A stretch of DNA of 64,000 nucleotides. It comes from Xylanibacter rarus (lineage in GTDB: Bacteria; Bacteroidota; Bacteroidia; Bacteroidales; Bacteroidaceae). Made by a program: the position numbers and the translations under genes. The notes beneath the pieces are model-generated. The model saw only the letters and a list, made by a program, of their open reading frames with translations. It had not been told where the DNA came from and ran no database searches. Location: contig NZ_LFQU01000021.1 of the NCBI RefSeq assembly GCF_001275135.1, positions 1 through 64,000 on the forward strand, written 5' to 3'. Positions 1-64,000 of this stretch are shown piece by piece. Numbering within the stretch: the first letter of the stretch is position 1; every line of letters starts with the position of its first letter.

Positions 1-161
1 TATCCCCTGTGTGCCTTGTACTCAATCATAAGATTTGGCAATGGCATGAGACTGATAGACAGAAGGCCATTCTATATGATAAGCTTTGGCGTGAAGCTGA
101 CGAAATGACCTCTGAATGGTCGGACGAGGAGCAGGAATATTATTTCCGGATAACAGACTAA
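1..161 (+). CDS. C-terminal fragment of an unrecognised protein (cut by window edge)
   Basis: An open frame enters from the left edge (codons in phase with base 3) and ends at TAA 159-161. About 52 residues are visible; the tail is acidic and aromatic and ends YYFRITD. No domain is recognised. It is followed after about 50 bases by another rightward gene, so the two may share a transcript. Confidence 0.45.
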   Translation, partial: SPVCLVLNHKIWQWHETDRQKAILYDKLWREADEMTSEWSDEEQEYYFRITD

Positions 162-213
162 TCCAAATGTGGGGAAATTCTCATGGTTTCCCCACTTAAA
201 ACCTGATAACAAT

Positions 214-582
214 ATGAATACAAGAAGAATCCTAAAAAGAATCATTGATATTTCTCAATATGCAGGATGGAACGTAGAGGTTGACGATAAAGAGCTGTCA
301 AATGTCCATTTTGATTTCCAACGCTATACCAAATTTGGACAGAATTTCAATTTCGGTGTCAATATGCTTAACGGGAAGATTGACTCCCTTATATCCAATA
401 TCGAGCACTATTATGAGGGATTTGACCCAGATTACGAAGCCAGTTTGTGGATTGGTGAGGATGGGCATGGAAAGCATGGTGCCCCATATCATATCAAAGA
501 TATTGTAACTGATATGGAAGACGCAGAAGATAAGATATATGAGCTGATTGAGACTCTACGGTTAAAGGCATTGAATCATTGA
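214..582 (+). CDS. Small hypothetical protein of the element
   Basis: About 122 residues from the ATG at 214. An ATG at 169 would add 15 residues of low plausibility, and no Shine-Dalgarno site decides between them. The protein is soluble and acidic, with no signal peptide or membrane segment. It resembles small uncharacterised proteins carried on Bacteroidales mobile elements, but I cannot name a family. It converges on the ArdC-like gene, and a strong hairpin lies between them. Confidence 0.55.
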   Translation: MNTRRILKRIIDISQYAGWNVEVDDKELSNVHFDFQRYTKFGQNFNFGVNMLNGKIDSLISNIEHYYEGFDPDYEASLWIGEDGHGKHGAPYHIKDIVTDMEDAEDKIYELIETLRLKALNH

Positions 583-590
583 ATATATTA

Positions 591-631
591 CCATTCAGCC
601 GTAGGAGACCTCGTTACCTACGGCTGAATGG
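591..631. terminator. Bidirectional stem-loop terminator between convergent genes
   Basis: Perfect 15-bp inverted repeat (arms 591-605 and 617-631, 11-base loop) between the rightward gene ending at 582 and the leftward gene ending at 652. There is no long T tract on either side, so termination efficiency is uncertain. Confidence 0.7.
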
Positions 632-651
632 CGAAAACTCTTCCTTTATAG

Positions 652-2370
652 TCATCGCCGCATTCCATAACTGTATGCGACGTCTTGTGCCTGATAATCT
701 TTCATTTCATTTAATTTTTCATTAGCCACCTGGACATTCATATCAAGTGAAGAGTCATGGTCATAGGGAAAACTGTGGCTGACTGTTAGACCGGCATTAC
801 ATGTAGTTCCGAAATCAAGAGAATCGTTTTCCCTGTTATAGGCAAAATACAACGTGTCTCCGCTTGGCAATTCAATGGCCGGCACCCTTTGTTTAACCAT
901 CTTGGCGAACTCTTCATTTACCATATCTTTTGCGACTTCTTTTATATCGTCGCTTGCTTGTCTGGTACCATACCTTTTTATGTGATTACGAATTTCCTGC
1001 TCGGAGTATTTCAACATAACTTCATATGTGCCACCCACACTGTTGTTATATACAACGGCAAAATCCTTGTCTTCTACCAGCAGATCATCACCCTTGTTCC
1101 TGATAGGAGAGGAGAAGGTATATTGCTCATTGATGCCGTTTCCGTCATAGTACTCTTTTGCAGTTCGGAGCAATCCCTCATAATTGCCCTTGTCACGGAA
1201 TTCGTCCAGTCGGGAAGTGTCATCGGATGATTGCAGGTAGGCAACGGAAGAATAGAAAATCTTTGCGTTGGATACTGGTTGTTCAACTTTCACGCCTTGC
1301 TTGTTATCCTGCTGTTCCTTTTTCTCCTTTTCCAATTCTTCTGCAATCTTTTCCACTTTTTGTGTGATCATAGAGGTCGCCTTTTTTACATCGAATAACG
1401 TAGTCTTTATGAACTGCGGAGATTCCTTTAACTCATATAGCCATGATTTAAGATAAGCACAGCTATCTTCCTTCAAGACTTTGCTCATTCCGTATCTTTG
1501 GGCAACCAACGCGCTGCCCAGTTCTGCAACAAGTTCTTCACGGGCGTATTCCTTTGAGCCGAAAGCCGTCGGCTTGATACGGTCAAGCTGTCCCTCGATT
1601 CCTGTACTATGGGTCATTTCGTGAAAAACTGTTCCGTAGAAAGATTCACCATCTTTGAACTGTTTCTTTTCCGGGACGACAATCTCATTTTTCGAAATGG
1701 AGAAGTATGCATGATCCTGATATTGTGTCTTGATCGGACAAATCCAAAGATTGTCCCTAATCATCACATCAATAGGTTCAAATGTCATTTTGTCGCCTTC
1801 TTCTGTAATTCCTAAAGAGTTCTCCTCTTCCAATTTTGCCCAAAGCTCAGGACGGGCTTCTTGAAGATTAGTCTGGGCCACATTGAATACCCGAAAGACT
1901 TGCACTCTTGGATATACATTATACATTTTCTTTTCATCCTCGGAAAGGTTCTTATAATCGTCGTATTTGATTTTTTCCTTTGTATCCTTATGAATGCAAG
2001 TGAAAGTGGTAAGCATCACAGGGAATGACCGTTCTCCTTTATTCACGGAAACTCTTGGCTGATTATCGCTGCTTTTCTGTTTCCCATTAGGCTGATTGAG
2101 ACGTTGTATGCCATCAAAAGTGCAGAATCGAGGTATTGTATAACCATTTTTCTCACAGTGCATAAGGAGCATAAGCGCATTCATACCATTGTACTCACGT
2201 CCTGACAGATTCTTAGGCCATCTTAGACTACCTTTTGTGAACCAGGGTTTGCTCCAATCTTTGCTGATGGTTTCAATACGTTCAATCATCATCTCGGCAA
2301 AAAGATCAAGAGCCTTATCTTCACTGGATTTTTCATCACTTTTATAATTCTTATATCCTGCCATATCCAT
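652..2370 (-). CDS. ArdC-like zincin metallopeptidase / polyvalent protein
   Basis: A 572-residue protein. Residues about 20-170 match the ArdC N-terminal ssDNA-binding domain (WPKNLSGREYNGMNALML region). Residues about 200-320 are a zincin-like peptidase with HEMTH as the HExxH zinc site and a downstream EELVAELGSAL that supplies the third ligand. The C-terminal third is an uncharacterised extension. ArdC proteins of conjugative elements enter recipients with the DNA and counter restriction (established for ArdC; inferred here). The start overlaps the stop of the upstream OB-fold gene (TGATG), suggesting translational coupling. The C-terminus GMRR matches the tails of three other operon products. 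There is no signal peptide. Confidence 0.8.
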   Translation of the reverse strand: MDMAGYKNYKSDEKSSEDKALDLFAEMMIERIETISKDWSKPWFTKGSLRWPKNLSGREYNGMNALMLLMHCEKNGYTIPRFCTFDGIQRLNQPNGKQKSSDNQPRVSVNKGERSFPVMLTTFTCIHKDTKEKIKYDDYKNLSEDEKKMYNVYPRVQVFRVFNVAQTNLQEARPELWAKLEEENSLGITEEGDKMTFEPIDVMIRDNLWICPIKTQYQDHAYFSISKNEIVVPEKKQFKDGESFYGTVFHEMTHSTGIEGQLDRIKPTAFGSKEYAREELVAELGSALVAQRYGMSKVLKEDSCAYLKSWLYELKESPQFIKTTLFDVKKATSMITQKVEKIAEELEKEKKEQQDNKQGVKVEQPVSNAKIFYSSVAYLQSSDDTSRLDEFRDKGNYEGLLRTAKEYYDGNGINEQYTFSSPIRNKGDDLLVEDKDFAVVYNNSVGGTYEVMLKYSEQEIRNHIKRYGTRQASDDIKEVAKDMVNEEFAKMVKQRVPAIELPSGDTLYFAYNRENDSLDFGTTCNAGLTVSHSFPYDHDSSLDMNVQVANEKLNEMKDYQAQDVAYSYGMRR

Positions 2371-2981
2371 CAGTTGTTAGGATTGTACTGCGGTTTCACA
2401 TACTCCGACATCTCTGTTATCTTGCAACTGACATTCAGTTTGTCGTTATATACAGACAGGTCCAAATCCCCTTTGACTTCAATGGCAGTCTGTGGCTGAA
2501 GCCACCCTTCGCGCTTATCGGTAAAGCTGAAGAACCTCACCCACAAATATTCAAAACTATCATTGACCTTTTCTGTAGTAAAGCCAGAAAACTGGATATA
2601 GCTTTTCCCTTTCTTGTCTTGTCGTTCATCGATACTCTTGCCTGTTTTACCTCGAAAAAGCATAATGCCTTTAATCGAATCTTCGCCTGAAACTCCGGTA
2701 AAATTGGCCGATGAAGCAGAGAGATTGAAATAGATATTCTCACCACGCTTCTTGAATGTCAGCATACCTGATATTTCAACTCTTTTCCCAACGACAAAAC
2801 TTGCCAAATCTCTTTCATCTCCATTACTGCTGACCGAAATATCAATCAATTTCCCATTGCCGCTTTTTGCAGGAATCGTTACGCTCATGGCAAATGCCAT
2901 ATAAGACTCTCCATTCTTGTTTGTGCGCATTTCTGCTGCTCTGCTGACTGTTCCGCAGATTTTCACATCACATTTAATCAT
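2370..2981 (-). CDS. Tandem OB-fold, ssDNA-binding-like protein
   Basis: A 203-residue protein with two similar halves, each resembling an OB-fold of the SSB/PriB kind: residues about 1-100 (KICGTVSRAAEMRTNKNGES, then a VGKRVEISGML strand) and about 105-195 (GKSIDERQDKKGKSYIQFSG, then VKGDLDLSVYNDKLN). It probably binds single-stranded DNA during transfer or replication of the element, which is inferred from fold-like patterns and position. The start at 2981 has no clear Shine-Dalgarno site. It lies directly upstream of, and overlaps by one base, the ArdC-like gene. A canonical acidic SSB tail is absent; it ends PQYNPNN. Confidence 0.6.
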   Translation of the reverse strand: MIKCDVKICGTVSRAAEMRTNKNGESYMAFAMSVTIPAKSGNGKLIDISVSSNGDERDLASFVVGKRVEISGMLTFKKRGENIYFNLSASSANFTGVSGEDSIKGIMLFRGKTGKSIDERQDKKGKSYIQFSGFTTEKVNDSFEYLWVRFFSFTDKREGWLQPQTAIEVKGDLDLSVYNDKLNVSCKITEMSEYVKPQYNPNN

Positions 2982-3058
2982 ATTGTTGTAGTTTGAATTT
3001 AACCAAAGACCATTTGACCATTTTCTGTCTGTTAAACTGAACTACCGACAACACAAAC

Positions 3059-3232
3059 TTAATCCGGTCCACGAATTCTTATAAAGACTATGCCTAAACC
3101 AAGAATTATTTGTATACCTATAATCACGAGTGTAGCCACAGATCCAAATAATCGATAGCATAGATAGGTATACAGCACAGTCCAGGATAGTCCGACAATC
3201 AATACTCCTATGTAAATCATCACGCGCTTCAT
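3059..3232 (-). CDS. 57-residue two-helix membrane protein
   Basis: A short frame read directly from the sequence, starting MKRVMIYIGVLIVGLSW and ending RIRGPD. It has two hydrophobic segments (residues about 4-24 and 30-50) separated by a short Tyr/Cys/Arg/Phe/Gly loop. Its ATG overlaps the TAA of the upstream M23 frame (TAATG), the coupling style seen elsewhere in this operon, which supports it as real. A longer frame in another phase over the same bases has no convincing features. Function is unknown; in an operon of peptidoglycan hydrolases an inner-membrane accessory, holin-like or immunity role is possible but unsupported. Confidence 0.6.
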   Translation of the reverse strand: MKRVMIYIGVLIVGLSWTVLYTYLCYRLFGSVATLVIIGIQIILGLGIVFIRIRGPD

Positions 3233-4227
3233 TATCTTCTGATTTGCTCATTCCTATTCTGTTGTTCAGAAAGACATTGCTCAAAATTTTCCGATACCTG
3301 ATATGAGAGTACGATGGAATTGACCATTCCGGCAATTCTCATACGTTTACTCTCGTCAGACAGGTTGGGATTGTTGAGAATTACTGAGAGCCGACTCAAT
3401 TCATTTGAGGACAACTCCCTCATGAATTGCACATTACCATTGTCGGCTTTCAAAACAGCCTTGTTGTCCTCATTGACAACGATATCACAGGTCTTCATAT
3501 TGGGTAATAGAGATGTCAAATCAATCGTACGTCGGTTTGCCATGTCCGAAACAGCAGCCAGCTGACTTTTTTCGTCTTTATTGTCAATAATGACAGCCAG
3601 TGCCATAAGCGAGGAGAATGCAGTGACGACCATATCAATGATAGGATCATTGCTGTCAGACAAGCCGACACCACTGTCTTCTGATGAAAGAAGCTTTTTC
3701 ATCCATTCTTCAGGACTCTGAACTTTGGAATCACGCTGTGCATGTGCAGGATCAGCTTTATATTTTGCTAATAGATCATTGCCATCATGCAGTGCCTTTG
3801 TTTCGATGTTGCCTTTTTCTGCAATTTCAGCAAGATAAATTGCTGGATCGACATCCCTTTTCGAGCCATCAGCAGTAATTTGTGTCACAGCAAAATGCAG
3901 GTGTTCGCCGGTCGTTCGTGTACCCGTATTTCCGGAAACACCAAGTTTCTGTCCAGCTTGAACAGTGTCGCCCAACTTGACATCAATAACCGACAAATGC
4001 ATATATACATTCTGAATCTTGCTCCCGTCTTCCCGTTCATATTCTACCGTTATACTTTTACCCCCAGGCGCATTGATGTTTTGATTGACTGCTACGACCT
4101 TACCATTGTTTTCTGTAGCTAAAACTTCGTCTTTATTGCAACGTATATCAATACCTTTATGCATAACTTGCCCAGATCCTACAGTAGTAGGGTCAGCACG
4201 CATACCGAAAGGAGAAGTAACAAACAT
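3232..4227 (-). CDS. M23 peptidase half of a bifunctional peptidoglycan hydrolase
   Basis: A 331-residue frame. The first 125 residues are an M23 LytM-type endopeptidase with HKGID (first zinc His and Asp), GDTVQAGQKLGVSGNTG, and GEHLHFAV (HxH), so the catalytic set is complete. The ATG at 4227 is internal to homology: codons upstream read FFPVKRDEF in the same phase, a normal M23 lead-in. The glucosaminidase frame (4242-4766) runs into this one across a T run with a -1 shift. Together they would make 511 residues. The C-terminal 200 residues are uncharacterised, with one hydrophobic segment (DMVVTAFSSLMALAVII), and end in QIRR. No signal peptide is present. Confidence 0.75.
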   Translation of the reverse strand: MFVTSPFGMRADPTTVGSGQVMHKGIDIRCNKDEVLATENNGKVVAVNQNINAPGGKSITVEYEREDGSKIQNVYMHLSVIDVKLGDTVQAGQKLGVSGNTGTRTTGEHLHFAVTQITADGSKRDVDPAIYLAEIAEKGNIETKALHDGNDLLAKYKADPAHAQRDSKVQSPEEWMKKLLSSEDSGVGLSDSNDPIIDMVVTAFSSLMALAVIIDNKDEKSQLAAVSDMANRRTIDLTSLLPNMKTCDIVVNEDNKAVLKADNGNVQFMRELSSNELSRLSVILNNPNLSDESKRMRIAGMVNSIVLSYQVSENFEQCLSEQQNRNEQIRR

Positions 4228-4241
4228 GAACTCATCCCTCT

Positions 4242-4766
4242 TTACAGGAAAAAATAGTGTTTTTGTTCATGCTCAGACACTTTCTCTTTCTTTTCGGAAT
4301 GCAATTCTTCCATAACCATCTGGTCATACTTTTGCAGGCCATTAATCTCAATGATCTTCTGAAGGCTGTCAGCATAATTACTACCACTTGCATAGCCGGC
4401 ATCAGCTAAGCCTTCAGTCCATCCTTTATAGCCATCAGGCGATAGTTTGAAACAGTTGGAATAACGCTTATTCTCTACAAGAAACATCGAATGATGCTCA
4501 TAGGACTCAGTAACACTGTCATAGCTGCAAAACTTTTCATTTGCTTTATCATCAGTATATAAGCCATATCGTCCTCCTTGTTCTATCCACTTGGAAGTGG
4601 CCTTTATGCCAAAATGGTTGTTTTCATTAAGAGCTAACTGGCTCTGACCATTACTGCTTTCAAATATTCCCTGCGCCAGAGTAACGGATGCCGGAATGCC
4701 ATATTTGCGCATCTGCTCCATGGCAATTTCGGCATATTGTTCTGCATACTGTATATTCTTGTTCAT
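4242..4766 (-). CDS. Glucosaminidase half of a bifunctional peptidoglycan hydrolase
   Basis: A 174-residue frame of the FlgJ/LytG-type N-acetylglucosaminidase (lysozyme-like) family: ASVTLAQGIFESSNGQSQLA holds the catalytic Glu, followed by NNHFGIKA and the usual CSYDSVTESYEHH segment. It would cleave glycan strands, while the M23 part cuts peptide cross-links. The protein starts MNKNIQYAEQ, without a signal peptide, which is unusual for a wall hydrolase. The frame ends at TAA 4242-4244, just after a T6 run where a -1 shift enters the M23 frame. It lies 12 bases after the ArdC-like frame. Confidence 0.78.
   Translation of the reverse strand: MNKNIQYAEQYAEIAMEQMRKYGIPASVTLAQGIFESSNGQSQLALNENNHFGIKATSKWIEQGGRYGLYTDDKANEKFCSYDSVTESYEHHSMFLVENKRYSNCFKLSPDGYKGWTEGLADAGYASGSNYADSLQKIIEINGLQKYDQMVMEELHSEKKEKVSEHEQKHYFFL
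4249..4254 (-). other. Frameshift site in a T6 run (U UUU UUC)
   Basis: On the coding strand the codons are TAT TTT TTC CTG TAA. One more T, or a -1 ribosomal shift, gives TAT TTT TTT CCT GTA AAG and joins the glucosaminidase and M23 frames without loss. The in-phase heptamer T TTT TTC fits the X XXY YYZ slippery form. A one-base deletion or sequencing undercall explains it equally well. Confidence 0.6.
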
Positions 4767-4778
4767 ATAGTTGTTGAT

Positions 4779-5291
4779 TTATCTGCGCAGACCATGGGGC
4801 TTCTCGTTTTCCTGTGCAGAGGTAATTTCATCTGTCATCTTATGCTTTTCTTCCAGTTTGTCACAAAGGGCAACACGTTCCCCAGCACGAATCAGTTTGG
4901 GAAGGTGACTGTCAAGAGAATGCAATGGAAATTCGACTACTTTTTCAAATACACTGTCAGAATCTTTTTGAATAGGCAAACCCAATATATTTGCAGTCTT
5001 CTCAGCATCCTGATTGTAAATTCTATATTTCTCACCAGTACGAAACAGAAGAACGGCATCAGGATGTTTGTCCTTGATTTTATCCCATTGTTTTGCCGTT
5101 TCTGATTTCTCTGTTACCTGTTCAGGCTTATTGCTAGGTTCAAGATTGTCCTGAATATTTTTTTGGACAGCTTCATCAGTTTCCTTTTCGGAAGGAATCT
5201 GTTCCTGTGACTGTCCCTTTTTCAGGACATCTGCATAAAGAGTTGCGGCAAGATGTTGTTTGAACGTATCCCTGTTCTCCGCCACCCACAT
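4779..5291 (-). CDS. C-terminal part of a frameshifted ArdC-like protein
   Basis: A 170-residue frame whose ATG (MWVAENRDTF) is internal to homology. Upstream in the same phase the codons read VTPQQWQQ, giving the QWQ-x-MW start of the C-terminal extension common in Bacteroidales ArdC-like proteins. Residues about 20-60 are a charged linker. A second globular part follows (KHPDAVLLFRTGEKYRIYNQ). It belongs to the frame ending at 5222, with a one-base offset near 5317-5319; the joint protein is 768 residues. The tail is HGLRR, one of four shared hydrophobic-Arg-Arg ends. Confidence 0.7.
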   Translation of the reverse strand: MWVAENRDTFKQHLAATLYADVLKKGQSQEQIPSEKETDEAVQKNIQDNLEPSNKPEQVTEKSETAKQWDKIKDKHPDAVLLFRTGEKYRIYNQDAEKTANILGLPIQKDSDSVFEKVVEFPLHSLDSHLPKLIRAGERVALCDKLEEKHKMTDEITSAQENEKPHGLRR

Positions 5292-7084
5292 CTGCTGCCA
5301 CTGCTGCGGTGTGACACCCGTGGTTGCAGCTTTTGGCTGTCTATAGTTGCTGCGCAGAGTATGGCTCCATTCTTGGTTTTGAATACAGATACACGCTGTA
5401 TGCGGTTAAGGTCAATGCTCTCGTCTGCTGTATGGAAAAGATCCACTTTCAGGTCAGGTTTGCTTTCAGCAAGTGTATAATATTTCTTTGCAAGTTCGTC
5501 ACGTACTTTATCAATATTATCCAATGATTGCCTCAAAGTAGTGAAAAAACGGTTAAGGTCTTCCTTGTCTGGATAGACACTGTAGCCATCCTTACCCTCT
5601 GGTTTGATGAAGAGTGCCCAGCGATTATTGTCATCTTGCACCATCTGAACCTGCTCAAATGACATTTCTTCAGCTTTCTTTACGGCAGGGGCTGCATTTA
5701 TTGTTGAGAGTGTTTCCAATGCCCAGTTCTTTAGTCTCGCGACTTCAATCTGTTTTTCTGCGAAATATCTATCATCTGGCCTAAATCCCAAGGCACCGTC
5801 CGGATTGTAGAATCTTACTTCTCTCATTCCATTCTTCTCCAACGCTGTCTGAATACGTTGTTTATTCATGCCCTTTATTTCATTGTTCACTTCCAGCGAT
5901 GCACCTGCAGGGAGTATTACATCTGCAATACCCTTCTCTTTGTCAATGACAAGAACGATGGTCTTATTATCCTTGTCCGGATATTTCTTGATTTCGTCAG
6001 CGACAATATAGTGCTTCGGCATCTGTCCCTTCATTTGTTCGGTCTGCCTATGGTTGCGCAAAGTGGCATACTCAATCTTCTCTCCGCGTTCTGCTTTACG
6101 TATTACTTCAAGAGCGTTGTTGACATCACTTTCGATAGCATCTATCAGATTGGGATTCTCTTTCAGTTCCCGATTCCAATAATCTGTCAGTTCAAGACTG
6201 GCATCAGATAATCTGGCAGGCAAACCAAACTCCAGCATCTTTATCCCTGAAGCGATTTCGGTAACCAGTTTTTCTTGCTTGACAGCATCCTCAGTAGGAG
6301 GAATACCATTTTTCATAATCATACCTTCTCTGGCAAGACGCTGCTGATGACCGGTTGCAGACACAATTTGCCGTAGAGCCTCCTGTACATAGTCTGTGTA
6401 ATGTATGAAGTCTTTCTGACGAGGAATGTATATGGCATCCTTTTGTGTGTCATAATGAGCTATTCCACTGGCATCAGTGCGGATAGGGGACAGATTCTGA
6501 GTGATGGATTGCAGAAAATTATTGAATCGTGGCCTTAACTCTCTGAGTTCCTTTTCGCCAAATCCCTGTTCAATACTATTGCCGTATTTGCCTAAGGCCT
6601 CTTCATATTCTTTCTTGTCAACAAAGGGCAACAGAGTCTGATCAATATTGAACAATGTCCGCACTTCTGCATTGTGTATACCCTTATATTGAGCTTTTTC
6701 TTCCGGAGCCAGTCGTACATAGTCAGATCTTGATATTATTTCATCGGGATTATTCCGGTTTACATACTTATTCCAATTATAGAATAGGAACGGTACGCCC
6801 TTTTCGTTTTCCCTCACTGATGCACCCCTGGCTTTGGCTTCGCTATACAACGTGAATAAATTACTTTTGCAGCCATTCTTGTCTGAGTGCAACGCCATGA
6901 ACAAGGCATTGAATGGACTCACTGATACTCCTGTCGGATAGAAGCATGGATAACCTTTTCCTGAAACGTTGAGCCAGTGACCACCAGCTTCAGCTGCTCC
7001 ACTCAATGCATTGGAAAGCAATTCAATCTGTTTCTCTGCTGCGTTTATTTCAAACTTTGTCTTCTCTTTCATATTTCCTGTCAT
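5222..7084 (-). CDS. ArdC-like polyvalent protein lacking the HExxH motif
   Basis: A 620-residue frame. Residues about 1-165 are an ArdC N-terminal domain. Residues about 190-300 align with the zincin domain of ArdC proteins, but where HExxH should stand it reads EALRQIVSATGHQQRL, so the metal site is lost. Residues about 355-560 hold the DUF3945-like segments typical of Bacteroidales elements (MGMNKQRIQTALEKNG type). The last 31 residues (from VSHRSSG) are out-of-frame translation after a missing base near 5317-5319. The start at 7084 overlaps the preceding gene by four bases (ATGA). It is probably a non-catalytic, DNA-binding partner of the intact ArdC-like protein. Confidence 0.7.
   Translation of the reverse strand: MTGNMKEKTKFEINAAEKQIELLSNALSGAAEAGGHWLNVSGKGYPCFYPTGVSVSPFNALFMALHSDKNGCKSNLFTLYSEAKARGASVRENEKGVPFLFYNWNKYVNRNNPDEIISRSDYVRLAPEEKAQYKGIHNAEVRTLFNIDQTLLPFVDKKEYEEALGKYGNSIEQGFGEKELRELRPRFNNFLQSITQNLSPIRTDASGIAHYDTQKDAIYIPRQKDFIHYTDYVQEALRQIVSATGHQQRLAREGMIMKNGIPPTEDAVKQEKLVTEIASGIKMLEFGLPARLSDASLELTDYWNRELKENPNLIDAIESDVNNALEVIRKAERGEKIEYATLRNHRQTEQMKGQMPKHYIVADEIKKYPDKDNKTIVLVIDKEKGIADVILPAGASLEVNNEIKGMNKQRIQTALEKNGMREVRFYNPDGALGFRPDDRYFAEKQIEVARLKNWALETLSTINAAPAVKKAEEMSFEQVQMVQDDNNRWALFIKPEGKDGYSVYPDKEDLNRFFTTLRQSLDNIDKVRDELAKKYYTLAESKPDLKVDLFHTADESIDLNRIQRVSVFKTKNGAILCAATIDSQKLQPRVSHRSSGSRCGWRRTGIRSNNILPQLFMQMS
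5317..5319 (-). other. Frameshift at a GGG in the second ArdC-like gene
   Basis: The coding strand reads CAA CCA CGG GTG TCA. With one extra G the phase gives Q-P-R-G-V-T-P-Q-Q-W, restoring the expected join to the downstream frame. The site does not fit a slippery heptamer, so a real deletion or sequence error is more likely than programmed shifting. Confidence 0.6.
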
Positions 7085-8886
7085 TGTATTCCTCTGGTCC
7101 TTATGATAGTTTCTCTATCATTGTTCTCATAGTTCATTTCTGCCAATTGCTGAGTCTGGTCGCACTTTGCTAGAATTGCATTAGCCAGAGTGTTAAGAGG
7201 CAGTGCGCCTGCATTGTATGCGGCAATCACTTTTTCAGGCAATTGGATTGTACATGGGATTCTATCTATTACAGCAATGAGATTACCTCCTTGCAATATC
7301 GGGTTGGAAATTCTAGGATTAAGAGCTTCTTCTTGATAGATGCGATAACGGATATTCTTCTTGCTCTTGCTGTTATTTGCATTATTCTGTTGCCAGTCCA
7401 GGACTTCATGTCCGGCTTTGTTCAATAAATTTGCACCGCCGAATCCTATCATCAGCATTTTGAGAATAGGATTCTTTATAAAAGCCCCGGCAACTATACT
7501 GGCAATAGGTATAAGATTATCGCCAATATTCAATGATTTTGTTTTACCTGTGAATATTCCCAACAGAATATCGGGCAACATGGAAAATACATATCCCAGA
7601 TTTTTAGTAACTGCACCAAAGTCACCAAGTCCCAATGCTGACACAAAACCTTCCCAGCCGTTTTCATTCGTTTGCTGAACCTCTCTCTCTTCATGATATT
7701 GTACTACGTTGCTATCCTGTTGTTCAAATACAGTTGATTCCGCAGGTGCAGAAGACTCATCAGTAGGGGACTTTGTACCTGAAGATTTGAAGACATCGTA
7801 TCTTTTCCTCTCTTTCTCAGCGGTCCTCTGTTCAAGTCCTTTGAGATAGGCTTCCTCATATCCCGGTGCTATGACTTTGGGGACATCTTTATATCTTTCC
7901 TTTTGATTCTGAACAGATTGTGTGAATTTTGAAAACATGTTTGGAGAATTTTTTGTCATCCATTCTGAAAAGTCATAAGTAGAAATGTCTATCTTCTGAG
8001 AAAGACGCTCATTGGTAGCGATGATATATTCGTTTTGTTCTTTGCTTATTTTATCTGCCTGTTTACGAAAATCGACAAAGACATTAATATCACTTCCGAA
8101 AACGCCTTTACTGATACAATTCTCTACCGATAAAGGCTTATCCTTTTCATTTGGCGACGCAATTGCATTGATAGCAAGGTCAAATCCAACAAATCGTGCA
8201 AAAGCTCCCCAGCTGCCAATACCGCCAAATGAAATGGCATCCATGCCCGCTCCGATTGCCCATCCTGCACCTTTTTCAGCTTTTGATGGTTTATATGCTG
8301 CTTCACCCCGTTGCTCTATTTCTGCGGCAAGAGGCGATTGGTTAAGGGTAGAAGCCAATCCCAATAAACTGTTTTGTGCAGCTTTTCGTATGATGTACTC
8401 CGCAGAAGATTTCGGCATACTGTCTTTTACCAGTCTGTCTATCATCATCTGTTCAATGCGATACTGTATGTATGCGTATGCAAGGTCTCCTCCCAAATTT
8501 GAAGAAAGTTCATCGTACCGTTCTCTGCCAACTTCTGAAACCACTGTAGAACGCCATTCATTGGCCAGCATTGCAAGATCTTCCTGAAAGTCTTCATTAC
8601 CAGTAACCTTATCATTGCACATTGCAATATAATCTTCAGTAGTCTTTGAGTTCCATTCACCAGTCAGTTTCAACGTCTGATATGGATCAAGCATCGGATT
8701 CTGTGCAGATGCCATTGTACTGAGAATACCGGCAGGACTTCTTGAATACTCTGCCATCTCTTCGAGTTGCTTTTTCTGAAGATATTCTTCCGTGTCACGC
8801 ATAACAGGTGCGATATGCAGGTCGAAGTAATCATCCAGCACCCTTTCTATTTCGGCAAAACGTTCCTTATTCTTTATCTCGTTCAT
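7081..8886 (-). CDS. 601-residue membrane-associated protein of the transfer operon
   Basis: I do not recognise this family. The first 200 residues are predicted helical and charged. Residues about 215-245 are a glycine- and alanine-rich stretch (GAGWAIGAGMDAISFGG). Residues about 285-420 are hydrophilic and rich in Lys/Glu, with a Ser/Thr/Pro/Gln-rich linker. Residues about 440-500 hold hydrophobic segments (LGYVFSMLPDILLGIF, LIPIASIVAGAFI, ILKMLMIGFGGANLL). The tail is hydrophilic and ends RTRGIQ. No signal peptide. It is translationally coupled to the downstream ArdC-like gene and lies 3 bases after the M23-like gene. A structural or membrane role in transfer is only a guess. Confidence 0.6.
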   Translation of the reverse strand: MNEIKNKERFAEIERVLDDYFDLHIAPVMRDTEEYLQKKQLEEMAEYSRSPAGILSTMASAQNPMLDPYQTLKLTGEWNSKTTEDYIAMCNDKVTGNEDFQEDLAMLANEWRSTVVSEVGRERYDELSSNLGGDLAYAYIQYRIEQMMIDRLVKDSMPKSSAEYIIRKAAQNSLLGLASTLNQSPLAAEIEQRGEAAYKPSKAEKGAGWAIGAGMDAISFGGIGSWGAFARFVGFDLAINAIASPNEKDKPLSVENCISKGVFGSDINVFVDFRKQADKISKEQNEYIIATNERLSQKIDISTYDFSEWMTKNSPNMFSKFTQSVQNQKERYKDVPKVIAPGYEEAYLKGLEQRTAEKERKRYDVFKSSGTKSPTDESSAPAESTVFEQQDSNVVQYHEEREVQQTNENGWEGFVSALGLGDFGAVTKNLGYVFSMLPDILLGIFTGKTKSLNIGDNLIPIASIVAGAFIKNPILKMLMIGFGGANLLNKAGHEVLDWQQNNANNSKSKKNIRYRIYQEEALNPRISNPILQGGNLIAVIDRIPCTIQLPEKVIAAYNAGALPLNTLANAILAKCDQTQQLAEMNYENNDRETIIRTRGIQ

Positions 8887-8889
8887 ATA

Positions 8890-9162
8890 CTAATAGTTCT
8901 GTTGTTTCAACAGTTGTTCTTTGGTTTGTTCTATGGCATTGTGGTATATTTCCATTTGTTTCGGGAAGAACTCTTCCAGCCATTTGTCTTTTTCTATTCT
9001 GTCTTGGATGAATCTGATTGCGCTGTCCTTGTCAATTTCTACAGACATTTCACCTTCCTCATGGTTGTTGAACAATGCTTTGGTCCACCAACGAACTCCA
9101 GCACGGTCCGGATATACAGAAACTATTCTCGGAATATCAAAACTCTGTACATCAATATCCAA
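8890..9162 (-). CDS. C-terminal part of the frameshifted M23-like protein
   Basis: About 90 residues from a TTG at 9162, but the same phase is open upstream and reads LQAEAIVDSGIVDPLAEL straight from an A9 run. It therefore looks like the natural C-terminus of the M23-like protein encoded upstream, not a separate gene. It contains IPRIVSVYPDRAGVRWWTKA and a long charged helix, and ends KQQNY. The joint product would be 378 residues. It has no independent start signal. Confidence 0.55.
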   Translation of the reverse strand: MDIDVQSFDIPRIVSVYPDRAGVRWWTKALFNNHEEGEMSVEIDKDSAIRFIQDRIEKDKWLEEFFPKQMEIYHNAIEQTKEQLLKQQNY

Positions 9163-9194
9163 TTCGGCTAAAGGGTCAACGATACCGCTATCAA

Positions 9195-10025
9195 CTATTG
9201 CTTCGGCCTGAAGTTTTTTTTTACTTCTTCGCTCATAGAGGATATATATACGTTATGTCTGAGAGCGAGATAGTTCAAGAAGTCGGCAATCAACAGATTC
9301 TGAACCTTATTTGCTAACGGCAATGCCCTGCTGCCAATTCCTAAAGGATTTGCCATGCTTGGCATAGTTTCATAGAAATAATTCTTTATGGCTCCTACCG
9401 AGAACACATTTCTTAGAGACTGTACAGTATATTCCGGTACGATGTAGTCTCCATGGAAAAGATCTTTCATATACACAGGAAGAAAACGAAGCATAAGTTC
9501 TTCTATTTCTTCCTTGTCCTTATCATATTTTGTCTTCAGCCCACTATCAAAATTACCCATACCGGATAATTCTTTGTCTCTGGAGAATTTTGTGGCCTGA
9601 ATATTACCATACAGCATCGTCAGAAACTCTATCGGATTCAGTTCTTCACCATTGAAGCTCACTGCCAAATGCAAACTGTTTCCGCTGACAGCAACAGGTT
9701 GCCCTGCTTTCACGGTTTGTCCAAACTGGGCGAATACGTTTGCCAGGCCACTATAGGATACTTCATACTTCCCATATCGAACAGTCAGGTAAATTCCCTG
9801 TTCTCTATCATTCCCAACTCCGGAAATGATACCGCTTGCCAGTGCAGCCAGCGGATGATGACTGATTCCGAAGTCTATGCCATGATTGAAGAACGTATTC
9901 CCGGTTGCAGTATCTTTCTGTTCGCCATAGCCCATAAGGACCTTTATATCTTTGCCTTCGTCTTCCTCGAAGGGCATACAGTAGCCACTTGGCGATTGCA
10001 AGATCATTTCTTCTGTATATTTCAT
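9195..10025 (-). CDS. M23-like protein with degenerate catalytic site
   Basis: A 276-residue frame. Residues about 30-140 resemble an M23 domain: FNHGIDFG gives the first His and Asp, GQTVKAGQPVAVSGN is the typical strand, but the HxH motif reads SLHLAV, so its first His is replaced by Ser. Zinc could still bind, while catalysis is doubtful. Residues about 150-276 are mostly helical. No signal peptide. The end VKKNFRPKQ is probably an artefact of a one-base offset at the A9 run; a -1 shift extends the protein to the stop at 8890. It lies 18 bases downstream of the glycine-rich gene. Confidence 0.65.
   Translation of the reverse strand: MKYTEEMILQSPSGYCMPFEEDEGKDIKVLMGYGEQKDTATGNTFFNHGIDFGISHHPLAALASGIISGVGNDREQGIYLTVRYGKYEVSYSGLANVFAQFGQTVKAGQPVAVSGNSLHLAVSFNGEELNPIEFLTMLYGNIQATKFSRDKELSGMGNFDSGLKTKYDKDKEEIEELMLRFLPVYMKDLFHGDYIVPEYTVQSLRNVFSVGAIKNYFYETMPSMANPLGIGSRALPLANKVQNLLIADFLNYLALRHNVYISSMSEEVKKNFRPKQ
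9214..9222 (-). other. Frameshift site in an A9 run (A AAA AAC)
   Basis: The coding strand reads GTA AAA AAA AAC TTC AGG. The in-phase heptamer A AAA AAC is a classical -1 slippery sequence. A -1 shift, or a tenth A added by transcriptional slippage, moves into the phase CTT CAG GCC GAA, which stays open for about 100 codons. Alternatively one A was lost in evolution or in sequencing. Confidence 0.6.
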
Positions 10026-10043
10026 ATCATAATTTATTAAATC

Positions 10044-10694
10044 CTATCGTCTGATTCCACTGCTGTAGCCTTGCTGTTCCTCTTGTGATTGTGAATGCCT
10101 CGCAGTTTCGGTTATTGTAATTCCCTGTTGCTGTTTGGAGTTATTACCTATGAGCATCATGGTCAATAGGGCTCCCGCTATTTTGCCAAGCCATCCGAAC
10201 CTTCCGAAGACAAGGAATGCTCCGGCAATCAATCCTACTATGCTCAGCCCTGACACTTTGCCTTTGCCAAGATTGCTGAAAAAGTTCTCGAACATGTTTC
10301 CAGCATTGCCTCCACCAATTCCTCCAATAAAACTGGAAATTCCGTCGAGAGAAGACGATAAGTTTTCAGCTGACTGGCTGACACCATCAATGGCCCTTTC
10401 CGCTTTGTCCGTAAGGTTGCTTACTTTGGCTCCGGCTGAATCCAAAGTGTTACCTATCGCATCACTGGTCTTTTCGCCAACTATTGCATCACTGACAATT
10501 CGTACTACGCTTTTGTCCGTAGTCAGTTTCTCCCAACCTGCATATCCGGCTGCTGCACCAACCGTAGCAGTTTTCATGGCACTTCCTGCGCCCCTTAATG
10601 TTTGAGACGGATGCAGGACTGCGCCACCGATGCTTTTACCTGTTGCCGTAGCAGCCTTTCCGCCGTATTTCAAAAAAGAACTCCAAAATCCCAT
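10044..10694 (-). CDS. Glycine-rich membrane protein ending in GIRR
   Basis: A 216-residue protein of unknown family. Residues about 1-60 are Gly/Ala/Lys-rich, residues 60-120 helical and charged, and residues 120-150 very glycine-rich (SFIGGIGGGNAGN). Residues about 150-185 form one or two hydrophobic segments (LSIVGLIAGAFLVFGRFGWLG and KIAGALLTMMLIG). The tail is Gln/Ser-rich and ends SGIRR, one of four shared tails. It is a plausible pore-like or membrane-inserting protein, but nothing proves this. It is 19 bases downstream of the transfer-type gene and in the same operon. Confidence 0.6.
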   Translation of the reverse strand: MGFWSSFLKYGGKAATATGKSIGGAVLHPSQTLRGAGSAMKTATVGAAAGYAGWEKLTTDKSVVRIVSDAIVGEKTSDAIGNTLDSAGAKVSNLTDKAERAIDGVSQSAENLSSSLDGISSFIGGIGGGNAGNMFENFFSNLGKGKVSGLSIVGLIAGAFLVFGRFGWLGKIAGALLTMMLIGNNSKQQQGITITETARHSQSQEEQQGYSSGIRR

Positions 10695-10713
10695 ACTCTT
10701 CGTTTTTTAATTA

Positions 10714-11328
10714 TCAATATTTTCCAGCTTTCCCACTTCGTTTCCAGCGTCTCATCGCTGATTCAACTATCTTCGCTTTGTTGGCTTTAGGACGTTCCAG
10801 TTCACTGATTTCAGCCCAGATGTCACCAAGTGAGGTATATTTAACAGCCATACTTAGCCTTTGCAGTTTCTTATTCATATATTGCAACTTAGGACGAATG
10901 CCGAACACTATCTCCATGCGTTCTTTCTCGGTCATCTTATTGTCAGACAGGCACGTCGTCCGTATATCATTTACTATCTCTACTGAGTTGTAGATTAGCT
11001 CTCTGTATATCTTGTTCCTGTTTGTGGATAATGCAACAGCCAATGCGTTGTCGGGACTCCTTGCAAGTTGACGGGTAAACTCTCCCATGTTTTCAGTCAG
11101 GTTGGTTATCTCATGGTAGAAACCGTAAATTTGGGCTGCATAGCTAACGATTGAACGAAAAGAATCAAGGTAGTCGTTGAACTCTCTCTGCAAGTCTGTC
11201 ACAGCCTCGACCTCTTCCTTTGTCCATATATAGTTTCCGCAAGAGTGTGTCCGCCTTTCCAGCGGTGTCCACATTCCGAACAAGTGATAGTTCCGCCTTT
11301 TGTGCGGTAGGCATGATGCTTGAAGCAA
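10714..11328 (-). CDS. Transfer-operon helical protein, N-terminus probably replaced
   Basis: A 204-residue frame. From about residue 36 (TKEEVEAVTDLQREFNDYLD) it resembles helical proteins found in transfer operons of Bacteroidales conjugative elements; I recall the family but not a name. The first 35 residues (Cys/His/Arg-rich) are translated from DNA that in another phase encodes the pcfJ fragment, so the native start was probably lost when two elements were joined near 11220. It is the first gene of the leftward operon that runs to 652. Hydrophobicity is low and no signal peptide is seen. Confidence 0.55.
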   Translation of the reverse strand: MLQASCLPHKRRNYHLFGMWTPLERRTHSCGNYIWTKEEVEAVTDLQREFNDYLDSFRSIVSYAAQIYGFYHEITNLTENMGEFTRQLARSPDNALAVALSTNRNKIYRELIYNSVEIVNDIRTTCLSDNKMTEKERMEIVFGIRPKLQYMNKKLQRLSMAVKYTSLGDIWAEISELERPKANKAKIVESAMRRWKRSGKAGKY

Positions 11329-11423
11329 TGTTCAAAAGCGTATGCTTTCTGCTTGTCTGTCAGTTCGGGCAGTCCGCTTGACAAACGGACTACCTCTTTC
11401 TGTATGCGTGTTCTCGGTTTCAT
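11199..11423 (-). pseudogene. pcfJ: N-terminal fragment of a PcfJ-like gene
   Basis: From the ATG at 11423 the frame starts MKPRTRIQKEVVRLSSGLPE and contains the ITCSECGHRWKGGHTLAETI segment of the PcfJ-like N-terminal zinc-binding region, as I recall the family. Intact PcfJ-like proteins are about 400 residues; only 74 remain. Homology stops near 11220 and the frame runs into the transfer-type gene in another phase, ending KRSRL. It follows pcfK by one base, the usual order in CTnDOT-like elements. Confidence 0.6.
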
Positions 11424-11424
11424 A

Positions 11425-11838
11425 TCAAAAATCAAATAATGAGGGTTGGACTTGTGTTTCTTTTTTCGCTGTCGGCTTGTTGCGGTTCTGTAGCTTTTGG
11501 AGTTCCATCTGCTGATATTGGGCAACCGCCTTTCTTCTTGCTTCCTGCTTTTCCTCTTCTGTCAGTTCCACCACATGGTTTACAACTACTTGACATTGTA
11601 TAGGCTTGCCTACTTCAATCTCGTTTTCATCGTAATAGTGAACGGCTTGTCCGTAAATCTCTCCGTCTGAAAAGCCGTTGCAACCGCTTTTCTGCACATA
11701 GTTCAGAATGTATGTGACACAATCGTCTATGTTCTTGGCTGGGTTGCGGTAGTTTTTGGCGAATAGTTCATCTTCCGCTGCTCTCTACTCCAAAAACATC
11801 TGTATGGTTCGTTTGAAATGGTCTGTTCCTTTCATCAT
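11425..11838 (-). pseudogene. pcfK: PcfK-like gene interrupted by an amber codon
   Basis: Reading from ATG 11838 gives a typical PcfK-like start (GTDHFKRTIQMFLE), then TAG at 11785-11787, then RAAEDELFAKNYRNPAKNI and on through the intact remainder to QPSLFDF. The CAG to TAG change is the only defect. A shorter product could start at an internal Met after the stop (near 11697, MQKSGCNGF), but it would lack the conserved N-terminal half. PcfK-like proteins accompany PcfJ in conjugative elements; their role is unclear. Confidence 0.7.
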
Positions 11839-11842
11839 AATC

Positions 11843-12100
11843 TCAAATTTTAGTCGGGTTGTCGTTCAAATAAAGTATCTCGCAATCTTCCACTTCTGTG
11901 GGAAGTCCGAAAAGGGGGTAATGGGTGAAATAAGGCTGTGCGTTCCCTTCTTCATCTGTGAGGGGTGAAACATCTTGTACTTGCCATTGCTTCATCCATC
12001 TGTCTATTGTCTGAACTTCATCGTCTGTGAGTGCGGTTGCATCGCCATTGATGATGTAGGCTAAACTCCATGTGGGTATCTTTTCCGTTGTCCTGTTCAT
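11843..12100 (-). CDS. Small conserved CTn protein (DUF6926-like)
   Basis: An 85-residue acidic protein starting MNRTTEKIPTWSLAYIINGD and containing QPYFTHYPLFGLPTEVEDC. From memory this matches a small family always seen beside pcfK in Bacteroidales conjugative transposons; its role is unknown. It overlaps the next upstream gene by four bases (ATGA). Confidence 0.65.
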   Translation of the reverse strand: MNRTTEKIPTWSLAYIINGDATALTDDEVQTIDRWMKQWQVQDVSPLTDEEGNAQPYFTHYPLFGLPTEVEDCEILYLNDNPTKI

Positions 12101-12336
12101 ATCCGTTCCTTTATGTGGTCAGACAATCTCTTGTAAAATCTCCGTGTGGTATTGTGGGGGCATTCCACCAAAAGAAAACCGATAAAATCCTTTCTCGCTT
12201 CCTTGTTGAGTTCGTGGTATAGCCTTCTTAGGGTTGAATGGTTGCCGTTGATGTAGGTTTCCACCATATACTCAAAGATGTTGTCCACCTCGTAAAATCT
12301 GCATTGCTGCGCTGCTGTCTTGCTGTATCGTTTCAT
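12097..12336 (-). CDS. Small conserved CTn protein
   Basis: A 79-residue basic, soluble protein starting MKRYSKTAAQQCRFYEVDNI. It is a commonly co-occurring hypothetical protein of CTnDOT-like elements. No motif gives a function. It sits in the middle of the short-gene run 11425-12926 and is translationally coupled to the following gene. Confidence 0.55.
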   Translation of the reverse strand: MKRYSKTAAQQCRFYEVDNIFEYMVETYINGNHSTLRRLYHELNKEARKDFIGFLLVECPHNTTRRFYKRLSDHIKERI

Positions 12337-12360
12337 AATGTTATGCTTTTGGGAGTTAAT

Positions 12361-12576
12361 TCAAAGTGTCAGTAGCCATAGGAAAAAGCCGAAAATGGCA
12401 ATGAGGAATATGATGAATACCATTACATTGATAACCATTCGGAATACTCCACAGACTATTTCTCTGATGATGTACCAAAGGATATTGACTATCCAAAGGA
12501 AACAGCGCAACAGAAATGCGAATACTGCAAGTCCAATGGATTGCGCTGTCTGTCTTATGTTCATTGCTGCTGTCAT
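12361..12576 (-). CDS. Small membrane protein of the CTn remnant
   Basis: A 71-residue protein with two to three hydrophobic segments (IGLAVFAFLLRCFLWIVNIL, VFRMVINVMVFIIFLIAIFG). The ATG at 12576 overlaps the stop of the gene at 12573 by four bases. An overlapping frame in another phase is hydrophilic, irregular and less likely. Function unknown. Confidence 0.5.
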   Translation of the reverse strand: MTAAMNIRQTAQSIGLAVFAFLLRCFLWIVNILWYIIREIVCGVFRMVINVMVFIIFLIAIFGFFLWLLTL

Positions 12577-12926
12577 TTTGGGTGTCGTTTGTCAAGTTCT
12601 ACAATTCTGTCAATTCTTCCGTACAATATCTTGCGGAGTGCCGTCTTGTCCATAGCCTTGTATTCTCTCCATTGTCCGTACTGGCTTACAAGGAATGTCC
12701 TCAGTATGTTGGAGAAGTCAAACCGCCATCCTTGCAATGGTATCGCACTTTTGAAATAGGTATTGCCGTTTACCTTTTCGGTTATCCAATTCTTTTCCTC
12801 TCTGTTCAGCACCTCGCCATTGTTCACTTTCATACGAAGTCTGTAAACCTTGCACTCATGTAGGCTTTCCAATGTCGGAACTTCCCACTTCACGAATTTT
12901 GTTGCTACTGCTGCTTCCATATCCAT
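12573..12926 (-). CDS. Hypothetical protein of the CTn remnant
   Basis: A 117-residue protein with no recognised domain. It is mixed charged, with LRMKVNNGEVLNREEKNWI and LPLQGWRFDFSN-type segments. It is the first gene of the leftward small-gene run; upstream of it lies the palindrome-rich intergenic region. Confidence 0.55.
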   Translation of the reverse strand: MDMEAAVATKFVKWEVPTLESLHECKVYRLRMKVNNGEVLNREEKNWITEKVNGNTYFKSAIPLQGWRFDFSNILRTFLVSQYGQWREYKAMDKTALRKILYGRIDRIVELDKRHPK

Positions 12927-13140
12927 TTGTTTTTATTTTTAATGCGGATTCGAGAGCTGAGGGAGTTGAGTTTCCAACCTTATATGCCTCCCGTTTATCC
13001 GACAGTTTTTTTTAATGCGTCTTTCTGTCGCTTCGGTCGTTTTCGTTTCGGGTGCTTCAAAAAAGGTAGGGAGTGGGTAGAGCAAGGGTTTTCAAAGAAA
13101 AAATACTACCCGCAGGGCTGGAGATTTTTTCTAAAAACCA

Positions 13141-13170
13141 TTGAGCATCCCAATCCCGGATTTACCTTTG
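13141..13170 (+). promoter_or_regulatory. Bacteroidota-type promoter
   Basis: TTGA at 13141-13144, 18 bases, then TACCTTTG at 13163-13170 (consensus -7 TAnnTTTG). It points right, into the short frame 13237-13416 and the palindrome cluster. Confidence 0.5.
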
Positions 13171-13236
13171 CACCCAGAACGGGAACGATCCACCTGATGC
13201 GACTGCCTGAAAGACCATCAAAATGGAGGTAAACGG

Positions 13237-13416
13237 ATGTGGAGGTATATTGGATATGAAATGTTCCGGGAAAAGAAAGAAAGGAAATGTCAAAAAAAGG
13301 GATACGGCGAAAACGTGAAACCGGCAAACATTCCAAGAAAGTATGTTGCAACCGTGTGGCTAAACCTGTTTAGTTATGCGGTTGCAATTTTCTTTCCGGT
13401 TTGCCGTCATGGGTAA
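13237..13416 (+). CDS. Possible 59-residue basic protein
   Basis: A short frame starting MWRYIGYEMFREKKERK, basic at first, then with a hydrophobic stretch (ATVWLNLFSYAVAIFFP) and ending VCRHG. A GGAGG lies 7 bases before the ATG, unusual in this genome, and a good promoter lies 67 bases upstream. Its 3' end overlaps the first palindromes, so the region may instead be a structured RNA or DNA site. No homologue is recognised. Confidence 0.35.
   Translation: MWRYIGYEMFREKKERKCQKKGYGENVKPANIPRKYVATVWLNLFSYAVAIFFPVCRHG
13346..13387. repeat. Nested palindrome 1
   Basis: Outer arms TTGCAACCG (13346-13354) and CGGTTGCAA (13379-13387); inner arms CTAAAC (13360-13365) and GTTTAG (13368-13373). Confidence 0.6.
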
Positions 13417-13454
13417 TGGCACTTTTCATTTATGGAAGGTGTGGTTACCCATGA
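13407..13454. repeat. Palindrome 2
   Basis: Perfect 10-bp arms TCATGGGTAA (13407-13416) and TTACCCATGA (13445-13454) with a 28-base loop. Confidence 0.6.
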
Positions 13455-13527
13455 CTTCCGTTTTCGATTAGAGGAAGCGACAAAAAAAGAAAATCAACAG
13501 GTAACAGCCGTAAAAGCACCGCTTGTG

Positions 13528-13613
13528 GCATAAGCAAAAAAAAGAAAGGGGCCTTGCATCATCAGTCTGAACATGGTTCAGGCGTGACGCAAAGCCCTTT
13601 TCTATGCTTATGC
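13528..13613. repeat. Nested palindrome 3
   Basis: Outer arms GCATAAGC (13528-13535) and GCTTATGC (13606-13613). Middle pairing is AAAGGG with CCCTTT (13545-13550, 13595-13600) and TTGC with GCAA. The tip is CTGAAC-ATG-GTTCAG with a small loop (13567-13581). It forms a long cruciform. Confidence 0.6.
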
Positions 13614-13617
13614 AATA

Positions 13618-13659
13618 GTAGGAACATGGTCGTCAATTTATTGATGATGATGTTCCTAC
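13618..13659. repeat. Palindrome 4
   Basis: Perfect 10-bp arms GTAGGAACAT (13618-13627) and ATGTTCCTAC (13650-13659). The 13660-13843 stretch that follows is AT-rich and holds no gene I can see. Confidence 0.6.
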
Positions 13660-13843
13660 GAATAAATTCGCTTTTACGGAAAAACTTGTCTGTGGAGCTT
13701 AAAAAGCTGGATTTTTATTAAATAATATTATATGATTAACAACTTTGTAACTTATTTTGGGTTACTTATAACTTATAGAGAATTCATATATTTACAGTTC
13801 CCTTTTTATAGGCTTATTGACTTTAAAATAAAGTTTTTCTAAT

Positions 13844-14691
13844 TTATTTTGAAGGTATATTTATTATGAAATCTATTGGTGTGTATGTAGCTTTTGAAGA
13901 AGATAAATTATTGAACGACCAATTATATCCTTTATACCATGATTGAATCATTTTCTGAAAATTCTCATATTTTTTTTGTGTTGTAAAATGATACTTATCT
14001 TTTGAAGAAAATGGTATAATAAATGCAAAAGCTATGTTGGCAACTGCAAATAAAGCATAGCAGAATGGATAATTATAATCGTTTGTCTTTCGTACTGAAA
14101 CTATCAAATATGGAGTATCAATTGGGGTTTTAGCATCACCAATGGCAACTAATGGTAATTTACAATATTTTGTTGAAGAATTTATCCAATTAATTGTTCC
14201 TTTGAATTCAAGTAAATATCGCTTTTCAATAACGCTAATAACATATTTGCATAAACATTTATAAACATTTTGAGGTAAGAATTTTAATGAACTGGTATCT
14301 AGTAACAATTTCTCTTTGAAAAAATCTTCTATATTTACAGGAAGATCTTTATCTATTTGTATTGTTATTGTTCCTATATTTGTGTCACTTTTAGTTGACT
14401 CGTCCAAAGATATTTTAAAATTCTTACCTGTTGTTTTTCTAATACCATTTTTGCCATGAATAGAATGAATTGTCAAAAGAAATGAAAGCATATTTGCTAT
14501 ATCAGGTTCAATGGTTCTACTAAACCGTTCATTGCAATTATCGCATTCTTCAAGACAAATAATACTTTTGTTTCCTAAAGATTCACTGATAGCATGAGAT
14601 GTATGCTTGAAAGATACTATTGGAATTTTATTGTTACAAAATCTACAAACTCGATTATATTTATTTATTTCTCCTATATAATGCCTTTTTT
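13844..14691 (-). CDS. HNH endonuclease part of a frameshifted gene
   Basis: Read in phase from the A7 run, the protein continues KKRHYIGEINKY, then CRFCNNKIPIVSFKHTSHAI, then a SLGNK segment and ECDNCNERF. This is a zinc-bound HNH nuclease signature (CxxC, H, the GN pair, CxxC) like that of the HNH_5 group. The first ATG in this frame is at 14491, past the HNH core, so a product starting there would lack the nuclease. About 215 further residues are uncharacterised and likely bind target DNA or a partner. With the upstream frame the full protein is 416 residues. It faces away from the SIR2-HerA pair. Confidence 0.6.
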
Positions 14692-15093
14692 TGTATTGCC
14701 ATTAAAAGTTTGTGTATAGTATAATGATGCTATCTGGTATTTGGTATTATCCAAATTGGAAGGTATTGTTGTGATACCATTTAATTTGTTTACTTCCTGT
14801 TTTAAATTATATAGTAATATGGCATCATCAATTTTACCAGATACAACAACAAATTTACTGTTCTCTGGTATATTTTCAAATACAGATTTTATTTTTAAGC
14901 AATCTTTCTTTATTTTACTTAACTCATCAAATATTTTTAGACGAGACCTAAAGTTCTCATTTGCAACTTGAACGGTGAATATTTGCTTTTTATTATTTGA
15001 TTCAAATAGGCTAGAGAAAAACTCATAGTCTTTGTACGTTGGTAAATTTATATTTAGAACCTGATCCAACAAAGATACAATTGTAATTATCAT
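14674..15093 (-). CDS. N-terminal part of the frameshifted HNH gene
   Basis: A 139-residue frame starting MIITIVSLLDQVLNINLPTY. It shows an alpha/beta pattern (SKFVVVSGKIDDAILLYNLK) but no named domain. It ends at TAG just after an A7 run, with KKGII as out-of-frame residues. One more A joins it to the HNH frame. It lies 131 bases from the divergent SIR2 gene, so the two start from a shared AT-rich region. Confidence 0.5.
   Translation of the reverse strand: MIITIVSLLDQVLNINLPTYKDYEFFSSLFESNNKKQIFTVQVANENFRSRLKIFDELSKIKKDCLKIKSVFENIPENSKFVVVSGKIDDAILLYNLKQEVNKLNGITTIPSNLDNTKYQIASLYYTQTFNGNTKKGII
14686..14692 (-). other. Frameshift site in an A7 run (A AAA AAA)
   Basis: Coding-strand codons are ACA AAA AAA GGC ATT ATA TAG. 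An eighth A, or a -1 shift, gives ACA AAA AAA AGG CAT TAT ATA and opens the HNH frame. Confidence 0.6.
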
Positions 15094-15224
15094 GACTAAA
15101 AATTTGGGGTGAAGATACTATTTTATACTGCAATAATGAAATTTTTGAGAAATAATGTCTATTTTTATATTCTAATTAGTTATATTTAAGGCAATGTTTT
15201 CTGAAGATATAAAAAGTTTATAAA

Positions 15225-16628
15225 ATGAGTATAAAACAAAAAATAGATGAAGCTCAAGCACTGCTTAATGCTGGTGGAAATATCATTAAAACCCGTGATG
15301 ACCATGAGTTGGTTTTTATTGATAAAGATGGAACTATTTTGAATACAAGTGGTTTTGACTGGGGACTTAATAATACGGAAACTGTTACAAATTCTGTATT
15401 TCGTAATCGAATTGAGCCCTGGCTAACTTCATTGTTTCAATCTGAACATTTGTCACTGCTTTGCGGCTCAGGCATAACAAATGCTATAAGTTTCTTAGCA
15501 GGATCAAATGGCGGTACTACAATGGGAGCAACTACATTTACCAAGTATGAAGATGAAATTAAAAGCGCCGCGGAAGTCTCTGCAAAAGCATGTGGGCGTG
15601 GAAGTGGTAATATTGAAGACCAAATACGAACAGCAAATGATTTACTTCGTGGATTGAAAATTCTAAAGAAAGACGGCGATGCTAAAGAATTAGAAACAGA
15701 ACTTAATGTAATAATTTCAGAGTTTGCGAAGTCTATATTAAAGTCTGAAAACGGAATAGCAACTGCGAATGAAGAAAAACGTGAAAATGCATATTCAGTA
15801 CTAGTCAATTTCCTTCTTAGTTTTGCTAGTCGCACAGGGAATAGGGAGAGGTTGAACATTTTCACAACTAACTATGATCGTCTGATTGAAATTGGTGCTG
15901 AATTAGCAGGTATTCATTTAATGGATAGATTTGTAGGCACAATGATGCCTATTTTCAGGTCTTCAAGATTAAACTTGGATATTCATTACAATCCGCCTGG
16001 AATTAGAGGAGAACCTCGCTATTTGGAAGGCGTTGCACGTTTGACAAAACTTCATGGATCTGTAGATTGGATACAGAATGGTGGTGCAATACGTCGTATA
16101 GGGCTTCCGTTTGGAGCAGATGACATAGAGGCCTATTTAAAAGCACCTGGACTATATGGAGCAAATGCCTTAAAACTGATGATTTACCCCAATTCTGCAA
16201 AAGATCGTGAAACCGCTGAATATCCATACGTTGAATTGTTCCGTGATTTTGCTGCTTCTATTTGTAGACCGAATAGCACTTTGGTCACTTATGGTTATGG
16301 ATTTGGAGATGAGCACATAAATAGAGTAATTCATGATATGCTTACTATACCATCAACCCATCTAGTTGTTATTTCGTTCAACGATCCAATAGGGCGTATT
16401 CTGCGGTTCTATTACGAAGTAGCACATTATGCCCAAATATCAATTTTGATTGGTAATAATTTGGGAGACATTACTAATTTGGCAAATGATTATTTACCTA
16501 AATCTGCTATTGATCGGACTACTATTAGAATGGCTGAACTATTACAGCACCGTATTGGAGCAGCTCCTGTTGTATCTTCAATAACACCACTTACCTCATC
16601 TGCAGCAAATACATCAAAAACATCTTAA
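15225..16628 (+). CDS. SIR2-domain defence protein (Sir2 of Sir2-HerA)
   Basis: A 467-residue protein with a SIR2-like NADase fold over residues about 60-400. Visible motifs are SLLCGSGITNAISFLAG (Gly-rich NAD loop), IFTTNYDRLIE (TTNYD motif), KLHGSVDWIQNG (LHGSxDW) and YGYGFGDEHINR. Such defence SIR2 domains hydrolyse NAD+ or act as nucleases once a phage is sensed (established for Sir2-HerA). The stop is 12 bases before herA, so they form one operon. The frame is intact, unlike many genes in this element. Start chosen at the only ATG with full homology. Codon use is AT-rich like its neighbours. Confidence 0.88.
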   Translation: MSIKQKIDEAQALLNAGGNIIKTRDDHELVFIDKDGTILNTSGFDWGLNNTETVTNSVFRNRIEPWLTSLFQSEHLSLLCGSGITNAISFLAGSNGGTTMGATTFTKYEDEIKSAAEVSAKACGRGSGNIEDQIRTANDLLRGLKILKKDGDAKELETELNVIISEFAKSILKSENGIATANEEKRENAYSVLVNFLLSFASRTGNRERLNIFTTNYDRLIEIGAELAGIHLMDRFVGTMMPIFRSSRLNLDIHYNPPGIRGEPRYLEGVARLTKLHGSVDWIQNGGAIRRIGLPFGADDIEAYLKAPGLYGANALKLMIYPNSAKDRETAEYPYVELFRDFAASICRPNSTLVTYGYGFGDEHINRVIHDMLTIPSTHLVVISFNDPIGRILRFYYEVAHYAQISILIGNNLGDITNLANDYLPKSAIDRTTIRMAELLQHRIGAAPVVSSITPLTSSAANTSKTS

Positions 16629-16640
16629 ACATTATAGCTT

Positions 16641-18686
16641 ATGATTACAACACCAATTGAATATCTTGCTTCATTACGTATAGGTACAGTGGAATATATT
16701 TCTCCAGATAGGATAGAGGTGCAATTGGATATAGAGTCTCCTGATAGTATAGCCTTAAATACAGGAACACCACGAAACTTTCCGCGTATAAATGGTTATG
16801 TTATGATACCTATAGACCTTGGTTTTGTTGTTGGTCAAGTATCATGGATTACTATTCAACGGTCTCCTTATCCTAAACGTAGTGGTTTTCAAGATTTTGG
16901 ATTGATAGATTTACCTTTCCCATTAAGGAAAATGGAGCTTCAACCAGTAGGAACTCTTGTCGCTAAAAATGATAGTTATCAATTTAAGCGAGGGCTTGAA
17001 ACATTCCCATCTGTTGGAGATATTGTCATATTACCAACCGAAGAGCAGTTACGTTCTATTATTGAATCAGGAGATAATAGACGCGTTTATATAGGTAATA
17101 GTCCACTAATTAGCAATGCTAAAGTAATGATTGATCCAGACCGTTTGTTTGGGCGCCATCTTGCAGTATTGGGTAATACCGGAAGTGGAAAATCTTGTTC
17201 TGTGGCAGGATTGATACGCTGGTCACTTGAAAGTGCCAAAGAGCAACTTATTGATAAAACAAAATCAATAAATTGTCGTTTTATTATTTTAGATCCAAAT
17301 GGAGAATATAGTAAAGCTTTTTCAGATAAGACGGATGCAAAAGTCTATACCGTGAATTTAGAAACTGGAGATGGGAAAAAGCAACTAGAAGTTCCATTAT
17401 GGTTATGGAACACAGATGAATGGTGTGGATTTACTAAGGCATCGCCCAAAACTCATAGAACTACAATTGTTCATGCGCTAAAAACGGTGAGAAGTGGTAT
17501 TAATGTGGAATGTCTATCTAAAGAAAAAGAACTTTCCAATTATATTAAAGTCATTTTACAGGCTATTAATATTAGTGTTAAAGAAGGAGCACCATTTGTT
17601 AAAAGACCTGCATTCGGCTTTCATAATTCTTTAGTAAAGTGGAGTAAGGGATTTAAGGCAGAAGAAGAATTTTCAGATGAATTAAAAGAATCATTAATCA
17701 ACTTAAATTCCAAAATATTAAAATTCTGTACTAATAGGTCAGGAGATGGCTATATTGACTACACTTATACAAGAGAAGAAATCAATGAATTGATTACTTT
17801 AATGGAATGTGTCTTTTCCAAAGCAGGAGGGAAAGAAGAGGACCTTCTTCCTATTGATGAGGACAGCCCTATACCATTTACGGGAGAAAACTTTGTTCGT
17901 TCTATTGAAGCTAATGCAGAGATACTAAATACAACAGATTATATAGTGACATTAATGCCTCGCATCAAGGCATTATTGACAGATGTGCGCGTAAGAAAAG
18001 TTATTGATAATGAAAGCCTTAGTTTGAGTAAGTGGCTAGAAGATTATATAGGTTCTGATAATGAAGAGTCACTAACAATAATTGATCTATCGTTACTTCC
18101 GTCAGAGGTAACAGGAATTATTACAGCTGTTATTGCTCGCATGATTTTTGAAGCACAGCAGAGATATCTCAAATTGAATAAGCAATGCCTTCCAACCGTA
18201 TTGGTTATGGAAGAAGCACATTATTTTGTAAAACGATATAATGATGATGCTGAGAATACTGGACCAACTACTCAATGTTGTAAAGTATTTGAGAAGATTG
18301 CACGGGAGGGGAGAAAATTTGGATTAGGATTGGTTTTATCATCTCAAAGACCATCCGAATTATCTCCTACTGTGTTGTCGCAATGTAATTCTTTTTTATT
18401 ACATCGTATATCCAATGACAGAGATCAGGAATTGGTTAGCCGTTTGTTACCTGATAATATGAGGGGAATACTTCGTGAAATGCCATCATTACCTTCTCAA
18501 TATGCAATATTATTGGGATGGGCATCCGAGTTACCTGTCATGGTTAAAATGAGAACATTACCCAAAAATCAATGTCCTCAGTCTGATGACCCTGATTTCT
18601 GGAATGTTTGGGTTGGATCTGAAAATCGTAGAATAGACTGGAATGCAATTGCTGACGAATGGCAGAGTAAGAAAAAAGAGATGTAG
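16641..18686 (+). CDS. HerA-like ATPase (HerA of Sir2-HerA)
   Basis: A 681-residue protein. The N-terminal 100 residues look like the HAS barrel. The Walker A is LGNTGSGKSCSVAGL (about residue 173), the Walker B is VLVMEEAHYFV (about 523), and the conserved AREGRKFGLGLVLSSQRPSE segment follows. HerA proteins form hexameric DNA translocases; with SIR2 they build a large complex that gives anti-phage defence (established for the pair). The length is normal and the frame intact. It is the second gene of a two-gene operon closed by a strong terminator. Confidence 0.88.
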   Translation: MITTPIEYLASLRIGTVEYISPDRIEVQLDIESPDSIALNTGTPRNFPRINGYVMIPIDLGFVVGQVSWITIQRSPYPKRSGFQDFGLIDLPFPLRKMELQPVGTLVAKNDSYQFKRGLETFPSVGDIVILPTEEQLRSIIESGDNRRVYIGNSPLISNAKVMIDPDRLFGRHLAVLGNTGSGKSCSVAGLIRWSLESAKEQLIDKTKSINCRFIILDPNGEYSKAFSDKTDAKVYTVNLETGDGKKQLEVPLWLWNTDEWCGFTKASPKTHRTTIVHALKTVRSGINVECLSKEKELSNYIKVILQAINISVKEGAPFVKRPAFGFHNSLVKWSKGFKAEEEFSDELKESLINLNSKILKFCTNRSGDGYIDYTYTREEINELITLMECVFSKAGGKEEDLLPIDEDSPIPFTGENFVRSIEANAEILNTTDYIVTLMPRIKALLTDVRVRKVIDNESLSLSKWLEDYIGSDNEESLTIIDLSLLPSEVTGIITAVIARMIFEAQQRYLKLNKQCLPTVLVMEEAHYFVKRYNDDAENTGPTTQCCKVFEKIAREGRKFGLGLVLSSQRPSELSPTVLSQCNSFLLHRISNDRDQELVSRLLPDNMRGILREMPSLPSQYAILLGWASELPVMVKMRTLPKNQCPQSDDPDFWNVWVGSENRRIDWNAIADEWQSKKKEM

Positions 18687-18691
18687 GTAAG

Positions 18692-18733
18692 ATGAGGATG
18701 ACTTTTTATTTTTGATCATCCTCATTTTATTTT
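18692..18733 (+). terminator. Rho-independent terminator of the SIR2-herA operon
   Basis: Perfect 10-bp arms ATGAGGATGA (18692-18701) and TCATCCTCAT (18716-18725), followed by a T-rich tract, 6 bases after the herA stop. The rest of the gap to 18920 is AT-rich and shows no gene. Confidence 0.8.
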
Positions 18734-18920
18734 ATGAATGTTTTAGAGATAGAATTTAAAAATAAAATAGACAAATAAAGTTTGATGCTGCTATAAATCA
18801 TACTGTATTGTTGCTTATAAAACATAAATTTCGTATATTTGAATTTGGAAAATGTTCTTTTGACTTAATGCAAAACTAGGCAGATAATAGAAATTAGCTC
18901 ATTTCTAAATCGTTACCTGT

Positions 18921-19931
18921 CTAAAGGTTTACTTCTTGTAAATTTCTTATTTCCAGTGAATAAGAGAATATGCAATGCCTAAAGCAGTGGAAGGTTATGT
19001 GTTTTCTGATTCCGGCTTCGGCTATCCACTGTTTCAGGGGATGATGAGTCATGGATCGGGTTAAGCCTTTGAAGACTTTTCCGGTGCCCCATTCGCCACA
19101 CAACTCCAGTGCTTCCTGACTGATAGGGAGGGTGGCCTCGGTTTCTGTCTTTTCGGTGCAGATACGGATGTAGTAGCCTTGGTCCGGCCCAACCTCAAAG
19201 TCACGCCAGTCCAGCTTCAAAATATCACTGATACGGAGGCCGGTCATGCAAGCGAATAGGGAGGCTTGTTTCAAGACTGGAATCTTGCAGGGTGTAGCTG
19301 CCAGTTTCTTGACTTCATCAAGTGTCAAATACTCTTTCTTGACCTCTTTCCATTCTATCTTTTCCAGAAAGTCGTTCAAGTTCTCGCGCAACATCTTCTC
19401 TTTATAGGCTATTTTCAATAGGGCACGGAATGTAGAATAATAGCCTGCTGCCGAATTGCGTGAGATATAAGCATTAGGATGATTGATCTGTTTGCATTTG
19501 AGCAGGTAATCCCTGAACTTCTCGCACAGTTCCACGGTGACATCACCAAAGGTGCATTTGCCACCGACAAATTTCTCGAAGTGGTTGTAAACGCAATCCC
19601 ATTTCTCATACTTTTCTCGTGCTTTAGTCCGGAAATAGGCGAGGAAATCTACCTTTTGTTTGTTCTTGTCCAGGAACCCGAATTCTTCATTGATAAGCGA
19701 CTGGACACGGATACAGCGGATTGCTTCTGCCTTGTTCAGCATATCCTGGTTGAACATTCTTTGCTGCTCGTTCTTTGGCTTGGCATAGATGTAGATGCCG
19801 AGAAATTCCCGGCGACTCATCTTCATCGTATAAGGATTGCGGATGGCCGGATAATAATCCAGATAAAGAGATATGCGGTCGTTACGCAATGGCTTTTGTC
19901 TCAAAGTTACGTTGGTGCATGTAAGTGTCAT
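18921..19931 (-). pseudogene. Truncated tyrosine integrase
   Basis: A 336-residue frame of the Bacteroidales phage-integrase family: arm-binding/SAM-like region (residues about 1-200), then the catalytic domain with Arg in MTGLRISDILKLDW, Lys in TEKTETEATLP and HCFRH (His-x-x-Arg). After HCFRH the sequence diverges and stops after about 20 residues, so the last His/Trp and the nucleophilic Tyr are missing. A simple frameshift does not recover them, so a rearrangement near 18960 removed about 60 residues. The enzyme should be unable to cut DNA. It lies between the defence segment and the HTH gene. Confidence 0.8.
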
Positions 19932-20023
19932 AGCTATATTGTTTTTTGATTAATACTTGTTTTTGTTGCAAATAAAATAGGTGTTCTAATGGTGGTATTT
20001 ATCACCGGAAAATAACTTTCGAC

Positions 20024-20425
20024 TCATTCTATCTTTGGAGGCTCAAAGAACTTGTCCAACTCTGCCCGCAGGATCTTGGTATATTTACCGACCTTGATAC
20101 GGGGGATATTATAGTATTTCACATAATGGTAGAGTTGGTCTCGTGTCAGATTGAATCGCTCCATCGCTTCGGCAATGGTGTAGTATTTGGGCTCTTCTGG
20201 GGCAATGAGACCTTTGGCAATGTCCACATGCTTTTTGGAGTAGTACACCATGATGCCGACCTTCTTCTTGGGAATGGCATTCTTTGAAACAAAAGAATAG
20301 ATGGCCGTCAGTGTCATACCGAACTTCTCCTGCATGTCTTGCGTGCTGTACCATTCCTTGATTTCAGGATCGGGAGCTTTCTTTGCAAAGTAGTCATCAA
20401 TATGCTTTTTGCTCCAATAGGTTTT
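20024..20425 (-). CDS. C-terminal part of a four-HTH protein (frameshifted)
   Basis: In phase from the A4 run this part reads YWSKKHIDDYFAKKA, then two more excisionase-like HTH units: EWYSTQDMQEKFGMTLTAIY...YYSKKHVD and KYYTIAEAMERFNLTRDQLY...ILRAELDKFFEPP. The first internal ATG (20335) would make a 103-residue product with HTH units 3 (partial) and 4. It probably belongs to the gene starting at 20928, giving 301 residues in all. It lies 92 bases upstream of the integrase gene, the usual place for an excision factor. Confidence 0.6.
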   Translation of the reverse strand, partial: KTYWSKKHIDDYFAKKAPDPEIKEWYSTQDMQEKFGMTLTAIYSFVSKNAIPKKKVGIMVYYSKKHVDIAKGLIAPEEPKYYTIAEAMERFNLTRDQLYHYVKYYNIPRIKVGKYTKILRAELDKFFEPPKIE

Positions 20426-20928
20426 CCACGGTGAAAGGTTCGTGGAATATTATGTTCCTTAGCGATATGAAATATCCAGGAATCCTTTACGCCATACTTC
20501 TCCTTGATTTCGGCGGTGGTGTAGAAATCATTAATGGAAGGTTTGTCTCTTACCGGAATCTTAAATTCTATAGACTTCTTGAATAAGTTATCAATATCCT
20601 CCTTTTTCAATAGAAACTTATATCCAAGTCGGATGGCTTTAAGTTCACCTCTTTTCAGATAGCCATAAAGAGTAGGTCGGGTTACGCCTATGTATGTGGC
20701 AGCTTCTGTGATAGTAAGAATAGGCTTGTCTCTGATTTTTGCAATCGGCTTCTCCTTGATGACTTTTTCGACAATTTGGTTGTTGGCCTTAATAGAAGCC
20801 TCACGTTTCTTCTGTTTATACAGAAGGTTTGCACATCTGTGCGAACAACAGGTTGTAGTTGTTTTATGCGCAATGAATTCTTGCTTGCACCACGCACAGA
20901 TTCGTCTGATTTCAATGTTGCTACTCAT
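20314..20928 (-). CDS. Zinc-finger and multi-HTH excisionase-like protein, N-terminal part
   Basis: Start chosen at ATG 20928 (MSSNIEIRRICAWCKQEF), with AGGAG upstream; an earlier ATG at 21135 adds irregular sequence that overlaps the repeats. Residues 10-40 hold CxxC and CCSHRC, a small zinc finger. HTH unit 1 is ILTITEAATYIGVTRPTLYG...FLLKKEDIDNLF. HTH unit 2 begins DFYTTAEIKEKYGVKDSWIF and is broken at HRGKP, where one A is missing from an A run (20422-20425). The residues after that are out of frame. HTH_17-type proteins act as excision or regulatory factors for tyrosine integrases. Confidence 0.65.
   Translation of the reverse strand: MSSNIEIRRICAWCKQEFIAHKTTTTCCSHRCANLLYKQKKREASIKANNQIVEKVIKEKPIAKIRDKPILTITEAATYIGVTRPTLYGYLKRGELKAIRLGYKFLLKKEDIDNLFKKSIEFKIPVRDKPSINDFYTTAEIKEKYGVKDSWIFHIAKEHNIPRTFHRGKPIGAKSILMTTLQRKLPILKSRNGTARKTCRRSSV
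20422..20425 (-). other. Frameshift at an A4 run in the multi-HTH gene
   Basis: The coding strand reads CGT GGA AAA CCT ATT. With a fifth A it reads CGT GGA AAA ACC TAT TGG AGC, matching the R-G-K-x-Y-W/Y-S pattern seen in the other HTH units. No canonical tandem slippery heptamer is present. Confidence 0.6.
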
Positions 20929-20967
20929 GTTATTTCTCCTTATTTCTCCAATATTTTTGTATAACTC

Positions 20968-21097
20968 CGTAAAATCCCGTAAAATGGCGTAAAAGTTCTC
21001 CACGACCTTGCCAACGATAATCCTCGGATTTTCGTGGTGAGGTACACAGGAGGTACAAAAAATGGCGTAAAAAGGCTTAGCAACGATTATCAACGAT
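20968..21097. repeat. Iterated repeats next to the attachment region
   Basis: CGTAAAA occurs at 20968, 20978 and 20988 (exactly 10-bp spacing) and again at 21066. The last two copies share AATGGCGTAAAA. CAACGAT occurs at 21012, 21081 and 21091, the last two 10 bp apart. All are in direct orientation. This looks like an array of binding sites for an integrase or excision factor, in the gap between the multi-HTH gene and mnmE. Confidence 0.6.
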
Positions 21098-21108
21098 ACT
21101 TGAGCAAC

Positions 21109-21133
21109 AAAAAAGGCGCCCCTAAAGAGCGCC
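21109..21133 (-). terminator. Terminator after mnmE
   Basis: On the minus strand GGCGC (21129-21133) pairs with GCGCC (21115-21119), followed by six Ts (21109-21114). It lies 46 bases beyond the mnmE stop codon. Confidence 0.75.
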
Positions 21134-21178
21134 ATATCAATCGATTATAATTAATTTAACTATTTGATAATCAGGTAT

Positions 21179-21199
21179 TTACTTACCGATGCAGAAATG
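21179..21199. other. Candidate attachment site at the mnmE 3' end
   Basis: The last codons of mnmE encode H-F-C-I-G-K-stop. The same end of trmE/mnmE is the attB of SGI1-type islands in Gammaproteobacteria. Accessory DNA starts immediately beyond it here. No second copy was found in the window, since the other element end is outside. Confidence 0.4.
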
Positions 21200-22630
21200 T
21201 TTGAAGATGTTGCTTAATACTTCATCTGTGGTTATTTCGCCACCTACAATTTCTGTTAGGTGAAAAAGACATTGGCGAAGGTCCTCACTTATCAAATCAC
21301 CAGAAAGTTGGGTATTAAGGCCCTCTTGGACACGGTGGATAGATGAAAGGGCATGACTGAGTGCCTCATAGTGGCGTAGGTTGCTTACAACAACACTATT
21401 TTGAGACATGTCAGGTGTAATCGTAAACTCAATTAGTTGTTGTTGTAAATCATAAAGCCCATCTTTGTTTTTAGCAGATAGAGGTATAGTAACATATTTT
21501 GATGGAATGCCATCTGATATTGACATATATGAGCAGTCCGCAGTATCTTTATTTGTTATATTGTTTTCCAATGATTTCTTTATATTTTCATTAAGTAAAT
21601 CAAACTTATTGAGTATAATTACAAGGTGCTTGTCTTTACATCTTGGTATAATTTGCTCTGACAGTTGCTTATATTGCTTTTCTGCACAAGTAGCATCTAT
21701 GACCCATAGAACTATATTTGCTTGTTCTAATTTTTGGAAACTACGTTTGATGCCAAGGGATTCAATAGCATCCGTTGTCTCACGTATGCCGGCTGTATCA
21801 ATAAAGCGGAATGTTATTCCTTCAAGGTTTATAGTATCTTCAATAACATCGCGTGTAGTACCATGGATATCACTTACTATGGCACGTTCTTCATTTAGTA
21901 AGGCATTCAATAATGTTGATTTTCCTGCATTTGTTTCTCCAACGATAGCTACAGGAACTCCATTTTTTATGGCATTGCCCATATTGAAAGAATTTGTTAG
22001 TAGACTTATTACCTTTTCTATTTGATTAGCTATATCTTTAAGTTCTGAACGGTCTGCAAATTCTAATTCTTCATGATCGCTGAAGTCAAGTTCAAGTTCC
22101 ATTAGAGATGTAAGTTGAAGTAATTTATCACGTAAGAGTGATAATTCTTTACTGATGCCTCCACGCATTTGATTTATTGCCATGCGGTGTGTAGCTGCTG
22201 ATGTTGCAGAAATTAAATCTGCAACAGCTTCTGCCTGACTTAGGTCCATCTTCCCGTTAAGAAAGGCTCTTTGTGTATATTCACCAGGGCCGGCTGAGCG
22301 GCATCCATTTTTGATTAATAATTGCATAATATTTTGCAATATATATGATGACCCATGACATGATATTTCTACTGAATTTTCTCCTGTATATGAATGCGGT
22401 GCTCTGAAAATACTTACAAGAACTTCGTCAATGATTTCTTTTTCGTTATTTTTTATTAGGCCATAGGTTATGGTATTCGCAGCCTTTTTACTTAATGGCA
22501 TACACTTTTTTCCCACTGGATAAAAAATCTTATCAGTGATGCTTATAGCATCTTGTCCTGATATTCGTATTATGCCTATAGCTCCGCCATTCGCTGTTGC
22601 AATTGCGCATATTGTATCTTGTATATCCAT
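21179..22630 (-). CDS. mnmE: tRNA modification GTPase MnmE
   Basis: A 483-residue protein from ATG 22630 (MDIQDTICAIATANGGAIG). An in-frame ATG at 22753 would add 41 unlikely hydrophobic residues. It has an N-terminal formyl-THF-binding domain (residues about 1-120), a helical domain, and an inserted G domain with VGETNAGKSTLLNALL (P loop), DTAG and NKFD. The C-terminal CIGK is conserved and holds the catalytic Cys. With MnmG it adds the 5-carboxymethylaminomethyl group to wobble U34 of tRNA. It is last in a leftward cluster after bamD, rpoZ and DUF4293, but a 181-base gap suggests its own promoter. Confidence 0.95.
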   Translation of the reverse strand: MDIQDTICAIATANGGAIGIIRISGQDAISITDKIFYPVGKKCMPLSKKAANTITYGLIKNNEKEIIDEVLVSIFRAPHSYTGENSVEISCHGSSYILQNIMQLLIKNGCRSAGPGEYTQRAFLNGKMDLSQAEAVADLISATSAATHRMAINQMRGGISKELSLLRDKLLQLTSLMELELDFSDHEELEFADRSELKDIANQIEKVISLLTNSFNMGNAIKNGVPVAIVGETNAGKSTLLNALLNEERAIVSDIHGTTRDVIEDTINLEGITFRFIDTAGIRETTDAIESLGIKRSFQKLEQANIVLWVIDATCAEKQYKQLSEQIIPRCKDKHLVIILNKFDLLNENIKKSLENNITNKDTADCSYMSISDGIPSKYVTIPLSAKNKDGLYDLQQQLIEFTITPDMSQNSVVVSNLRHYEALSHALSSIHRVQEGLNTQLSGDLISEDLRQCLFHLTEIVGGEITTDEVLSNIFKHFCIGK

Positions 22631-22738
22631 TTTATATAGCCTCAATGTTGTAGGATAATTTAATGTTTGATTTATAAATAAAAAGCAGAAATATATAAAG
22701 ACTTTAAAACTTAGTGTTATTGAATATGTATCATATAA

Positions 22739-22777
22739 ATATGGCTGCCTCATTACTTATCTTTGAGACAGCCATTA
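22739..22777. terminator. Hairpin after the bamD-rpoZ-DUF4293 genes
   Basis: ATGGCTG (22741-22747) pairs with CAGCCAT (22769-22775), extended by CCTCA with TGAGA. It lies between the DUF4293 stop and the mnmE start. Confidence 0.5.
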
Positions 22778-22811
22778 TATTATTGATAATATATTACTGG
22801 TATCATATCAT

Positions 22812-23270
22812 CTATCTGATTCTATCTGCAGCTCTGACTAATGCTTCATCTGCGAGTATAGCTCTTCTTGCCATTAAATATAAAATAACAGCTATAAGTG
22901 GAAGTATTGATGTAAAGGAAATTTTGTAATGTCCTATAGATTCCGTTAAATTTATTGCAAACACAGCGTAAACTGCATACCATCCTAAGATTAATAATAT
23001 GTTAAATATACAGAACCGACTTTGTACAATTCTGTTGTGATACATAAAAATTGCAATCAGCGAAATCGGACATGTAATCAGTAAAGTTGCAAAAAGGGCC
23101 CATACAGAATAATTATGACTTCCATTCGGCATCGTAATCCACAAATTAAACATTGTAGATGTGGAATTTATATTTCCATCTGCAACAAAATGTCCTAACG
23201 GCAAGCATAGACAGATTATATTTAAAATTAATGCTGCCAAAAGGAATAAAGTTTGTTTCCTTTGTATCAT
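22812..23270 (-). CDS. DUF4293 family four-helix membrane protein
   Basis: A 152-residue inner-membrane protein with four hydrophobic segments (residues about 7-27, 57-78, 88-108, 116-135). It starts MIQRKQTLFLLAALILN, typical of the Bacteroidota DUF4293 family, whose role is unknown. The start overlaps the rpoZ stop by four bases (ATGA). The rpoZ-DUF4293 pairing is common in Bacteroidales (from memory). Confidence 0.85.
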   Translation of the reverse strand: MIQRKQTLFLLAALILNIICLCLPLGHFVADGNINSTSTMFNLWITMPNGSHNYSVWALFATLLITCPISLIAIFMYHNRIVQSRFCIFNILLILGWYAVYAVFAINLTESIGHYKISFTSILPLIAVILYLMARRAILADEALVRAADRIR

Positions 23271-23605
23271 TGCATATCTTTTAAATTGTCTTTTTGACCG
23301 TCACGCCAATATATATTGCCATCAATGAATTCTTGAGTAGCTAACAATGTCGGTTTAGGGAGTTTTTCATAATATCTTGATATTTCTATTTGCTCTCTAT
23401 TTTCAAAAACCTCTTCTAAACTATCATTGTATGAAGCAAATTCTGCTAGCTTCTTACTTAAATCTTGTTTTATTTCTACAGAAATTTGGTTTGCACGTTT
23501 TGAGATTATAGCAACACTTTCATAAATGTTGCCTGTCTCATCACATAAATCCATAATGTTTCTGGTTACGGTGTTTGATGGTGCTTTTGATTTTTTGTAG
23601 TCCAT
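23267..23605 (-). CDS. rpoZ: RNA polymerase omega subunit, Bacteroidota type
   Basis: A 112-residue protein. GNIYESVAIISKRANQISVE is the Rpb6/omega core helix motif, followed by ELxKKLAEF-like sequence. The protein is longer than the 90-residue omega of proteobacteria, as usual in Bacteroidota. It binds the beta-prime C-terminal region and helps assemble RNA polymerase. It lies 16 bases after bamD and overlaps DUF4293, so these three form one operon. Confidence 0.8.
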   Translation of the reverse strand: MDYKKSKAPSNTVTRNIMDLCDETGNIYESVAIISKRANQISVEIKQDLSKKLAEFASYNDSLEEVFENREQIEISRYYEKLPKPTLLATQEFIDGNIYWRDGQKDNLKDMQ

Positions 23606-23621
23606 ATTCTTTATGTTATAT

Positions 23622-24449
23622 TTATTTCTCTTTGGTATATTTCTTACAAGATGATATGTATTTTTCTGCTAATGCCTTATTCTTTGAGTCTGGATATTCA
23701 TTAATGAATCCATAACATTCGTCTTCTGCATCTCGATAGCGGTCTATTTTCTTTGATTCAACGCTTTGTTCTGCCAATTCGAATTTACTTTTCATTATTA
23801 AAACAGCAAAGTCTTCGCGCAAAGAACTGTATGGATAATCATTGATTGCGTTTTGTGCCGTTATAATACATGCTTCATAATTGCTTCCTCCACTTGTACA
23901 ATTACCAAAATATGTACCTAAATTATAATATAATTGTGCAGAATATAATTCTTTTTTTACAAGTTTATCCTGTAATTCGAAAAGGCGTTTCTGTGCTTTA
24001 CCTTTTAAAGAGGCTTCTGGATATATATCCAAGTATTCTTGAAAAGCAGCAATTGAATTTACAGTCTGTGTTTGATCTAATCTTGGTTCCGGTGTACTCA
24101 TAAACAGGCTTTCGCCAATGTAGAATGAGGCCATTTCTGAATAAATACCTTTGGGATATGTCTTATAGTATTTTTTAAAAGTCATTGCAGCACTTTCATA
24201 GTCCTTGTCACAAAATTGTGCCATTGCAAGCATATATAGACTTTCTTCAGCATTGTCTGTTCCTTTTTGAATTGTTACAAGTTCTTCAAGCAAAGTAATT
24301 GCCTGTGTATATTTGCCATACGCAAAACACTCTTTTGCATATTCATACTTATAATTATAGTCTTGTGACTTATAAACTTGATTGAATTCGTGTGCACATC
24401 CAGAAAACAACACGACAGCAAATATGGAGATGATAATATTATTCTTCAT
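23622..24449 (-). CDS. bamD: Outer-membrane assembly lipoprotein BamD
   Basis: A 275-residue protein with a lipoprotein signal peptide (IFAVVLFSGC, lipobox Cys at about 18) and five TPR-like repeats: YAKECFAYGKYTQAITLLEE, LAMAQFCDKDYESAAMTFKK, and later ones. It works with BamA to fold outer-membrane proteins. First gene of the leftward operon, with a canonical promoter just upstream. Confidence 0.9.
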   Translation of the reverse strand: MKNNIIISIFAVVLFSGCAHEFNQVYKSQDYNYKYEYAKECFAYGKYTQAITLLEELVTIQKGTDNAEESLYMLAMAQFCDKDYESAAMTFKKYYKTYPKGIYSEMASFYIGESLFMSTPEPRLDQTQTVNSIAAFQEYLDIYPEASLKGKAQKRLFELQDKLVKKELYSAQLYYNLGTYFGNCTSGGSNYEACIITAQNAINDYPYSSLREDFAVLIMKSKFELAEQSVESKKIDRYRDAEDECYGFINEYPDSKNKALAEKYISSCKKYTKEK

Positions 24450-24467
24450 AATTCAATATTTGGCTTG

Positions 24468-24499
24468 CAAAAGTACATATTATTCTATTAAGTAACAAA
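24468..24499 (-). promoter_or_regulatory. Promoter of the bamD operon
   Basis: Minus-strand TTTG (24496-24499), 20 bases, then TACTTTTG (24468-24475), matching the Bacteroidota -33/-7 consensus. Confidence 0.75.
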
Positions 24500-24558
24500 G
24501 TTTTGAACTTATTTTTAAGAAAAAATATCTTTATTAGGTGATTTCTTTGTAATATTTG

Positions 24559-24566
24559 TATTTTTG
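24559..24566 (+). promoter_or_regulatory. -7 box of uvrB
   Basis: TATTTTTG, 51 bases before the uvrB ATG. No clear -33 box is seen. Confidence 0.5.
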
Positions 24567-24617
24567 CATCTTGAATTGTTATGTATTTATTAATGTTCTT
24601 ATTGTGTTTATTGTTAT

Positions 24618-26654
24618 ATGAAAGGTTTTAAGCTTACCTCAAATTATAAGCCGACAGGGGATCAACCTGAAGCTATTAAGCAATTAACAGAGGGGATACT
24701 TAATGGTGAAAAGTCACAAGTGTTACTAGGAGTAACTGGATCGGGTAAAACTTTCACGGTTGCAAATGTTATCGCCAATGTAAATAAACCAACGTTAATT
24801 TTAAGCCATAATAAGACACTTGCAGCTCAGCTTTACAGTGAAATGAAATCTTTTTTCCCTGATAATGCGGTGGAGTATTATGTATCATACTATGATTATT
24901 ATCAGCCTGAAGCATATTTACCACAGACGGATACATATATTGAAAAAGATCTTGCTATTAATGAGGAAATAGACCGTTTACGTTTATCTGCTGTTTCTGC
25001 ATTGCTATCTGGAAGGAAAGACGTTATTGTCGTATCGTCAGTCTCCTGTATTTATGGTATGGGCGGACCTGTTGAAATGGCAAAAAGTATAATATCTTTA
25101 AAGCGAGGCCAGATTTTAGATCGTAATGACTTCTTGCGTAGCCTCGTAGGAGCTTTGTATGTTCGAAATGACATAGAACTCAAGAGAGGTAATTTTAGGG
25201 TTAAAGGAGATACTGTTGATGTATTTATGGCTTATAGTGATTATGTCCTTAGAATTTCATTTTGGGATGATGAGGTTGATAGTATTGAGGAAATAGATTC
25301 AATTGATTTTCATCGAATTGCTTCTTTTGATAATTATCAAATTTATCCTGCCAATCTTTTTGTCACATCAAAAGAGCAAACTGAACTTGCTATACGTAAA
25401 ATACAAGATGATTTGTTAAAGCAAATATATTACTTTAATGAATTGGGGGATGATATTAAAGCTCAGCGTATTAAGGAACGTGTGGAGTATGATATGGAAA
25501 TGATAAAAGAATTGGGTCATTGTTCGGGGATAGAAAATTATTCACGATATTTTGATGGACGTGAAGCAGGACAAAAACCATATTGTCTTTTGGATTTTTT
25601 CCCGTCAGATTATCTGATGGTGATAGATGAGAGTCATGTGAGTGTTCCTCAAATTAGTGCGATGTATGGTGGCGATAGGGCGAGAAAGACTAATCTGGTT
25701 GAATATGGATTCCGTCTGCCGGCAGCATTTGATAATCGTCCATTAAAGTTTGAAGAATTTCACTCTATGATACATCAGGTAATTTATGTTTCTGCAACTC
25801 CTGCAGATTATGAATTGGAGGAAGCAGGAGGAGTTGTTGTAGAGCAGGTTATACGCCCAACAGGATTGTTGGATCCGGAAATAGAAGTAAGACCAAGTGA
25901 AAATCAGATTGATGATCTCATGGAAGAGATTGTTATACGTAATGGGAAAAATGAACGTACCTTGGTTACTACATTGACAAAGCGTATGGCTGAAGAGTTG
26001 ACAGAATATTTGCTTAATCACGATGTTAAAGCTAATTATATACACAGTGATGTCGCTACTTTGGATAGAGTAAAAATTATGAATGATTTACGTGAAGGCG
26101 TTTTTGACGTTCTTGTTGGAGTGAACCTATTGCGTGAAGGGCTTGATTTGCCTGAAGTCTCGCTTGTCGCGATACTGGATGCGGATAAAGAAGGCTTTTT
26201 GCGTTCACACAGATCGTTGACTCAAACTGCAGGCCGAGCGGCGAGGAATGTAAATGGTAAAGTAATAATGTATGCTGACCATATTACTGCAAGTATGCAG
26301 ATGACGATAGATGAAACTGCAAGGCGTCGCGAAAAGCAATTGAAATATAACGAAGAGCATAATATTACTCCTAAACAAATTGTTAAGGTAATAAATCATG
26401 ATACATTGGGATCTGCTAGTATTATTGATATGCCAGTTGCAAACAAAAAGTATGAGGCTTATATTGAAGAAGGCCATGTCGCATTTGCTGCGGATCCTAT
26501 TGTAACCAAGATGAATAAAGATCAGTTGTTAAAAACAATTGCAAATACCCAAAGGATGATGAAAAAAGCGGCAAAAGATCTTGACTTTATACAGGCTGCA
26601 CAATTTCGAGATGAATTAATTCGTCTGCAAAATATACTTGATGGTAAATATTGA
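24618..26654 (+). CDS. uvrB: Excinuclease ABC subunit UvrB
   Basis: A 678-residue protein of normal family length. The Walker A is LLGVTGSGKTFTVANV. The beta-hairpin segment is YYVSYYDYYQPEAYLPQTDT and the helicase motif II is VIDESH. The C-terminal UVR domain (AAKDLDFIQAAQFRDELIRL) binds UvrC. It loads onto damaged DNA with UvrA and recruits UvrC for incision. It is divergent from bamD and appears monocistronic. Confidence 0.97.
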   Translation: MKGFKLTSNYKPTGDQPEAIKQLTEGILNGEKSQVLLGVTGSGKTFTVANVIANVNKPTLILSHNKTLAAQLYSEMKSFFPDNAVEYYVSYYDYYQPEAYLPQTDTYIEKDLAINEEIDRLRLSAVSALLSGRKDVIVVSSVSCIYGMGGPVEMAKSIISLKRGQILDRNDFLRSLVGALYVRNDIELKRGNFRVKGDTVDVFMAYSDYVLRISFWDDEVDSIEEIDSIDFHRIASFDNYQIYPANLFVTSKEQTELAIRKIQDDLLKQIYYFNELGDDIKAQRIKERVEYDMEMIKELGHCSGIENYSRYFDGREAGQKPYCLLDFFPSDYLMVIDESHVSVPQISAMYGGDRARKTNLVEYGFRLPAAFDNRPLKFEEFHSMIHQVIYVSATPADYELEEAGGVVVEQVIRPTGLLDPEIEVRPSENQIDDLMEEIVIRNGKNERTLVTTLTKRMAEELTEYLLNHDVKANYIHSDVATLDRVKIMNDLREGVFDVLVGVNLLREGLDLPEVSLVAILDADKEGFLRSHRSLTQTAGRAARNVNGKVIMYADHITASMQMTIDETARRREKQLKYNEEHNITPKQIVKVINHDTLGSASIIDMPVANKKYEAYIEEGHVAFAADPIVTKMNKDQLLKTIANTQRMMKKAAKDLDFIQAAQFRDELIRLQNILDGKY

Positions 26655-26761
26655 TAATTATAAAAACATTATGTAGTAATTTATATCGGTGCTTATTTGT
26701 TGCTATTCTAATTCTAGTTGTTAAATTATGCTTATTGTTGCGCCTATAACTTTTAATTTAT

Positions 26762-26769
26762 TAATTTTG
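26762..26769 (+). promoter_or_regulatory. -7 box before the DUF4468 gene
   Basis: TAATTTTG matches TAnnTTTG; the ATG follows 17 bases later, so the leader is very short. Confidence 0.5.
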
Positions 26770-26786
26770 CAAAAATATATATTCGT

Positions 26787-27428
26787 ATGAAACTGATTTT
26801 TATCCTTTCTATGTATTTGATTCCAATGATTGGTTTGGCACAGAGTGTTTGGGAAGCACCTAATGCCGAGGATCATAAAGTCACAACAAGTACATTTATT
26901 GATAATAAAGAGAATTCGGAAGCTAAATATTTAAAAGGAGCAGTTCCTGAGGTTGATGGAAAAGTTGAATGGCGCTTAGATATTGATGTCCCAAAGAAAA
27001 ATGCTCAGGATATATACGATATAATATTTGATTGTTTTACGAGTTTAACTAAAACAGAAAATCAACTTGAAGGTAGTCGTATTTCACTTATCAATAAAAA
27101 GGACCATATTGTAGTTGCTTGTATGAAAGAGTGGCTCGTTTTTACAGATAAATTATTGTCTTTAGACAGAACGAAATTTAATTATACTTTAATCGCATAT
27201 TGTAAAGATAACCATCTTACGGTTACAATGGGACGTATATTATATGTTTATGATGAAGAACGCGTTAGAGGTGGATATGTGTATAAAGCAGAAGAATGGA
27301 TTAATGATGAAAATGCATTAAATCGTAAACAGACACGTTTGTTGCCTGGTTCTGCAAAATTTAGAAGAAAGACCATTGATCGTAAAGATTATATTTTTAA
27401 TACAATTAAAGAAAATGTTTTGAAATAA
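26787..27428 (+). CDS. DUF4468 domain secreted protein
   Basis: A 213-residue protein with signal peptide MKLIFILSMYLIPMIGLAQS. The rest matches the DUF4468 (TBP-like fold) family of Bacteroidota envelope proteins: VDGKVEWRLDIDVPKKNAQD, and a C-terminal RKDYIFNTIKENV helix. Function unknown. It is first of a three-gene rightward set with a small membrane protein and a porin. Confidence 0.8.
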   Translation: MKLIFILSMYLIPMIGLAQSVWEAPNAEDHKVTTSTFIDNKENSEAKYLKGAVPEVDGKVEWRLDIDVPKKNAQDIYDIIFDCFTSLTKTENQLEGSRISLINKKDHIVVACMKEWLVFTDKLLSLDRTKFNYTLIAYCKDNHLTVTMGRILYVYDEERVRGGYVYKAEEWINDENALNRKQTRLLPGSAKFRRKTIDRKDYIFNTIKENVLK

Positions 27429-27458
27429 GCTTATTTTTGATATTTTTATTTAAAAGCA

Positions 27459-27689
27459 ATGATTGTAAATACAGATGATAATAACAAGAAATTTAATTCT
27501 TGTGGGAAATATGGAAGTCGAGGTGAACGCTTTATGTTTCTTCGTAATATATTAAATATTATTTTCATGTTGGGAGCATTGATTGGTATGGTAATTTATT
27601 TTAAAGTAGATCATCAAATTGGCACAATCGTAATATTGTCTTCCATGTTATTTAAAATTGTTGAATGTGTTTTTCGCTTCATAAAATGA
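27459..27689 (+). CDS. Small two-helix membrane protein
   Basis: A 76-residue protein. The N-terminal 30 residues are hydrophilic (contains CGKYGSRGERF). Two hydrophobic segments follow (ILNIIFMLGALIGMVIYF and IGTIVILSSMLFKIVECVF). Its stop overlaps the porin ATG (ATGA), which indicates coupling. No family recognised. Confidence 0.65.
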   Translation: MIVNTDDNNKKFNSCGKYGSRGERFMFLRNILNIIFMLGALIGMVIYFKVDHQIGTIVILSSMLFKIVECVFRFIK

Positions 27690-30019
27690 GTAAAAGGATA
27701 TTAATAGGGATAACGTATATATTATTTTGTTTATCGGTCTATTCACAAGATTATAATCAGTTAACAGATACGGGCGAGTTTACACAAGCTGGATCAAATA
27801 AAAGTTCAAAAAGTGATACACTTTCATCTGGGAATAAAGAAATTCCAAAAGGATTGAAAGTTTGGACTATTGATGAACGTTTTGGGGAACGTACGGCTGC
27901 TGTACCAGATACAATGCAGCATATGTATATGAACTCAATTTTTACAACAGGCCTGCGTGGAGAATACAATACTACAGGAAACTTAGGAGCGCCACGTATT
28001 AGTCGTATTTTTATAGATAGAGATGAAACGTCCCAGTTTGTATTCACACAACCATATGATTATTTCTTGACGCCTGTCAACAAATTCCTTTTTACGAACA
28101 CTCTTTCGCCGATTACCAATATTTCTTATGATGAATGTGGTGATAGAACAAATGGTGAAGATCATTTTAAGGCAATTTTTGGTGTTAATGCAGGTAAAAA
28201 GTTAGGCGTAGGTTTTAAGTTTGATTATATCTATGGCCGTGGATATTATCAAAATCAGAGCACGTCGCATTTTAATTATACTATGTATGGCTCATATCTA
28301 GGTGACAGATATGATGCTCATATCTTATTATCAACTAATCACCAGAAAGTGACGGAAAATGGTGGTATAACTGATGATAGGTACATAACACATCCTGAAG
28401 CATTTGATGATAATTTTAGGGAGAGTGAAATACCTACCGTTTTAGAACAAAATTGGAATCGTAATGATAATCAACATATATTTTTCACACACCGCTATAA
28501 TTTGGGATTTAATAGAAAAGTAAAAATGACAGAAGAAGAGATTGCTGCACGAAAGTTCGCAATAGCTTCTCAAAAGGAGAATGAAACAAATAAGGCAAAA
28601 GAAGAGGCACGGAAGAAAGCTATTAAGGAAGGACGTGAATTTGATGAAAATGCATATGATGAGAAAAAGACATTTTCAGGGCGTCCTGACAATGCTATAA
28701 TAGCTGGTGATGAGCCTGCCGATACGACTAATACAGCAAGCGATAGAATAGTTCTTGATAAGACAGCCGCAGATAGTTTGCTTAACGTTCATATAGACGA
28801 TAAAAATGTTGCTAATGTGGATACTGCATGGATGAAAGATGAATACGTGCCAGTTACAAGCTTTATACATACTTTAAAATTTGATAATTATCGTCGTATA
28901 TATCAAGCATATAGAACTCCTGAAAATTATTATGCAAATACATTCCCTGTTAATGAGAAGTTTGAAGGGGATTCAATTTATGACAAGACTAACCATTATT
29001 CATTAAAAAATACATTTGCTATAGCATTGCTAGAAGGTTTTAATAAATGGGCGAAAGCAGGACTAAGGGCTTTTGTTACATCAGATTTACGGCATTTTAG
29101 TTTGCCTGATTCTTTAGGCGGAACAAGTAGCTATAACGAACATAATTTGAGTGTTGGTGGTCAATTAATAAAAAAACAAGGAACAACGTTGCACTATGAT
29201 GTTACAGCTGAAGCATGGCTTGCAGGAGAAGACGCCGGACAATTGAAAGTTGATGCAAACGCAGATCTTAATTTTCGTCTGTTTAATGATACAGTAACTC
29301 TAGCTGCACGGATGTTTTTTTATCGCCTTAACCCAACATTTTATTATAGACATTATCATTCAAAACATTTTTGGTGGGATAATGATGGTCTTAGTAAAGA
29401 AATACGTACCCGTATAGAAGGTGTCTTTTCTTTAAGGCGTACTCATACTACATTGCGTGTAGCTATTGATGATTTAAAAGATTATACATATTTGAGTCAA
29501 AGTTATACAATTACCGATAATTTTAATCGGGCAGGGAATGTGGTTTCTGTAAAGCAATGCTCAGGGAATATAAATTTATTCACTTTGCAATTGTCACAGG
29601 ATTTTAAATTTGGTCCTCTTAATTGGGAAAATCAAATAACATATCAGAAATCAAGTAATGAAGAAGTCTTGCCTGTTCCTCTGTTAAATATATACACTAA
29701 TTTATATTTTAAGTTTAAGGTTGCTCGTGTGTTAAGTGTTGATCTCGGGGCTGATTTGCGTTATTTTACAAAGTATAAAGCGTTGGATTATAGTCCGGCA
29801 TTAGGTCAATATACCGTACAGGACAATGGTGAGAATAATGTTGAAATAGGGAATTATCCTTATGTAAATGTATACGCCAATTTACATCTAAAGCATACGC
29901 GATTTTTCATTATGATGAGCCATGTTAATGCAAGTGCAGGTGAATATTTCCTCGTTCCTCATTATCCTTTGAATGGAAGAGTGCTACGTTTTGGTGTGTC
30001 ATGGAACTTTTTCAACTGA
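27686..30019 (+). CDS. Putative outer-membrane porin
   Basis: About 777 residues from ATG 27686 (MSKRILIGITYILFCLSVYS), which gives a clean signal peptide; an upstream in-frame ATG at 27665 does not. The body alternates polar and hydrophobic residues as in beta barrels, and the last residues end VSWNFFN with a terminal aromatic, the outer-membrane signature. A long charged insert (residues about 280-380, rich in Lys/Glu, then Asp/Thr) is unusual and probably periplasmic or extracellular. It fits the Bacteroidota 'putative porin' family. Confidence 0.8.
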   Translation: MSKRILIGITYILFCLSVYSQDYNQLTDTGEFTQAGSNKSSKSDTLSSGNKEIPKGLKVWTIDERFGERTAAVPDTMQHMYMNSIFTTGLRGEYNTTGNLGAPRISRIFIDRDETSQFVFTQPYDYFLTPVNKFLFTNTLSPITNISYDECGDRTNGEDHFKAIFGVNAGKKLGVGFKFDYIYGRGYYQNQSTSHFNYTMYGSYLGDRYDAHILLSTNHQKVTENGGITDDRYITHPEAFDDNFRESEIPTVLEQNWNRNDNQHIFFTHRYNLGFNRKVKMTEEEIAARKFAIASQKENETNKAKEEARKKAIKEGREFDENAYDEKKTFSGRPDNAIIAGDEPADTTNTASDRIVLDKTAADSLLNVHIDDKNVANVDTAWMKDEYVPVTSFIHTLKFDNYRRIYQAYRTPENYYANTFPVNEKFEGDSIYDKTNHYSLKNTFAIALLEGFNKWAKAGLRAFVTSDLRHFSLPDSLGGTSSYNEHNLSVGGQLIKKQGTTLHYDVTAEAWLAGEDAGQLKVDANADLNFRLFNDTVTLAARMFFYRLNPTFYYRHYHSKHFWWDNDGLSKEIRTRIEGVFSLRRTHTTLRVAIDDLKDYTYLSQSYTITDNFNRAGNVVSVKQCSGNINLFTLQLSQDFKFGPLNWENQITYQKSSNEEVLPVPLLNIYTNLYFKFKVARVLSVDLGADLRYFTKYKALDYSPALGQYTVQDNGENNVEIGNYPYVNVYANLHLKHTRFFIMMSHVNASAGEYFLVPHYPLNGRVLRFGVSWNFFN

Positions 30020-30113
30020 TAGTAATCTTGCAACATTGACTGATGAAATAAATTTTATTGTTGATTAGTCTTTTATTAAAGTTTATATTAATTTTGTTAG
30101 AAAATATCAAATT

Positions 30114-31319
30114 ATGCCTCAAATATCAGTACGTGGATTAGAAATGCCGGAGTCGCCAATAAGAAAATTAGCTCCGTTAGCGACAGCTGCCAAAAATCGC
30201 GGAATAAAAGTATATCATCTTAATATAGGACAGCCTGATCTGCCTACACCCAAAGTTGCTATTGACGCTATACGTAATATTGATAGAGAAATTCTTGAAT
30301 ATTCACCATCACAAGGATATCTTGGATACAGAAAGAAGCTTGTGAATTATTATAAAAAGTACAACATTAATGTAAGTCCTGATGATATTATAATAACTTG
30401 TGGGGGAAGTGAAGCGGTTCTTTTTGCTTTCATGTCGTGTCTAAATCCAGGAGATGAGATAATTGTTCCTGAACCTGCATATGCTAATTATATGGCTTTT
30501 GCTATTTCTGCTGGAGCAAAAATAAGGACTATTGCAACAACTATAGATGAAGGATTTTCTTTACCAAAAGTTGAGAAATTTGAAGAGTTGATAAATGATC
30601 GTACACGTGCAATACTTATTTGTAACCCCAATAATCCTACAGGATATTTGTATACAAGACGTGAAATGAACCAGATTAGAGATTTGGTTAAGAAGTATGA
30701 CTTGTATCTTTTTTCTGATGAAGTTTATCGTGAATATATATATACAGGTTCGCCTTATATCAGTGCATGTCATCTTGAAGGTATTGAGCAAAATGTAGTT
30801 CTTATTGACTCTGTTAGTAAAAGATATAGCGAGTGTGGAATACGTATTGGAGCCTTGATAACAAAAAACTTGGATGTACGTCAAGCCGTGATGAAATTTT
30901 GTCAAGCCCGTTTGTCACCGCCATTAATCGGACAAATAGCAGCAGAAGCATCTCTTGATGTGCCAGAAGAATATTCACGTAGCGTATATGACGAATATGT
31001 GGAACGTCGTAAATGTCTTATTGATGGCCTTAATCGTATACCAGGTGTTTATTCACCTATACCCATGGGGGCTTTCTATACTGTTGCAAAACTACCTGTA
31101 GATGATAGTGAAAAGTTTTGCCGTTGGTGTTTGGAAACATTTAATTATGAAGGTGAAACTGTCATGATGGCTCCAGCGTCAGGATTTTATACAACACCTG
31201 GAGCTGGATATAATCAAGTACGTATAGCATATGTGTTAAAAAAAGAAGATTTAATACGTGCGCTTTTTATATTACGAAAAGCGCTTGAAACTTATCCGGG
31301 GAGGGTTGATGAAGAATGA
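30114..31319 (+). CDS. Class I pyridoxal-phosphate aminotransferase
   Basis: A 401-residue fold-type I enzyme. NPNNPTGYL is the conserved Asn-Pro loop. The PLP lysine is in SVSKRYSECGIRIGAL, and Arg in NQVRIAY binds the substrate carboxylate. It is closest to the aspartate/aromatic aminotransferase subgroup, but the substrate cannot be fixed from sequence. It overlaps the next gene by four bases. Confidence 0.85.
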   Translation: MPQISVRGLEMPESPIRKLAPLATAAKNRGIKVYHLNIGQPDLPTPKVAIDAIRNIDREILEYSPSQGYLGYRKKLVNYYKKYNINVSPDDIIITCGGSEAVLFAFMSCLNPGDEIIVPEPAYANYMAFAISAGAKIRTIATTIDEGFSLPKVEKFEELINDRTRAILICNPNNPTGYLYTRREMNQIRDLVKKYDLYLFSDEVYREYIYTGSPYISACHLEGIEQNVVLIDSVSKRYSECGIRIGALITKNLDVRQAVMKFCQARLSPPLIGQIAAEASLDVPEEYSRSVYDEYVERRKCLIDGLNRIPGVYSPIPMGAFYTVAKLPVDDSEKFCRWCLETFNYEGETVMMAPASGFYTTPGAGYNQVRIAYVLKKEDLIRALFILRKALETYPGRVDEE

Positions 31320-32563
31320 ATTTACCATTATATATAGCAAAGCGTATTTATTCAGACAATAACGCTCAGCAAAAAGTTAGTAAGCCGGCAATCCATATCG
31401 CAACAGCAGGTGTTGCCGTAGGGTTAGCCGTAATGATAATTTCTGTATGTATTGTTTTAGGTTTTAAGCATACTATACGTGATAAAGTTATAGGCTTTGG
31501 TTCCCATATTACTGTTGCGAACTTTATGACGTTACATGGCTATGAACAGAAGCCTATTGCTATGCCTGATAGTATGATGAATGTATTGAAATCCATTAAT
31601 GGAGTTAAGCACGTACAACGTTATGCAATTAAACAAGGCATATTGAAGACAGACAGCGATTTTCTGGGAATAGCTTTTAAGGGCATTGCTTCAGAATACG
31701 ATACTGCTTTTATCCACAATAATATGATAAGTGGTACTATTCCTGCATTTAGTGACAATAAAAGCCATAATAAGATTGTTATATCTAAGATTATGGCGGA
31801 TATGCTCAAGATAAATACTGGTGATAAGGTGTTTGCATATTTTATTGATAATGATGATGTCAGAATGAGACGATTTACTGTATCAGGAGTTTATCAAACA
31901 AACCTTACACAATATGATAAAACAATCTGTTTTACCGATCTTTATACTGCATCCCGTCTTAATGGATGGGACACAGGACAAGTTACAGGTGCAGAACTTA
32001 TTGTGAATGATTTCAATAAGATTAATAATGTCGAAAATATTCTTATTTCTAAAGTAAATAGAACTACTGATACTTATGGAGAAGCCTATTCTTCAGAAAC
32101 AATTCAAGAGGCGAATCCACAAATTTTTTCATGGCTTGATCTTTTAGATTTAAATGTTTGGATAATACTGGCACTTATGCTATGTGTTGCTGGATTTACA
32201 ATGATTTCAGGATTACTCATAATAATTCTTGAACGTACAAGTATGATAGGTACTTTAAAAGCTCTTGGTGCAAAGAATACGATAATCCGTAAAACTTTTT
32301 TATGGTTTGCTATTTTTATTATAGGGAAAGGTATGGTTATTGGAAATATTATTGGTTTTGGACTAGTTTTATTACAAAAACTGACAGGTATTGTTTCTCT
32401 AGATCCTTCAACTTATTATGTTAAGACCGTACCAGTTGAAATTAATTTACCTTTAATTATATTACTTAATGTTGCCACTTTACTTATAAGTGTTTTTGTG
32501 CTTATAGCACCAAGCTTTCTTGTTTCACGTGTACATCCTGCAAAGTCAATGAGATATGAATAA
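31316..32563 (+). CDS. FtsX/LolE-type ABC transporter permease
   Basis: A 415-residue protein with four transmembrane segments: one near the N-terminus (AGVAVGLAVMIISVCIVLGF) and three at the C-terminus (ALMLCVAGFTMISGLLIIIL, then FLWFAIFIIGKGMVIGNIIG, then IILLNVATLLISVFVLIAPS). A large periplasmic domain lies between them. This is the MacB/LolC-E topology. It may export lipoproteins or lipids with an ATPase encoded elsewhere; no ATPase gene is adjacent. Coupled to the aminotransferase gene. Confidence 0.8.
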   Translation: MNLPLYIAKRIYSDNNAQQKVSKPAIHIATAGVAVGLAVMIISVCIVLGFKHTIRDKVIGFGSHITVANFMTLHGYEQKPIAMPDSMMNVLKSINGVKHVQRYAIKQGILKTDSDFLGIAFKGIASEYDTAFIHNNMISGTIPAFSDNKSHNKIVISKIMADMLKINTGDKVFAYFIDNDDVRMRRFTVSGVYQTNLTQYDKTICFTDLYTASRLNGWDTGQVTGAELIVNDFNKINNVENILISKVNRTTDTYGEAYSSETIQEANPQIFSWLDLLDLNVWIILALMLCVAGFTMISGLLIIILERTSMIGTLKALGAKNTIIRKTFLWFAIFIIGKGMVIGNIIGFGLVLLQKLTGIVSLDPSTYYVKTVPVEINLPLIILLNVATLLISVFVLIAPSFLVSRVHPAKSMRYE

Positions 32564-32718
32564 AAGTCTAAATATAAATGATTAAGATAAGGCTTCATTA
32601 TTATATTTGTAAGTGATTTAATTAATAAAAGAAATTTCCCTAAATTCTAATTAGTCGCCCCTTAAAAAGATTATTATCTACTGGTATTCAGTAATTTAAT
32701 CAATAAAAGTCTTTGATG

Positions 32719-32765
32719 AATCTGCAAGTTTTCTTATCTTTTGGTTAAGAAACTTGCAGATTTTA
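32719..32765 (+). terminator. Terminator after the permease gene
   Basis: Long near-perfect hairpin AATCTGCAAGTTT...AAACTTGCAGATT with CTTA/TAAG inside and a TTTT tail. The insertion sequence begins at the next base or two. Confidence 0.8.
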
Positions 32766-32819
32766 TGATACTGTCTCAAAAAGTGTGTCTGAGGCAAGTT
32801 TGCCTTAGAAGTGATGATA

Positions 32820-32983
32820 CAAAGTTAATAGACAATTTTGTATTTCATATCAAAAAAGTGAATTTTATGTTGTAGCTGGACGAGGGACGGGTTCTGCAGA
32901 GGAGCACCCCGTCAGCAACATGGCTAGGCCTATACTGATAGCAAGAACTATCCTGGAGTCGTCATGGTGGCGACTCCTTTTTT
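32820..32983 (+). ncRNA. Possible structured RNA inside the insertion sequence
   Basis: About 160 non-coding bases between the left inverted repeat and the transposase stop. They include a hairpin with arms GACGGG and CCCGTC (about 32887-32914) and end in an intrinsic terminator (GGAGTCG 32955-32961, CGACTCC 32971-32977, T6). The terminator points towards the transposase 3' end. No frame is present. Whether it is transcribed is unknown. Confidence 0.35.
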
Positions 32984-33021
32984 GCTTTCAGGCAGGCTTT
33001 TCTGCTAAAAGAACTATTCCA

Positions 33022-34179
33022 TTAGTCCGGAAACAGAGTCTTGTCGCAGGTTATGTTGGGTAGCAGCCGGTCAAAAGCCTTGTGTTCCATGGCGACACTG
33101 CCCATGAGCGTCAGTACTGATTCTTCGTTAGGCATGGCTGTACGCATTCAGGTCACTCTCCTGAAGTCCCGGTTGAGGCGCTCGATCCAATTAGTGGTAT
33201 ATATCATGGACTGAATCTCCGGAGCATAGTTCAAGTAAGTCATGTATGCCTTGTAGTCGGCGTTGTTACGCATGAGTTTGAATGCCCGGTAGTCTTTACC
33301 CCACCTCTCACACATATCCTGCCATTTCTTCCATGCCATCTCAATGGTGTAATCGCGCTGTCCGGTACGGAATATATCACGCAGGTCAGAAGCCAAAGCA
33401 CCCTTGTCTCCATGACTGACCTTGGCAAACATCTTGCGTTTGAGATGGGTTACGCATCTCTGAAGCGGAGTACCGGGGAATTTCTCTCCCACAACGACAT
33501 CAAGACCCTTAATACCGTCTGCAACCATGAGCCCAATCTTTTGGATGCCCCTTTCTTTTAAAGTGTCAAAGATATCACTCCATCCTGTTGCGCTCTCTGT
33601 AGGAATATTGAATATACCCAGCACATCACGGCGGCCTTCCTCTGTAACGGCCAATGCGACATAGAACGCTTCACTGCATACCGAACGTTTATGGTGAATC
33701 TTAATATGCACACAGTCTACGAACATGACCGGGTAGTAACTCTCAAGACTGCGCACCAGCCAGGCGTTTACCTAGGTACGAACGCTGTCGACCATCCGGC
33801 TGATGCTGGACTTGGAATAGTGCAGCCCGTAAATCTGCTCAAAGACATCTCCGACCTGTTCCTGCGTAAGTCCTTTGGTATATAAGACTCCGGCCAACCG
33901 GTCACATTCCTCTTCCTGATTGCGAGGGATGACAAGTATCCGGGGATGAAAGTTGCCATAACGGTCGCGGGGAATACGGAATTCCAATTTTCTTCCTTGG
34001 CCATAGGCATGTCCAAAACGATAGCCATTGCCCTTATTTTGAGGATTTTCATGCAGAAACTCACTCCGTTCTGCTACCATCATGCTTTCAAGCATGATTT
34101 CCATCAGGTCGTGTAGACCATTTTCTTTCTCTGCATGCTTGCGCATGAGCTCAGAAATTTGTACTTTCGTGAAGTGCAT
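33022..34179 (-). pseudogene. IS256-family transposase with two nonsense codons
   Basis: From ATG 34179 (MHFTKVQISELMRKHAEKEN) a 385-residue DDE transposase would be made, but it is cut by TAG after DSVRT (near 33771-33773) and by TGA after RDFRRVT. The last segment, MRTAMPNEESVLTLMG onward, runs in the same phase to the TAA at 33022. Between the stops lie the DDE-domain strand with Asp (MFVDCVHIKI), VMVADGIKGLD, and TTNWIERLNRDFRR. Both defects are single-base changes (GAG/CAG-like to TAG; CGA to TGA), with no frameshift. Confidence 0.85.
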
Positions 34180-34354
34180 AGTTTGTATATTTAGTGGTTT
34201 GGTCACTCCTAAATTACAAACTTCAGGGCTGACACGCAAAAGGCGCCCCTTTTTTACTGCTTATCAGACACACTTTTTGAGACAGTATCACGTTCTTCTG
34301 GTAGCAGCGGCTTATAACTTCAAAAGAACCATGAAAGCTCTTTGTTGCATGCAT

Positions 34355-34394
34355 CAAAAAATATGCGAGATACTGTGTTTGAACAATATCTCGC
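34355..34394 (-). terminator. Terminator after the esterase gene
   Basis: GCGAGATA (34365-34372) pairs with TATCTCGC (34387-34394). On the minus strand a T-rich tract follows. Confidence 0.65.
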
Positions 34395-34429
34395 AAAAAG
34401 GGCTTTTTAAGGGACGACAAGGGCATTTT

Positions 34430-35251
34430 CTAATAAATGGTTTTGTCATATACAACTTCAGGGTCTGGTGAACCTGATATCATATCTTGATATGCTTTTG
34501 ATAAATCAGACTTTACAATATCAATGTCATTATTAACAGGTCGGCCATTATCTAAAATAGAATGTGAGAAGAGCCATTCATATGTTTTATTCATATATAA
34601 TATTCGTGCTAATGCCCCGTGTGAAGCACCTTTTAGCCAGTCAAATTTAAGTCTTGTGTCATTATTTGTTTGTTTTAATTCGTCGACAACGACTTTTGAT
34701 TCTTTTATTGATACTGCTCTGTCGGCAGTACCATGTATTATCCATAATGGTACCTTTCCTAAACCAGTTTTGTCTTTGAGCGTACATCCGCCGCAAAGCG
34801 CCATAGCTGCAGCGACTTTATCTGGATAAGTTCCGGTAAAATCAAGCGTTCCGTATCCACCAAGACTCATTCCAATTACATATACGCGTGTTGAGTCCAT
34901 TGAATAATTATTTTTTGTCCATTCTAAAACTTGATTTATTTTGTACGGATCCCATGAGCCGCCAGGGTTTTGTGGAACAATAACTAATGCATCAATTTGT
35001 CTGCCTTTAACTATTGCATCTAATGGTCCATATCGCCTTACTTTATTAAGGTCATTTCCACATAAACTTTGGCCGTGCAAGAAAATTATTACTGGTGTAT
35101 TCTCAAGCGTATAATAATAGTCGAGTGGGGTATATACCCAGAAATTATATCCTCCGGGTATTGAATCTTTTACAGGTCGAATAAAGTCGTATTGTGCTAA
35201 TAAATATTGACTATAGCACAGCATCATACAGACTAATAATAATTGTTTCAT
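34430..35251 (-). CDS. Secreted alpha/beta-hydrolase esterase
   Basis: About 273 residues from ATG 35251, which gives a signal peptide (MKQLLLVCMMLCYSQYLLAQ). An ATG at 35275 overlaps the upstream stop and could also be used. GMSLGGYGTLDF is the nucleophile elbow (GxSxG), the oxyanion segment is VIIFLHGQSLCG, and the catalytic His is in GASHGAL. It resembles the Bacteroidota dienelactone hydrolase/feruloyl-esterase-like group. The substrate is unknown. It follows the nucleoside phosphorylase gene. Confidence 0.75.
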   Translation of the reverse strand: MKQLLLVCMMLCYSQYLLAQYDFIRPVKDSIPGGYNFWVYTPLDYYYTLENTPVIIFLHGQSLCGNDLNKVRRYGPLDAIVKGRQIDALVIVPQNPGGSWDPYKINQVLEWTKNNYSMDSTRVYVIGMSLGGYGTLDFTGTYPDKVAAAMALCGGCTLKDKTGLGKVPLWIIHGTADRAVSIKESKVVVDELKQTNNDTRLKFDWLKGASHGALARILYMNKTYEWLFSHSILDNGRPVNNDIDIVKSDLSKAYQDMISGSPDPEVVYDKTIY

Positions 35252-35271
35252 TTTTGAATGTAATGCATATA

Positions 35272-36153
35272 TCATATGCGATTAAGAACAATTTTTATTA
35301 AATCATCAATTTGATTTTTATAACCAGTATTTGCTTCTTTTGCAACACGATTAGCAATAACCATGCAGCATGTTGTTGCTTTATGTCCCATAAGGCGAGC
35401 GAGTCCTGCAAGAGCGGAACTTTCCATTTCAAAGTTTGTTATTTTTAAGCCGTTATATTCAAACTTTTCTATCTTTTCATTTTGTTTTGGATCTGTCAAT
35501 GGAATGCGTAATTGACGGCCTTGTGGCCCAAAGAAACCACCGCAGGCAATAGTTACACCTCTAACCATATCCTTATCAGCTATGCGTTCAACAAGCTCAG
35601 AATCTGCATCTATTATATACGGAGCAGGTGCACACATATTTCCATTCCAACCTAGATGATTTAAAAGTGCTCTTTCCATTGCAAGATCACACACGGCATT
35701 ACGCCCTTCATAGAAGTTTAAGAGTCCATCAAATCCAATTGATTTTTCTGAACAAATAAAAGTTCCAACAGGTGTGTATGGTTGTAAACCTCCGCATGTA
35801 CCTATTCTAACAATATCTAACTGTCGTATTTTTTCTTTTTCTGTACGTGTATTGAAATCAATATTTGCAAGTGCATCGATTTCGTTCATTACAATGTCAA
35901 TGTTGTCACAGCCAATACCTGTTGATGTGACCATTATTCGTTTGCCATTATATGTTCCGGTTATTGTATGAAATTCCCTACTTTCAATATTACATTCTTT
36001 TGTGTCAAAATGTGAAGCTACTAATTCAACTCTTCCTGGATCTCCAACAAGAATAACCTTATCTGCAAGGTCCTCGGGTCTTACATGAAGATGAAATACA
36101 CTACCATCTGGATTAATTATTAATTCAGACTCTTCAAAATATCGTTTTCCCAT
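35272..36153 (-). CDS. Nucleoside phosphorylase (uridine phosphorylase-like)
   Basis: A 293-residue protein of the PNP/UDP family: ILVGDPGRVELVASHF is the phosphate-binding segment, GIGCDNIDIVMNE and ITNFEMESSALAGL follow. The ME-x-x pair contacts the ribose. It cleaves nucleosides with phosphate for salvage. Its stop overlaps the possible upper start of the esterase. Specificity for uridine versus purines cannot be settled. Confidence 0.85.
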   Translation of the reverse strand: MGKRYFEESELIINPDGSVFHLHVRPEDLADKVILVGDPGRVELVASHFDTKECNIESREFHTITGTYNGKRIMVTSTGIGCDNIDIVMNEIDALANIDFNTRTEKEKIRQLDIVRIGTCGGLQPYTPVGTFICSEKSIGFDGLLNFYEGRNAVCDLAMERALLNHLGWNGNMCAPAPYIIDADSELVERIADKDMVRGVTIACGGFFGPQGRQLRIPLTDPKQNEKIEKFEYNGLKITNFEMESSALAGLARLMGHKATTCCMVIANRVAKEANTGYKNQIDDLIKIVLNRI

Positions 36154-36172
36154 ATGTTTTTCCTCCTATATT

Positions 36173-37336
36173 TTATTGTTCATTAATTGCAATGTTTTCA
36201 GTATTTCTTATTTCTTTTTCTAATGTTTGGGTATATTTGTGAAGTTTCTCAAGCTGGTATTCTATATCTCTAATTTCTTTACCTAATGCTTTATTCTTAT
36301 TTGTCGTATATCTTTTCCTATATGTTTCAAGTTGTAATTCTGTATCTTTTATTTTTTGTTTCATTTCGCATAATTGTAAAAAACGTTTTTGATTTGCTAC
36401 TGATTTAAAGTCTGTAGGACTAGTATATACTGTATTATCATTTACGATAAATGAGATATTCTTGTTTTCACTTTCCGTTTTCCGCTTAATAAGTTTGGAC
36501 AGCCTATTTCTAGCATCTTTAAGTTTTTTTGCATCTGTCCATGTCGCTTGTATACTTTTGATATCTGCAAGATCTTTCAATTTGTTATCATCCATATTAA
36601 CGTCATCGTATATAGTACGTGATGTTGACGGAACAAATGTATATATACAAACCTTACCTTCAGGTTGTCTTCTGTCTGTAACAAGCCATCCAATAGAATC
36701 AAATTCGTTTATTATGCAATAATAATCATTTCCTGTTGAGTTGTATGGAAGACCTATATTCTCTGGTTTGTAGAAACGGGCAGAATCTGCATCATACATA
36801 GTTACATATATGTCATAGCCACCTAAATTATCTTTGCTTTTACCTGCGAAATATAAAGTTATTCCGTCTGACATCATATATGGGTTATTTATATCAGTAA
36901 ATTCATCATCAAAATCTGTTATACGTCTTATATCGTTCCACTTTCCGTTAAGTTTATCAGCTGTATAAAGTCGTAAATGGCCTGTTTCATCTTTTTTTGA
37001 GAAATATACTTTATTTCCAAATTCATTCATATATGTGTACGATTGCGCTTGGTCGGATACTTTCCAAAAGTTGTTATAAGAATTCACGCTCCCAGATTCT
37101 TTGGTCAATGGTATTTTGTTCAAAAAATTATTTTTATCAGCAATAATACTATCAATTATCATTATCTGTTCTGTTGAAGGTAGCATCGTTTCGTATAACA
37201 TCTGTGCCTGATCTTCTGATGTTATTTTTGTTGTGGCTGCCTTTTTTGTGGTTCTTGATTTTTGCGCGAAGACATTAAATGATACATTTGTTGCCAAAAT
37301 AATCAGTATAAAATATATGAAACGTTTATTTGACAT
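36173..37336 (-). CDS. PD40 beta-propeller envelope protein
   Basis: About 387 residues from ATG 37336 (MSNKRFIYFILIILATNVSF, signal peptide). Residues about 90-230 hold PD40/WD40-like blades (HLRLYTADKLNGKWNDIRRI, DGITLYFAGKSKDNLGGYDI). The C-terminal third is a long coiled coil rich in Lys/Glu/Arg. It resembles the PD40 domain proteins of Bacteroidota, some linked to gliding or secretion; here no such neighbours exist. It is monocistronic. Confidence 0.7.
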   Translation of the reverse strand: MSNKRFIYFILIILATNVSFNVFAQKSRTTKKAATTKITSEDQAQMLYETMLPSTEQIMIIDSIIADKNNFLNKIPLTKESGSVNSYNNFWKVSDQAQSYTYMNEFGNKVYFSKKDETGHLRLYTADKLNGKWNDIRRITDFDDEFTDINNPYMMSDGITLYFAGKSKDNLGGYDIYVTMYDADSARFYKPENIGLPYNSTGNDYYCIINEFDSIGWLVTDRRQPEGKVCIYTFVPSTSRTIYDDVNMDDNKLKDLADIKSIQATWTDAKKLKDARNRLSKLIKRKTESENKNISFIVNDNTVYTSPTDFKSVANQKRFLQLCEMKQKIKDTELQLETYRKRYTTNKNKALGKEIRDIEYQLEKLHKYTQTLEKEIRNTENIAINEQ

Positions 37337-37446
37337 TACTTTAACTAGTTTTTTAAGGTTATTATTTATTTTGATAAACATATTGTTTGGAATCCTTTTT
37401 GTATGAGTACAATGCTTTTACGAGATATATAGTACACCTCGATATG

Positions 37447-37454
37447 CAAAGATA
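37447..37454 (-). promoter_or_regulatory. -7 box of the PD40 gene
   Basis: Minus-strand TATCTTTG about 110 bases before the ATG at 37336. Confidence 0.5.
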
Positions 37455-37528
37455 GCGTAATTTGTTTGAAAGTGGAAAGGATAAATGTCTTTTTTGAATG
37501 GCGAAATTTTCGTTTAACTAAAATTAGG

Positions 37529-38263
37529 CTATTCTTCAATGAGTTTTCCATTCTTTTCTAATGCGTTCCAGATGGAATATCTTGCCTCATTATTCATTTT
37601 TTCAACTTCATTAAACAACAAACAGATATCATTTCTATGTGAATCAGTTTCATATGGACATAATTTAATCTGTTTTTTATAGTTGTTGTTTATTGCATAT
37701 TGCTTGATATCTTTTTCTTCTTCTAGACATAAAGGACGAATTATTGTGATTGGCATTTTTCTCATTTTTAGGCGTACTGGCATGGTTGAAAAACTGCCTT
37801 GAAAATATAAATTCATCATAGTTGTATGAATTATGTCATCCATGTGATGTCCTAAAGCTATTTTATTGCATCCAAGTTCTTGAGCTATTGTGAACAACTG
37901 CTTGCGGCGATTCCATGAACATAGAAAACATGGTGATTTCCTTTTATCTGTCATGGCATTAAATTCTGTAGTCACAACATTAAACTTTATACCTCTACTT
38001 TCTGTGAAGTTTTTAAGATAAGATATATCTGATTCGTATTTTATGTTTGCCATTCTTATATGAAGTGCTTCGACAGAAAATGAAGGCTTATTTATTTTTA
38101 GTCTTCTACTGATTAAGTCTACTAGGCAAAGGGAATCTTTACCACCAGATATTCCGATCAAAATCTTATCATTATCACAAATAAGATTATAATCATAAAT
38201 CGCTTTTTGAAAGCGACTTATGATTTTTCTTTCAAGTTTTTCGTTATCAGATAAAATAGGCAT
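37529..38263 (-). CDS. TtcA-family PP-loop protein
   Basis: A 244-residue protein with the PP-loop ISGGKDSLCLVDL, a CxxC in SPCFLCSWNRRKQL and LGHHMDDIIHTTMMN. These features match TtcA-type tRNA 2-thiolation enzymes, which use an Fe-S cluster. Bacteroidota members are shorter than E. coli TtcA. The target base (C32 or another) is inferred only. It is downstream of nfnAB and DUF486, with a 31-base gap. Confidence 0.75.
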   Translation of the reverse strand: MPILSDNEKLERKIISRFQKAIYDYNLICDNDKILIGISGGKDSLCLVDLISRRLKINKPSFSVEALHIRMANIKYESDISYLKNFTESRGIKFNVVTTEFNAMTDKRKSPCFLCSWNRRKQLFTIAQELGCNKIALGHHMDDIIHTTMMNLYFQGSFSTMPVRLKMRKMPITIIRPLCLEEEKDIKQYAINNNYKKQIKLCPYETDSHRNDICLLFNEVEKMNNEARYSIWNALEKNGKLIEE

Positions 38264-38294
38264 GATATATTGTTCTTATGATTAGAAATATTTG

Positions 38295-38663
38295 TTATTT
38301 CATAAAAACAAGATATACTGCACATATTATTAGTAAAAATGCAAGTACATGATTCCAATGCAGTGTTTGACCCTGAAACAGAATATTTGCTATTACGGCG
38401 AATACACCTAAACTTATACATTCTTGAATAACTTTAAGTTGTATAAGATTAAAAGGGCCTCCGTTATCTTGGAATCCGATGCGATTTGCAGGAACTTGAC
38501 AGCAATATTCAAAGAATGCAATACCCCATGAAAAAAGAATAACTCCTATCATGGGCCATTTTGCTGATATTCCTGATGCTTGAAGTTTTAAATGCCCATA
38601 CCAAGCAAGTGTCATAAACACATTGCTTAGTATGAGTAATATGATTGTATATAATCCATTCAT
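38295..38663 (-). CDS. DUF486 (DMT-superfamily) membrane protein
   Basis: A 122-residue protein with four hydrophobic segments and the family-specific GVILFSWGIAFFEYCCQVPA and LIQLKVIQECISLGVF segments. Role unknown. It starts where nfnAB ends (TAATG overlap), so it is co-translated. Confidence 0.8.
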   Translation of the reverse strand: MNGLYTIILLILSNVFMTLAWYGHLKLQASGISAKWPMIGVILFSWGIAFFEYCCQVPANRIGFQDNGGPFNLIQLKVIQECISLGVFAVIANILFQGQTLHWNHVLAFLLIICAVYLVFMK

Positions 38664-41020
38664 TATTTATTTTCTTTCATGAGTTGTTTGTCCATGTTGT
38701 GAGCTGCGCGTCGTCCGTCACCCATTGCCAATATTACAGTAGCTCCACCTCTTACAATATCACCTCCTGCATAAATCTCTGGGCGCGAGCTTTGCATCTC
38801 ATCATTTACAACTATGGTATTTTTGCGTCCGAGAGTTAAATCTTTAATAGATTTCGGTACTAACGGGTTTGGTGATACACCTATGGCTACTATGACTTGG
38901 TCAACGTCTATTGTGATTGTTTTACCTTCAACAGGTACAGGACTTCTTCTTCCTGACGCATCAGGCTCTCCTAAAGTCATAACTTGTAACACAGCCTGCT
39001 TTACAGCACCATTTTCATCCGATATATATTCTATCGGATTATGTAGGCACATAAAATTAATTCCCTCTTCTTTTGCATGTTTGACTTCCTCTAATCTTGC
39101 TGGCATTTCTGTTTCAGAACGTCTGTATACTAATGTAACGTCTGCTCCTAAACGTTTAGCTGTTCTACATGAATCCATCGCAGTATTTCCACCACCTACA
39201 ACTAGTACATGTTTGCCAATATTTAGAGGTGTGTCGGTTGTTGGGTTGGCTGCATCCATTAGGTTTACACGTGTCAGGTATTCATTAGATGACATAATAT
39301 TTATCAGATTTTCACCAGGTATGTTCATAAAATTAGGCAAACCGGCTCCAGAGCAGACGAAGATGCCTTTAAAACCATTACTCTCAAGCTGTTCTATACT
39401 GATAGTTTTTCCTATAATGCAGTCTGTTTGGAAATGAACTCCCATTTTTCGTAGGTTGTCAATTTCTACATCTACGATCTTGTTTGGAAGACGGAATTCT
39501 GGTATACCATATTTAAGCACTCCACCTATTTCATGTAAAGCTTCAAATACATATACGTCATATCCCTTTTTTATCATGTCCCCTGCAAAGCTTAGTCCAG
39601 CAGGCCCAGAGCCGACAACAGCAATCTTAATACCGTTGGAAGAACTTATTTCTGGTAATGAGATCTGTCCACTTTCACGTTCATAATCTGCAGCAAAACG
39701 TTCAAGGTATCCAATTGCAACAGCAGGTTCATTCATCTTAAGATGTATACATTGGCTTTCACACTGCTTTTCCTGTGGACAAACACGTCCACATACAGCA
39801 GGTAGGGCAGAGGTGTTTTTAAGTACTTTAGCAGCGGCTAAGAACTGGCCTCGTTCAATATTCTTGATGAATGACGGAATATTGATATTAACCGGACAGC
39901 CTTCTATACATGTTGCTTTGGCACAGTCAAGGCATCTTTTAGCCTCAGTCATAGCCATCTCCTTTGTCAAACCCTTATTAACTTCTTCATATCTTGTGGT
40001 AGAGCGATAAGAAGGATCTAATTCTGGCATTATTACTCGTTTAATGGCAGTCCGCTCTTTAGGTTTCATCGTTGCACGCAGAGCTTTACGCCATTCTGAG
40101 TTTCTGTCTGTCAAAACGTCTATAGGTTCGTCTGTATTTTGGTCGTTTGCGCTAATTAGGTGCTCTTCTTTATCCCCATTGCTTTGTTTTGTCGCATTTA
40201 GGTGCTCTTCAAAATGTTCTAGTTCTTCTTGTTCTGCACGTTTGAATGTCCCCATGCGTTTAAACATTTCATCCCAGTCAACTAATGCTCCGTCAAATTC
40301 AGGACCGTCAATGCAAACAAACTTTGTCTTTCCACCAATAGTAAGTCGACATGCACCGCACATTCCAGTACCATCGACCATGATTGTATTTAGGGATACA
40401 TCTGTTGGGATATTGTATTTCTGTGTGAGCATGCAACTAAACTTCATCATAATAGGAGGTCCGATAGCAAAAACTTTATCAATATGTTCTTGATTTATAA
40501 GTTTTTCAATACCGACTGTTACGACTCCTTTTTCCCCATAAGACCCGTCATCTGTCATTATTATAGTTTCATCACTATTCTCTCGGACTTCATTTTCAAG
40601 TATAATTAAATCTTTGTTTCGTCCTGCAATTACAGATAAAACTCTATTGCCTGCTGCTTTTAATGCTTTTATAATAGGAAGCATTGGAGCAACTCCAACT
40701 CCGCCTCCTGCACATATTACGGTTCCAAATTTTTTAATGTCTGTAGGATTTCCAAGTGGTCCAACAACGTCTGTAATATAATCTCCGACGTTCAGATTAC
40801 ACATCTTAATTGATGACAGACCTACTTTTTGCACAACCATTGTAATGGTTCCTTTTTCTATGTCTGCATCTGCAATTGTGAGCGGCATACGTTCGCCATT
40901 TTCGCCAATTCTTACAATCACAAAATTACCGGCTTTCCGGCTTTTTGCAATCAGTGGTGCTTCTACTTCAAAGAGAAATACTTTCTCTGAGAATTGTTCC
41001 TTACGGATAATCTTGTTCAT
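38663..41020 (-). CDS. nfnAB: Fused NfnAB: NADH-dependent ferredoxin:NADP+ oxidoreductase
   Basis: 785 residues. Residues 1-275 form an NfnA/PyrK-like half: FAD/NAD domains (CAGGGVGVAPMLPIIKAL) and a [2Fe-2S] site (GTGMCGACRLTIGG with a later Cys in KFVCIDGP). Residues about 330-785 form an NfnB/GltD-like half: Cys-rich [4Fe-4S] motifs (CLDCAKATCIEGCPVNIN, CGRVCPQEKQCESQCI), an FAD motif (VVGSGPAGLSFAGDM) and an NADP motif (VVGGGNTAMDSCRTAKRLGA). In other bacteria the two are separate subunits that bifurcate electrons between NADPH, NAD and ferredoxin. A charged linker of about 60 residues joins them. It could be annotated as glutamate synthase small chain. Confidence 0.85.
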   Translation of the reverse strand: MNKIIRKEQFSEKVFLFEVEAPLIAKSRKAGNFVIVRIGENGERMPLTIADADIEKGTITMVVQKVGLSSIKMCNLNVGDYITDVVGPLGNPTDIKKFGTVICAGGGVGVAPMLPIIKALKAAGNRVLSVIAGRNKDLIILENEVRENSDETIIMTDDGSYGEKGVVTVGIEKLINQEHIDKVFAIGPPIMMKFSCMLTQKYNIPTDVSLNTIMVDGTGMCGACRLTIGGKTKFVCIDGPEFDGALVDWDEMFKRMGTFKRAEQEELEHFEEHLNATKQSNGDKEEHLISANDQNTDEPIDVLTDRNSEWRKALRATMKPKERTAIKRVIMPELDPSYRSTTRYEEVNKGLTKEMAMTEAKRCLDCAKATCIEGCPVNINIPSFIKNIERGQFLAAAKVLKNTSALPAVCGRVCPQEKQCESQCIHLKMNEPAVAIGYLERFAADYERESGQISLPEISSSNGIKIAVVGSGPAGLSFAGDMIKKGYDVYVFEALHEIGGVLKYGIPEFRLPNKIVDVEIDNLRKMGVHFQTDCIIGKTISIEQLESNGFKGIFVCSGAGLPNFMNIPGENLINIMSSNEYLTRVNLMDAANPTTDTPLNIGKHVLVVGGGNTAMDSCRTAKRLGADVTLVYRRSETEMPARLEEVKHAKEEGINFMCLHNPIEYISDENGAVKQAVLQVMTLGEPDASGRRSPVPVEGKTITIDVDQVIVAIGVSPNPLVPKSIKDLTLGRKNTIVVNDEMQSSRPEIYAGGDIVRGGATVILAMGDGRRAAHNMDKQLMKENK

Positions 41021-41063
41021 TGTTGTTTTATGGTGTAGTATTTAATAATTAAGGTGTTATATA

Positions 41064-41100
41064 ATTTATGGTTTATGGTAGCAAACCATAAACCATAAAT
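41064..41100. terminator. Terminator after serS
   Basis: Perfect 15-bp inverted repeat: arms 41064-41078 and 41086-41100, 7-base loop. It sits between the serS stop at 41125 and the start of nfnAB at 41020, and may also mark nfnAB's leader. Confidence 0.65.
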
Positions 41101-41124
41101 TTAGGTTTTGCAATAGACTTGTAA

Positions 41125-42414
41125 TTAAAAGTTATTATTGTCAAGCATATCGAATCCGCAGTATGGTATAAGCGCTTTGGGAACTTTAATACCTTCTGGT
41201 GTTTGATTGTTTTCAATTATTGTAGCTACAATGCGAGGTAAAGCTAATGCAGAGCCATTTAATGTGTGGCACAGTTCTGTTTTTTTTGTTTCAGAATTGC
41301 GATAGCGGCATTTTAGACGATTAGCCTGATAACTTTCGAAGTTGCTGACAGATGAAACTTCGAGCCATTTCTTTTGTGCAGCGCTATAGACTTCAAAGTC
41401 ATAGCAAATAGCTGATGTAAAACTCATGTCTCCTCCACAAAGACGTAAAATGTGATATGGCAATTCTAGTTTCTGACACAATCCTTCAACATGTGCAAGC
41501 ATTTCATTAAGTGATTCATAAGAATGTTCTGGCTTATCTATGCGGACAATTTCAACCTTATCAAATTGATGTAATCTGTTAAGTCCTCTCACGTCTTTAC
41601 CATATGAACCAGCCTCACGTCTGAAACATGCAGAATATGCACATCTTTTGATTGGAAGATCTTTCTCGTCCAATATGACGTCTCTGAATATATTGGTTAC
41701 AGGAACTTCTGCTGTAGGAATAAGATAAAGATTGTCCATGTTGCAATGATACATTTGACCTTCCTTGTCTGGTAACTGGCCTGTTCCGTATCCAGATGCT
41801 TCATTTACTACATATGGAGGTTGTATTTCCAAGTATCCGCTTTTACGTGCTTCTTCAAGAAAAAATGCTTCGAGCGCTCTTTGAAAACGTGCCATCTTTC
41901 CTATATATATAGGGAATCCGGCTCCTGTAATTTTTACACCTAAATCGAAGTTTATTAAATTGAATTTTTTGCATAGATCCCAATGGCATAAAGCATCTTC
42001 TGGAAGGTCGGGTATTTGTCCGCCTTCTTTTACGATAACATTATCTGATGCATCTTTACCTTCCGGAACATCGTCGTTTGGAATGTTGGGGATTGTACAG
42101 AGTAGTTCTGTCAGTTTTTCTTGGGTTTTATCTAATTGATGCTCAAGATTTTTGGCACTTTCTTTTAGCTTGGATACATTTTCTTTAATCGCATTGGCTT
42201 CGTCTGTTTTCTTTTCTTTCATTAGAGAGCCAATTTGTGCTGACAACAATTTGCATTCCTGCAGATTTTTGTCAAGCTTTTGCTGGGTTTCACGTCTGGT
42301 CTTATCCAATGCTAAGACATTGTCAATAGCCTCTTTGGCACCATTAAAGTGTTTTTTCTCAAGCCCTTTAATTACACGTTCAGTTTCTTCACTGATGAGT
42401 TTTAGTGTAAGCAT
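41125..42414 (-). CDS. serS: Seryl-tRNA synthetase
   Basis: A 429-residue class II synthetase of normal length. The N-terminal coiled-coil arm (residues about 30-105, very Lys/Glu-rich) holds the tRNA. The catalytic domain has VPVTNIFRDVI and CFRREAGSYGKDVRGLNRLH (motif 2) and ALALPRIVATIIEN (motif 3). It charges tRNA-Ser. Confidence 0.97.
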   Translation of the reverse strand: MLTLKLISEETERVIKGLEKKHFNGAKEAIDNVLALDKTRRETQQKLDKNLQECKLLSAQIGSLMKEKKTDEANAIKENVSKLKESAKNLEHQLDKTQEKLTELLCTIPNIPNDDVPEGKDASDNVIVKEGGQIPDLPEDALCHWDLCKKFNLINFDLGVKITGAGFPIYIGKMARFQRALEAFFLEEARKSGYLEIQPPYVVNEASGYGTGQLPDKEGQMYHCNMDNLYLIPTAEVPVTNIFRDVILDEKDLPIKRCAYSACFRREAGSYGKDVRGLNRLHQFDKVEIVRIDKPEHSYESLNEMLAHVEGLCQKLELPYHILRLCGGDMSFTSAICYDFEVYSAAQKKWLEVSSVSNFESYQANRLKCRYRNSETKKTELCHTLNGSALALPRIVATIIENNQTPEGIKVPKALIPYCGFDMLDNNNF

Positions 42415-42442
42415 ACAAATTTATATTTTATAATAACAGATG

Positions 42443-42466
42443 CAAATTTACAAAAAATATTTTTTG
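42443..42466 (-). promoter_or_regulatory. serS promoter with adjacent palindrome
   Basis: Minus-strand -7 box TAAATTTG (42443-42450). Directly upstream is a perfect 16-bp palindrome CAAAAAATATTTTTTG (42451-42466), which may be an operator or only a bent AT-rich spacer. Confidence 0.5.
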
Positions 42467-42475
42467 TAGCGACTA

Positions 42476-42516
42476 AAAAAAGCAAAAATCCCGATTCTCG
42501 TGTGAGAAAAGGGATT
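42476..42516 (-). terminator. Terminator after rpmA
   Basis: AATCCC (42487-42492) pairs with GGGATT (42511-42516), with inner TTCTC/GAGAA; T-rich on the minus-strand 3' side. Confidence 0.75.
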
Positions 42517-42556
42517 CTTGTGTTTGTTTGGAATAAATAATTAAAAATTCTTTTGT

Positions 42557-42820
42557 TTAAGCTTCTGCTTCAGGTATTACAGATACAACACTCTTGTCTC
42601 TGCGGCCCTTGTGGAAATTAACCACGCCGTCAACCAAAGCATAAAGAGTATCATCTTTACCAATACCTACGTTCTTGCCAGGGTTGTGCTTAGTACCACG
42701 CTGACGAACAATAATGTTACCAGCAATTACTTTCTGACCACCCCAAATCTTAACGCCTAATCTTTGAGAAGCTGACTCACGTCCGTTCTTAGAACTACCT
42801 ACACCTTTTTTATGTGCCAT
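42557..42820 (-). CDS. rpmA: 50S ribosomal protein L27
   Basis: An 87-residue protein starting [20 protein letters not shown], with the conserved [19 protein letters not shown] segment. It lies 19 bases after rplU, the universal order. The basic N-terminal tail reaches the peptidyl-transferase centre. Confidence 0.97.
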
Positions 42821-42839
42821 TTTTTGTTCCTCCTAAAAT

Positions 42840-43157
42840 TTAAGCGATTACTTCTTTGATTTGTACTTCAGTGAATTGAGCACGATGTCCGTTCTTCTTA
42901 CGGTAATCTTTTCTGCGCTTCATCTTGAAAACGATGACTTTGTCACCTTTTACAAGAGGATTTACAACTTCACATACTACCTTTGCACCGTCTACGGTTG
43001 GTGCACCTACCTGTACTGAACCTTCTTTGTCGACAAGCAGTACCTTGTCGAATTCAACAGCCTGGCCTTCTTTCACATCTTTCATGTGGTGAACGAACAG
43101 TTTCTTGCCCTGTTCTGCCTTAAACTGCTGACCGTTAATTTCTACAATTGCGTACAT
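42840..43157 (-). CDS. rplU: 50S ribosomal protein L21
   Basis: A 105-residue protein: [20 protein letters not shown] start and the C-terminal [20 protein letters not shown] signature. It is first in the rplU-rpmA operon. Confidence 0.97.
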
Positions 43158-43169
43158 TTTATTATGTTA

Positions 43170-43248
43170 AACGGTTTTTTCCGTAAGGCGTATGACATCG
43201 TGTCATAGCTTGTTTGAGCCTATACGGACTAAATCGGCTGCAAAATTA
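43170..43248 (-). promoter_or_regulatory. rplU promoter and structured leader
   Basis: A -7 box TAATTTTG at 43241-43248 (minus strand). The leader contains a 7-bp hairpin TATGACA-CGA-TGTCATA (43191-43207) and, nearer the ATG, ACGG-A6-CCGT. Ribosomal protein leaders are often sites of autogenous control, so the hairpins may matter. Confidence 0.5.
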
Positions 43249-43444
43249 TAACAAATAATTTAAACTTCCAAATTTTTTGTGTTTGTTGGTTTGGTTGTTG
43301 TAATAAAAATATTTAAAAATCCTTTCTTGGTCTATCATTGTGCGATTTTACATCTTGCTTTGTTCTGTATTTGGGTAGTCTTATCGTTTTAGTGTTATAT
43401 ATGGATATTATTTATCTATTTGTCGTCAATGTAAATATAAATAA

Positions 43445-43478
43445 TATGGCATGCCTCAGGTAATGTAGGCATGCCATA
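43445..43478 (-). terminator. Terminator after glyA
   Basis: Perfect 12-bp arms TATGGCATGCCT (43445-43456) and AGGCATGCCATA (43467-43478). The gap between rplU and glyA holds only this and the rplU leader. Confidence 0.7.
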
Positions 43479-43502
43479 ATAATATATTACTTTCTGTTTA
43501 TA

Positions 43503-44783
43503 TTAATATGCAAAAAGTGGGTATTTTGACATTGTTTCATTCACTCTTTGACGCACTGAAGAAATTACGTTTTCATCTTCAGGACTGTTCAGAACTTCTT
43601 CAATAAGGTCTGCGATAAGAACCATGAGGTCTTCTTTTGCTCCTCTTGTTGTTATAGCAGGAGTGCCAAGACGTATTCCTGATGTTTGGAATGCACTGCG
43701 TGTATCATACGGAACCATATTCTTATTTACGGTTATATCAGCAGCAACTAATGCACTTTCTGCAACTTTTCCTGTAAGATCAGGATATTTAGAACGCAGG
43801 TCAACGAGCATAGAGTGGTTGTCTGTTCCTCCACTTACGATAGTAAAGCCGCGTTTAATGAGTTCGTCAGCAAGTACAGTCGCATTTTTCTTAACTTGCA
43901 TAGCCCATTCTTTAAATTCTGGTTGTAGTGCTTCATTAAATGCTACTGCTTTTGCTGCTATTACATGCTCCAGCGGTCCGCCCTGTGTACCAGGGAATAC
44001 AGCACTGTTAAGAAGCTGACTCATCATCTTGATTTGACCTTTAGGTGTCTTCTTACCCCATGGATTCTCAAAGTCTTTACCCATAAGGATAATACCGCCT
44101 CTTGGGCCACGTAGTGTTTTGTGAGTTGTAGATGTTACAATATGTGCATATTTAACAGGATTATCCAAAAGGCCAGCGGCAATAAGACCTGCAGGATGAG
44201 CCATGTCAACCATCAAAATTGCTCCTACTTTGTCTGCAATTTCACGCATGCGTTTGTAATCCCATTCGCGGCTATATGCTGAACCACCGCCAATGATTAA
44301 TTTGGGCTTATGCTCGATTGCCAGTTTTTCCATCTCGTCATAGTCAACGCGACCAGTTTCTTTGTCGAGATTGTATCCTACAGCATTATATAATATACCT
44401 GATGTGTTTACACTTGAGCCATGAGACAAGTGACCTCCATGGGCAAGGTTAAGCCCAAGGAACGTATCTCCTGGATTTAATACAGTTAAAAGAACAGCAG
44501 CATTTGCCTGTGCTCCAGAGTGAGGCTGAACATTTGCGAATTCTGCACCAAAAAGTTTTTTTACGCGTTCGATAGCCAGTGTTTCAACTTCGTCTACCAC
44601 ACCGCAACCGCCATAATAGCGTTTTCCTGGAAGGCCTTCTGCATACTTGTTTGTCAAGTATGAGCCCATAGCCTGCATAACTTCATCACTTACAAAGTTC
44701 TCTGAGGCAATGAGTTCCATTCCCTTTAACTGTCTTTGATGTTCTCTTTCGATGAGGTCGAAAATTACTTGATCTCTTTCCAT
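43503..44783 (-). CDS. glyA: Serine hydroxymethyltransferase
   Basis: A 426-residue PLP enzyme. The PLP lysine is in [14 protein letters not shown], and [16 protein letters not shown] is the family's substrate loop. It converts serine and tetrahydrofolate to glycine and methylene-THF. It is the only gene in its transcript. Confidence 0.97.
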
Positions 44784-44831
44784 ACGATAGATTTTAATAT
44801 GAATGTTGTGTTTAGGTTATTAATAGTTATG

Positions 44832-44839
44832 CAAAAATA
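44832..44839 (-). promoter_or_regulatory. -7 box of glyA
   Basis: Minus-strand TATTTTTG 49 bases before the glyA ATG. Confidence 0.55.
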
Positions 44840-44879
44840 TAAAAAAATATCGATGCATGCAAGATAATTATTCTATAAC

Positions 44880-45335
44880 TTATACGAGTTTAACCTTATT
44901 AATATCTTGTTCCTTGTCGCAATAATGACATTTAATAATGCCATTTTCTTTATCTATTACATGGAACACGGTTTTCATCGGTTCATTATTTGTAATACAC
45001 TTAGGATTATTGCATTTGATGATTCCTTGAAGTTCGTTGGGTGTAACGACTTTTTTCTTCTCAACAACCTCATAGTTGCGTATGATGTTGAGAACGACAT
45101 TTGGAGCAACAACAGAAAGTCTTGAGATTTCTTCATCTGTGAAGAATTTGTCCTCGACTTTGATAATTCCTTTATGTCCGATTTTCTTTGACAGATAATT
45201 ATAGCCTATAGTAACTACAGTTTTCAAATTCTGAAGTCCTAAAATATTGGCCACTTCGTATGTCTTTTCTGAAGGTATATGGTCAATGACGGTACCATTT
45301 TCTATTGCTGCTACCAATCTTTCTTTCTTGCTCAT
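44880..45335 (-). CDS. pyrI: Aspartate carbamoyltransferase regulatory subunit
   Basis: A 151-residue protein. The N-terminal allosteric domain starts [20 protein letters not shown]; the C-terminal zinc domain has four cysteines (CNNPKC, then CHYC). It binds nucleotides and regulates PyrB. It lies 26 bases after pyrB. Confidence 0.95.
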
Positions 45336-45361
45336 TGTTTACTGGCTTAATAAAGTTCTGC

Positions 45362-46309
45362 TTATTTAATAATAGTAGGGTCGTTAGTGATTTCATCCAT
45401 AGACAAGCCTAGCACGTCGCATATGATAGCCTCACGTGCATAAAGGCCGTTTTGTGCCTGCTGGATATAATATGCATGCGGATTTGTGTCAACCTCATAT
45501 TCTATTTCGTTAACACGTGGAAGCGGATGCAATATTTTCATGTTATCCCTTGCGTTATTGAGCATGTCGTTTTTTAGAATATAAACATTTTTTACTTTCT
45601 CATATTCCATTAAGTCAGAGAATCTTTCTTTCTGTACTCGTGTCATATATAGAATGTCGGCCTCGTTTATTATTTTTTCGTTGAATGCCGTATGTTCCAC
45701 ATATTTTATATTATGTTCTTTACAATAAATTTTATATTCATTAGGCATTGCAAGTTCCTTTGGTGCAATGAAATGGAACGTTGGATTGAAGTGTCTCATT
45801 GCCATGATAAGTGAGTGAACAGTTCTTCCGTATTTCAAATCACCAACGAGACATATATTCAGATTTTCAAGTGTGCCTTGCGTCTTGTATATTGAGTATA
45901 AATCAAGCATACATTGTGAGGGGTGTTGGTGTGCACCGTCTCCAGCATTAATAATTGGTATTGGGGCAACTTCACTTGCATACTGTGCAGCACCTTCAAT
46001 ATAGTGGCGCATTACAATCGCATCGGCGTAGTTGGATACCATTAATATCGTATCCTTTAATGTTTCTCCTTTAGTCGCGCTTGTTACTTTCGCGTCACTA
46101 AATCCTATAACACGTGCTCCAAGTCTATTTGCTGCAGTTTCAAAACTTAGGCGAGTACGTGTAGAAGGTTCAAAGAAAAGCGTAGCTACAACCTTGCCTT
46201 TTAGAATTTCTCTGTTAGGATGTTTTTCAAACTCTTGTGCCAACTTTATCATGTAAAGAATTTTCTCCTTTGATAAATCAGCAATAGTTACAAAATTATG
46301 TTTTCCCAT
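45362..46309 (-). CDS. pyrB: Aspartate carbamoyltransferase catalytic subunit
   Basis: A 315-residue protein with [13 protein letters not shown] (carbamoyl-phosphate site), [12 protein letters not shown] and HPLPRVNEI (aspartate site). It catalyses the first committed step of pyrimidine synthesis. It is followed by pyrI in a two-gene operon and divergent from the PBP gene. Confidence 0.97.
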
Positions 46310-46386
46310 TAATGTAGTGTTTCTAATTCGACCGCTAAGTTAAGCATTATTTTTAATTTATGATTGATATTTCAAAAGAAAAATAG

Positions 46387-46394
46387 TATTTTTG
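46387..46394 (+). promoter_or_regulatory. -7 box of the PBP gene
   Basis: TATTTTTG 27 bases before the ATG. Confidence 0.5.
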
Positions 46395-46421
46395 CAGCTA
46401 ATTAGTTTTTTATTATAAATA

Positions 46422-48722
46422 ATGAGAAAAACATTTGTGCGTATCCTTTGGGGAACGCTTTGTGCGGTTATAGTATTTTTGGCTGTTAGTTTTACTTCCA
46501 TATGGTTTGGATGGATTGGTTATATGCCAGATTTGGAAGATTTGCAAAACCCTATTAGCCGATATGCCTCTCAGGTTTATTCTGTAGACGGCAAGATTCT
46601 TGGTACATATAATATGAATCGTGAAAATAGGGTACATGTTGATTATGATGGTATATCACCTTATTTGGTTCAGGCTTTGGTCGCTACAGAAGACGAACGA
46701 TTTTACGATCATTCCGGCATAGATTTTATCGCATTAACTCGTGCTGTTGTAAAACGTGGAATTTTAGGACAGAAAAGCGCAGGTGGCGGTTCAACAATAA
46801 CCCAGCAACTTGCAAAGCAACTCTATTCAGCTACAGCTAAAAGCACACTTGAACGTTTGTTGCAGAAGCCAATAGAATGGGTTATTGCTGTGAAACTTGA
46901 GCGTTTTTATACAAAAGAAGAAATAATAACAATGTACCTTAATTATTTCGACTTTCTCCATAATGCCGTAGGCATCAAGACCGCTGCTGATGTTTATTTT
47001 GACAAGGATCCTAAAAATCTTACATTGACAGAGTCTGCCACACTTATTGGCTTGTGTAAGAATCCTTCTTATTTTAATCCTGTAAGATATCCTGAAAGAT
47101 GTACAGATCGTCGTAATGTTGTTCTGGGGCAAATGTTGAAAGCTGGATATCTTACAAATGAAGAATATCAGAAAGCTCATGATGAGCCTTTGGCTCTTAA
47201 TTTTCATCGTGTTGACCATAAGGATGGTATTGCAACTTATTTTAGGGAGTTTTTAAGACAATACATTATGGCTCAAAAACCAACGTTGGAAGATTATCCA
47301 TCTTGGAATAGGGTTCAGTTTACAATTGATTCTTTGGCATGGGAGACTGATCCTTTGTATGGCTGGTGTAATAAGAATCATAAGAAGAATGGTGAACCTT
47401 ATAATGTGTATACAGATGGTTTGAAGATTTTTACAACAATAGATTCCAGAATGCAGAAGTATGCTGAGGAGGCCGTATTGAAGCATGTGGGGAATTATCT
47501 TCAGCCGGCTTTTACGAAAGAGAACAGAACAAAGCCAAACGCTCCGTTTACTAATGCTCTTACTGCTGCAGAGGTAAAAGGAATTCTGAACAGGTCTATA
47601 AGACAGAGCGAGAGATATAGGGCAATGAAAGAGCAAGGTGCTACGGAAAATGAAATACAAAAAGCATTTAGAACACCTGTTGAGATGTCCGTATTCACGT
47701 ATCATGGTGATGTAGATACAGTGATGACACCGCTTGATTCAATTCGTTATATAAAATCATTCTTGCGTTCTGGTTTTGTTAGTATGGATCCGCATAATGG
47801 TGCTGTCAAGGCTTATGTGGGAGGCGTAGATTTTACTCATTTTACTTATGATATGGCTACACAGGGGCGCAGGCAGGTAGGATCAACGATAAAGCCGTTC
47901 CTTTATGCTTTAAGTATGTCTAACGGTATGTCGCCTTGTGATGTTGCACCCAATGTTCAGAGATCTTATGGCAACTGGACACCAAGAAATGGCAGTCGGT
48001 CAAGATATGGACAAATGGTAACTCTGAAATGGGGGCTTGCACAGTCGAACAACTGGATATCTGCGTATTTGATGAGTCGTATTAATCCTCAGGATTTTTT
48101 GCGTATATTGCGTGATTTCGGTATAAACACTTATGGCGTATATCCGTCTATTGTACTTTGTCTTGGCCCTAACGAAGCCTCTGTATGTGAGATGGTAAGT
48201 GCTTACACTACGTTTGCAAATCATGGAATACATTGTTCGCCTATGTTTGTTTCAAAGATAGAGGACAACGAAGGCAACGTAATAGCCACGTTCCAGCCAC
48301 GTATGAATGAGGTGATAAGCGAAGAGAGTGCTTATAAAATGCTCGAGATGCTTAAGGCTGTGATGGATGGTGGTACAGGTAGCCGAATGAGATATAAGTA
48401 TAAGGTTGAGTGTGATATGGGGGGCAAGACTGGTACCACCAACCGTAATGCCGATGCTTGGTTTATGGGTTTCACGCCATCTTTGGTAAGCGGCTGTTGG
48501 GTTGGCGGTGAAGATCGTGACATTCACTTCGACTCTACCAGGATGGGACAGGGCGCCAATATGGCTTTGCCTATATGGGCGTATTACATGAAGAAGGTGT
48601 TTGCCGACCGTTCTTTGGGATACGATCCTAACGAGAAGTTTGATATACCTGAAGATTTCAACCCCTGTGTTTCAGAGTTTGATGACTATAGCGCAGGAGG
48701 TATTGAAGAGGTGTTCGAATAG
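46422..48722 (+). CDS. Class A penicillin-binding protein (PBP1A type)
   Basis: 766 residues: a short cytoplasmic start, a transmembrane segment (residues about 8-30), a GT51 glycosyltransferase (TEDERFYDHSGID, GGGSTITQQLAKQLY), a linker, then the transpeptidase with QVGSTIKPFLYAL (SxxK serine), QSNNW (SxN) and GGKTGTTN (KTG). It polymerises and cross-links peptidoglycan. It has its own promoter and terminator. Confidence 0.95.
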   Translation: MRKTFVRILWGTLCAVIVFLAVSFTSIWFGWIGYMPDLEDLQNPISRYASQVYSVDGKILGTYNMNRENRVHVDYDGISPYLVQALVATEDERFYDHSGIDFIALTRAVVKRGILGQKSAGGGSTITQQLAKQLYSATAKSTLERLLQKPIEWVIAVKLERFYTKEEIITMYLNYFDFLHNAVGIKTAADVYFDKDPKNLTLTESATLIGLCKNPSYFNPVRYPERCTDRRNVVLGQMLKAGYLTNEEYQKAHDEPLALNFHRVDHKDGIATYFREFLRQYIMAQKPTLEDYPSWNRVQFTIDSLAWETDPLYGWCNKNHKKNGEPYNVYTDGLKIFTTIDSRMQKYAEEAVLKHVGNYLQPAFTKENRTKPNAPFTNALTAAEVKGILNRSIRQSERYRAMKEQGATENEIQKAFRTPVEMSVFTYHGDVDTVMTPLDSIRYIKSFLRSGFVSMDPHNGAVKAYVGGVDFTHFTYDMATQGRRQVGSTIKPFLYALSMSNGMSPCDVAPNVQRSYGNWTPRNGSRSRYGQMVTLKWGLAQSNNWISAYLMSRINPQDFLRILRDFGINTYGVYPSIVLCLGPNEASVCEMVSAYTTFANHGIHCSPMFVSKIEDNEGNVIATFQPRMNEVISEESAYKMLEMLKAVMDGGTGSRMRYKYKVECDMGGKTGTTNRNADAWFMGFTPSLVSGCWVGGEDRDIHFDSTRMGQGANMALPIWAYYMKKVFADRSLGYDPNEKFDIPEDFNPCVSEFDDYSAGGIEEVFE

Positions 48723-48765
48723 CAATTAATTATTATCCGATAGTTCGTTATTATTGAGCAATACA

Positions 48766-48813
48766 AAAATAAGAGGGTGGGGCTAATTGTTTAGCCTCAC
48801 CCTCTTATTTTTT
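48766..48813 (+). terminator. Strong terminator after the PBP gene
   Basis: Long stem AAATAAGAGGGTG...GGCTAA (48767-48786) with TTAGCC...CACCCTCTTATTT (48791-48810), followed by T6. Confidence 0.85.
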
Positions 48814-49026
48814 CAGATACCATCACATTTACTTCAAATCAGTCATTAGTTCATATATATTTTTATCTTTTTTGCACATCCATACTTTCAGCCGCATTTC
48901 TATTTTATATTAGCGAAAAATAGTACTAAGATCCGTTCAACATAAAGCAAAAATACAGTTTCAATTCTGATGACGATTCTGTTCTTTTAGCCAGCAACGC
49001 TATGAATTTTTACGGTCATTCTGTCA

Positions 49027-51573
49027 CTACAAACTGAAACGTACCTTGAACAATATTTCTCGTGGACGCAGACGGGTGGATGTATATATGCGTTGTGTGT
49101 CTGTGAAATATCGGCGCTCAAACAGATCTTTACCAAACAGGTTATGACAAGCTGCGCCTATCTCAATGTGTCGTGTCTTGTATGTTATCGAAAGGTCGGA
49201 AAACAATGTTGTCGACACCGATTCGTCGTTGCTGTGATACATCTCGTTGTCAAACTCAATAATCCAGTTGCCAGGCATGATATATGTGCGCAGTTTATGG
49301 GTAAAATAACATAATGTTTCGTCATAACCGTCTGTACTCTCCTGATTGGTCTGATGGTTACGGTTTAGTGAAGACGTCAAGTCGGCAGAAAGCCAATATA
49401 GAGGCTTAATAGAGATGTTGAGCTTTATCTCGCTGCTTCCCATTCTGAATGGCTGCACATTGTCATTTATGAGCATGCTGTAGTTGTTCCATGTCTGCCG
49501 TGCAGATAATTTAAGCAACAGACCGGCCCAGTCGAAGCTCTTACTTGCCGAGCCGTTAAGCGTAATCATGCTTACGGACGAGCGTTGGTCTGACGGAGTG
49601 CTGCAATAAACATTATCTACAAGTTCACCCTTATACATCAGCATGTTGCCCATACGGCTGTAGACGATTCCGCCATTGGCAAAAAATCCGCTTATCACGT
49701 TCTTGTATCTTGCAGCGGCATTCAATACGAAAGCGTCAATATAGTCAAGCTGTCCGTTGCCGCGACGTGCTGTTATATAGTCGGTGAACACCAGAGTCGG
49801 CATGGATGTCAGCGCGTCCTGCGGCATCCATGAATATGAGCCGCATGCCGTAAGTTGCCATCGAGCCGTTGGCTCATAGCTGAAATAGAGTGAAGGGTCT
49901 GCCGTAAACTTATGTGCCGACAGCGAATTCAGACTGCGGTATCGCCAGTTTATCGGCACATTAAGACTGATACTTACGTCGTGTGTCTTGATGCTTATGT
50001 CAGGAGATACGTAAACCCTATATTCATCATATTTATCGGTGGCTGTGTTCACTGCGTTTTCTACATCAATGTTCTGCCGTTTCAGGTCAAATCCTACGGT
50101 ATATGTAATATTCAGCAACCACAATCTGTGCCTGAAGTTTGTATAAGTTTTCCAGTCTAACTGACCTATGTTGAGCGTCTCTGCCGATCCGTCTGATATG
50201 AGCAGCGTTCCGGGTTTATAATGATAAGCTGCAGCTGAACTTAACGAGAAGCTGTTTCCGCCTGAAAAATTCTTAATGAAACGCAGATTGTCTGCCACAT
50301 ATCTTTCACGCGGTCTTACGCTCTGCTGCGTTGTCTGTCCGTTAAGTACAGATGTACCGAGGCTGCGGTTAAAGTCAGCATATCCTTTAAGGGTGTTTAC
50401 AAGATATAGCCGGTCTTTATTCTCTTTATACATCAGTTCGCCTTCATATTCGTTGCGGTATGCCCGTGCGTCGTTGTCCTGTGTTATCACGGCTCCGCTG
50501 CCTAAGTCGGTATAAACCGTTTGCGACTGCTGCCGCTCCAGACTCTTGTCGAACAGCCCCGTAAGTTGAAGTCGCAGGTCGTTGTCTGCCGCCGTCTTAA
50601 ACAGCCAGTTGGTGGCAAGTATATGTGTGTTGTTAAACATGGTTCGGCTTTCGTCAAGTCCTGTTCTGCCAAGACCAATGCCTGAAAGCAGTCCGCCCGC
50701 AGTCGGCACGCTCTCTTCGAGCGATGCCAATGAGCCAACTTCGCTGCTTATGTCCTTGCCTGTATTGTTGCATTTATACATTGATATGCTCTGCATCTTG
50801 CGCGAAAACAGCATTGCCAGTGCCCGACTGTCATACAATGCGTCTGTTTTGCCCTGCAGAGTGGCGCCTCCGCCAAGCGACAGTTCTCCCTGCCACATAT
50901 CCTTCACCTTCTCGTCGAGCACGATGTTAAGCGCAGCCTGGTCACTGAACACAACATCCTTAAGTGTCTTCACAGGCTGATGATTCTCCATCACCTGCAC
51001 CTTCTTCACTTTGCCGGCATCTATGTTGTTGCTCGCTACGCCATATTTGCTGCCCATGAGGTCCATGCCTTCAATATAAAACTTGTTAATACTTTTGCCC
51101 TGATATGTTATGCTGCCGTCTTTTCCAACTTCCATTCCGGGCATACGTGATATGACGTCGGCTATAGAGCGGTCGTTTTTCTGACGGAAACTGCTCACCA
51201 GATAGTCTATCGTGTCGCCGCGCTGCGTTATCTTGTCCGGTTTCACCTTCACTTCTTTTAGCGCGAAAGCTTCTTCCCTCATGGTTATTGTCCGTCCGTC
51301 TTTATATGTCTTTGCAGCCAGCGTAACCGTGGCATAGCCCATACTTCTGAATACGAGCGAGTCGGTTTGTCCGTCTTCTCCTTCATACTTCAGCGTAAAG
51401 GCTCCCGTCTTAGCCGTTATGGCGTATGCTCTTATGCGTCCTGCTGTGCTTTTAAGCATAACCGACACTCCGGGGAGCGGCTTACCGCCCTCATCCTTAA
51501 CAACGCCCGTAAATGTCCGGGCATTAAGCAGCAGTGGAATCATAAGTAAAATCAGGACAAATATCTTTTTCAT
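49027..51573 (-). CDS. TonB-dependent outer-membrane protein with CarboxypepD-like domain
   Basis: About 848 residues from ATG 51573 (MKKIFVLILLMIPLLLNA, signal peptide); the ATG at 51597 adds eight residues. Residues about 20-100 are a carboxypeptidase-regulatory-like beta-sandwich (FTGVVKDEGGKPLPGVSVML). Residues about 110-230 are a plug domain (SIADVISRMPGMEVGKDG). The rest is a barrel ending REILFKVRFSL. No SusD partner is adjacent. Its neighbours are three GLPGLI genes, which often pair with such receptors. The substrate is unknown. Confidence 0.8.
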   Translation of the reverse strand: MKKIFVLILLMIPLLLNARTFTGVVKDEGGKPLPGVSVMLKSTAGRIRAYAITAKTGAFTLKYEGEDGQTDSLVFRSMGYATVTLAAKTYKDGRTITMREEAFALKEVKVKPDKITQRGDTIDYLVSSFRQKNDRSIADVISRMPGMEVGKDGSITYQGKSINKFYIEGMDLMGSKYGVASNNIDAGKVKKVQVMENHQPVKTLKDVVFSDQAALNIVLDEKVKDMWQGELSLGGGATLQGKTDALYDSRALAMLFSRKMQSISMYKCNNTGKDISSEVGSLASLEESVPTAGGLLSGIGLGRTGLDESRTMFNNTHILATNWLFKTAADNDLRLQLTGLFDKSLERQQSQTVYTDLGSGAVITQDNDARAYRNEYEGELMYKENKDRLYLVNTLKGYADFNRSLGTSVLNGQTTQQSVRPRERYVADNLRFIKNFSGGNSFSLSSAAAYHYKPGTLLISDGSAETLNIGQLDWKTYTNFRHRLWLLNITYTVGFDLKRQNIDVENAVNTATDKYDEYRVYVSPDISIKTHDVSISLNVPINWRYRSLNSLSAHKFTADPSLYFSYEPTARWQLTACGSYSWMPQDALTSMPTLVFTDYITARRGNGQLDYIDAFVLNAAARYKNVISGFFANGGIVYSRMGNMLMYKGELVDNVYCSTPSDQRSSVSMITLNGSASKSFDWAGLLLKLSARQTWNNYSMLINDNVQPFRMGSSEIKLNISIKPLYWLSADLTSSLNRNHQTNQESTDGYDETLCYFTHKLRTYIMPGNWIIEFDNEMYHSNDESVSTTLFSDLSITYKTRHIEIGAACHNLFGKDLFERRYFTDTQRIYTSTRLRPREILFKVRFSL

Positions 51574-51633
51574 AATTGGGCATAATTTATTTTTCATATA
51601 ATCATAAGCGGTTTCATTACTAAGGCTGAAAGG

Positions 51634-52449
51634 TTAAGGCCTGTATGTCTCCATCAGATTCACCGGCTTTTTCTTCAATGCTTCAGTGTTTCCTGTTTCC
51701 ATATAATGTTTGGTGAACGGAACACCGTTTACCTTTTCCATATAAAGTTTTATGTTGGCAAAATATTCCTTGTAGATGTCTTGCAGCTCCAAAGGAGTAC
51801 AGTCTACATACTTTTGCTTGTCGACCGCCAACAGTCGCCCGTCGCCTTTTTCTATGGCTGTGCATGCAAACGAGAATGTTCCTGTTTCGTCAGCAGCCTT
51901 TAGTATCAGTCCAGGCAAGCCGCACAATTTCCACGGGCCGTCAGCTATGGGTATGTCGGTGGTAAACCATACGTGCCATCTGCGCCCGCGCAATTCGCCC
52001 ACAGCGCTTTGGCATCTATAGCCAGCCACGGTGCTGTCGCTTCCTGTCAGAGTCCATTCTATATGTGGCATGTCTTCTTCATATTTAAAGAAATCTATCA
52101 GCACTCTGTCGACATACACCAGTCTTCCCGGTGATGGAATATTCTTATAAATGTGATACGCCTGCCCGCTTTGATATGGCTTAACCTGCTTGCGTATCTT
52201 CTCTAAGTTTATTTGCCCTGTAGCATTCATGCTGTCCATCAGGGCTTCTTTCATTCTGTTCATCCAACTGTAAAAGTGTGACGCACTGTTGCCTACGTCA
52301 AGCTTCATCACATCCTGTTTAGCTTCGTTTTCACCTTCTGCATTAGCATATCGCACCTGATATGTTACGCTAAGTCGAACACTGTCAGCTGTGGATGCAG
52401 ACAGCGTCATAAACGACAACAACAAGAATATCATCATGTATTTTCTCAT
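51634..52449 (-). CDS. GLPGLI family protein 1
   Basis: A 271-residue protein with signal peptide (MRKYMMIFLLLSFMTLSAST) and the name-giving motif PWKLCGLPGLILKA at about 165. TVAGYRCQSA and RRWHVWFTTDIPIADGPW precede it. The family is of unknown function and probably periplasmic or surface located. It lies directly upstream of the TonB-dependent gene (60 bases). Confidence 0.85.
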   Translation of the reverse strand: MRKYMMIFLLLSFMTLSASTADSVRLSVTYQVRYANAEGENEAKQDVMKLDVGNSASHFYSWMNRMKEALMDSMNATGQINLEKIRKQVKPYQSGQAYHIYKNIPSPGRLVYVDRVLIDFFKYEEDMPHIEWTLTGSDSTVAGYRCQSAVGELRGRRWHVWFTTDIPIADGPWKLCGLPGLILKAADETGTFSFACTAIEKGDGRLLAVDKQKYVDCTPLELQDIYKEYFANIKLYMEKVNGVPFTKHYMETGNTEALKKKPVNLMETYRP

Positions 52450-52617
52450 ATCTTAGCTTATTATTTTTATGCAATGCATCAACATATTATCAGCCTCTCT
52501 TCATTAAGTTGCAATCCAATTTGTCATGGCATTGTTTCCTTACATGCTTAAAACTTTAAATTTTGTAGCGCGACAAGTATATGTCATAACGCAAAAGGCG
52601 CAGAGAGAGGGACGTAA

Positions 52618-53415
52618 TCAGTGCGTAAACGGTTTTTCGTCTATTGATATTATCGCGCTCTTCCGTTTACTGCCGGGAATGGGCAGTGAGTTGCCGGTAC
52701 GGGTGACAAGAAACTGTATTGGGTCGTCGTTATATTTATAATAAATCGTTTTGTATTCATCGTAAGTGCAATCTGTATAATTTCCCGAAGGCATTTCCAC
52801 AAACATTCCGTTTCCGCTTGTTATAGATGTGCAGCAGAATGAATATATTCCGTCGGATTCAACAGCTTTGAGTATGAGTCCCGGCAGTCCGCGCAGTTTC
52901 CATGGACCGTCGCTTACCGGAATGTCTGCTGTGAACCATACAGTCCATCGTCTTCCACCTATATTCGTCCATGCCTTGCCACAGCTGTATCCGCATATCG
53001 TGGTGTCGCCATCTTCGATATTCCACTGCAGCCGTTTGTCAGCTTCAGTGTATTTCACTCCGTCTAACCCAAACGTATCATAAAACGTTATGCTGTCACC
53101 ACCTGAAGGGCGCTTGCATACATGCCATTGCAAACCGCCTCCGCCCACGTTCTTTGCGCTGCTTATGGCTATGTCAAGTGGCAGATTGCTTTCATTTATC
53201 TTTTTCATCTGCTCGTCACGCAGCCTTTGAGCCTCGCTATAAAAATGAGACATGGTATGCCCCACATCCAATGCCATAACGTCATGAGTTTTATGTCCGT
53301 TGCCGTATGTGGCATAAGTTGTATTATATACGATGTGCAGCATAACACTGTCGGCTGTCTCGGCCGACAGTGCTGCCAAATGCAATAGGAAAAGTAATAA
53401 GATGTATTTTCTCAT
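52618..53415 (-). CDS. GLPGLI family protein 2
   Basis: A 265-residue paralogue with signal peptide (MRKYILLLFLLHLAALSAET) and PWKLRGLPGLILKAVESDG. It differs in having AISSAKNVGGGGLQWHVCKR and a shorter C-terminus. About 170 bases of non-coding DNA separate it from paralogue 1. Confidence 0.85.
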   Translation of the reverse strand: MRKYILLLFLLHLAALSAETADSVMLHIVYNTTYATYGNGHKTHDVMALDVGHTMSHFYSEAQRLRDEQMKKINESNLPLDIAISSAKNVGGGGLQWHVCKRPSGGDSITFYDTFGLDGVKYTEADKRLQWNIEDGDTTICGYSCGKAWTNIGGRRWTVWFTADIPVSDGPWKLRGLPGLILKAVESDGIYSFCCTSITSGNGMFVEMPSGNYTDCTYDEYKTIYYKYNDDPIQFLVTRTGNSLPIPGSKRKSAIISIDEKPFTH

Positions 53416-53566
53416 ATATTATTTATTTAAAGGACATTACGAAATATCTGTCATACAAGTATTTTCTTATGGCTGGTTACAATTCATGAAGACAGCAACT
53501 AAACACTGTCACATCTTCAATGACCTCATACTTACGTTGGCAATTAAGGACATACATATATATTGT

Positions 53567-54391
53567 TTATTCTTTGTCATAATACTCTAGAAAATGCAAC
53601 TTCGCCTTGGCATTAGCTTCAGGAACAAATTGGTTTATAACTTCTTGCGGAATTATAAGTCCATATATGTCACGCATATAAGTTAAAGGATCCGAAAGAA
53701 ATTTTGTGCTAATTGTATATAACTTTTCCGGTGTACACCTTTCATATTTTCTGTTAACCATCTTTAAGGCTTTGCCCTCAGACTTCTCTATACCCACACA
53801 TCTGAACGAGAAGATGTTTTCCGTATCAACAGCCTGCAATATCAGTCCGGGCAGTCCACAAAGTTTCCATGGGCCATCGCTTACAGCAATTTCAGGAGCA
53901 AACCATACATTCCATTTGCGTCTACGTAATTCTCCTTCAGCCTTTAAGCATCTGTAACCGCAGATAACGGTATCACCTTCAACAATACTCCAGTTTATTT
54001 GTGGCATATCCTCCTCACAAACAAATCTGTTGTCAAGTATATCCTCAGTGTAAGTCAATCGTCCGTCTGACGGAAAATTCTTATAAATGCCATAGGTCTG
54101 ACCAACTTCAAGGGCGCGCGTCTCTTTTTCCAAACGCATTATGCTTATACTTCCACTCATATTCATGCTGTCCATCTTTGCCAGTTTCTGCTCAAAATAG
54201 TCGCTGAAAAAGTGTGATGAACGTTTTCCTATATCAAGACGCATCATATCACAGCGGTCAGACTTTCTATACTTTGAGTAGTTGTATTCAGATGTATAAA
54301 CAATACTCATTATCACGCTGTCAGTTGTCTGGGCTGAAAGTGTAAAGCAGTTGATAAAGAAATACAACAAAAGAACCAATTTATATGCCAT
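53567..54391 (-). CDS. GLPGLI family protein 3
   Basis: About 274 residues from ATG 54391 (MAYKLVLLLYFFINCFTLSA, signal peptide); an upstream ATG at 54463 would spoil the signal peptide. It contains PWKLCGLPGLILQAVD and ISVVEGDTVICGYRCLKA-type sequence. It keeps the Cys pattern of paralogue 1. First of the three copies in the direction of transcription. Confidence 0.85.
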   Translation of the reverse strand: MAYKLVLLLYFFINCFTLSAQTTDSVIMSIVYTSEYNYSKYRKSDRCDMMRLDIGKRSSHFFSDYFEQKLAKMDSMNMSGSISIMRLEKETRALEVGQTYGIYKNFPSDGRLTYTEDILDNRFVCEEDMPQINWSIVEGDTVICGYRCLKAEGELRRRKWNVWFAPEIAVSDGPWKLCGLPGLILQAVDTENIFSFRCVGIEKSEGKALKMVNRKYERCTPEKLYTISTKFLSDPLTYMRDIYGLIIPQEVINQFVPEANAKAKLHFLEYYDKE

Positions 54392-54481
54392 ATTTAAATT
54401 CTTATATTCATTCAGTATGTACATAACTTTATTGAAGAAATACATTAAGATTTCTTCTATCATAAAATCAGCAACTTACAA

Positions 54482-54724
54482 TTATCTTTTATACTTGTTT
54501 TTTATTTTTCTCACAATAAGCAATATCCCCGCAAATATCAGCAGGCAAGTTGCTATTACGGCCAGTTCATGCCAGTTGGTCAAATCTTCAAATACGTTGG
54601 CAAACATTGTGAGAAAAGAAACGTAAAAGAACAAACATGCGAGAGCATTTCTTCTCTTACGTATATCAAAATATATACCCACCGCAAGCAGCACAACTGT
54701 TATTAAAAGCTTAAATATAATCAT
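54482..54724 (-). CDS. Small three-helix membrane protein
   Basis: About 80 residues from ATG 54724 (MIIFKLLITVVLLAVGIYFD). Three hydrophobic segments are separated by basic loops (IRKRRN, KIKNKYKR). No family recognised. It lies upstream of the GLPGLI genes in the same orientation. Confidence 0.6.
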   Translation of the reverse strand: MIIFKLLITVVLLAVGIYFDIRKRRNALACLFFYVSFLTMFANVFEDLTNWHELAVIATCLLIFAGILLIVRKIKNKYKR

Positions 54725-54884
54725 ATTTTGTCCACCCAAAATTTACATAAGTCTATTACCAATTATAATGCCTTATCCAGAATCTCCTGCCAAACCATCA
54801 GGCATTATTGCTACGAAAACGAAGATTGCACATATCGCAAATAATAAGGATACGGCTTTTTCATAGTTTCATATTCAACTTATA

Positions 54885-54892
54885 CAAAAGTA
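54885..54892 (-). promoter_or_regulatory. -7 box upstream of the small membrane protein gene
   Basis: Minus-strand TACTTTTG about 160 bases before the ATG at 54724. The intervening DNA shows no complete gene. Confidence 0.45.
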
Positions 54893-54980
54893 CAAATAAT
54901 AGCGAAATATATGATAATATTTCACTTCACAAAACTTCACAAAATTACAATCTATTGATTTTCAGTTATTTACAATAGCG

Positions 54981-56729
54981 CTAAAGTTCTTTTATGAAAT
55001 GGTCAAGATCTTTTGCTCCTCCCTTTTTTTGAAACATTTTAAAGTATAAGCGTGACTTTGCCATTCCGAGAGAGCTATATGAATAAGGTGAGATATTGCA
55101 TATTTCTTTAGATGAAAGACCTGCTTTCACCATACAGCAAATCCATACTTCATTATCATTTATGTCTGGATAAAACTCTTTAAGACGTTTTGTAAAATTG
55201 TTGTATGCATTATTCAAGGCTTCAACAAGTCTGTGATAATCAGCAGAAGACGGTACGGCATTTGGAGTATGATACAATTTATATACATCCGTATCAGCCA
55301 AGTCAGCAACTAACAGCTCTTGGTGTTTTTGCTCATAGGCATATAGAGTTTCTTTATATTTTAGCATCTCCGTTTCATTGCGGATAAGCTTTTGATGGAG
55401 TTCTGACAACATCTTATTTGAATCTGACAGTTCATTTTCAAGAAGTTCTATACGTTGTTTGTTTTGTTGTGAACGCTGCTGTTCTTTTAAACTTCGTTCA
55501 CGGAGATATCGTCTTACGCGCTCTTGCTGCTCTAAATACTTTTTCTTACGTTTTTGGTATATTTTTGCTAAGGCAAGACAGAAAATGATTATACATAATA
55601 TCAGAACAAACAATGATATGACAAGATGTAAACGCGAAGATGTCAAATCAGCATTTCTACGTTCAACATCAAGCATACGTTCCATGCCGGACATAAAGTC
55701 TCCATATTCTACAATCTGATTTTTCATTAACGAATCTACATAATTTGAATAGAGACTATAATAACTTATTGCATCAGCTTGATCACCGGCTTTAATATAT
55801 AAATTGGCTAAATCCAAAGATGCCTGTAAGTTTTGTTTTAAAGAACCATATTGCATCCCTTTTTTATTATAATAAATTGCAGAATCAAGATGTTCTGTAT
55901 TTTCATAGTATACAGCTCTTATATAATAATTCGCTGATTTGTTATTTTCTGTATAGCCATTCAATGGTATATTAAATATATATTTTGCTTTATCCAATAA
56001 ACCTTCTTTCATATATATAGCAGCCAATTCACCTCTTACCATATTATATAGATAACTGTCATTAATAGCCTTCGCTTTTTTTGCAGCCTTTTGATAATAA
56101 GGTATAGCAATGTCATTTCTGTTCAAATCACGATACGATCGTCCAATATCTCTCAATGAATAAACTTCTGTAACCTGTGCACCTGCCTGCTTGGCATATC
56201 CGTATGCCAACTTATTATATCGCAACGCATCTTTATGCAAGCCCTTCACTTCATAAACATATCCTGCCCATGTGGCAGAACGGGCTTTGTAGCGGTTTAT
56301 GGCAGAATCGTTTTCAGACTCCACTTTAATTGCTTTGTTGAACGAGGTCAGGGCATGACCATAAAGATGCATGTCGCAATAGACGCGGCCGAGAAGATAA
56401 TTAGCACGGACGCGCTGAAGGTCACTGCCATGACTATTATAATAGTTTGCTGCAGCGCGTATGGTTGAGTCTGACACATGTAGAATATAGCATTTGTCGT
56501 CGGCTTCGGTGCGCGACAATGCGTACCATAAGCGATAGTCTTTGCCAGAACGGCATATCTCAAGCGAGTCGCGCCTCAATATGGACAATGCGCTGTCTGG
56601 ATGTCCTTCCATAAGACTGTCTGTCGTGCGCAATATACTTTCAATTCGGCCTCCGTCACGACATGAAAAGAATGTTGTGTAGAGCAACAAGAAGGGGAGT
56701 GCTTTTGTTATTAAAGAAGTTAAAGTCAT
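54981..56729 (-). CDS. TPR lipoprotein-like regulator with membrane span and C-terminal HTH
   Basis: A 582-residue protein. The N-terminal segment LPFLLLYTTFFSC is a lipobox-like signal. About six TPR repeats fill residues 40-330. One transmembrane segment (LHLVISLFVLILCIIIFCLA) sits near 380, then a coiled coil, and a C-terminal segment (DNEVWICCMVKAGLSSKEIC, then SYSSLGMAKSRLYFKMFQK) like an HTH. This architecture is common in Prevotella/Bacteroides regulators. It may control the neighbouring TonB/GLPGLI genes; that is inference from position. It is the only regulator in this region. Confidence 0.7.
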   Translation of the reverse strand: MTLTSLITKALPFLLLYTTFFSCRDGGRIESILRTTDSLMEGHPDSALSILRRDSLEICRSGKDYRLWYALSRTEADDKCYILHVSDSTIRAAANYYNSHGSDLQRVRANYLLGRVYCDMHLYGHALTSFNKAIKVESENDSAINRYKARSATWAGYVYEVKGLHKDALRYNKLAYGYAKQAGAQVTEVYSLRDIGRSYRDLNRNDIAIPYYQKAAKKAKAINDSYLYNMVRGELAAIYMKEGLLDKAKYIFNIPLNGYTENNKSANYYIRAVYYENTEHLDSAIYYNKKGMQYGSLKQNLQASLDLANLYIKAGDQADAISYYSLYSNYVDSLMKNQIVEYGDFMSGMERMLDVERRNADLTSSRLHLVISLFVLILCIIIFCLALAKIYQKRKKKYLEQQERVRRYLRERSLKEQQRSQQNKQRIELLENELSDSNKMLSELHQKLIRNETEMLKYKETLYAYEQKHQELLVADLADTDVYKLYHTPNAVPSSADYHRLVEALNNAYNNFTKRLKEFYPDINDNEVWICCMVKAGLSSKEICNISPYSYSSLGMAKSRLYFKMFQKKGGAKDLDHFIKEL

Positions 56730-56880
56730 ATGCCTTGTAGTCTTTTATCTTAGTTTAAATTTACCAGCATTAAGCCTTACCGAAAGCATAGCTTGTAAAG
56801 TTGGTTTAAACACTTGGCATCAGCTCTTTTATATATTGCGTTTTTGCGTCTTGTGCGGTGAACTGACGAGTCCTGCGCAG

Positions 56881-57062
56881 TGCAAATATAGCGAAAGGCG
56901 AGTGCAATGCAAAACAAAAAACACTTTTTTTGAATTTGCATTGCCGAGTCGCATCCTATATTATGCAAATATAGCGAAAGGCGAGAGCATTGCAAAAAGC
57001 AAAAAACTTGTTTTTGATTTTTCGTATTGCCGAGCCAAATCCTATATTATGCAAATATACGG
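56881..57062. repeat. Tandem 83-86 bp repeats with promoter boxes
   Basis: The unit starts TGCAAATATAGCGAAAGGCG at 56881 and again at 56964; a partial third copy starts at 57050. The minus strand of each copy has TATATTTG (56883-56890, 56966-56973, 57052-57059), a -7 box. Inside copy 1 lies a large inverted repeat (GCAATGCAAA with TTTGCATTGC); in copy 2 it has decayed. The boxes point towards the TPR regulator gene. Confidence 0.7.
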
Positions 57063-58256
57063 AAATTCATTTAATTTGTTTATTGGCATACCATGTTTTT
57101 GCTTTTAATTTAAACATTTTTTTTGCAATGTGAGATTGTTAGCTTTCGTAAATGTGTCGTAAATTTAGAATAGGTAAATGCAGTGTTCTGTTTCTTTTCA
57201 TCTATTTAAGAACTTGTTATTTATGTTGATGGCGTAAATTGACATAATGTCAATACTATCGCATGATTGCTTTCTATTTGGTTTTAGATGGAGCTCTCAG
57301 ACGGCGATATTTAAAAATTAAAATTTGCTGGCCGTGAAAACAGATAGTTTTTGTGTGTAAGGGTAAACAAGTGAGTTTCAATGTATTATGCGGAGTTGTG
57401 CCGATGTGCGCAATTAAATTGGCGTGTTTTTATGCCCAAACGTTCTTTTTTTAATAATATAAATCGGCTTTTGGGAACCAGAATACGGGTGATTTGTGCC
57501 TCGAAAGTGGCTGAATTGTCTTATAAAAGCATGCCTTTTATGTGATTATGTAAATAAACTTTACCGAATCAATACATTTTAGAGCGCTTAATTTTCTATT
57601 TCGTCATAAAATCGTGACATAAGTGTAATAACATATTGAATGGCTTAAGACGTGTTTTAGTATCAAAAAGAATTCTTTTATATAATTATACTACTTCAGT
57701 AAGATATGATTAGTGCTTAGTGTTACTGCAATCATCGTATAATTATATAAACGACTTGTTAAAATATTAATCAATTATTTGCTGTAAATAATGCAGATGA
57801 GAATGGTTCTTATTCCAATTTTATCGTAATATATACGATTGACAATGTTACCGGATTAATTATCATAGTTTTAGTTAGAGCATTCTTAGAGCGCGATTTT
57901 AAATTGTACTATTGCATGCTTTTATTCTCGATGTTATGTGTAAATATATAAATTAACGACTAACAGTAACAGCTTGATAATATGTTTTTTATATTCAGTA
58001 AATTAATATAATATTAGTGAAATTATCAGGGCGCAGACGGTGCGTGTTCTGGAAATAGAGTTTAATCCTAGCCCGTCATGTTGTGTGGATGACTGCTTGA
58101 AATTAAAATTAAGTATGTCGCCGGAATATGTTATAATTGGTGATTGGTGGGGTGCTACGGATTGCTGGTAATGTTAACTAAGATGATTGGCCGACTAAAT
58201 TTTGTTCTTAATCTAATAATAAAATTTGCCACATATTTATATATAATCAATATTTT
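57063..58256. other. Long gene-free region
   Basis: About 1.2 kb of AT-rich DNA without a frame, RNA gene or repeat that I can support. Several scattered TTTTAG and AGCGC words recur (for example near 57582 and 57887), too weakly to call. Confidence 0.5.
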
Positions 58257-58260
58257 TCAT

Positions 58261-58268
58261 TATCTTTG
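58261..58268 (+). promoter_or_regulatory. -7 box of the DEAD-box helicase gene
   Basis: TATCTTTG, 107 bases before the ATG. The leader contains a hairpin with arms ATGAT and ATCAT and a GC-rich core (about 58291-58316), which could affect translation. Confidence 0.55.
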
Positions 58269-58374
58269 CCGATATAAATGATCTGACGTTATGATAGCGG
58301 CGTTGCCGGCAATCATATGTCTGGTGCTAAAATTTAGTGATAAATATTATGATTTTTGAATAAAGACTGACATT

Positions 58375-59691
58375 ATGAAAATTCAAGATATATTACAGAG
58401 GTTAAAAATTGAATCTCTAAACAAGATGCAATATCAGGCAGGTGACGTGCTGGTGAATACAGATTCTGATTTGGTTATATTGTCTGCTACGGGCAGCGGT
58501 AAAACGTTGGCATATCTGTTGCCATTGGCCGGCATGCTTAATCCTGAATCTGACAGGGTGCAGGCTGTGGTTGTAGTTCCCGGACGTGAATTGGCGTTGC
58601 AGTCGCATGATGTGTTTTCACGTATGGCATGTGGCTTGCGCTCAATGCCTTTGTATGGTGGGCGTGCAGCTATGGACGAACATAAGAATTTGCGTAAGGT
58701 TAGACCACAAATTGTATTTGCTACTCCCGGCAGGCTTAATGACCACCTTGATAAAGGCAATATTGATGCCGATGGTATAAAATATCTGGTGATAGATGAA
58801 TTTGACAAATGTCTGAAGATGGGATTCCATGAGGAAATGAGCGCATTGATAGATAAGTTGCCATATGTGGAAAGAAGAGTGCTGCTGTCTGCCACTGATG
58901 CAAACGAAATACCCGGCTTTGTTAATATGGGCAGAGTTGTGCGTCTTGATTTTCTTACAGATGAGCAGATACCTGAACGTATTAATCTTTTTGTGGTTAA
59001 AAGCAAGGAGAAGGACAAACTGGATGCTCTTAACGCCTTGCTATGCAGTTTTGGCGTGTCAAGCAGCATAGTATTTCTGAATTATCGTGATGCTGTTGAA
59101 CGTGTAGCTGATTATTTACGGAGTAAAGGCTTTGTTGTAAGCGCGTTTCATGGCGGACTTGACCAAAAGGCACGCGAGGATGCTATTTACAAATTTAGCA
59201 ATGGCTCGTCAAGTGTGCTCGTTGGTACAGACTTGGCTGCCCGTGGCTTGGATATACCGGATGTGGATAATATTATACATTATCATTTGCCTCAGGGTGA
59301 AGATGAGTATATACATAGGGTAGGGCGCACGGGCCGTTGGGAGGCATGTGGCAGGGCATTTCTCTTGCTGGGACCGGAAGAAACAATTCCTGAATATATA
59401 AAAGACATGCCTGATGAATACGTATTGCCGAATGATATAGAAACACCTCCGCAGCCCAAAATGGTGACGTTATATATCGGAAAGGGCAAAAAGGATAAAA
59501 TATCAAAAGGTGATGTGTTGGGATTCTTATGTAAAATTGGAGGACTAAAGGGTGATGACATAGGACGCATTGATGTTAAAGAACGCTGTTCTTATGCAGC
59601 TGTGAGTCGTGAAAAATTGAAAAGCGTATTGACGAAAACTTCCGGCGAAAAGCTAAAAGGTATTAAAACTATAGTGGAGTTGATAAAATAA
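58375..59691 (+). CDS. dbpA: DEAD-box RNA helicase, DbpA-like
   Basis: 438 residues with motif I SATGSGKTLAYLLP, motif II VIDEFDKC (DEFD in place of DEAD), SAT motif LLSATD, and motif VI HRVGRTGRWE. Residues about 362-438 (MVTLYIGKGKKDKISKGDVL) match the DbpA RNA-binding domain, which targets 23S rRNA hairpin 92. It therefore probably acts in large-subunit ribosome assembly. It has its own promoter and a roughly 100-base leader. Confidence 0.8.
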   Translation: MKIQDILQRLKIESLNKMQYQAGDVLVNTDSDLVILSATGSGKTLAYLLPLAGMLNPESDRVQAVVVVPGRELALQSHDVFSRMACGLRSMPLYGGRAAMDEHKNLRKVRPQIVFATPGRLNDHLDKGNIDADGIKYLVIDEFDKCLKMGFHEEMSALIDKLPYVERRVLLSATDANEIPGFVNMGRVVRLDFLTDEQIPERINLFVVKSKEKDKLDALNALLCSFGVSSSIVFLNYRDAVERVADYLRSKGFVVSAFHGGLDQKAREDAIYKFSNGSSSVLVGTDLAARGLDIPDVDNIIHYHLPQGEDEYIHRVGRTGRWEACGRAFLLLGPEETIPEYIKDMPDEYVLPNDIETPPQPKMVTLYIGKGKKDKISKGDVLGFLCKIGGLKGDDIGRIDVKERCSYAAVSREKLKSVLTKTSGEKLKGIKTIVELIK

Positions 59692-59733
59692 TGCGATAAA
59701 CAGAAAATAGATTATATATTTTCTTGAAAAAAA

Positions 59734-59764
59734 TTTGCCAGTTCAAATAAAAGTCGTAACTTCG
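59734..59764 (+). promoter_or_regulatory. serC promoter
   Basis: TTTG (59734-59737), 19 bases, TAACTTCG (59757-59764); close to the -33/-7 consensus. Confidence 0.7.
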
Positions 59765-59819
59765 CAAGTGCTATGAAGCAAAAAATGTATAATTGTTAAT
59801 TTTAAACCAAAACTATCAA

Positions 59820-60887
59820 ATGAAGAAGTATAACTTTAATGCAGGTCCGTCAATTCTTCCACGCGAAGTGATTGAGAATACTGCGAAACAGATTTTAGAT
59901 TTCAATGGCAGCGGCCTTTCTTTGGCAGAAATTAGCCATAGAGCAAAAGATTTCCAGCCTGTTATAGACGAAGCAGTGGCACTTATTAAAGAGCTGCTTA
60001 ATGTTCCTGAAGGTTACTCTGTTCTTTTCTTAGGCGGCGGAGCTTCTTTGGAATTCTGCATGGTACCTTATAACTTCCTTATAAAGAAAGCTGCTTATTT
60101 AAATACTGGTGTATGGGCAAAGAAAGCCATGAAGGAAGCCAAATTGTTTGGCGAAGTTGTTGAAGTGGCTTCTTCAGCTGATGCAAACTTTACTTTCATT
60201 CCTAAGGGTTGGACTTGCCCCGATGATGTTGACTATCTGCATATAACAACAAACAACACTATTTACGGAACTGAAATCCGCAAGGAACTTGATGTAAACG
60301 TTCCTATGATTGGTGATATGTCTTCAGACATTTTCAGCCGTCCTGTAGATGTTGCTAAATATAAGTGTATATATGCCGGTGCACAGAAGAACTTGTCAAT
60401 GGCAGGTGTTACTATCGTTATCGTTAAGGATGATGAACTCGGTAAGGCTCCGAGAGAGATACCTACAATGTTGAACTACCAGACTCATGTTGAAAAGGGC
60501 TCTATGTTCAATACTCCTCCTGTTGTTCCTATTTATACAGCTCTCGAAAACCTCCGTTGGATTAAGAAGATGGGTGGCGTAGAGGCTATGGATAAATTGG
60601 CTCATGAGCGTGCTGATATCGTTTATTCTGAAATCGACAGAAATAAACTGTTCCGCGGTACAGTTAATGCAGAAGACCGTTCACTGATGAACATCTGCTT
60701 CGTTATGAACGAGGAGTATGCTGAACTTGAGAAGCCGTTCTTAGAGTATGCTACTTCACAGGGTATGGTTGGTATCAAGGGCCATCGCTCTGTCGGCGGA
60801 TTCCGTGCAAGCTGCTACAATGCTCAGTCAATAGAGGGCGTACAGGCACTTGTTAAATGTATGAAAGACTTTGAAGCTCAGCATTAA
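59820..60887 (+). CDS. serC: Phosphoserine aminotransferase
   Basis: 355 residues from ATG 59820 ([20 protein letters not shown]). It has [17 protein letters not shown], the PLP lysine in [15 protein letters not shown], and [14 protein letters not shown] near the C-terminus. It converts phosphohydroxypyruvate to phosphoserine. Upstream of serA in the same direction. Confidence 0.96.
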
Positions 60888-60914
60888 TGCTGTAGCAGAC
60901 AAAATGTAATGGTG

Positions 60915-61013
60915 TGTCGCTTGAATAAATGCGACATGCTGAATATGCAAGAGAAGCATATCGTCGGCGAGGGTTGATTATCATATAATCTCTGGCATGG
61001 TGTGCTTCTCTTG
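60915..61013 (+). terminator. Two hairpins between serC and serA
   Basis: Hairpin A: TGTCGC (60915-60920) with GCGACA (60931-60936). Hairpin B: CAAGAGAAGCA (60948-60958) with TGCTTCTCTTG (61003-61013), 44-base loop. No T tract follows B, so this may be an attenuator or RNA-processing site as much as a terminator. Confidence 0.45.
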
Positions 61014-61075
61014 TTCATTAAAGTATTTTGGTCTTAACCTTAAATTTTACAAACAACAATTTAATTAACAACGAA

Positions 61076-61993
61076 ATGAAAGTATTAGTAGCAACTGAGA
61101 AACCCTTTGCAGCTGTTGCTGTTGAAGGAATAAAGAAAGAAATAGAAGGTGCAGGCAACGAACTCGTGTTGCTTGAAAAATATACAGATGTAGCTCAGCT
61201 TCTTGATGCCGTAAAGGATGCTGATGCTATGATTGTACGTTCTGATAAGGTTACTCCGGCTGTGTTGGATGCAGCTAAAAATCTTAAAATAGTAGTACGC
61301 GCCGGTGCTGGTTACGACAGCATTGATACAGCTTATGCTAAGGAAAAAGGTGTAATTGTAGAGAATACTCCTGGACAGAATTCAAATGCCGTTGCAGAAC
61401 TTGTATTTGGCTTAATGGTTTATGCTGTTAGAAATTTCTATAATGGCAAGGCCGGTACAGAGCTTATGGGCAAGAAACTCGGAATTTTGGCATTTGGTAA
61501 TGTAGGCCGTAATGTGGCTCGAGTTGCTAAAGGCTTTGGAATGGACGTTTATGCTTACGACGCATTCTGCCCGAAAGAGGTTATTGAGGAGGCTGGCGTT
61601 AAGGCTGTTGATTCTCAGGAAGAATTATTCAAGAATTGTGATGTCGTTTCTTTGCATATTCCTGCAACTCCTGAAACAAAGCAGAGCATCAACTATAATT
61701 TGGTAAATATGATGAAGAAGGGTGGTATGGTAGTAAATACAGCCCGTAAGGAAGTCATCAATGAGCCTGAGTTGATAAAGCTTATGGAAGAGCGTACAGA
61801 TTTGAAATATATTACAGATATTAAGCCTGATGCAGATGAAGAGTTTGCTAAATTTGAAGGACGCTACTTCAGCACTCCTAAGAAGATGGGTGCACAGACT
61901 GCTGAGGCTAACATTAATGCTGGTATTGCTGCTGCAAAACAGATTAATGCTTATTTCAAGGATGGTTGCACAAAGTTCCAGGTAAATAAATAA
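61076..61993 (+). CDS. serA: D-3-phosphoglycerate dehydrogenase
   Basis: 305 residues from ATG 61076 (MKVLVATEKPFAAVAVEGIK); an ATG at 61028 adds 16 unlikely residues. GILAFGNVGRNVARVAKGFG is the NAD-binding loop, ARKEVINEPEL and the catalytic Arg/Glu region follow. It lacks an ACT regulatory domain, so it is the short form. First step of serine synthesis, clustered with serC. Confidence 0.9.
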   Translation: MKVLVATEKPFAAVAVEGIKKEIEGAGNELVLLEKYTDVAQLLDAVKDADAMIVRSDKVTPAVLDAAKNLKIVVRAGAGYDSIDTAYAKEKGVIVENTPGQNSNAVAELVFGLMVYAVRNFYNGKAGTELMGKKLGILAFGNVGRNVARVAKGFGMDVYAYDAFCPKEVIEEAGVKAVDSQEELFKNCDVVSLHIPATPETKQSINYNLVNMMKKGGMVVNTARKEVINEPELIKLMEERTDLKYITDIKPDADEEFAKFEGRYFSTPKKMGAQTAEANINAGIAAAKQINAYFKDGCTKFQVNK

Positions 61994-62032
61994 TTATTGA
62001 TATCTTAACTGTAATATAGAAGGAATAATATT

Positions 62033-63280
62033 ATGGCTAAAATTAAACCATTCAAAGGTATACGTCCGCCGAAACAGTATGTAGAGGAGGTTGAGTCTCG
62101 TCCATATGATGTGCTTGATTCAGAAGAGGCACGCGTAGAGGCTGGCGATAACGAAAAGAGCCTTTATCATATAATTAAACCTGAAATTGATTTTGAACCG
62201 GGTACAAGCGAATATGATCCGCGTGTATACGAGAAGGCCGCAGAGAACTTTAAGAAATTCCAGGATAAGGGATGGCTGGTTCAGGATGATAAGGATAATT
62301 ATTATATCTATGCTCAGACAATGAACGGAAAGACACAATACGGACTCGTTGTTTGTGCTTTTGTTGATGATTATCTTAATGGTGTGATTAAGAAACACGA
62401 ACTCACTCGTCGTGACAAGGAAGAAGACAGAATGAAGCATGTTAGAGTTAATAATGCAAATATTGAACCTGTATTCTTTGCTTATCCTGACAATACCGTA
62501 TTAAATGATGTAATTATGAAGTATGCTCAGACAGAACCTGAGTATGACTTTATTGCACCTATTGACGGATTCCGTCATCAATTCTGGATTATCTCTGACA
62601 GCAAGGATATTGAAGTTGTTACTGAGGAATTTGCTAAGATGCCTGCATTGTATATTGCAGACGGTCATCACCGTTCTGCTGCCGCTGCTTTGGTTGGTGC
62701 AGAAAAGGCAAAGCAGAATCCTAATCATAAGGGTACTGAAGAATATAACTACTTCATGGCTGTTTGTTTCCAGGCTTCTCAGCTTACAATTCTTGATTAC
62801 AACAGAGTTGTGAAAGACCTTAATGGTCTGAGCTCAGAGGAATTCTTGACAGCATTGAGCAAGAACTTCGACGTAGTAGAGAAAGGTGCAGATATTTATA
62901 AACCTGATCATTTGCATAATTTCTCTCTTTATTTAGATAATAAGTGGTATAGTCTTACTGCTAAGCAAGGTACATTTGATGACAAAGATCCTATCGGTGT
63001 TCTAGATGTAGATATTTCTAGTCGCTTGATATTGGATGAAATATTGGGAATAAAAGATCTCCGCTCAGATAAACGTATAGACTTTGTGGGTGGACTTAGA
63101 GGTCTTGAAGAGTTAAAGCGCCGAGTTGATAGTGGTGAAATGCGTATGGCATTGGCTCTTTATCCTGTTACTATGCAACAAATTATGGATATTGCAGACA
63201 GTGGTAAGATAATGCCTCCTAAGGCTACTTGGTTTGAACCGAAATTGCGCTCAGGACTTATTATTCATAAACTTGTTTAA
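62033..63280 (+). CDS. DUF1015 protein with ParB-like DGHHR motif
   Basis: 415 residues. The start KIKPFKGIRPPKQYVEEVES is typical of DUF1015. LYIADGHHRSAAAALVG carries DGHHR, the motif of ParB-fold serine kinases such as SerK of Thermococcus. It lies 39 bases after serA. A role in serine/phosphoserine metabolism is suggested by these two facts, not shown. Confidence 0.8.
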   Translation: MAKIKPFKGIRPPKQYVEEVESRPYDVLDSEEARVEAGDNEKSLYHIIKPEIDFEPGTSEYDPRVYEKAAENFKKFQDKGWLVQDDKDNYYIYAQTMNGKTQYGLVVCAFVDDYLNGVIKKHELTRRDKEEDRMKHVRVNNANIEPVFFAYPDNTVLNDVIMKYAQTEPEYDFIAPIDGFRHQFWIISDSKDIEVVTEEFAKMPALYIADGHHRSAAAALVGAEKAKQNPNHKGTEEYNYFMAVCFQASQLTILDYNRVVKDLNGLSSEEFLTALSKNFDVVEKGADIYKPDHLHNFSLYLDNKWYSLTAKQGTFDDKDPIGVLDVDISSRLILDEILGIKDLRSDKRIDFVGGLRGLEELKRRVDSGEMRMALALYPVTMQQIMDIADSGKIMPPKATWFEPKLRSGLIIHKLV

Positions 63281-63323
63281 AGAAGAACAAACTTAAATTT
63301 TTTAATATAAATACACCAGCTTA

Positions 63324-63911
63324 ATGGGTATTGATGAATTTAAGACAATAACGAATGTTGGCGAGGGAACTTATTCTGAAAAGAGGAGTAAGTTCCTCGC
63401 TTTTTCACATCATGTGGAGTCTGAAGATGATATAAGGGAGCTGTTGGCTTTTTATAGGAAGAAGTATTTTGATGCTCGTCATGTCTGTTATGCCTACATG
63501 TTGGGGGCTGAGCGAAAGATTTTTAGAGCAAATGATGACGGAGAGCCAAGCAGCACAGCAGGTAAGCCAATCCTTGGGCAAATTAACAGTAGTGGATTGA
63601 CAGATATACTTATTGTCGTTGTTCGCTATTATGGTGGCGTTAATCTTGGTACTGGTGGACTGATTGTTGCATATAAAACAGCTGCGGCTGCAGCAATAGA
63701 GAATTCTGTTGTTGAAACTAGGCAAGTTGAGGAAATTATTACATATAACTTTCCATATGTTATGATGAATAATGTTATGAGAGTTGTTAAAGATATGAAG
63801 CCTAGAATATTATCTCAAACGTACGATACTACTTGTGAGATTAAGTTAAGTATACGTTTGTCTGAAGCTGAAATATTGAAAGCTAGACTAGCAAAACTTT
63901 CTTTTGAATAA
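63324..63911 (+). CDS. yigZ: YigZ/IMPACT family protein
   Basis: A 195-residue UPF0029 protein. FRANDDGEPSSTAGKPILGQ and VVRYYGGVNLGTGGLIVAYK are the family signatures. The role in bacteria is unclear; eukaryotic IMPACT modulates translation through GCN2. The following 63912-64000 shows no gene. Confidence 0.9.
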   Translation: MGIDEFKTITNVGEGTYSEKRSKFLAFSHHVESEDDIRELLAFYRKKYFDARHVCYAYMLGAERKIFRANDDGEPSSTAGKPILGQINSSGLTDILIVVVRYYGGVNLGTGGLIVAYKTAAAAAIENSVVETRQVEEIITYNFPYVMMNNVMRVVKDMKPRILSQTYDTTCEIKLSIRLSEAEILKARLAKLSFE

Positions 63912-64000
63912 CCTGGTTTTCATATTAAAGCACACCACGAGAACATTTATGTTTAATGACTTTTGATCGGCATAAAAGTTATACAAGTTTTGAACATATT

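Follow-up and report, generated by a model that had tools for sequence, protein, structure and literature searches.

The genes considered here lie on the minus strand of the window, by which we mean the whole 64,000-nucleotide stretch of Xylanibacter rarus DNA that was analysed. An ArdC-like polyvalent protein of 572 amino acids (652..2370; family F9) ends in SYGMRR and is adjoined by an SSB-like protein (2370..2981; F8) that serves as an untagged control. Two of the genes that follow are broken in their reading frames. The M23 part of a glucosaminidase-M23 gene (3232..4227; F6), with the tail NEQIRR, and its glucosaminidase part (4242..4766), without a tail of its own, align to two parts of a single 518-amino acid ORF in a related locus of B. 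finegoldii (L031). Similarly, a fragment ending in PHGLRR (4779..5291; F5) aligns to the C-terminal part of a 749-amino acid ArdC-MutS ORF of the same locus, and 5222..7084, which also has no tail of its own, to its first part. The initial annotation took 4779..5291 for a second ArdC-like protein; this was a mistake, as the fragment carries a MutS_I domain. Pfam matches to ArdcN and MPTase-PolyVal above the cut-offs, which mark the products as polyvalent proteins, are found in 652..2370 and in 5222..7084. The copy of the element in the window has decayed to a remnant, with two of its tagged genes frame-broken.

Upstream of the ArdC-MutS gene are a 601-amino acid protein (7081..8886; F4), which matches no Pfam or NCBIfam model and ends in RTRGIQ, and two untagged controls, namely a 90-amino acid protein with TTG as its first start (8890..9162), in the position of the 93-amino acid gene (F3) of relatives, and a second M23 protein (9195..10025; F2). 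The last tagged gene encodes a glycine-rich membrane protein of 216 amino acids (10044..10694; F1) that ends in SSGIRR. Beyond it lies an untagged protein of the transfer region (10714..11328) that resembles U6 distantly (~20–23% identity) and the start of which falls in a junction with sequence that we take to be PcfJ-like. Translation bears out the GMRR, QIRR, GLRR and GIRR tails and the RGIQ end, as well as the observation that the four tails are written in different codons (ATG CGG CGA, ATC AGA AGA, CTG CGC AGA and ATC AGA CGA) and are not a copied DNA end.

Form and frequency of the tail

Across 85 related loci, mostly of Bacteroidales, the tag recurs as an E/Q-rich linker followed by a hydrophobic and two basic residues, or a near form of this. 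The linker spans positions of approximately −6 to −15, there is often a glycine at −4, the hydrophobic residue is at −3 and the two basic residues follow; some members have 0–2 extra residues. Eight families are tagged (ArdC, ArdC-MutS, glucosaminidase-M23, the glycine-rich membrane protein, the 601-amino acid protein, toprim, DUF4099 and a 522-amino acid protein) and five neighbouring families are not. Tagged orphans occur as well, an example being the 123-amino acid ORF of L084. Each family set comprised one best match per locus over a bit-score floor, dereplicated at 80% identity; the window entry was excluded from the F5 set because the gene is broken, and U6, F7 and MobV were excluded from the profile statistics. 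A single basic residue closes some of the U6 proteins (AALVR, ASLTR), and among 11 MobV relaxases only the ends RRMRR and RGIKL resemble the tail. Genes were called as longest ORFs by a simple script rather than by a trained gene finder.

The four window tails are real and not the product of chance. A C-terminal [ILM]RR occurs in none of 324 chromosomal ORFs of one genome (G005), in none of 503 further chromosomal ORFs and in one of 489 other ORFs of the related loci, the last counted without dereplication. The wider pattern, hydrophobic-[RKH]-[RK], ends 78 of the 115 dereplicated members of families U1, U4, F1, F5, F6 and F9, against 9/324 and 8/503 chromosomal ORFs, 6/489 other locus ORFs and 0/93 members of the five untagged families; in its exact form it is absent from tagged families U3 (0/15) and F4 (0/36). 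These chromosomal frequencies rule out a general bias to basic ends.

A profile of the last 14 columns placed 5 of the 65 window ORFs above the chromosomal 1% level, and these were the four proteins with the tails and the 601-amino acid protein. The same five passed when the window sequences were removed from training, with scores of 8.7–20.7 against a chromosomal maximum of 5.9. The leave-one-family-out figures are the fair ones, because a single full profile is trained on the tagged families themselves. By this measure the last 14 residues separated the tagged families from the 503 held-out chromosomal ORFs with an AUC of 0.928–0.997 and the untagged families with 0.491–0.828; 83 of 166 tagged proteins, and none of the 93 untagged, scored above every held-out ORF. 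The proposal that unrelated, co-encoded proteins have a tag in common is thereby upheld: the ends of homologues are not random, and chromosomal proteins do not carry the tail at a similar frequency. By eye, the subtypes of the tail (e.g. HRSR forms) covary between class A families in no clear pattern.

Conservation of the C-terminal residues

The initial annotation proposed to test whether the last four residues are conserved beyond the preceding 20. This is clearly so for F1 (mean entropy 1.40 against 2.85), U4 (1.54/2.83), F5 (1.67/2.88), F9 (1.59/2.64) and F4 (1.73/2.44) and slightly so for U3 (1.59/2.20), but there is no extra conservation in U1 (1.96/2.03) or F6 (2.15/2.21). A small drop in entropy over the last four residues is also seen in the untagged families F8, F3, U5 and U2. 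The RGIQ end of the 601-amino acid protein, which the initial annotation regarded as related to the other tails, is kept within its own family, but its last four residues are unlike those of the others and do not generalise across families (AUC 0.554).

The tails could have been inherited within each family, or could reflect composition alone. The loci are indeed related, the tail is partly inherited within each family, and U1 and F6 are as expected on this basis. However, in five families the end is retained although the linker has diverged, neighbouring genes have no tail, and no Pfam domain is common to the tagged families except for ArdcN and MPTase-PolyVal in F5 and F9. Arginine codons at the last position vary within families, and codons differ between the four window genes, which also rules out a shared DNA end, and the frequency of the tail in chromosomal ORFs is near zero (for [ILM]RR, 0/827). 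We therefore consider common descent or composition alone to be very improbable.

Transfer genes and other classes of element

In four long stretches from elements with the phi-R-R tail (class A; one in genome G080 and three in G149), the profile picked 7/122, 8/144, 8/92 and 8/99 ORFs. BLAST placed all of these in the tagged families, apart from one 203-amino acid ORF in each of the last two stretches, presumably a recombinase as judged by its start. Genes for a type IV secretion system (T4SS) and a coupling protein lie beside the tagged set in all four stretches; those found score 3.1 or less, under the threshold of 4.0, and none is tagged. One coupling protein (L135), in the same element as its tagged set, matches T4SS-DNA_transf and TraG-D_C and has relatives in the other three stretches. 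In the genome of the window itself there is no close class A coupling protein, the best match being at 39%.

In related elements (class B), the members of up to four homologous families carry a variant tail, G-phi-K-[LMI]. The pattern [GSA]-phi-K-[LMIFR] fits 21 of 31 dereplicated class B proteins from four families (DUF4099 4/6, MutS 11/11, ArdC 1/6, toprim 5/8), compared with 1/324 and 2/503 chromosomal ORFs and 0/209 other ORFs. When homologous families were removed, the class B profile won for 26/31 class B proteins and the class A profile for 125/166 class A proteins. It should be noted that class B ArdC fits its own class weakly (AUC 0.775) and that the class A profile gives a score of 13.2 to the class B DUF4099 protein of genome G056. 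Because the class A and class B families are homologous, inheritance of whole operons explains part of the difference between them. In a third class (class D), represented by four plasmids, proteins share a C-terminal domain; a search of 201 genomes for one class D protein, run without a positive control, gave no matches.

A link between the tag and a transfer machine is supported indirectly, because untagged T4SS and coupling genes adjoin the tagged set in four stretches and because a related class of element has a different tail in homologous families. The same data bear on the idea that the tail is a degron, read by a protease of the host or the element, and keeps proteins that act early from persisting. 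Short C-terminal motifs do serve as degrons in bacteria, and the tag is at the extreme C-terminus. However, elements of classes A and B are both present in one host family although their tails differ, which is unexpected for one conserved host protease, and in the four stretches matches to the profile are almost confined to cargo-like genes. A turnover signal thus seems improbable, if a little less so than descent or composition.

Exceptions

The tail is not a universal feature of ArdC. Those of loci L161, L162, L219 and L251 end otherwise, and untagged ArdC is found on some conjugative plasmids or elements (L219; G009). Relatives of F5, F6 and F9 lack the tail in L033, and in L035 and L056 F5 has a different end. 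Among elements with one ArdC beside a coupling protein, no shared tag was seen in ORFs of more than 100 amino acids in L243, L244, L245 and L247, nor in the chosen genes of L257 and L258; for L246 and L248 the comparison covered the ArdC end. In a phage collection, ArdC relatives turned up in 57 records: six are 60–80% identical, those listed being unannotated faecal contigs, and the others fall below 60%. These records were not used as a control.

Comparison with known signals

VirF-type signals have a basic stretch over the last ~20 residues. No such stretch is seen in the tagged families, in which the median net charge over the last 20 residues runs from −2 to +2 (−2.0 in F9, −1.0 in U4, −0.5 in F5, 0 in U3, F4 and F6, +1.0 in F1 and +2.0 in U1; 0 in chromosomal ORFs). 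The likeness to the Agrobacterium VirB/VirD4 signals lies in a short, C-terminal, arginine-containing motif on various cargo of one machine, as described in the available part of PMC10025392, whereas here a hydrophobic and two basic residues follow an E/Q-rich linker. With the Legionella Dot/Icm signals (a hydrophobic C-terminal residue and an E-block; available text of PMC7251119), U4, F5 and F9 share a glutamate-rich stretch before a near-terminal hydrophobic residue. EExxE occurs in the last 20 residues of 16/56 of their members (5/18, 4/20 and 7/18, respectively), compared with 2/110 in the other five tagged families and 2/324 and 5/503 chromosomal ORFs. Unlike in Dot/Icm cargo, it is the terminal basic pair that is the most constant part.

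The XVIPCD of the X-T4SS is likewise a C-terminal module with a glutamine-rich tail, common to cargo of a bacterial T4SS (PMC10025392, the part available), but it has ~120 residues against ~4–14 for the class A and B tags, and the shared domain of class D is closer to it in form. Pfam scans of the window and of the L031 cargo gave no XVIPCD or BID match, which is informative only if Pfam has both models. The polyvalent proteins of Iyer et al. (2017) resemble the tagged set in their ArdcN, MPTase-PolyVal, toprim primase and methylase-helicase content on T4SS elements; no shared C-terminal tag was found described in the available part of that paper (PMC5512222). Nor was a description of such a tag found in the text reached by a literature search, which covered a minority of subscription papers and no bioRxiv preprints.

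Possible function of the tail

The tail sits at the extreme C-terminus of several unrelated proteins of one element, as a C-terminal T4SS signal should. With modest confidence, we favour the view that the transfer apparatus reads the tail as a C-terminal signal specific to the element, and that the signal probably serves to deliver proteins along with DNA. It would be a short recognition signal that marks the cargo of a Bacteroidales conjugative element and is read by the element's own T4SS; its receptor would most likely be a coupling protein of the VirD4 type or an operon-encoded adaptor. Anti-restriction, primase-like, peptidoglycan-hydrolase and membrane proteins would then be dealt with alongside the DNA and probably delivered with it. 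Both the receptor and the translocation step are inferred; docking, assembly or turnover are the alternatives to translocation. There are precedents, in that transfer during conjugation is stated for pSa ArdC and for the toprim primases TraC1 and SogL (PMC5512222). Against this view, R388 ArdC is active when expressed in the recipient, and its export was not required, though possible (PMC7213743). The cargo may lack signal peptides, but the test of this was weak: the N-terminal hydrophobicity of F6 (median 1.45, maximum 2.25) overlaps that of a TraN control (2.12).

Alternatively, the tails might bind one scaffold and gather the proteins at the transfer site or in a donor complex, with no export. 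The profile, class and entropy data are the same for docking as for delivery, several tagged proteins act on peptidoglycan or appear to be membrane-bound, and a hub could be formed by those proteins of the operon that have no tag (SSB, PH, the second M23 protein and the 93-amino acid protein). Against docking, the tagged set includes the ArdC and toprim families, which are believed to work on DNA as it enters a recipient (PMC5512222), with which docking is still compatible; we regard it as rather unlikely, although less so than turnover. The delivery signal that we favour might be extended, more tentatively, to an interchangeable C-terminal address code, in which each class of element would have its own tag (phi-R-R in A, phi-K-phi in B) or domain (D) and its own T4SS receptor, and would in this way send proteins for anti-restriction, priming and action on the cell wall across with its DNA.

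If the tail does direct delivery, one could read the protein cargo of a group of gut conjugative elements directly from sequence, including the unknown 601- and 522-amino acid families, and the co-transfer of proteins in Bacteroidales conjugation would become testable with small reporter fusions. It would also mean that a T4SS can recognise its cargo by a few residues at the terminus, which differ between classes of element.

A decayed copy at the start of the window

The window is the beginning of contig C21, and part of a conjugative element lies within its first 20 kb, where the minus strand encodes, from 10694 to 652, a glycine-rich membrane protein, an M23 protein, a 90-aa protein, a 601-aa protein, an ArdC-type protein, a MutS_I-domain ORF, a glucosaminidase, an M23 ORF, an SSB-like protein and a second ArdC-type protein. 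The initial annotation noted that four of these products end in GMRR, QIRR, GLRR and GIRR, and the 601-aa protein in the related RGIQ, and suggested that the tail may be a translocation, processing or assembly tag; translation and the sequence of the window bear out all five ends. Two genes that are single in the reference loci L031 (B. finegoldii, record NZ_OY725888.1), L034 and L076 are broken here: ORFs 5222-7084 and 4779-5291 align to the two parts of the ArdC-MutS gene, and 4242-4766 and 3232-4227 to those of the glucosaminidase-M23 gene. Upstream of the operon, at about 11200, PcfK/PcfJ-like sequence (11199-11697) passes into a distant relative of the operon family U6, a transfer protein at 10714-11328, which suggests a deletion junction near 11200. 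No relatives of the DUF4099, 74-aa, 522-aa, toprim and PH proteins, the genes for which sit ahead of this operon in relatives, were found in the window, and in the genome to which the window belongs the class A coupling protein finds its best match at 39% identity. Because genes are broken, upstream operon genes were not found and the coupling-protein match is so low, the window copy is regarded as a decayed remnant, and its relatives are the best place to study the tails.

Adjoining the remnant is a putative defence pair of the SIR2-HerA type, encoded by adjacent genes at 15225-18686 (PADLOC, SIR2 2.7e-167 and HerA 5.6e-248). The XerD-like tyrosine recombinase at 18921-19931 (336 aa) may be truncated; its frame stops shortly past the apparent HxxR region. 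Judged from translation only, two neighbouring ORFs at 33148-34239 resemble one transposase divided between frames, and three proteins of 265-298 aa arranged in tandem at 51634-54463 look related and have a GLPGLI motif in common.

Relatives and operon order

Relatives of the 601-aa protein occur in six plasmid records; among 151 family genomes, 20 have one (12 strong and eight weak partial matches). A search with 17 aligned relatives yielded 129 in the genome collection, the best 80 of them being retained, and two in the viral collection; with three plasmid loci, these made 85 loci that were read along with the window. Most carry a Bacteroidales label, and a few metagenome bins are labelled otherwise (e.g. 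Roseburia, Clostridiales). In L031 and long element stretches the order is DUF4099 (U1), 74 aa (U2), 522 aa (U3), toprim (U4), PH (U5), U6, glycine-rich (F1), M23 (F2), 93 aa (F3), 601 aa (F4), ArdC-MutS (F5), glucosaminidase-M23 (F6), SSB (F8) and ArdC (F9); some copies are without some of these genes.

A C-terminal tail common to several families

The most frequent ends are GGMRR and RGMKR in F1 (34/61), TRGIQ and PRGIQ in F4 (56/87), TSLRR, RGIHR, SSMRR, RGFHR and PTMRR in F5 (37/76), ENLKR, NLQRK and ENLRR in F6 (41/112, a set that M23 proteins of other kinds also enter), GGMRR and SAFRR in F9 (33/71), FSMHK and AALHK in U1 (24/49), and MRMGR, IRRGY and MRRGR in U3 (43/65); among the 71 U4 proteins they are FHR, FRR, YHR and MRR forms, or YHRSV. 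The C-termini of F2, F3, F8, U2 and U5, which served as untagged controls, are of other kinds. Among proteins dereplicated at 80%, an end of the form hydrophobic-[RKH]-[RK] occurs in 16/18 U4, 15/20 F5, 16/24 F1, 12/18 F9, 9/15 U1 and 10/20 F6 proteins, in none of the 15 U3 and 36 F4 proteins, and in none of the 93 control proteins; the background is 9/324 and 8/503 chromosomal ORFs and 6/489 other ORFs of the loci. At positions -6 to -15, E+D is enriched in F5, F9 and U4 (0.35-0.38 vs 0.13) and Q in F1 (0.20) and F6 (0.30 vs 0.03 for both), and U1 is basic (K+R 0.35). The tail is missing from F5, F6 and F9 of L033 (Segatella hominis), and F5 of L035 and of L056 has a different end.

Each of the eight tagged families was scored in turn with a C-anchored 14-column profile built from the other seven. 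With 503 held-out chromosomal ORFs as the comparison set, the AUC came to 0.997 for U4 and F1, 0.987 for F9, 0.978 for F6, 0.977 for U3, 0.971 for F5, 0.959 for U1 and 0.928 for F4; the controls gave 0.828 (F3), 0.624 (U2), 0.604 (U5), 0.582 (F8) and 0.491 (F2). Every held-out ORF was outscored by 83 of 166 tagged proteins, unevenly across families (F9 17/18, F1 21/24, F5 16/20, U4 13/18, U3 5/15, F6 5/20, F4 6/36, U1 0/15), and by 0/93 untagged proteins. With the last four residues alone the AUC of F4 drops to 0.554, so this family resembles the others only upstream of them; RGIQ is an end conserved within F4.

It had also been proposed to ask whether the last four residues are more conserved than the preceding 20. 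Mean entropies (last four/preceding 20) show this clearly for F1 (1.40/2.85), U4 (1.54/2.83), F5 (1.67/2.88), F9 (1.59/2.64) and F4 (1.73/2.44), and for U3 (1.59/2.20) slightly beyond any control, but not for F6 (2.15/2.21) or U1 (1.96/2.03); the controls gave F8 2.07/2.61, F2 2.50/2.21, F3 2.00/2.26, U5 0.87/1.13 and U2 1.33/1.50.

Other classes of element

A second, related class (class B), located via ArdC relatives, was read at 23 loci. Ends of the form G/S-phi-K-[LMI] tend to occur on its DUF4099, MutS-domain, ArdC and toprim proteins, for example TGMKL, QGLKL, TGLKL and GGLKM in L238 and AGIKI, QGLKI, QGLKIR and GGIKM in L249. An end of the form [GSA]-phi-K-[LMIFR] was found in 21/31 dereplicated proteins (DUF4099 4/6, MutS-domain 11/11, ArdC 1/6, toprim 5/8), against 1/324 and 2/503 chromosomal ORFs and 0/209 other ORFs; the ArdC ends vary (AKLSI, GLGI, SLSIV). 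With homologous families taken out of both models, 26/31 class B proteins were better fitted by the class B model, and 125/166 class A proteins by the class A model (hydrophobic-basic-basic tails, as in the window), F4 being split (18/36). A shared receptor would be expected to give class-specific tails that change jointly in several families; part of the difference can be put down to inheritance of the operon as a whole.

Four plasmids (L253, L255, L256 and L259; class D) seem to carry a longer C-terminus in common. In L253 the ArdC, DUF4116, 578-aa and methylase proteins have a common C-terminal region of about 90 residues, ending like GW.LT.SKQ....ESSASI. With composition correction off, its ArdC matches the DUF4116 protein over the last 92 residues (51% identity, 2e-23) and the methylase over 110 residues (3e-15); the DUF4116 and 578-aa proteins are related over their full length, and the resemblance of toprim is weak (best 0.012). 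The ends in L255, L256 and L259, compared by eye over the last 30 residues, are similar. No common end was seen among the ends examined in L243-L248, L257 and L258.

Which genes carry the tag

When four long element stretches (three from genome G149, one from G080) were scored with the profile at the chromosomal 1% level, 7/122, 8/144, 8/92 and 8/99 ORFs lay above threshold. BLAST places all of them in tagged families, bar one 203-aa ORF in each of the last two stretches, which ends VPGIRK and scores 5.4, below the maximum for G005 chromosomal ORFs (5.8). The stretches also encode coupling-protein relatives (that of G080 with T4SS-DNA_transf, TraG-D_C and YWFCY matches) and relatives of L032 TraE, TraG, TraK, TraM or TraN, the subset varying by stretch; none of these scores above 3.1. 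The tag sits mainly on cargo. A 123-aa ORF outside the eight families (L084:5936-6307; end EEERSYRFHR, score 21.7) is predicted to be additional tagged cargo. At L280-L283 (G149:C1:1455088-1518998), type VI secretion TssD genes lie about 22, 45 and 72 kb past the end of a tagged class A operon, and at least one class A element may be a T6SS-bearing ICE.

What the tail may do

The simplest reading is that the tail would be a C-terminal recognition signal read by the element's T4SS. The literature cited here supports a signal of this kind: T4SS substrates commonly have C-terminal signals containing positive or hydrophobic residues (PMC10025392; PMC11288057), a hydrophobic end or E-block is among the Legionella signals (PMC7251119), and conjugation is stated to transfer pSa ArdC and toprim primases (PMC5512222). 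Two observations count against this reading. R388 ArdC works when produced in the recipient, and its export proved unnecessary, although it was not excluded (PMC7213743), and ArdC lacks the tag on some conjugative plasmids or elements. Docking of the tail without export is a serious rival to delivery; that the tail is a degron is less likely. As a C-terminal signal the tail is of a known kind, and the literature searched gave no description of a short tag that the elements' cargo families share and that takes a different form in another class. The initial observation is confirmed and reaches far beyond the window: the existence of the tag is well supported, and a delivery signal is a good candidate for its function.
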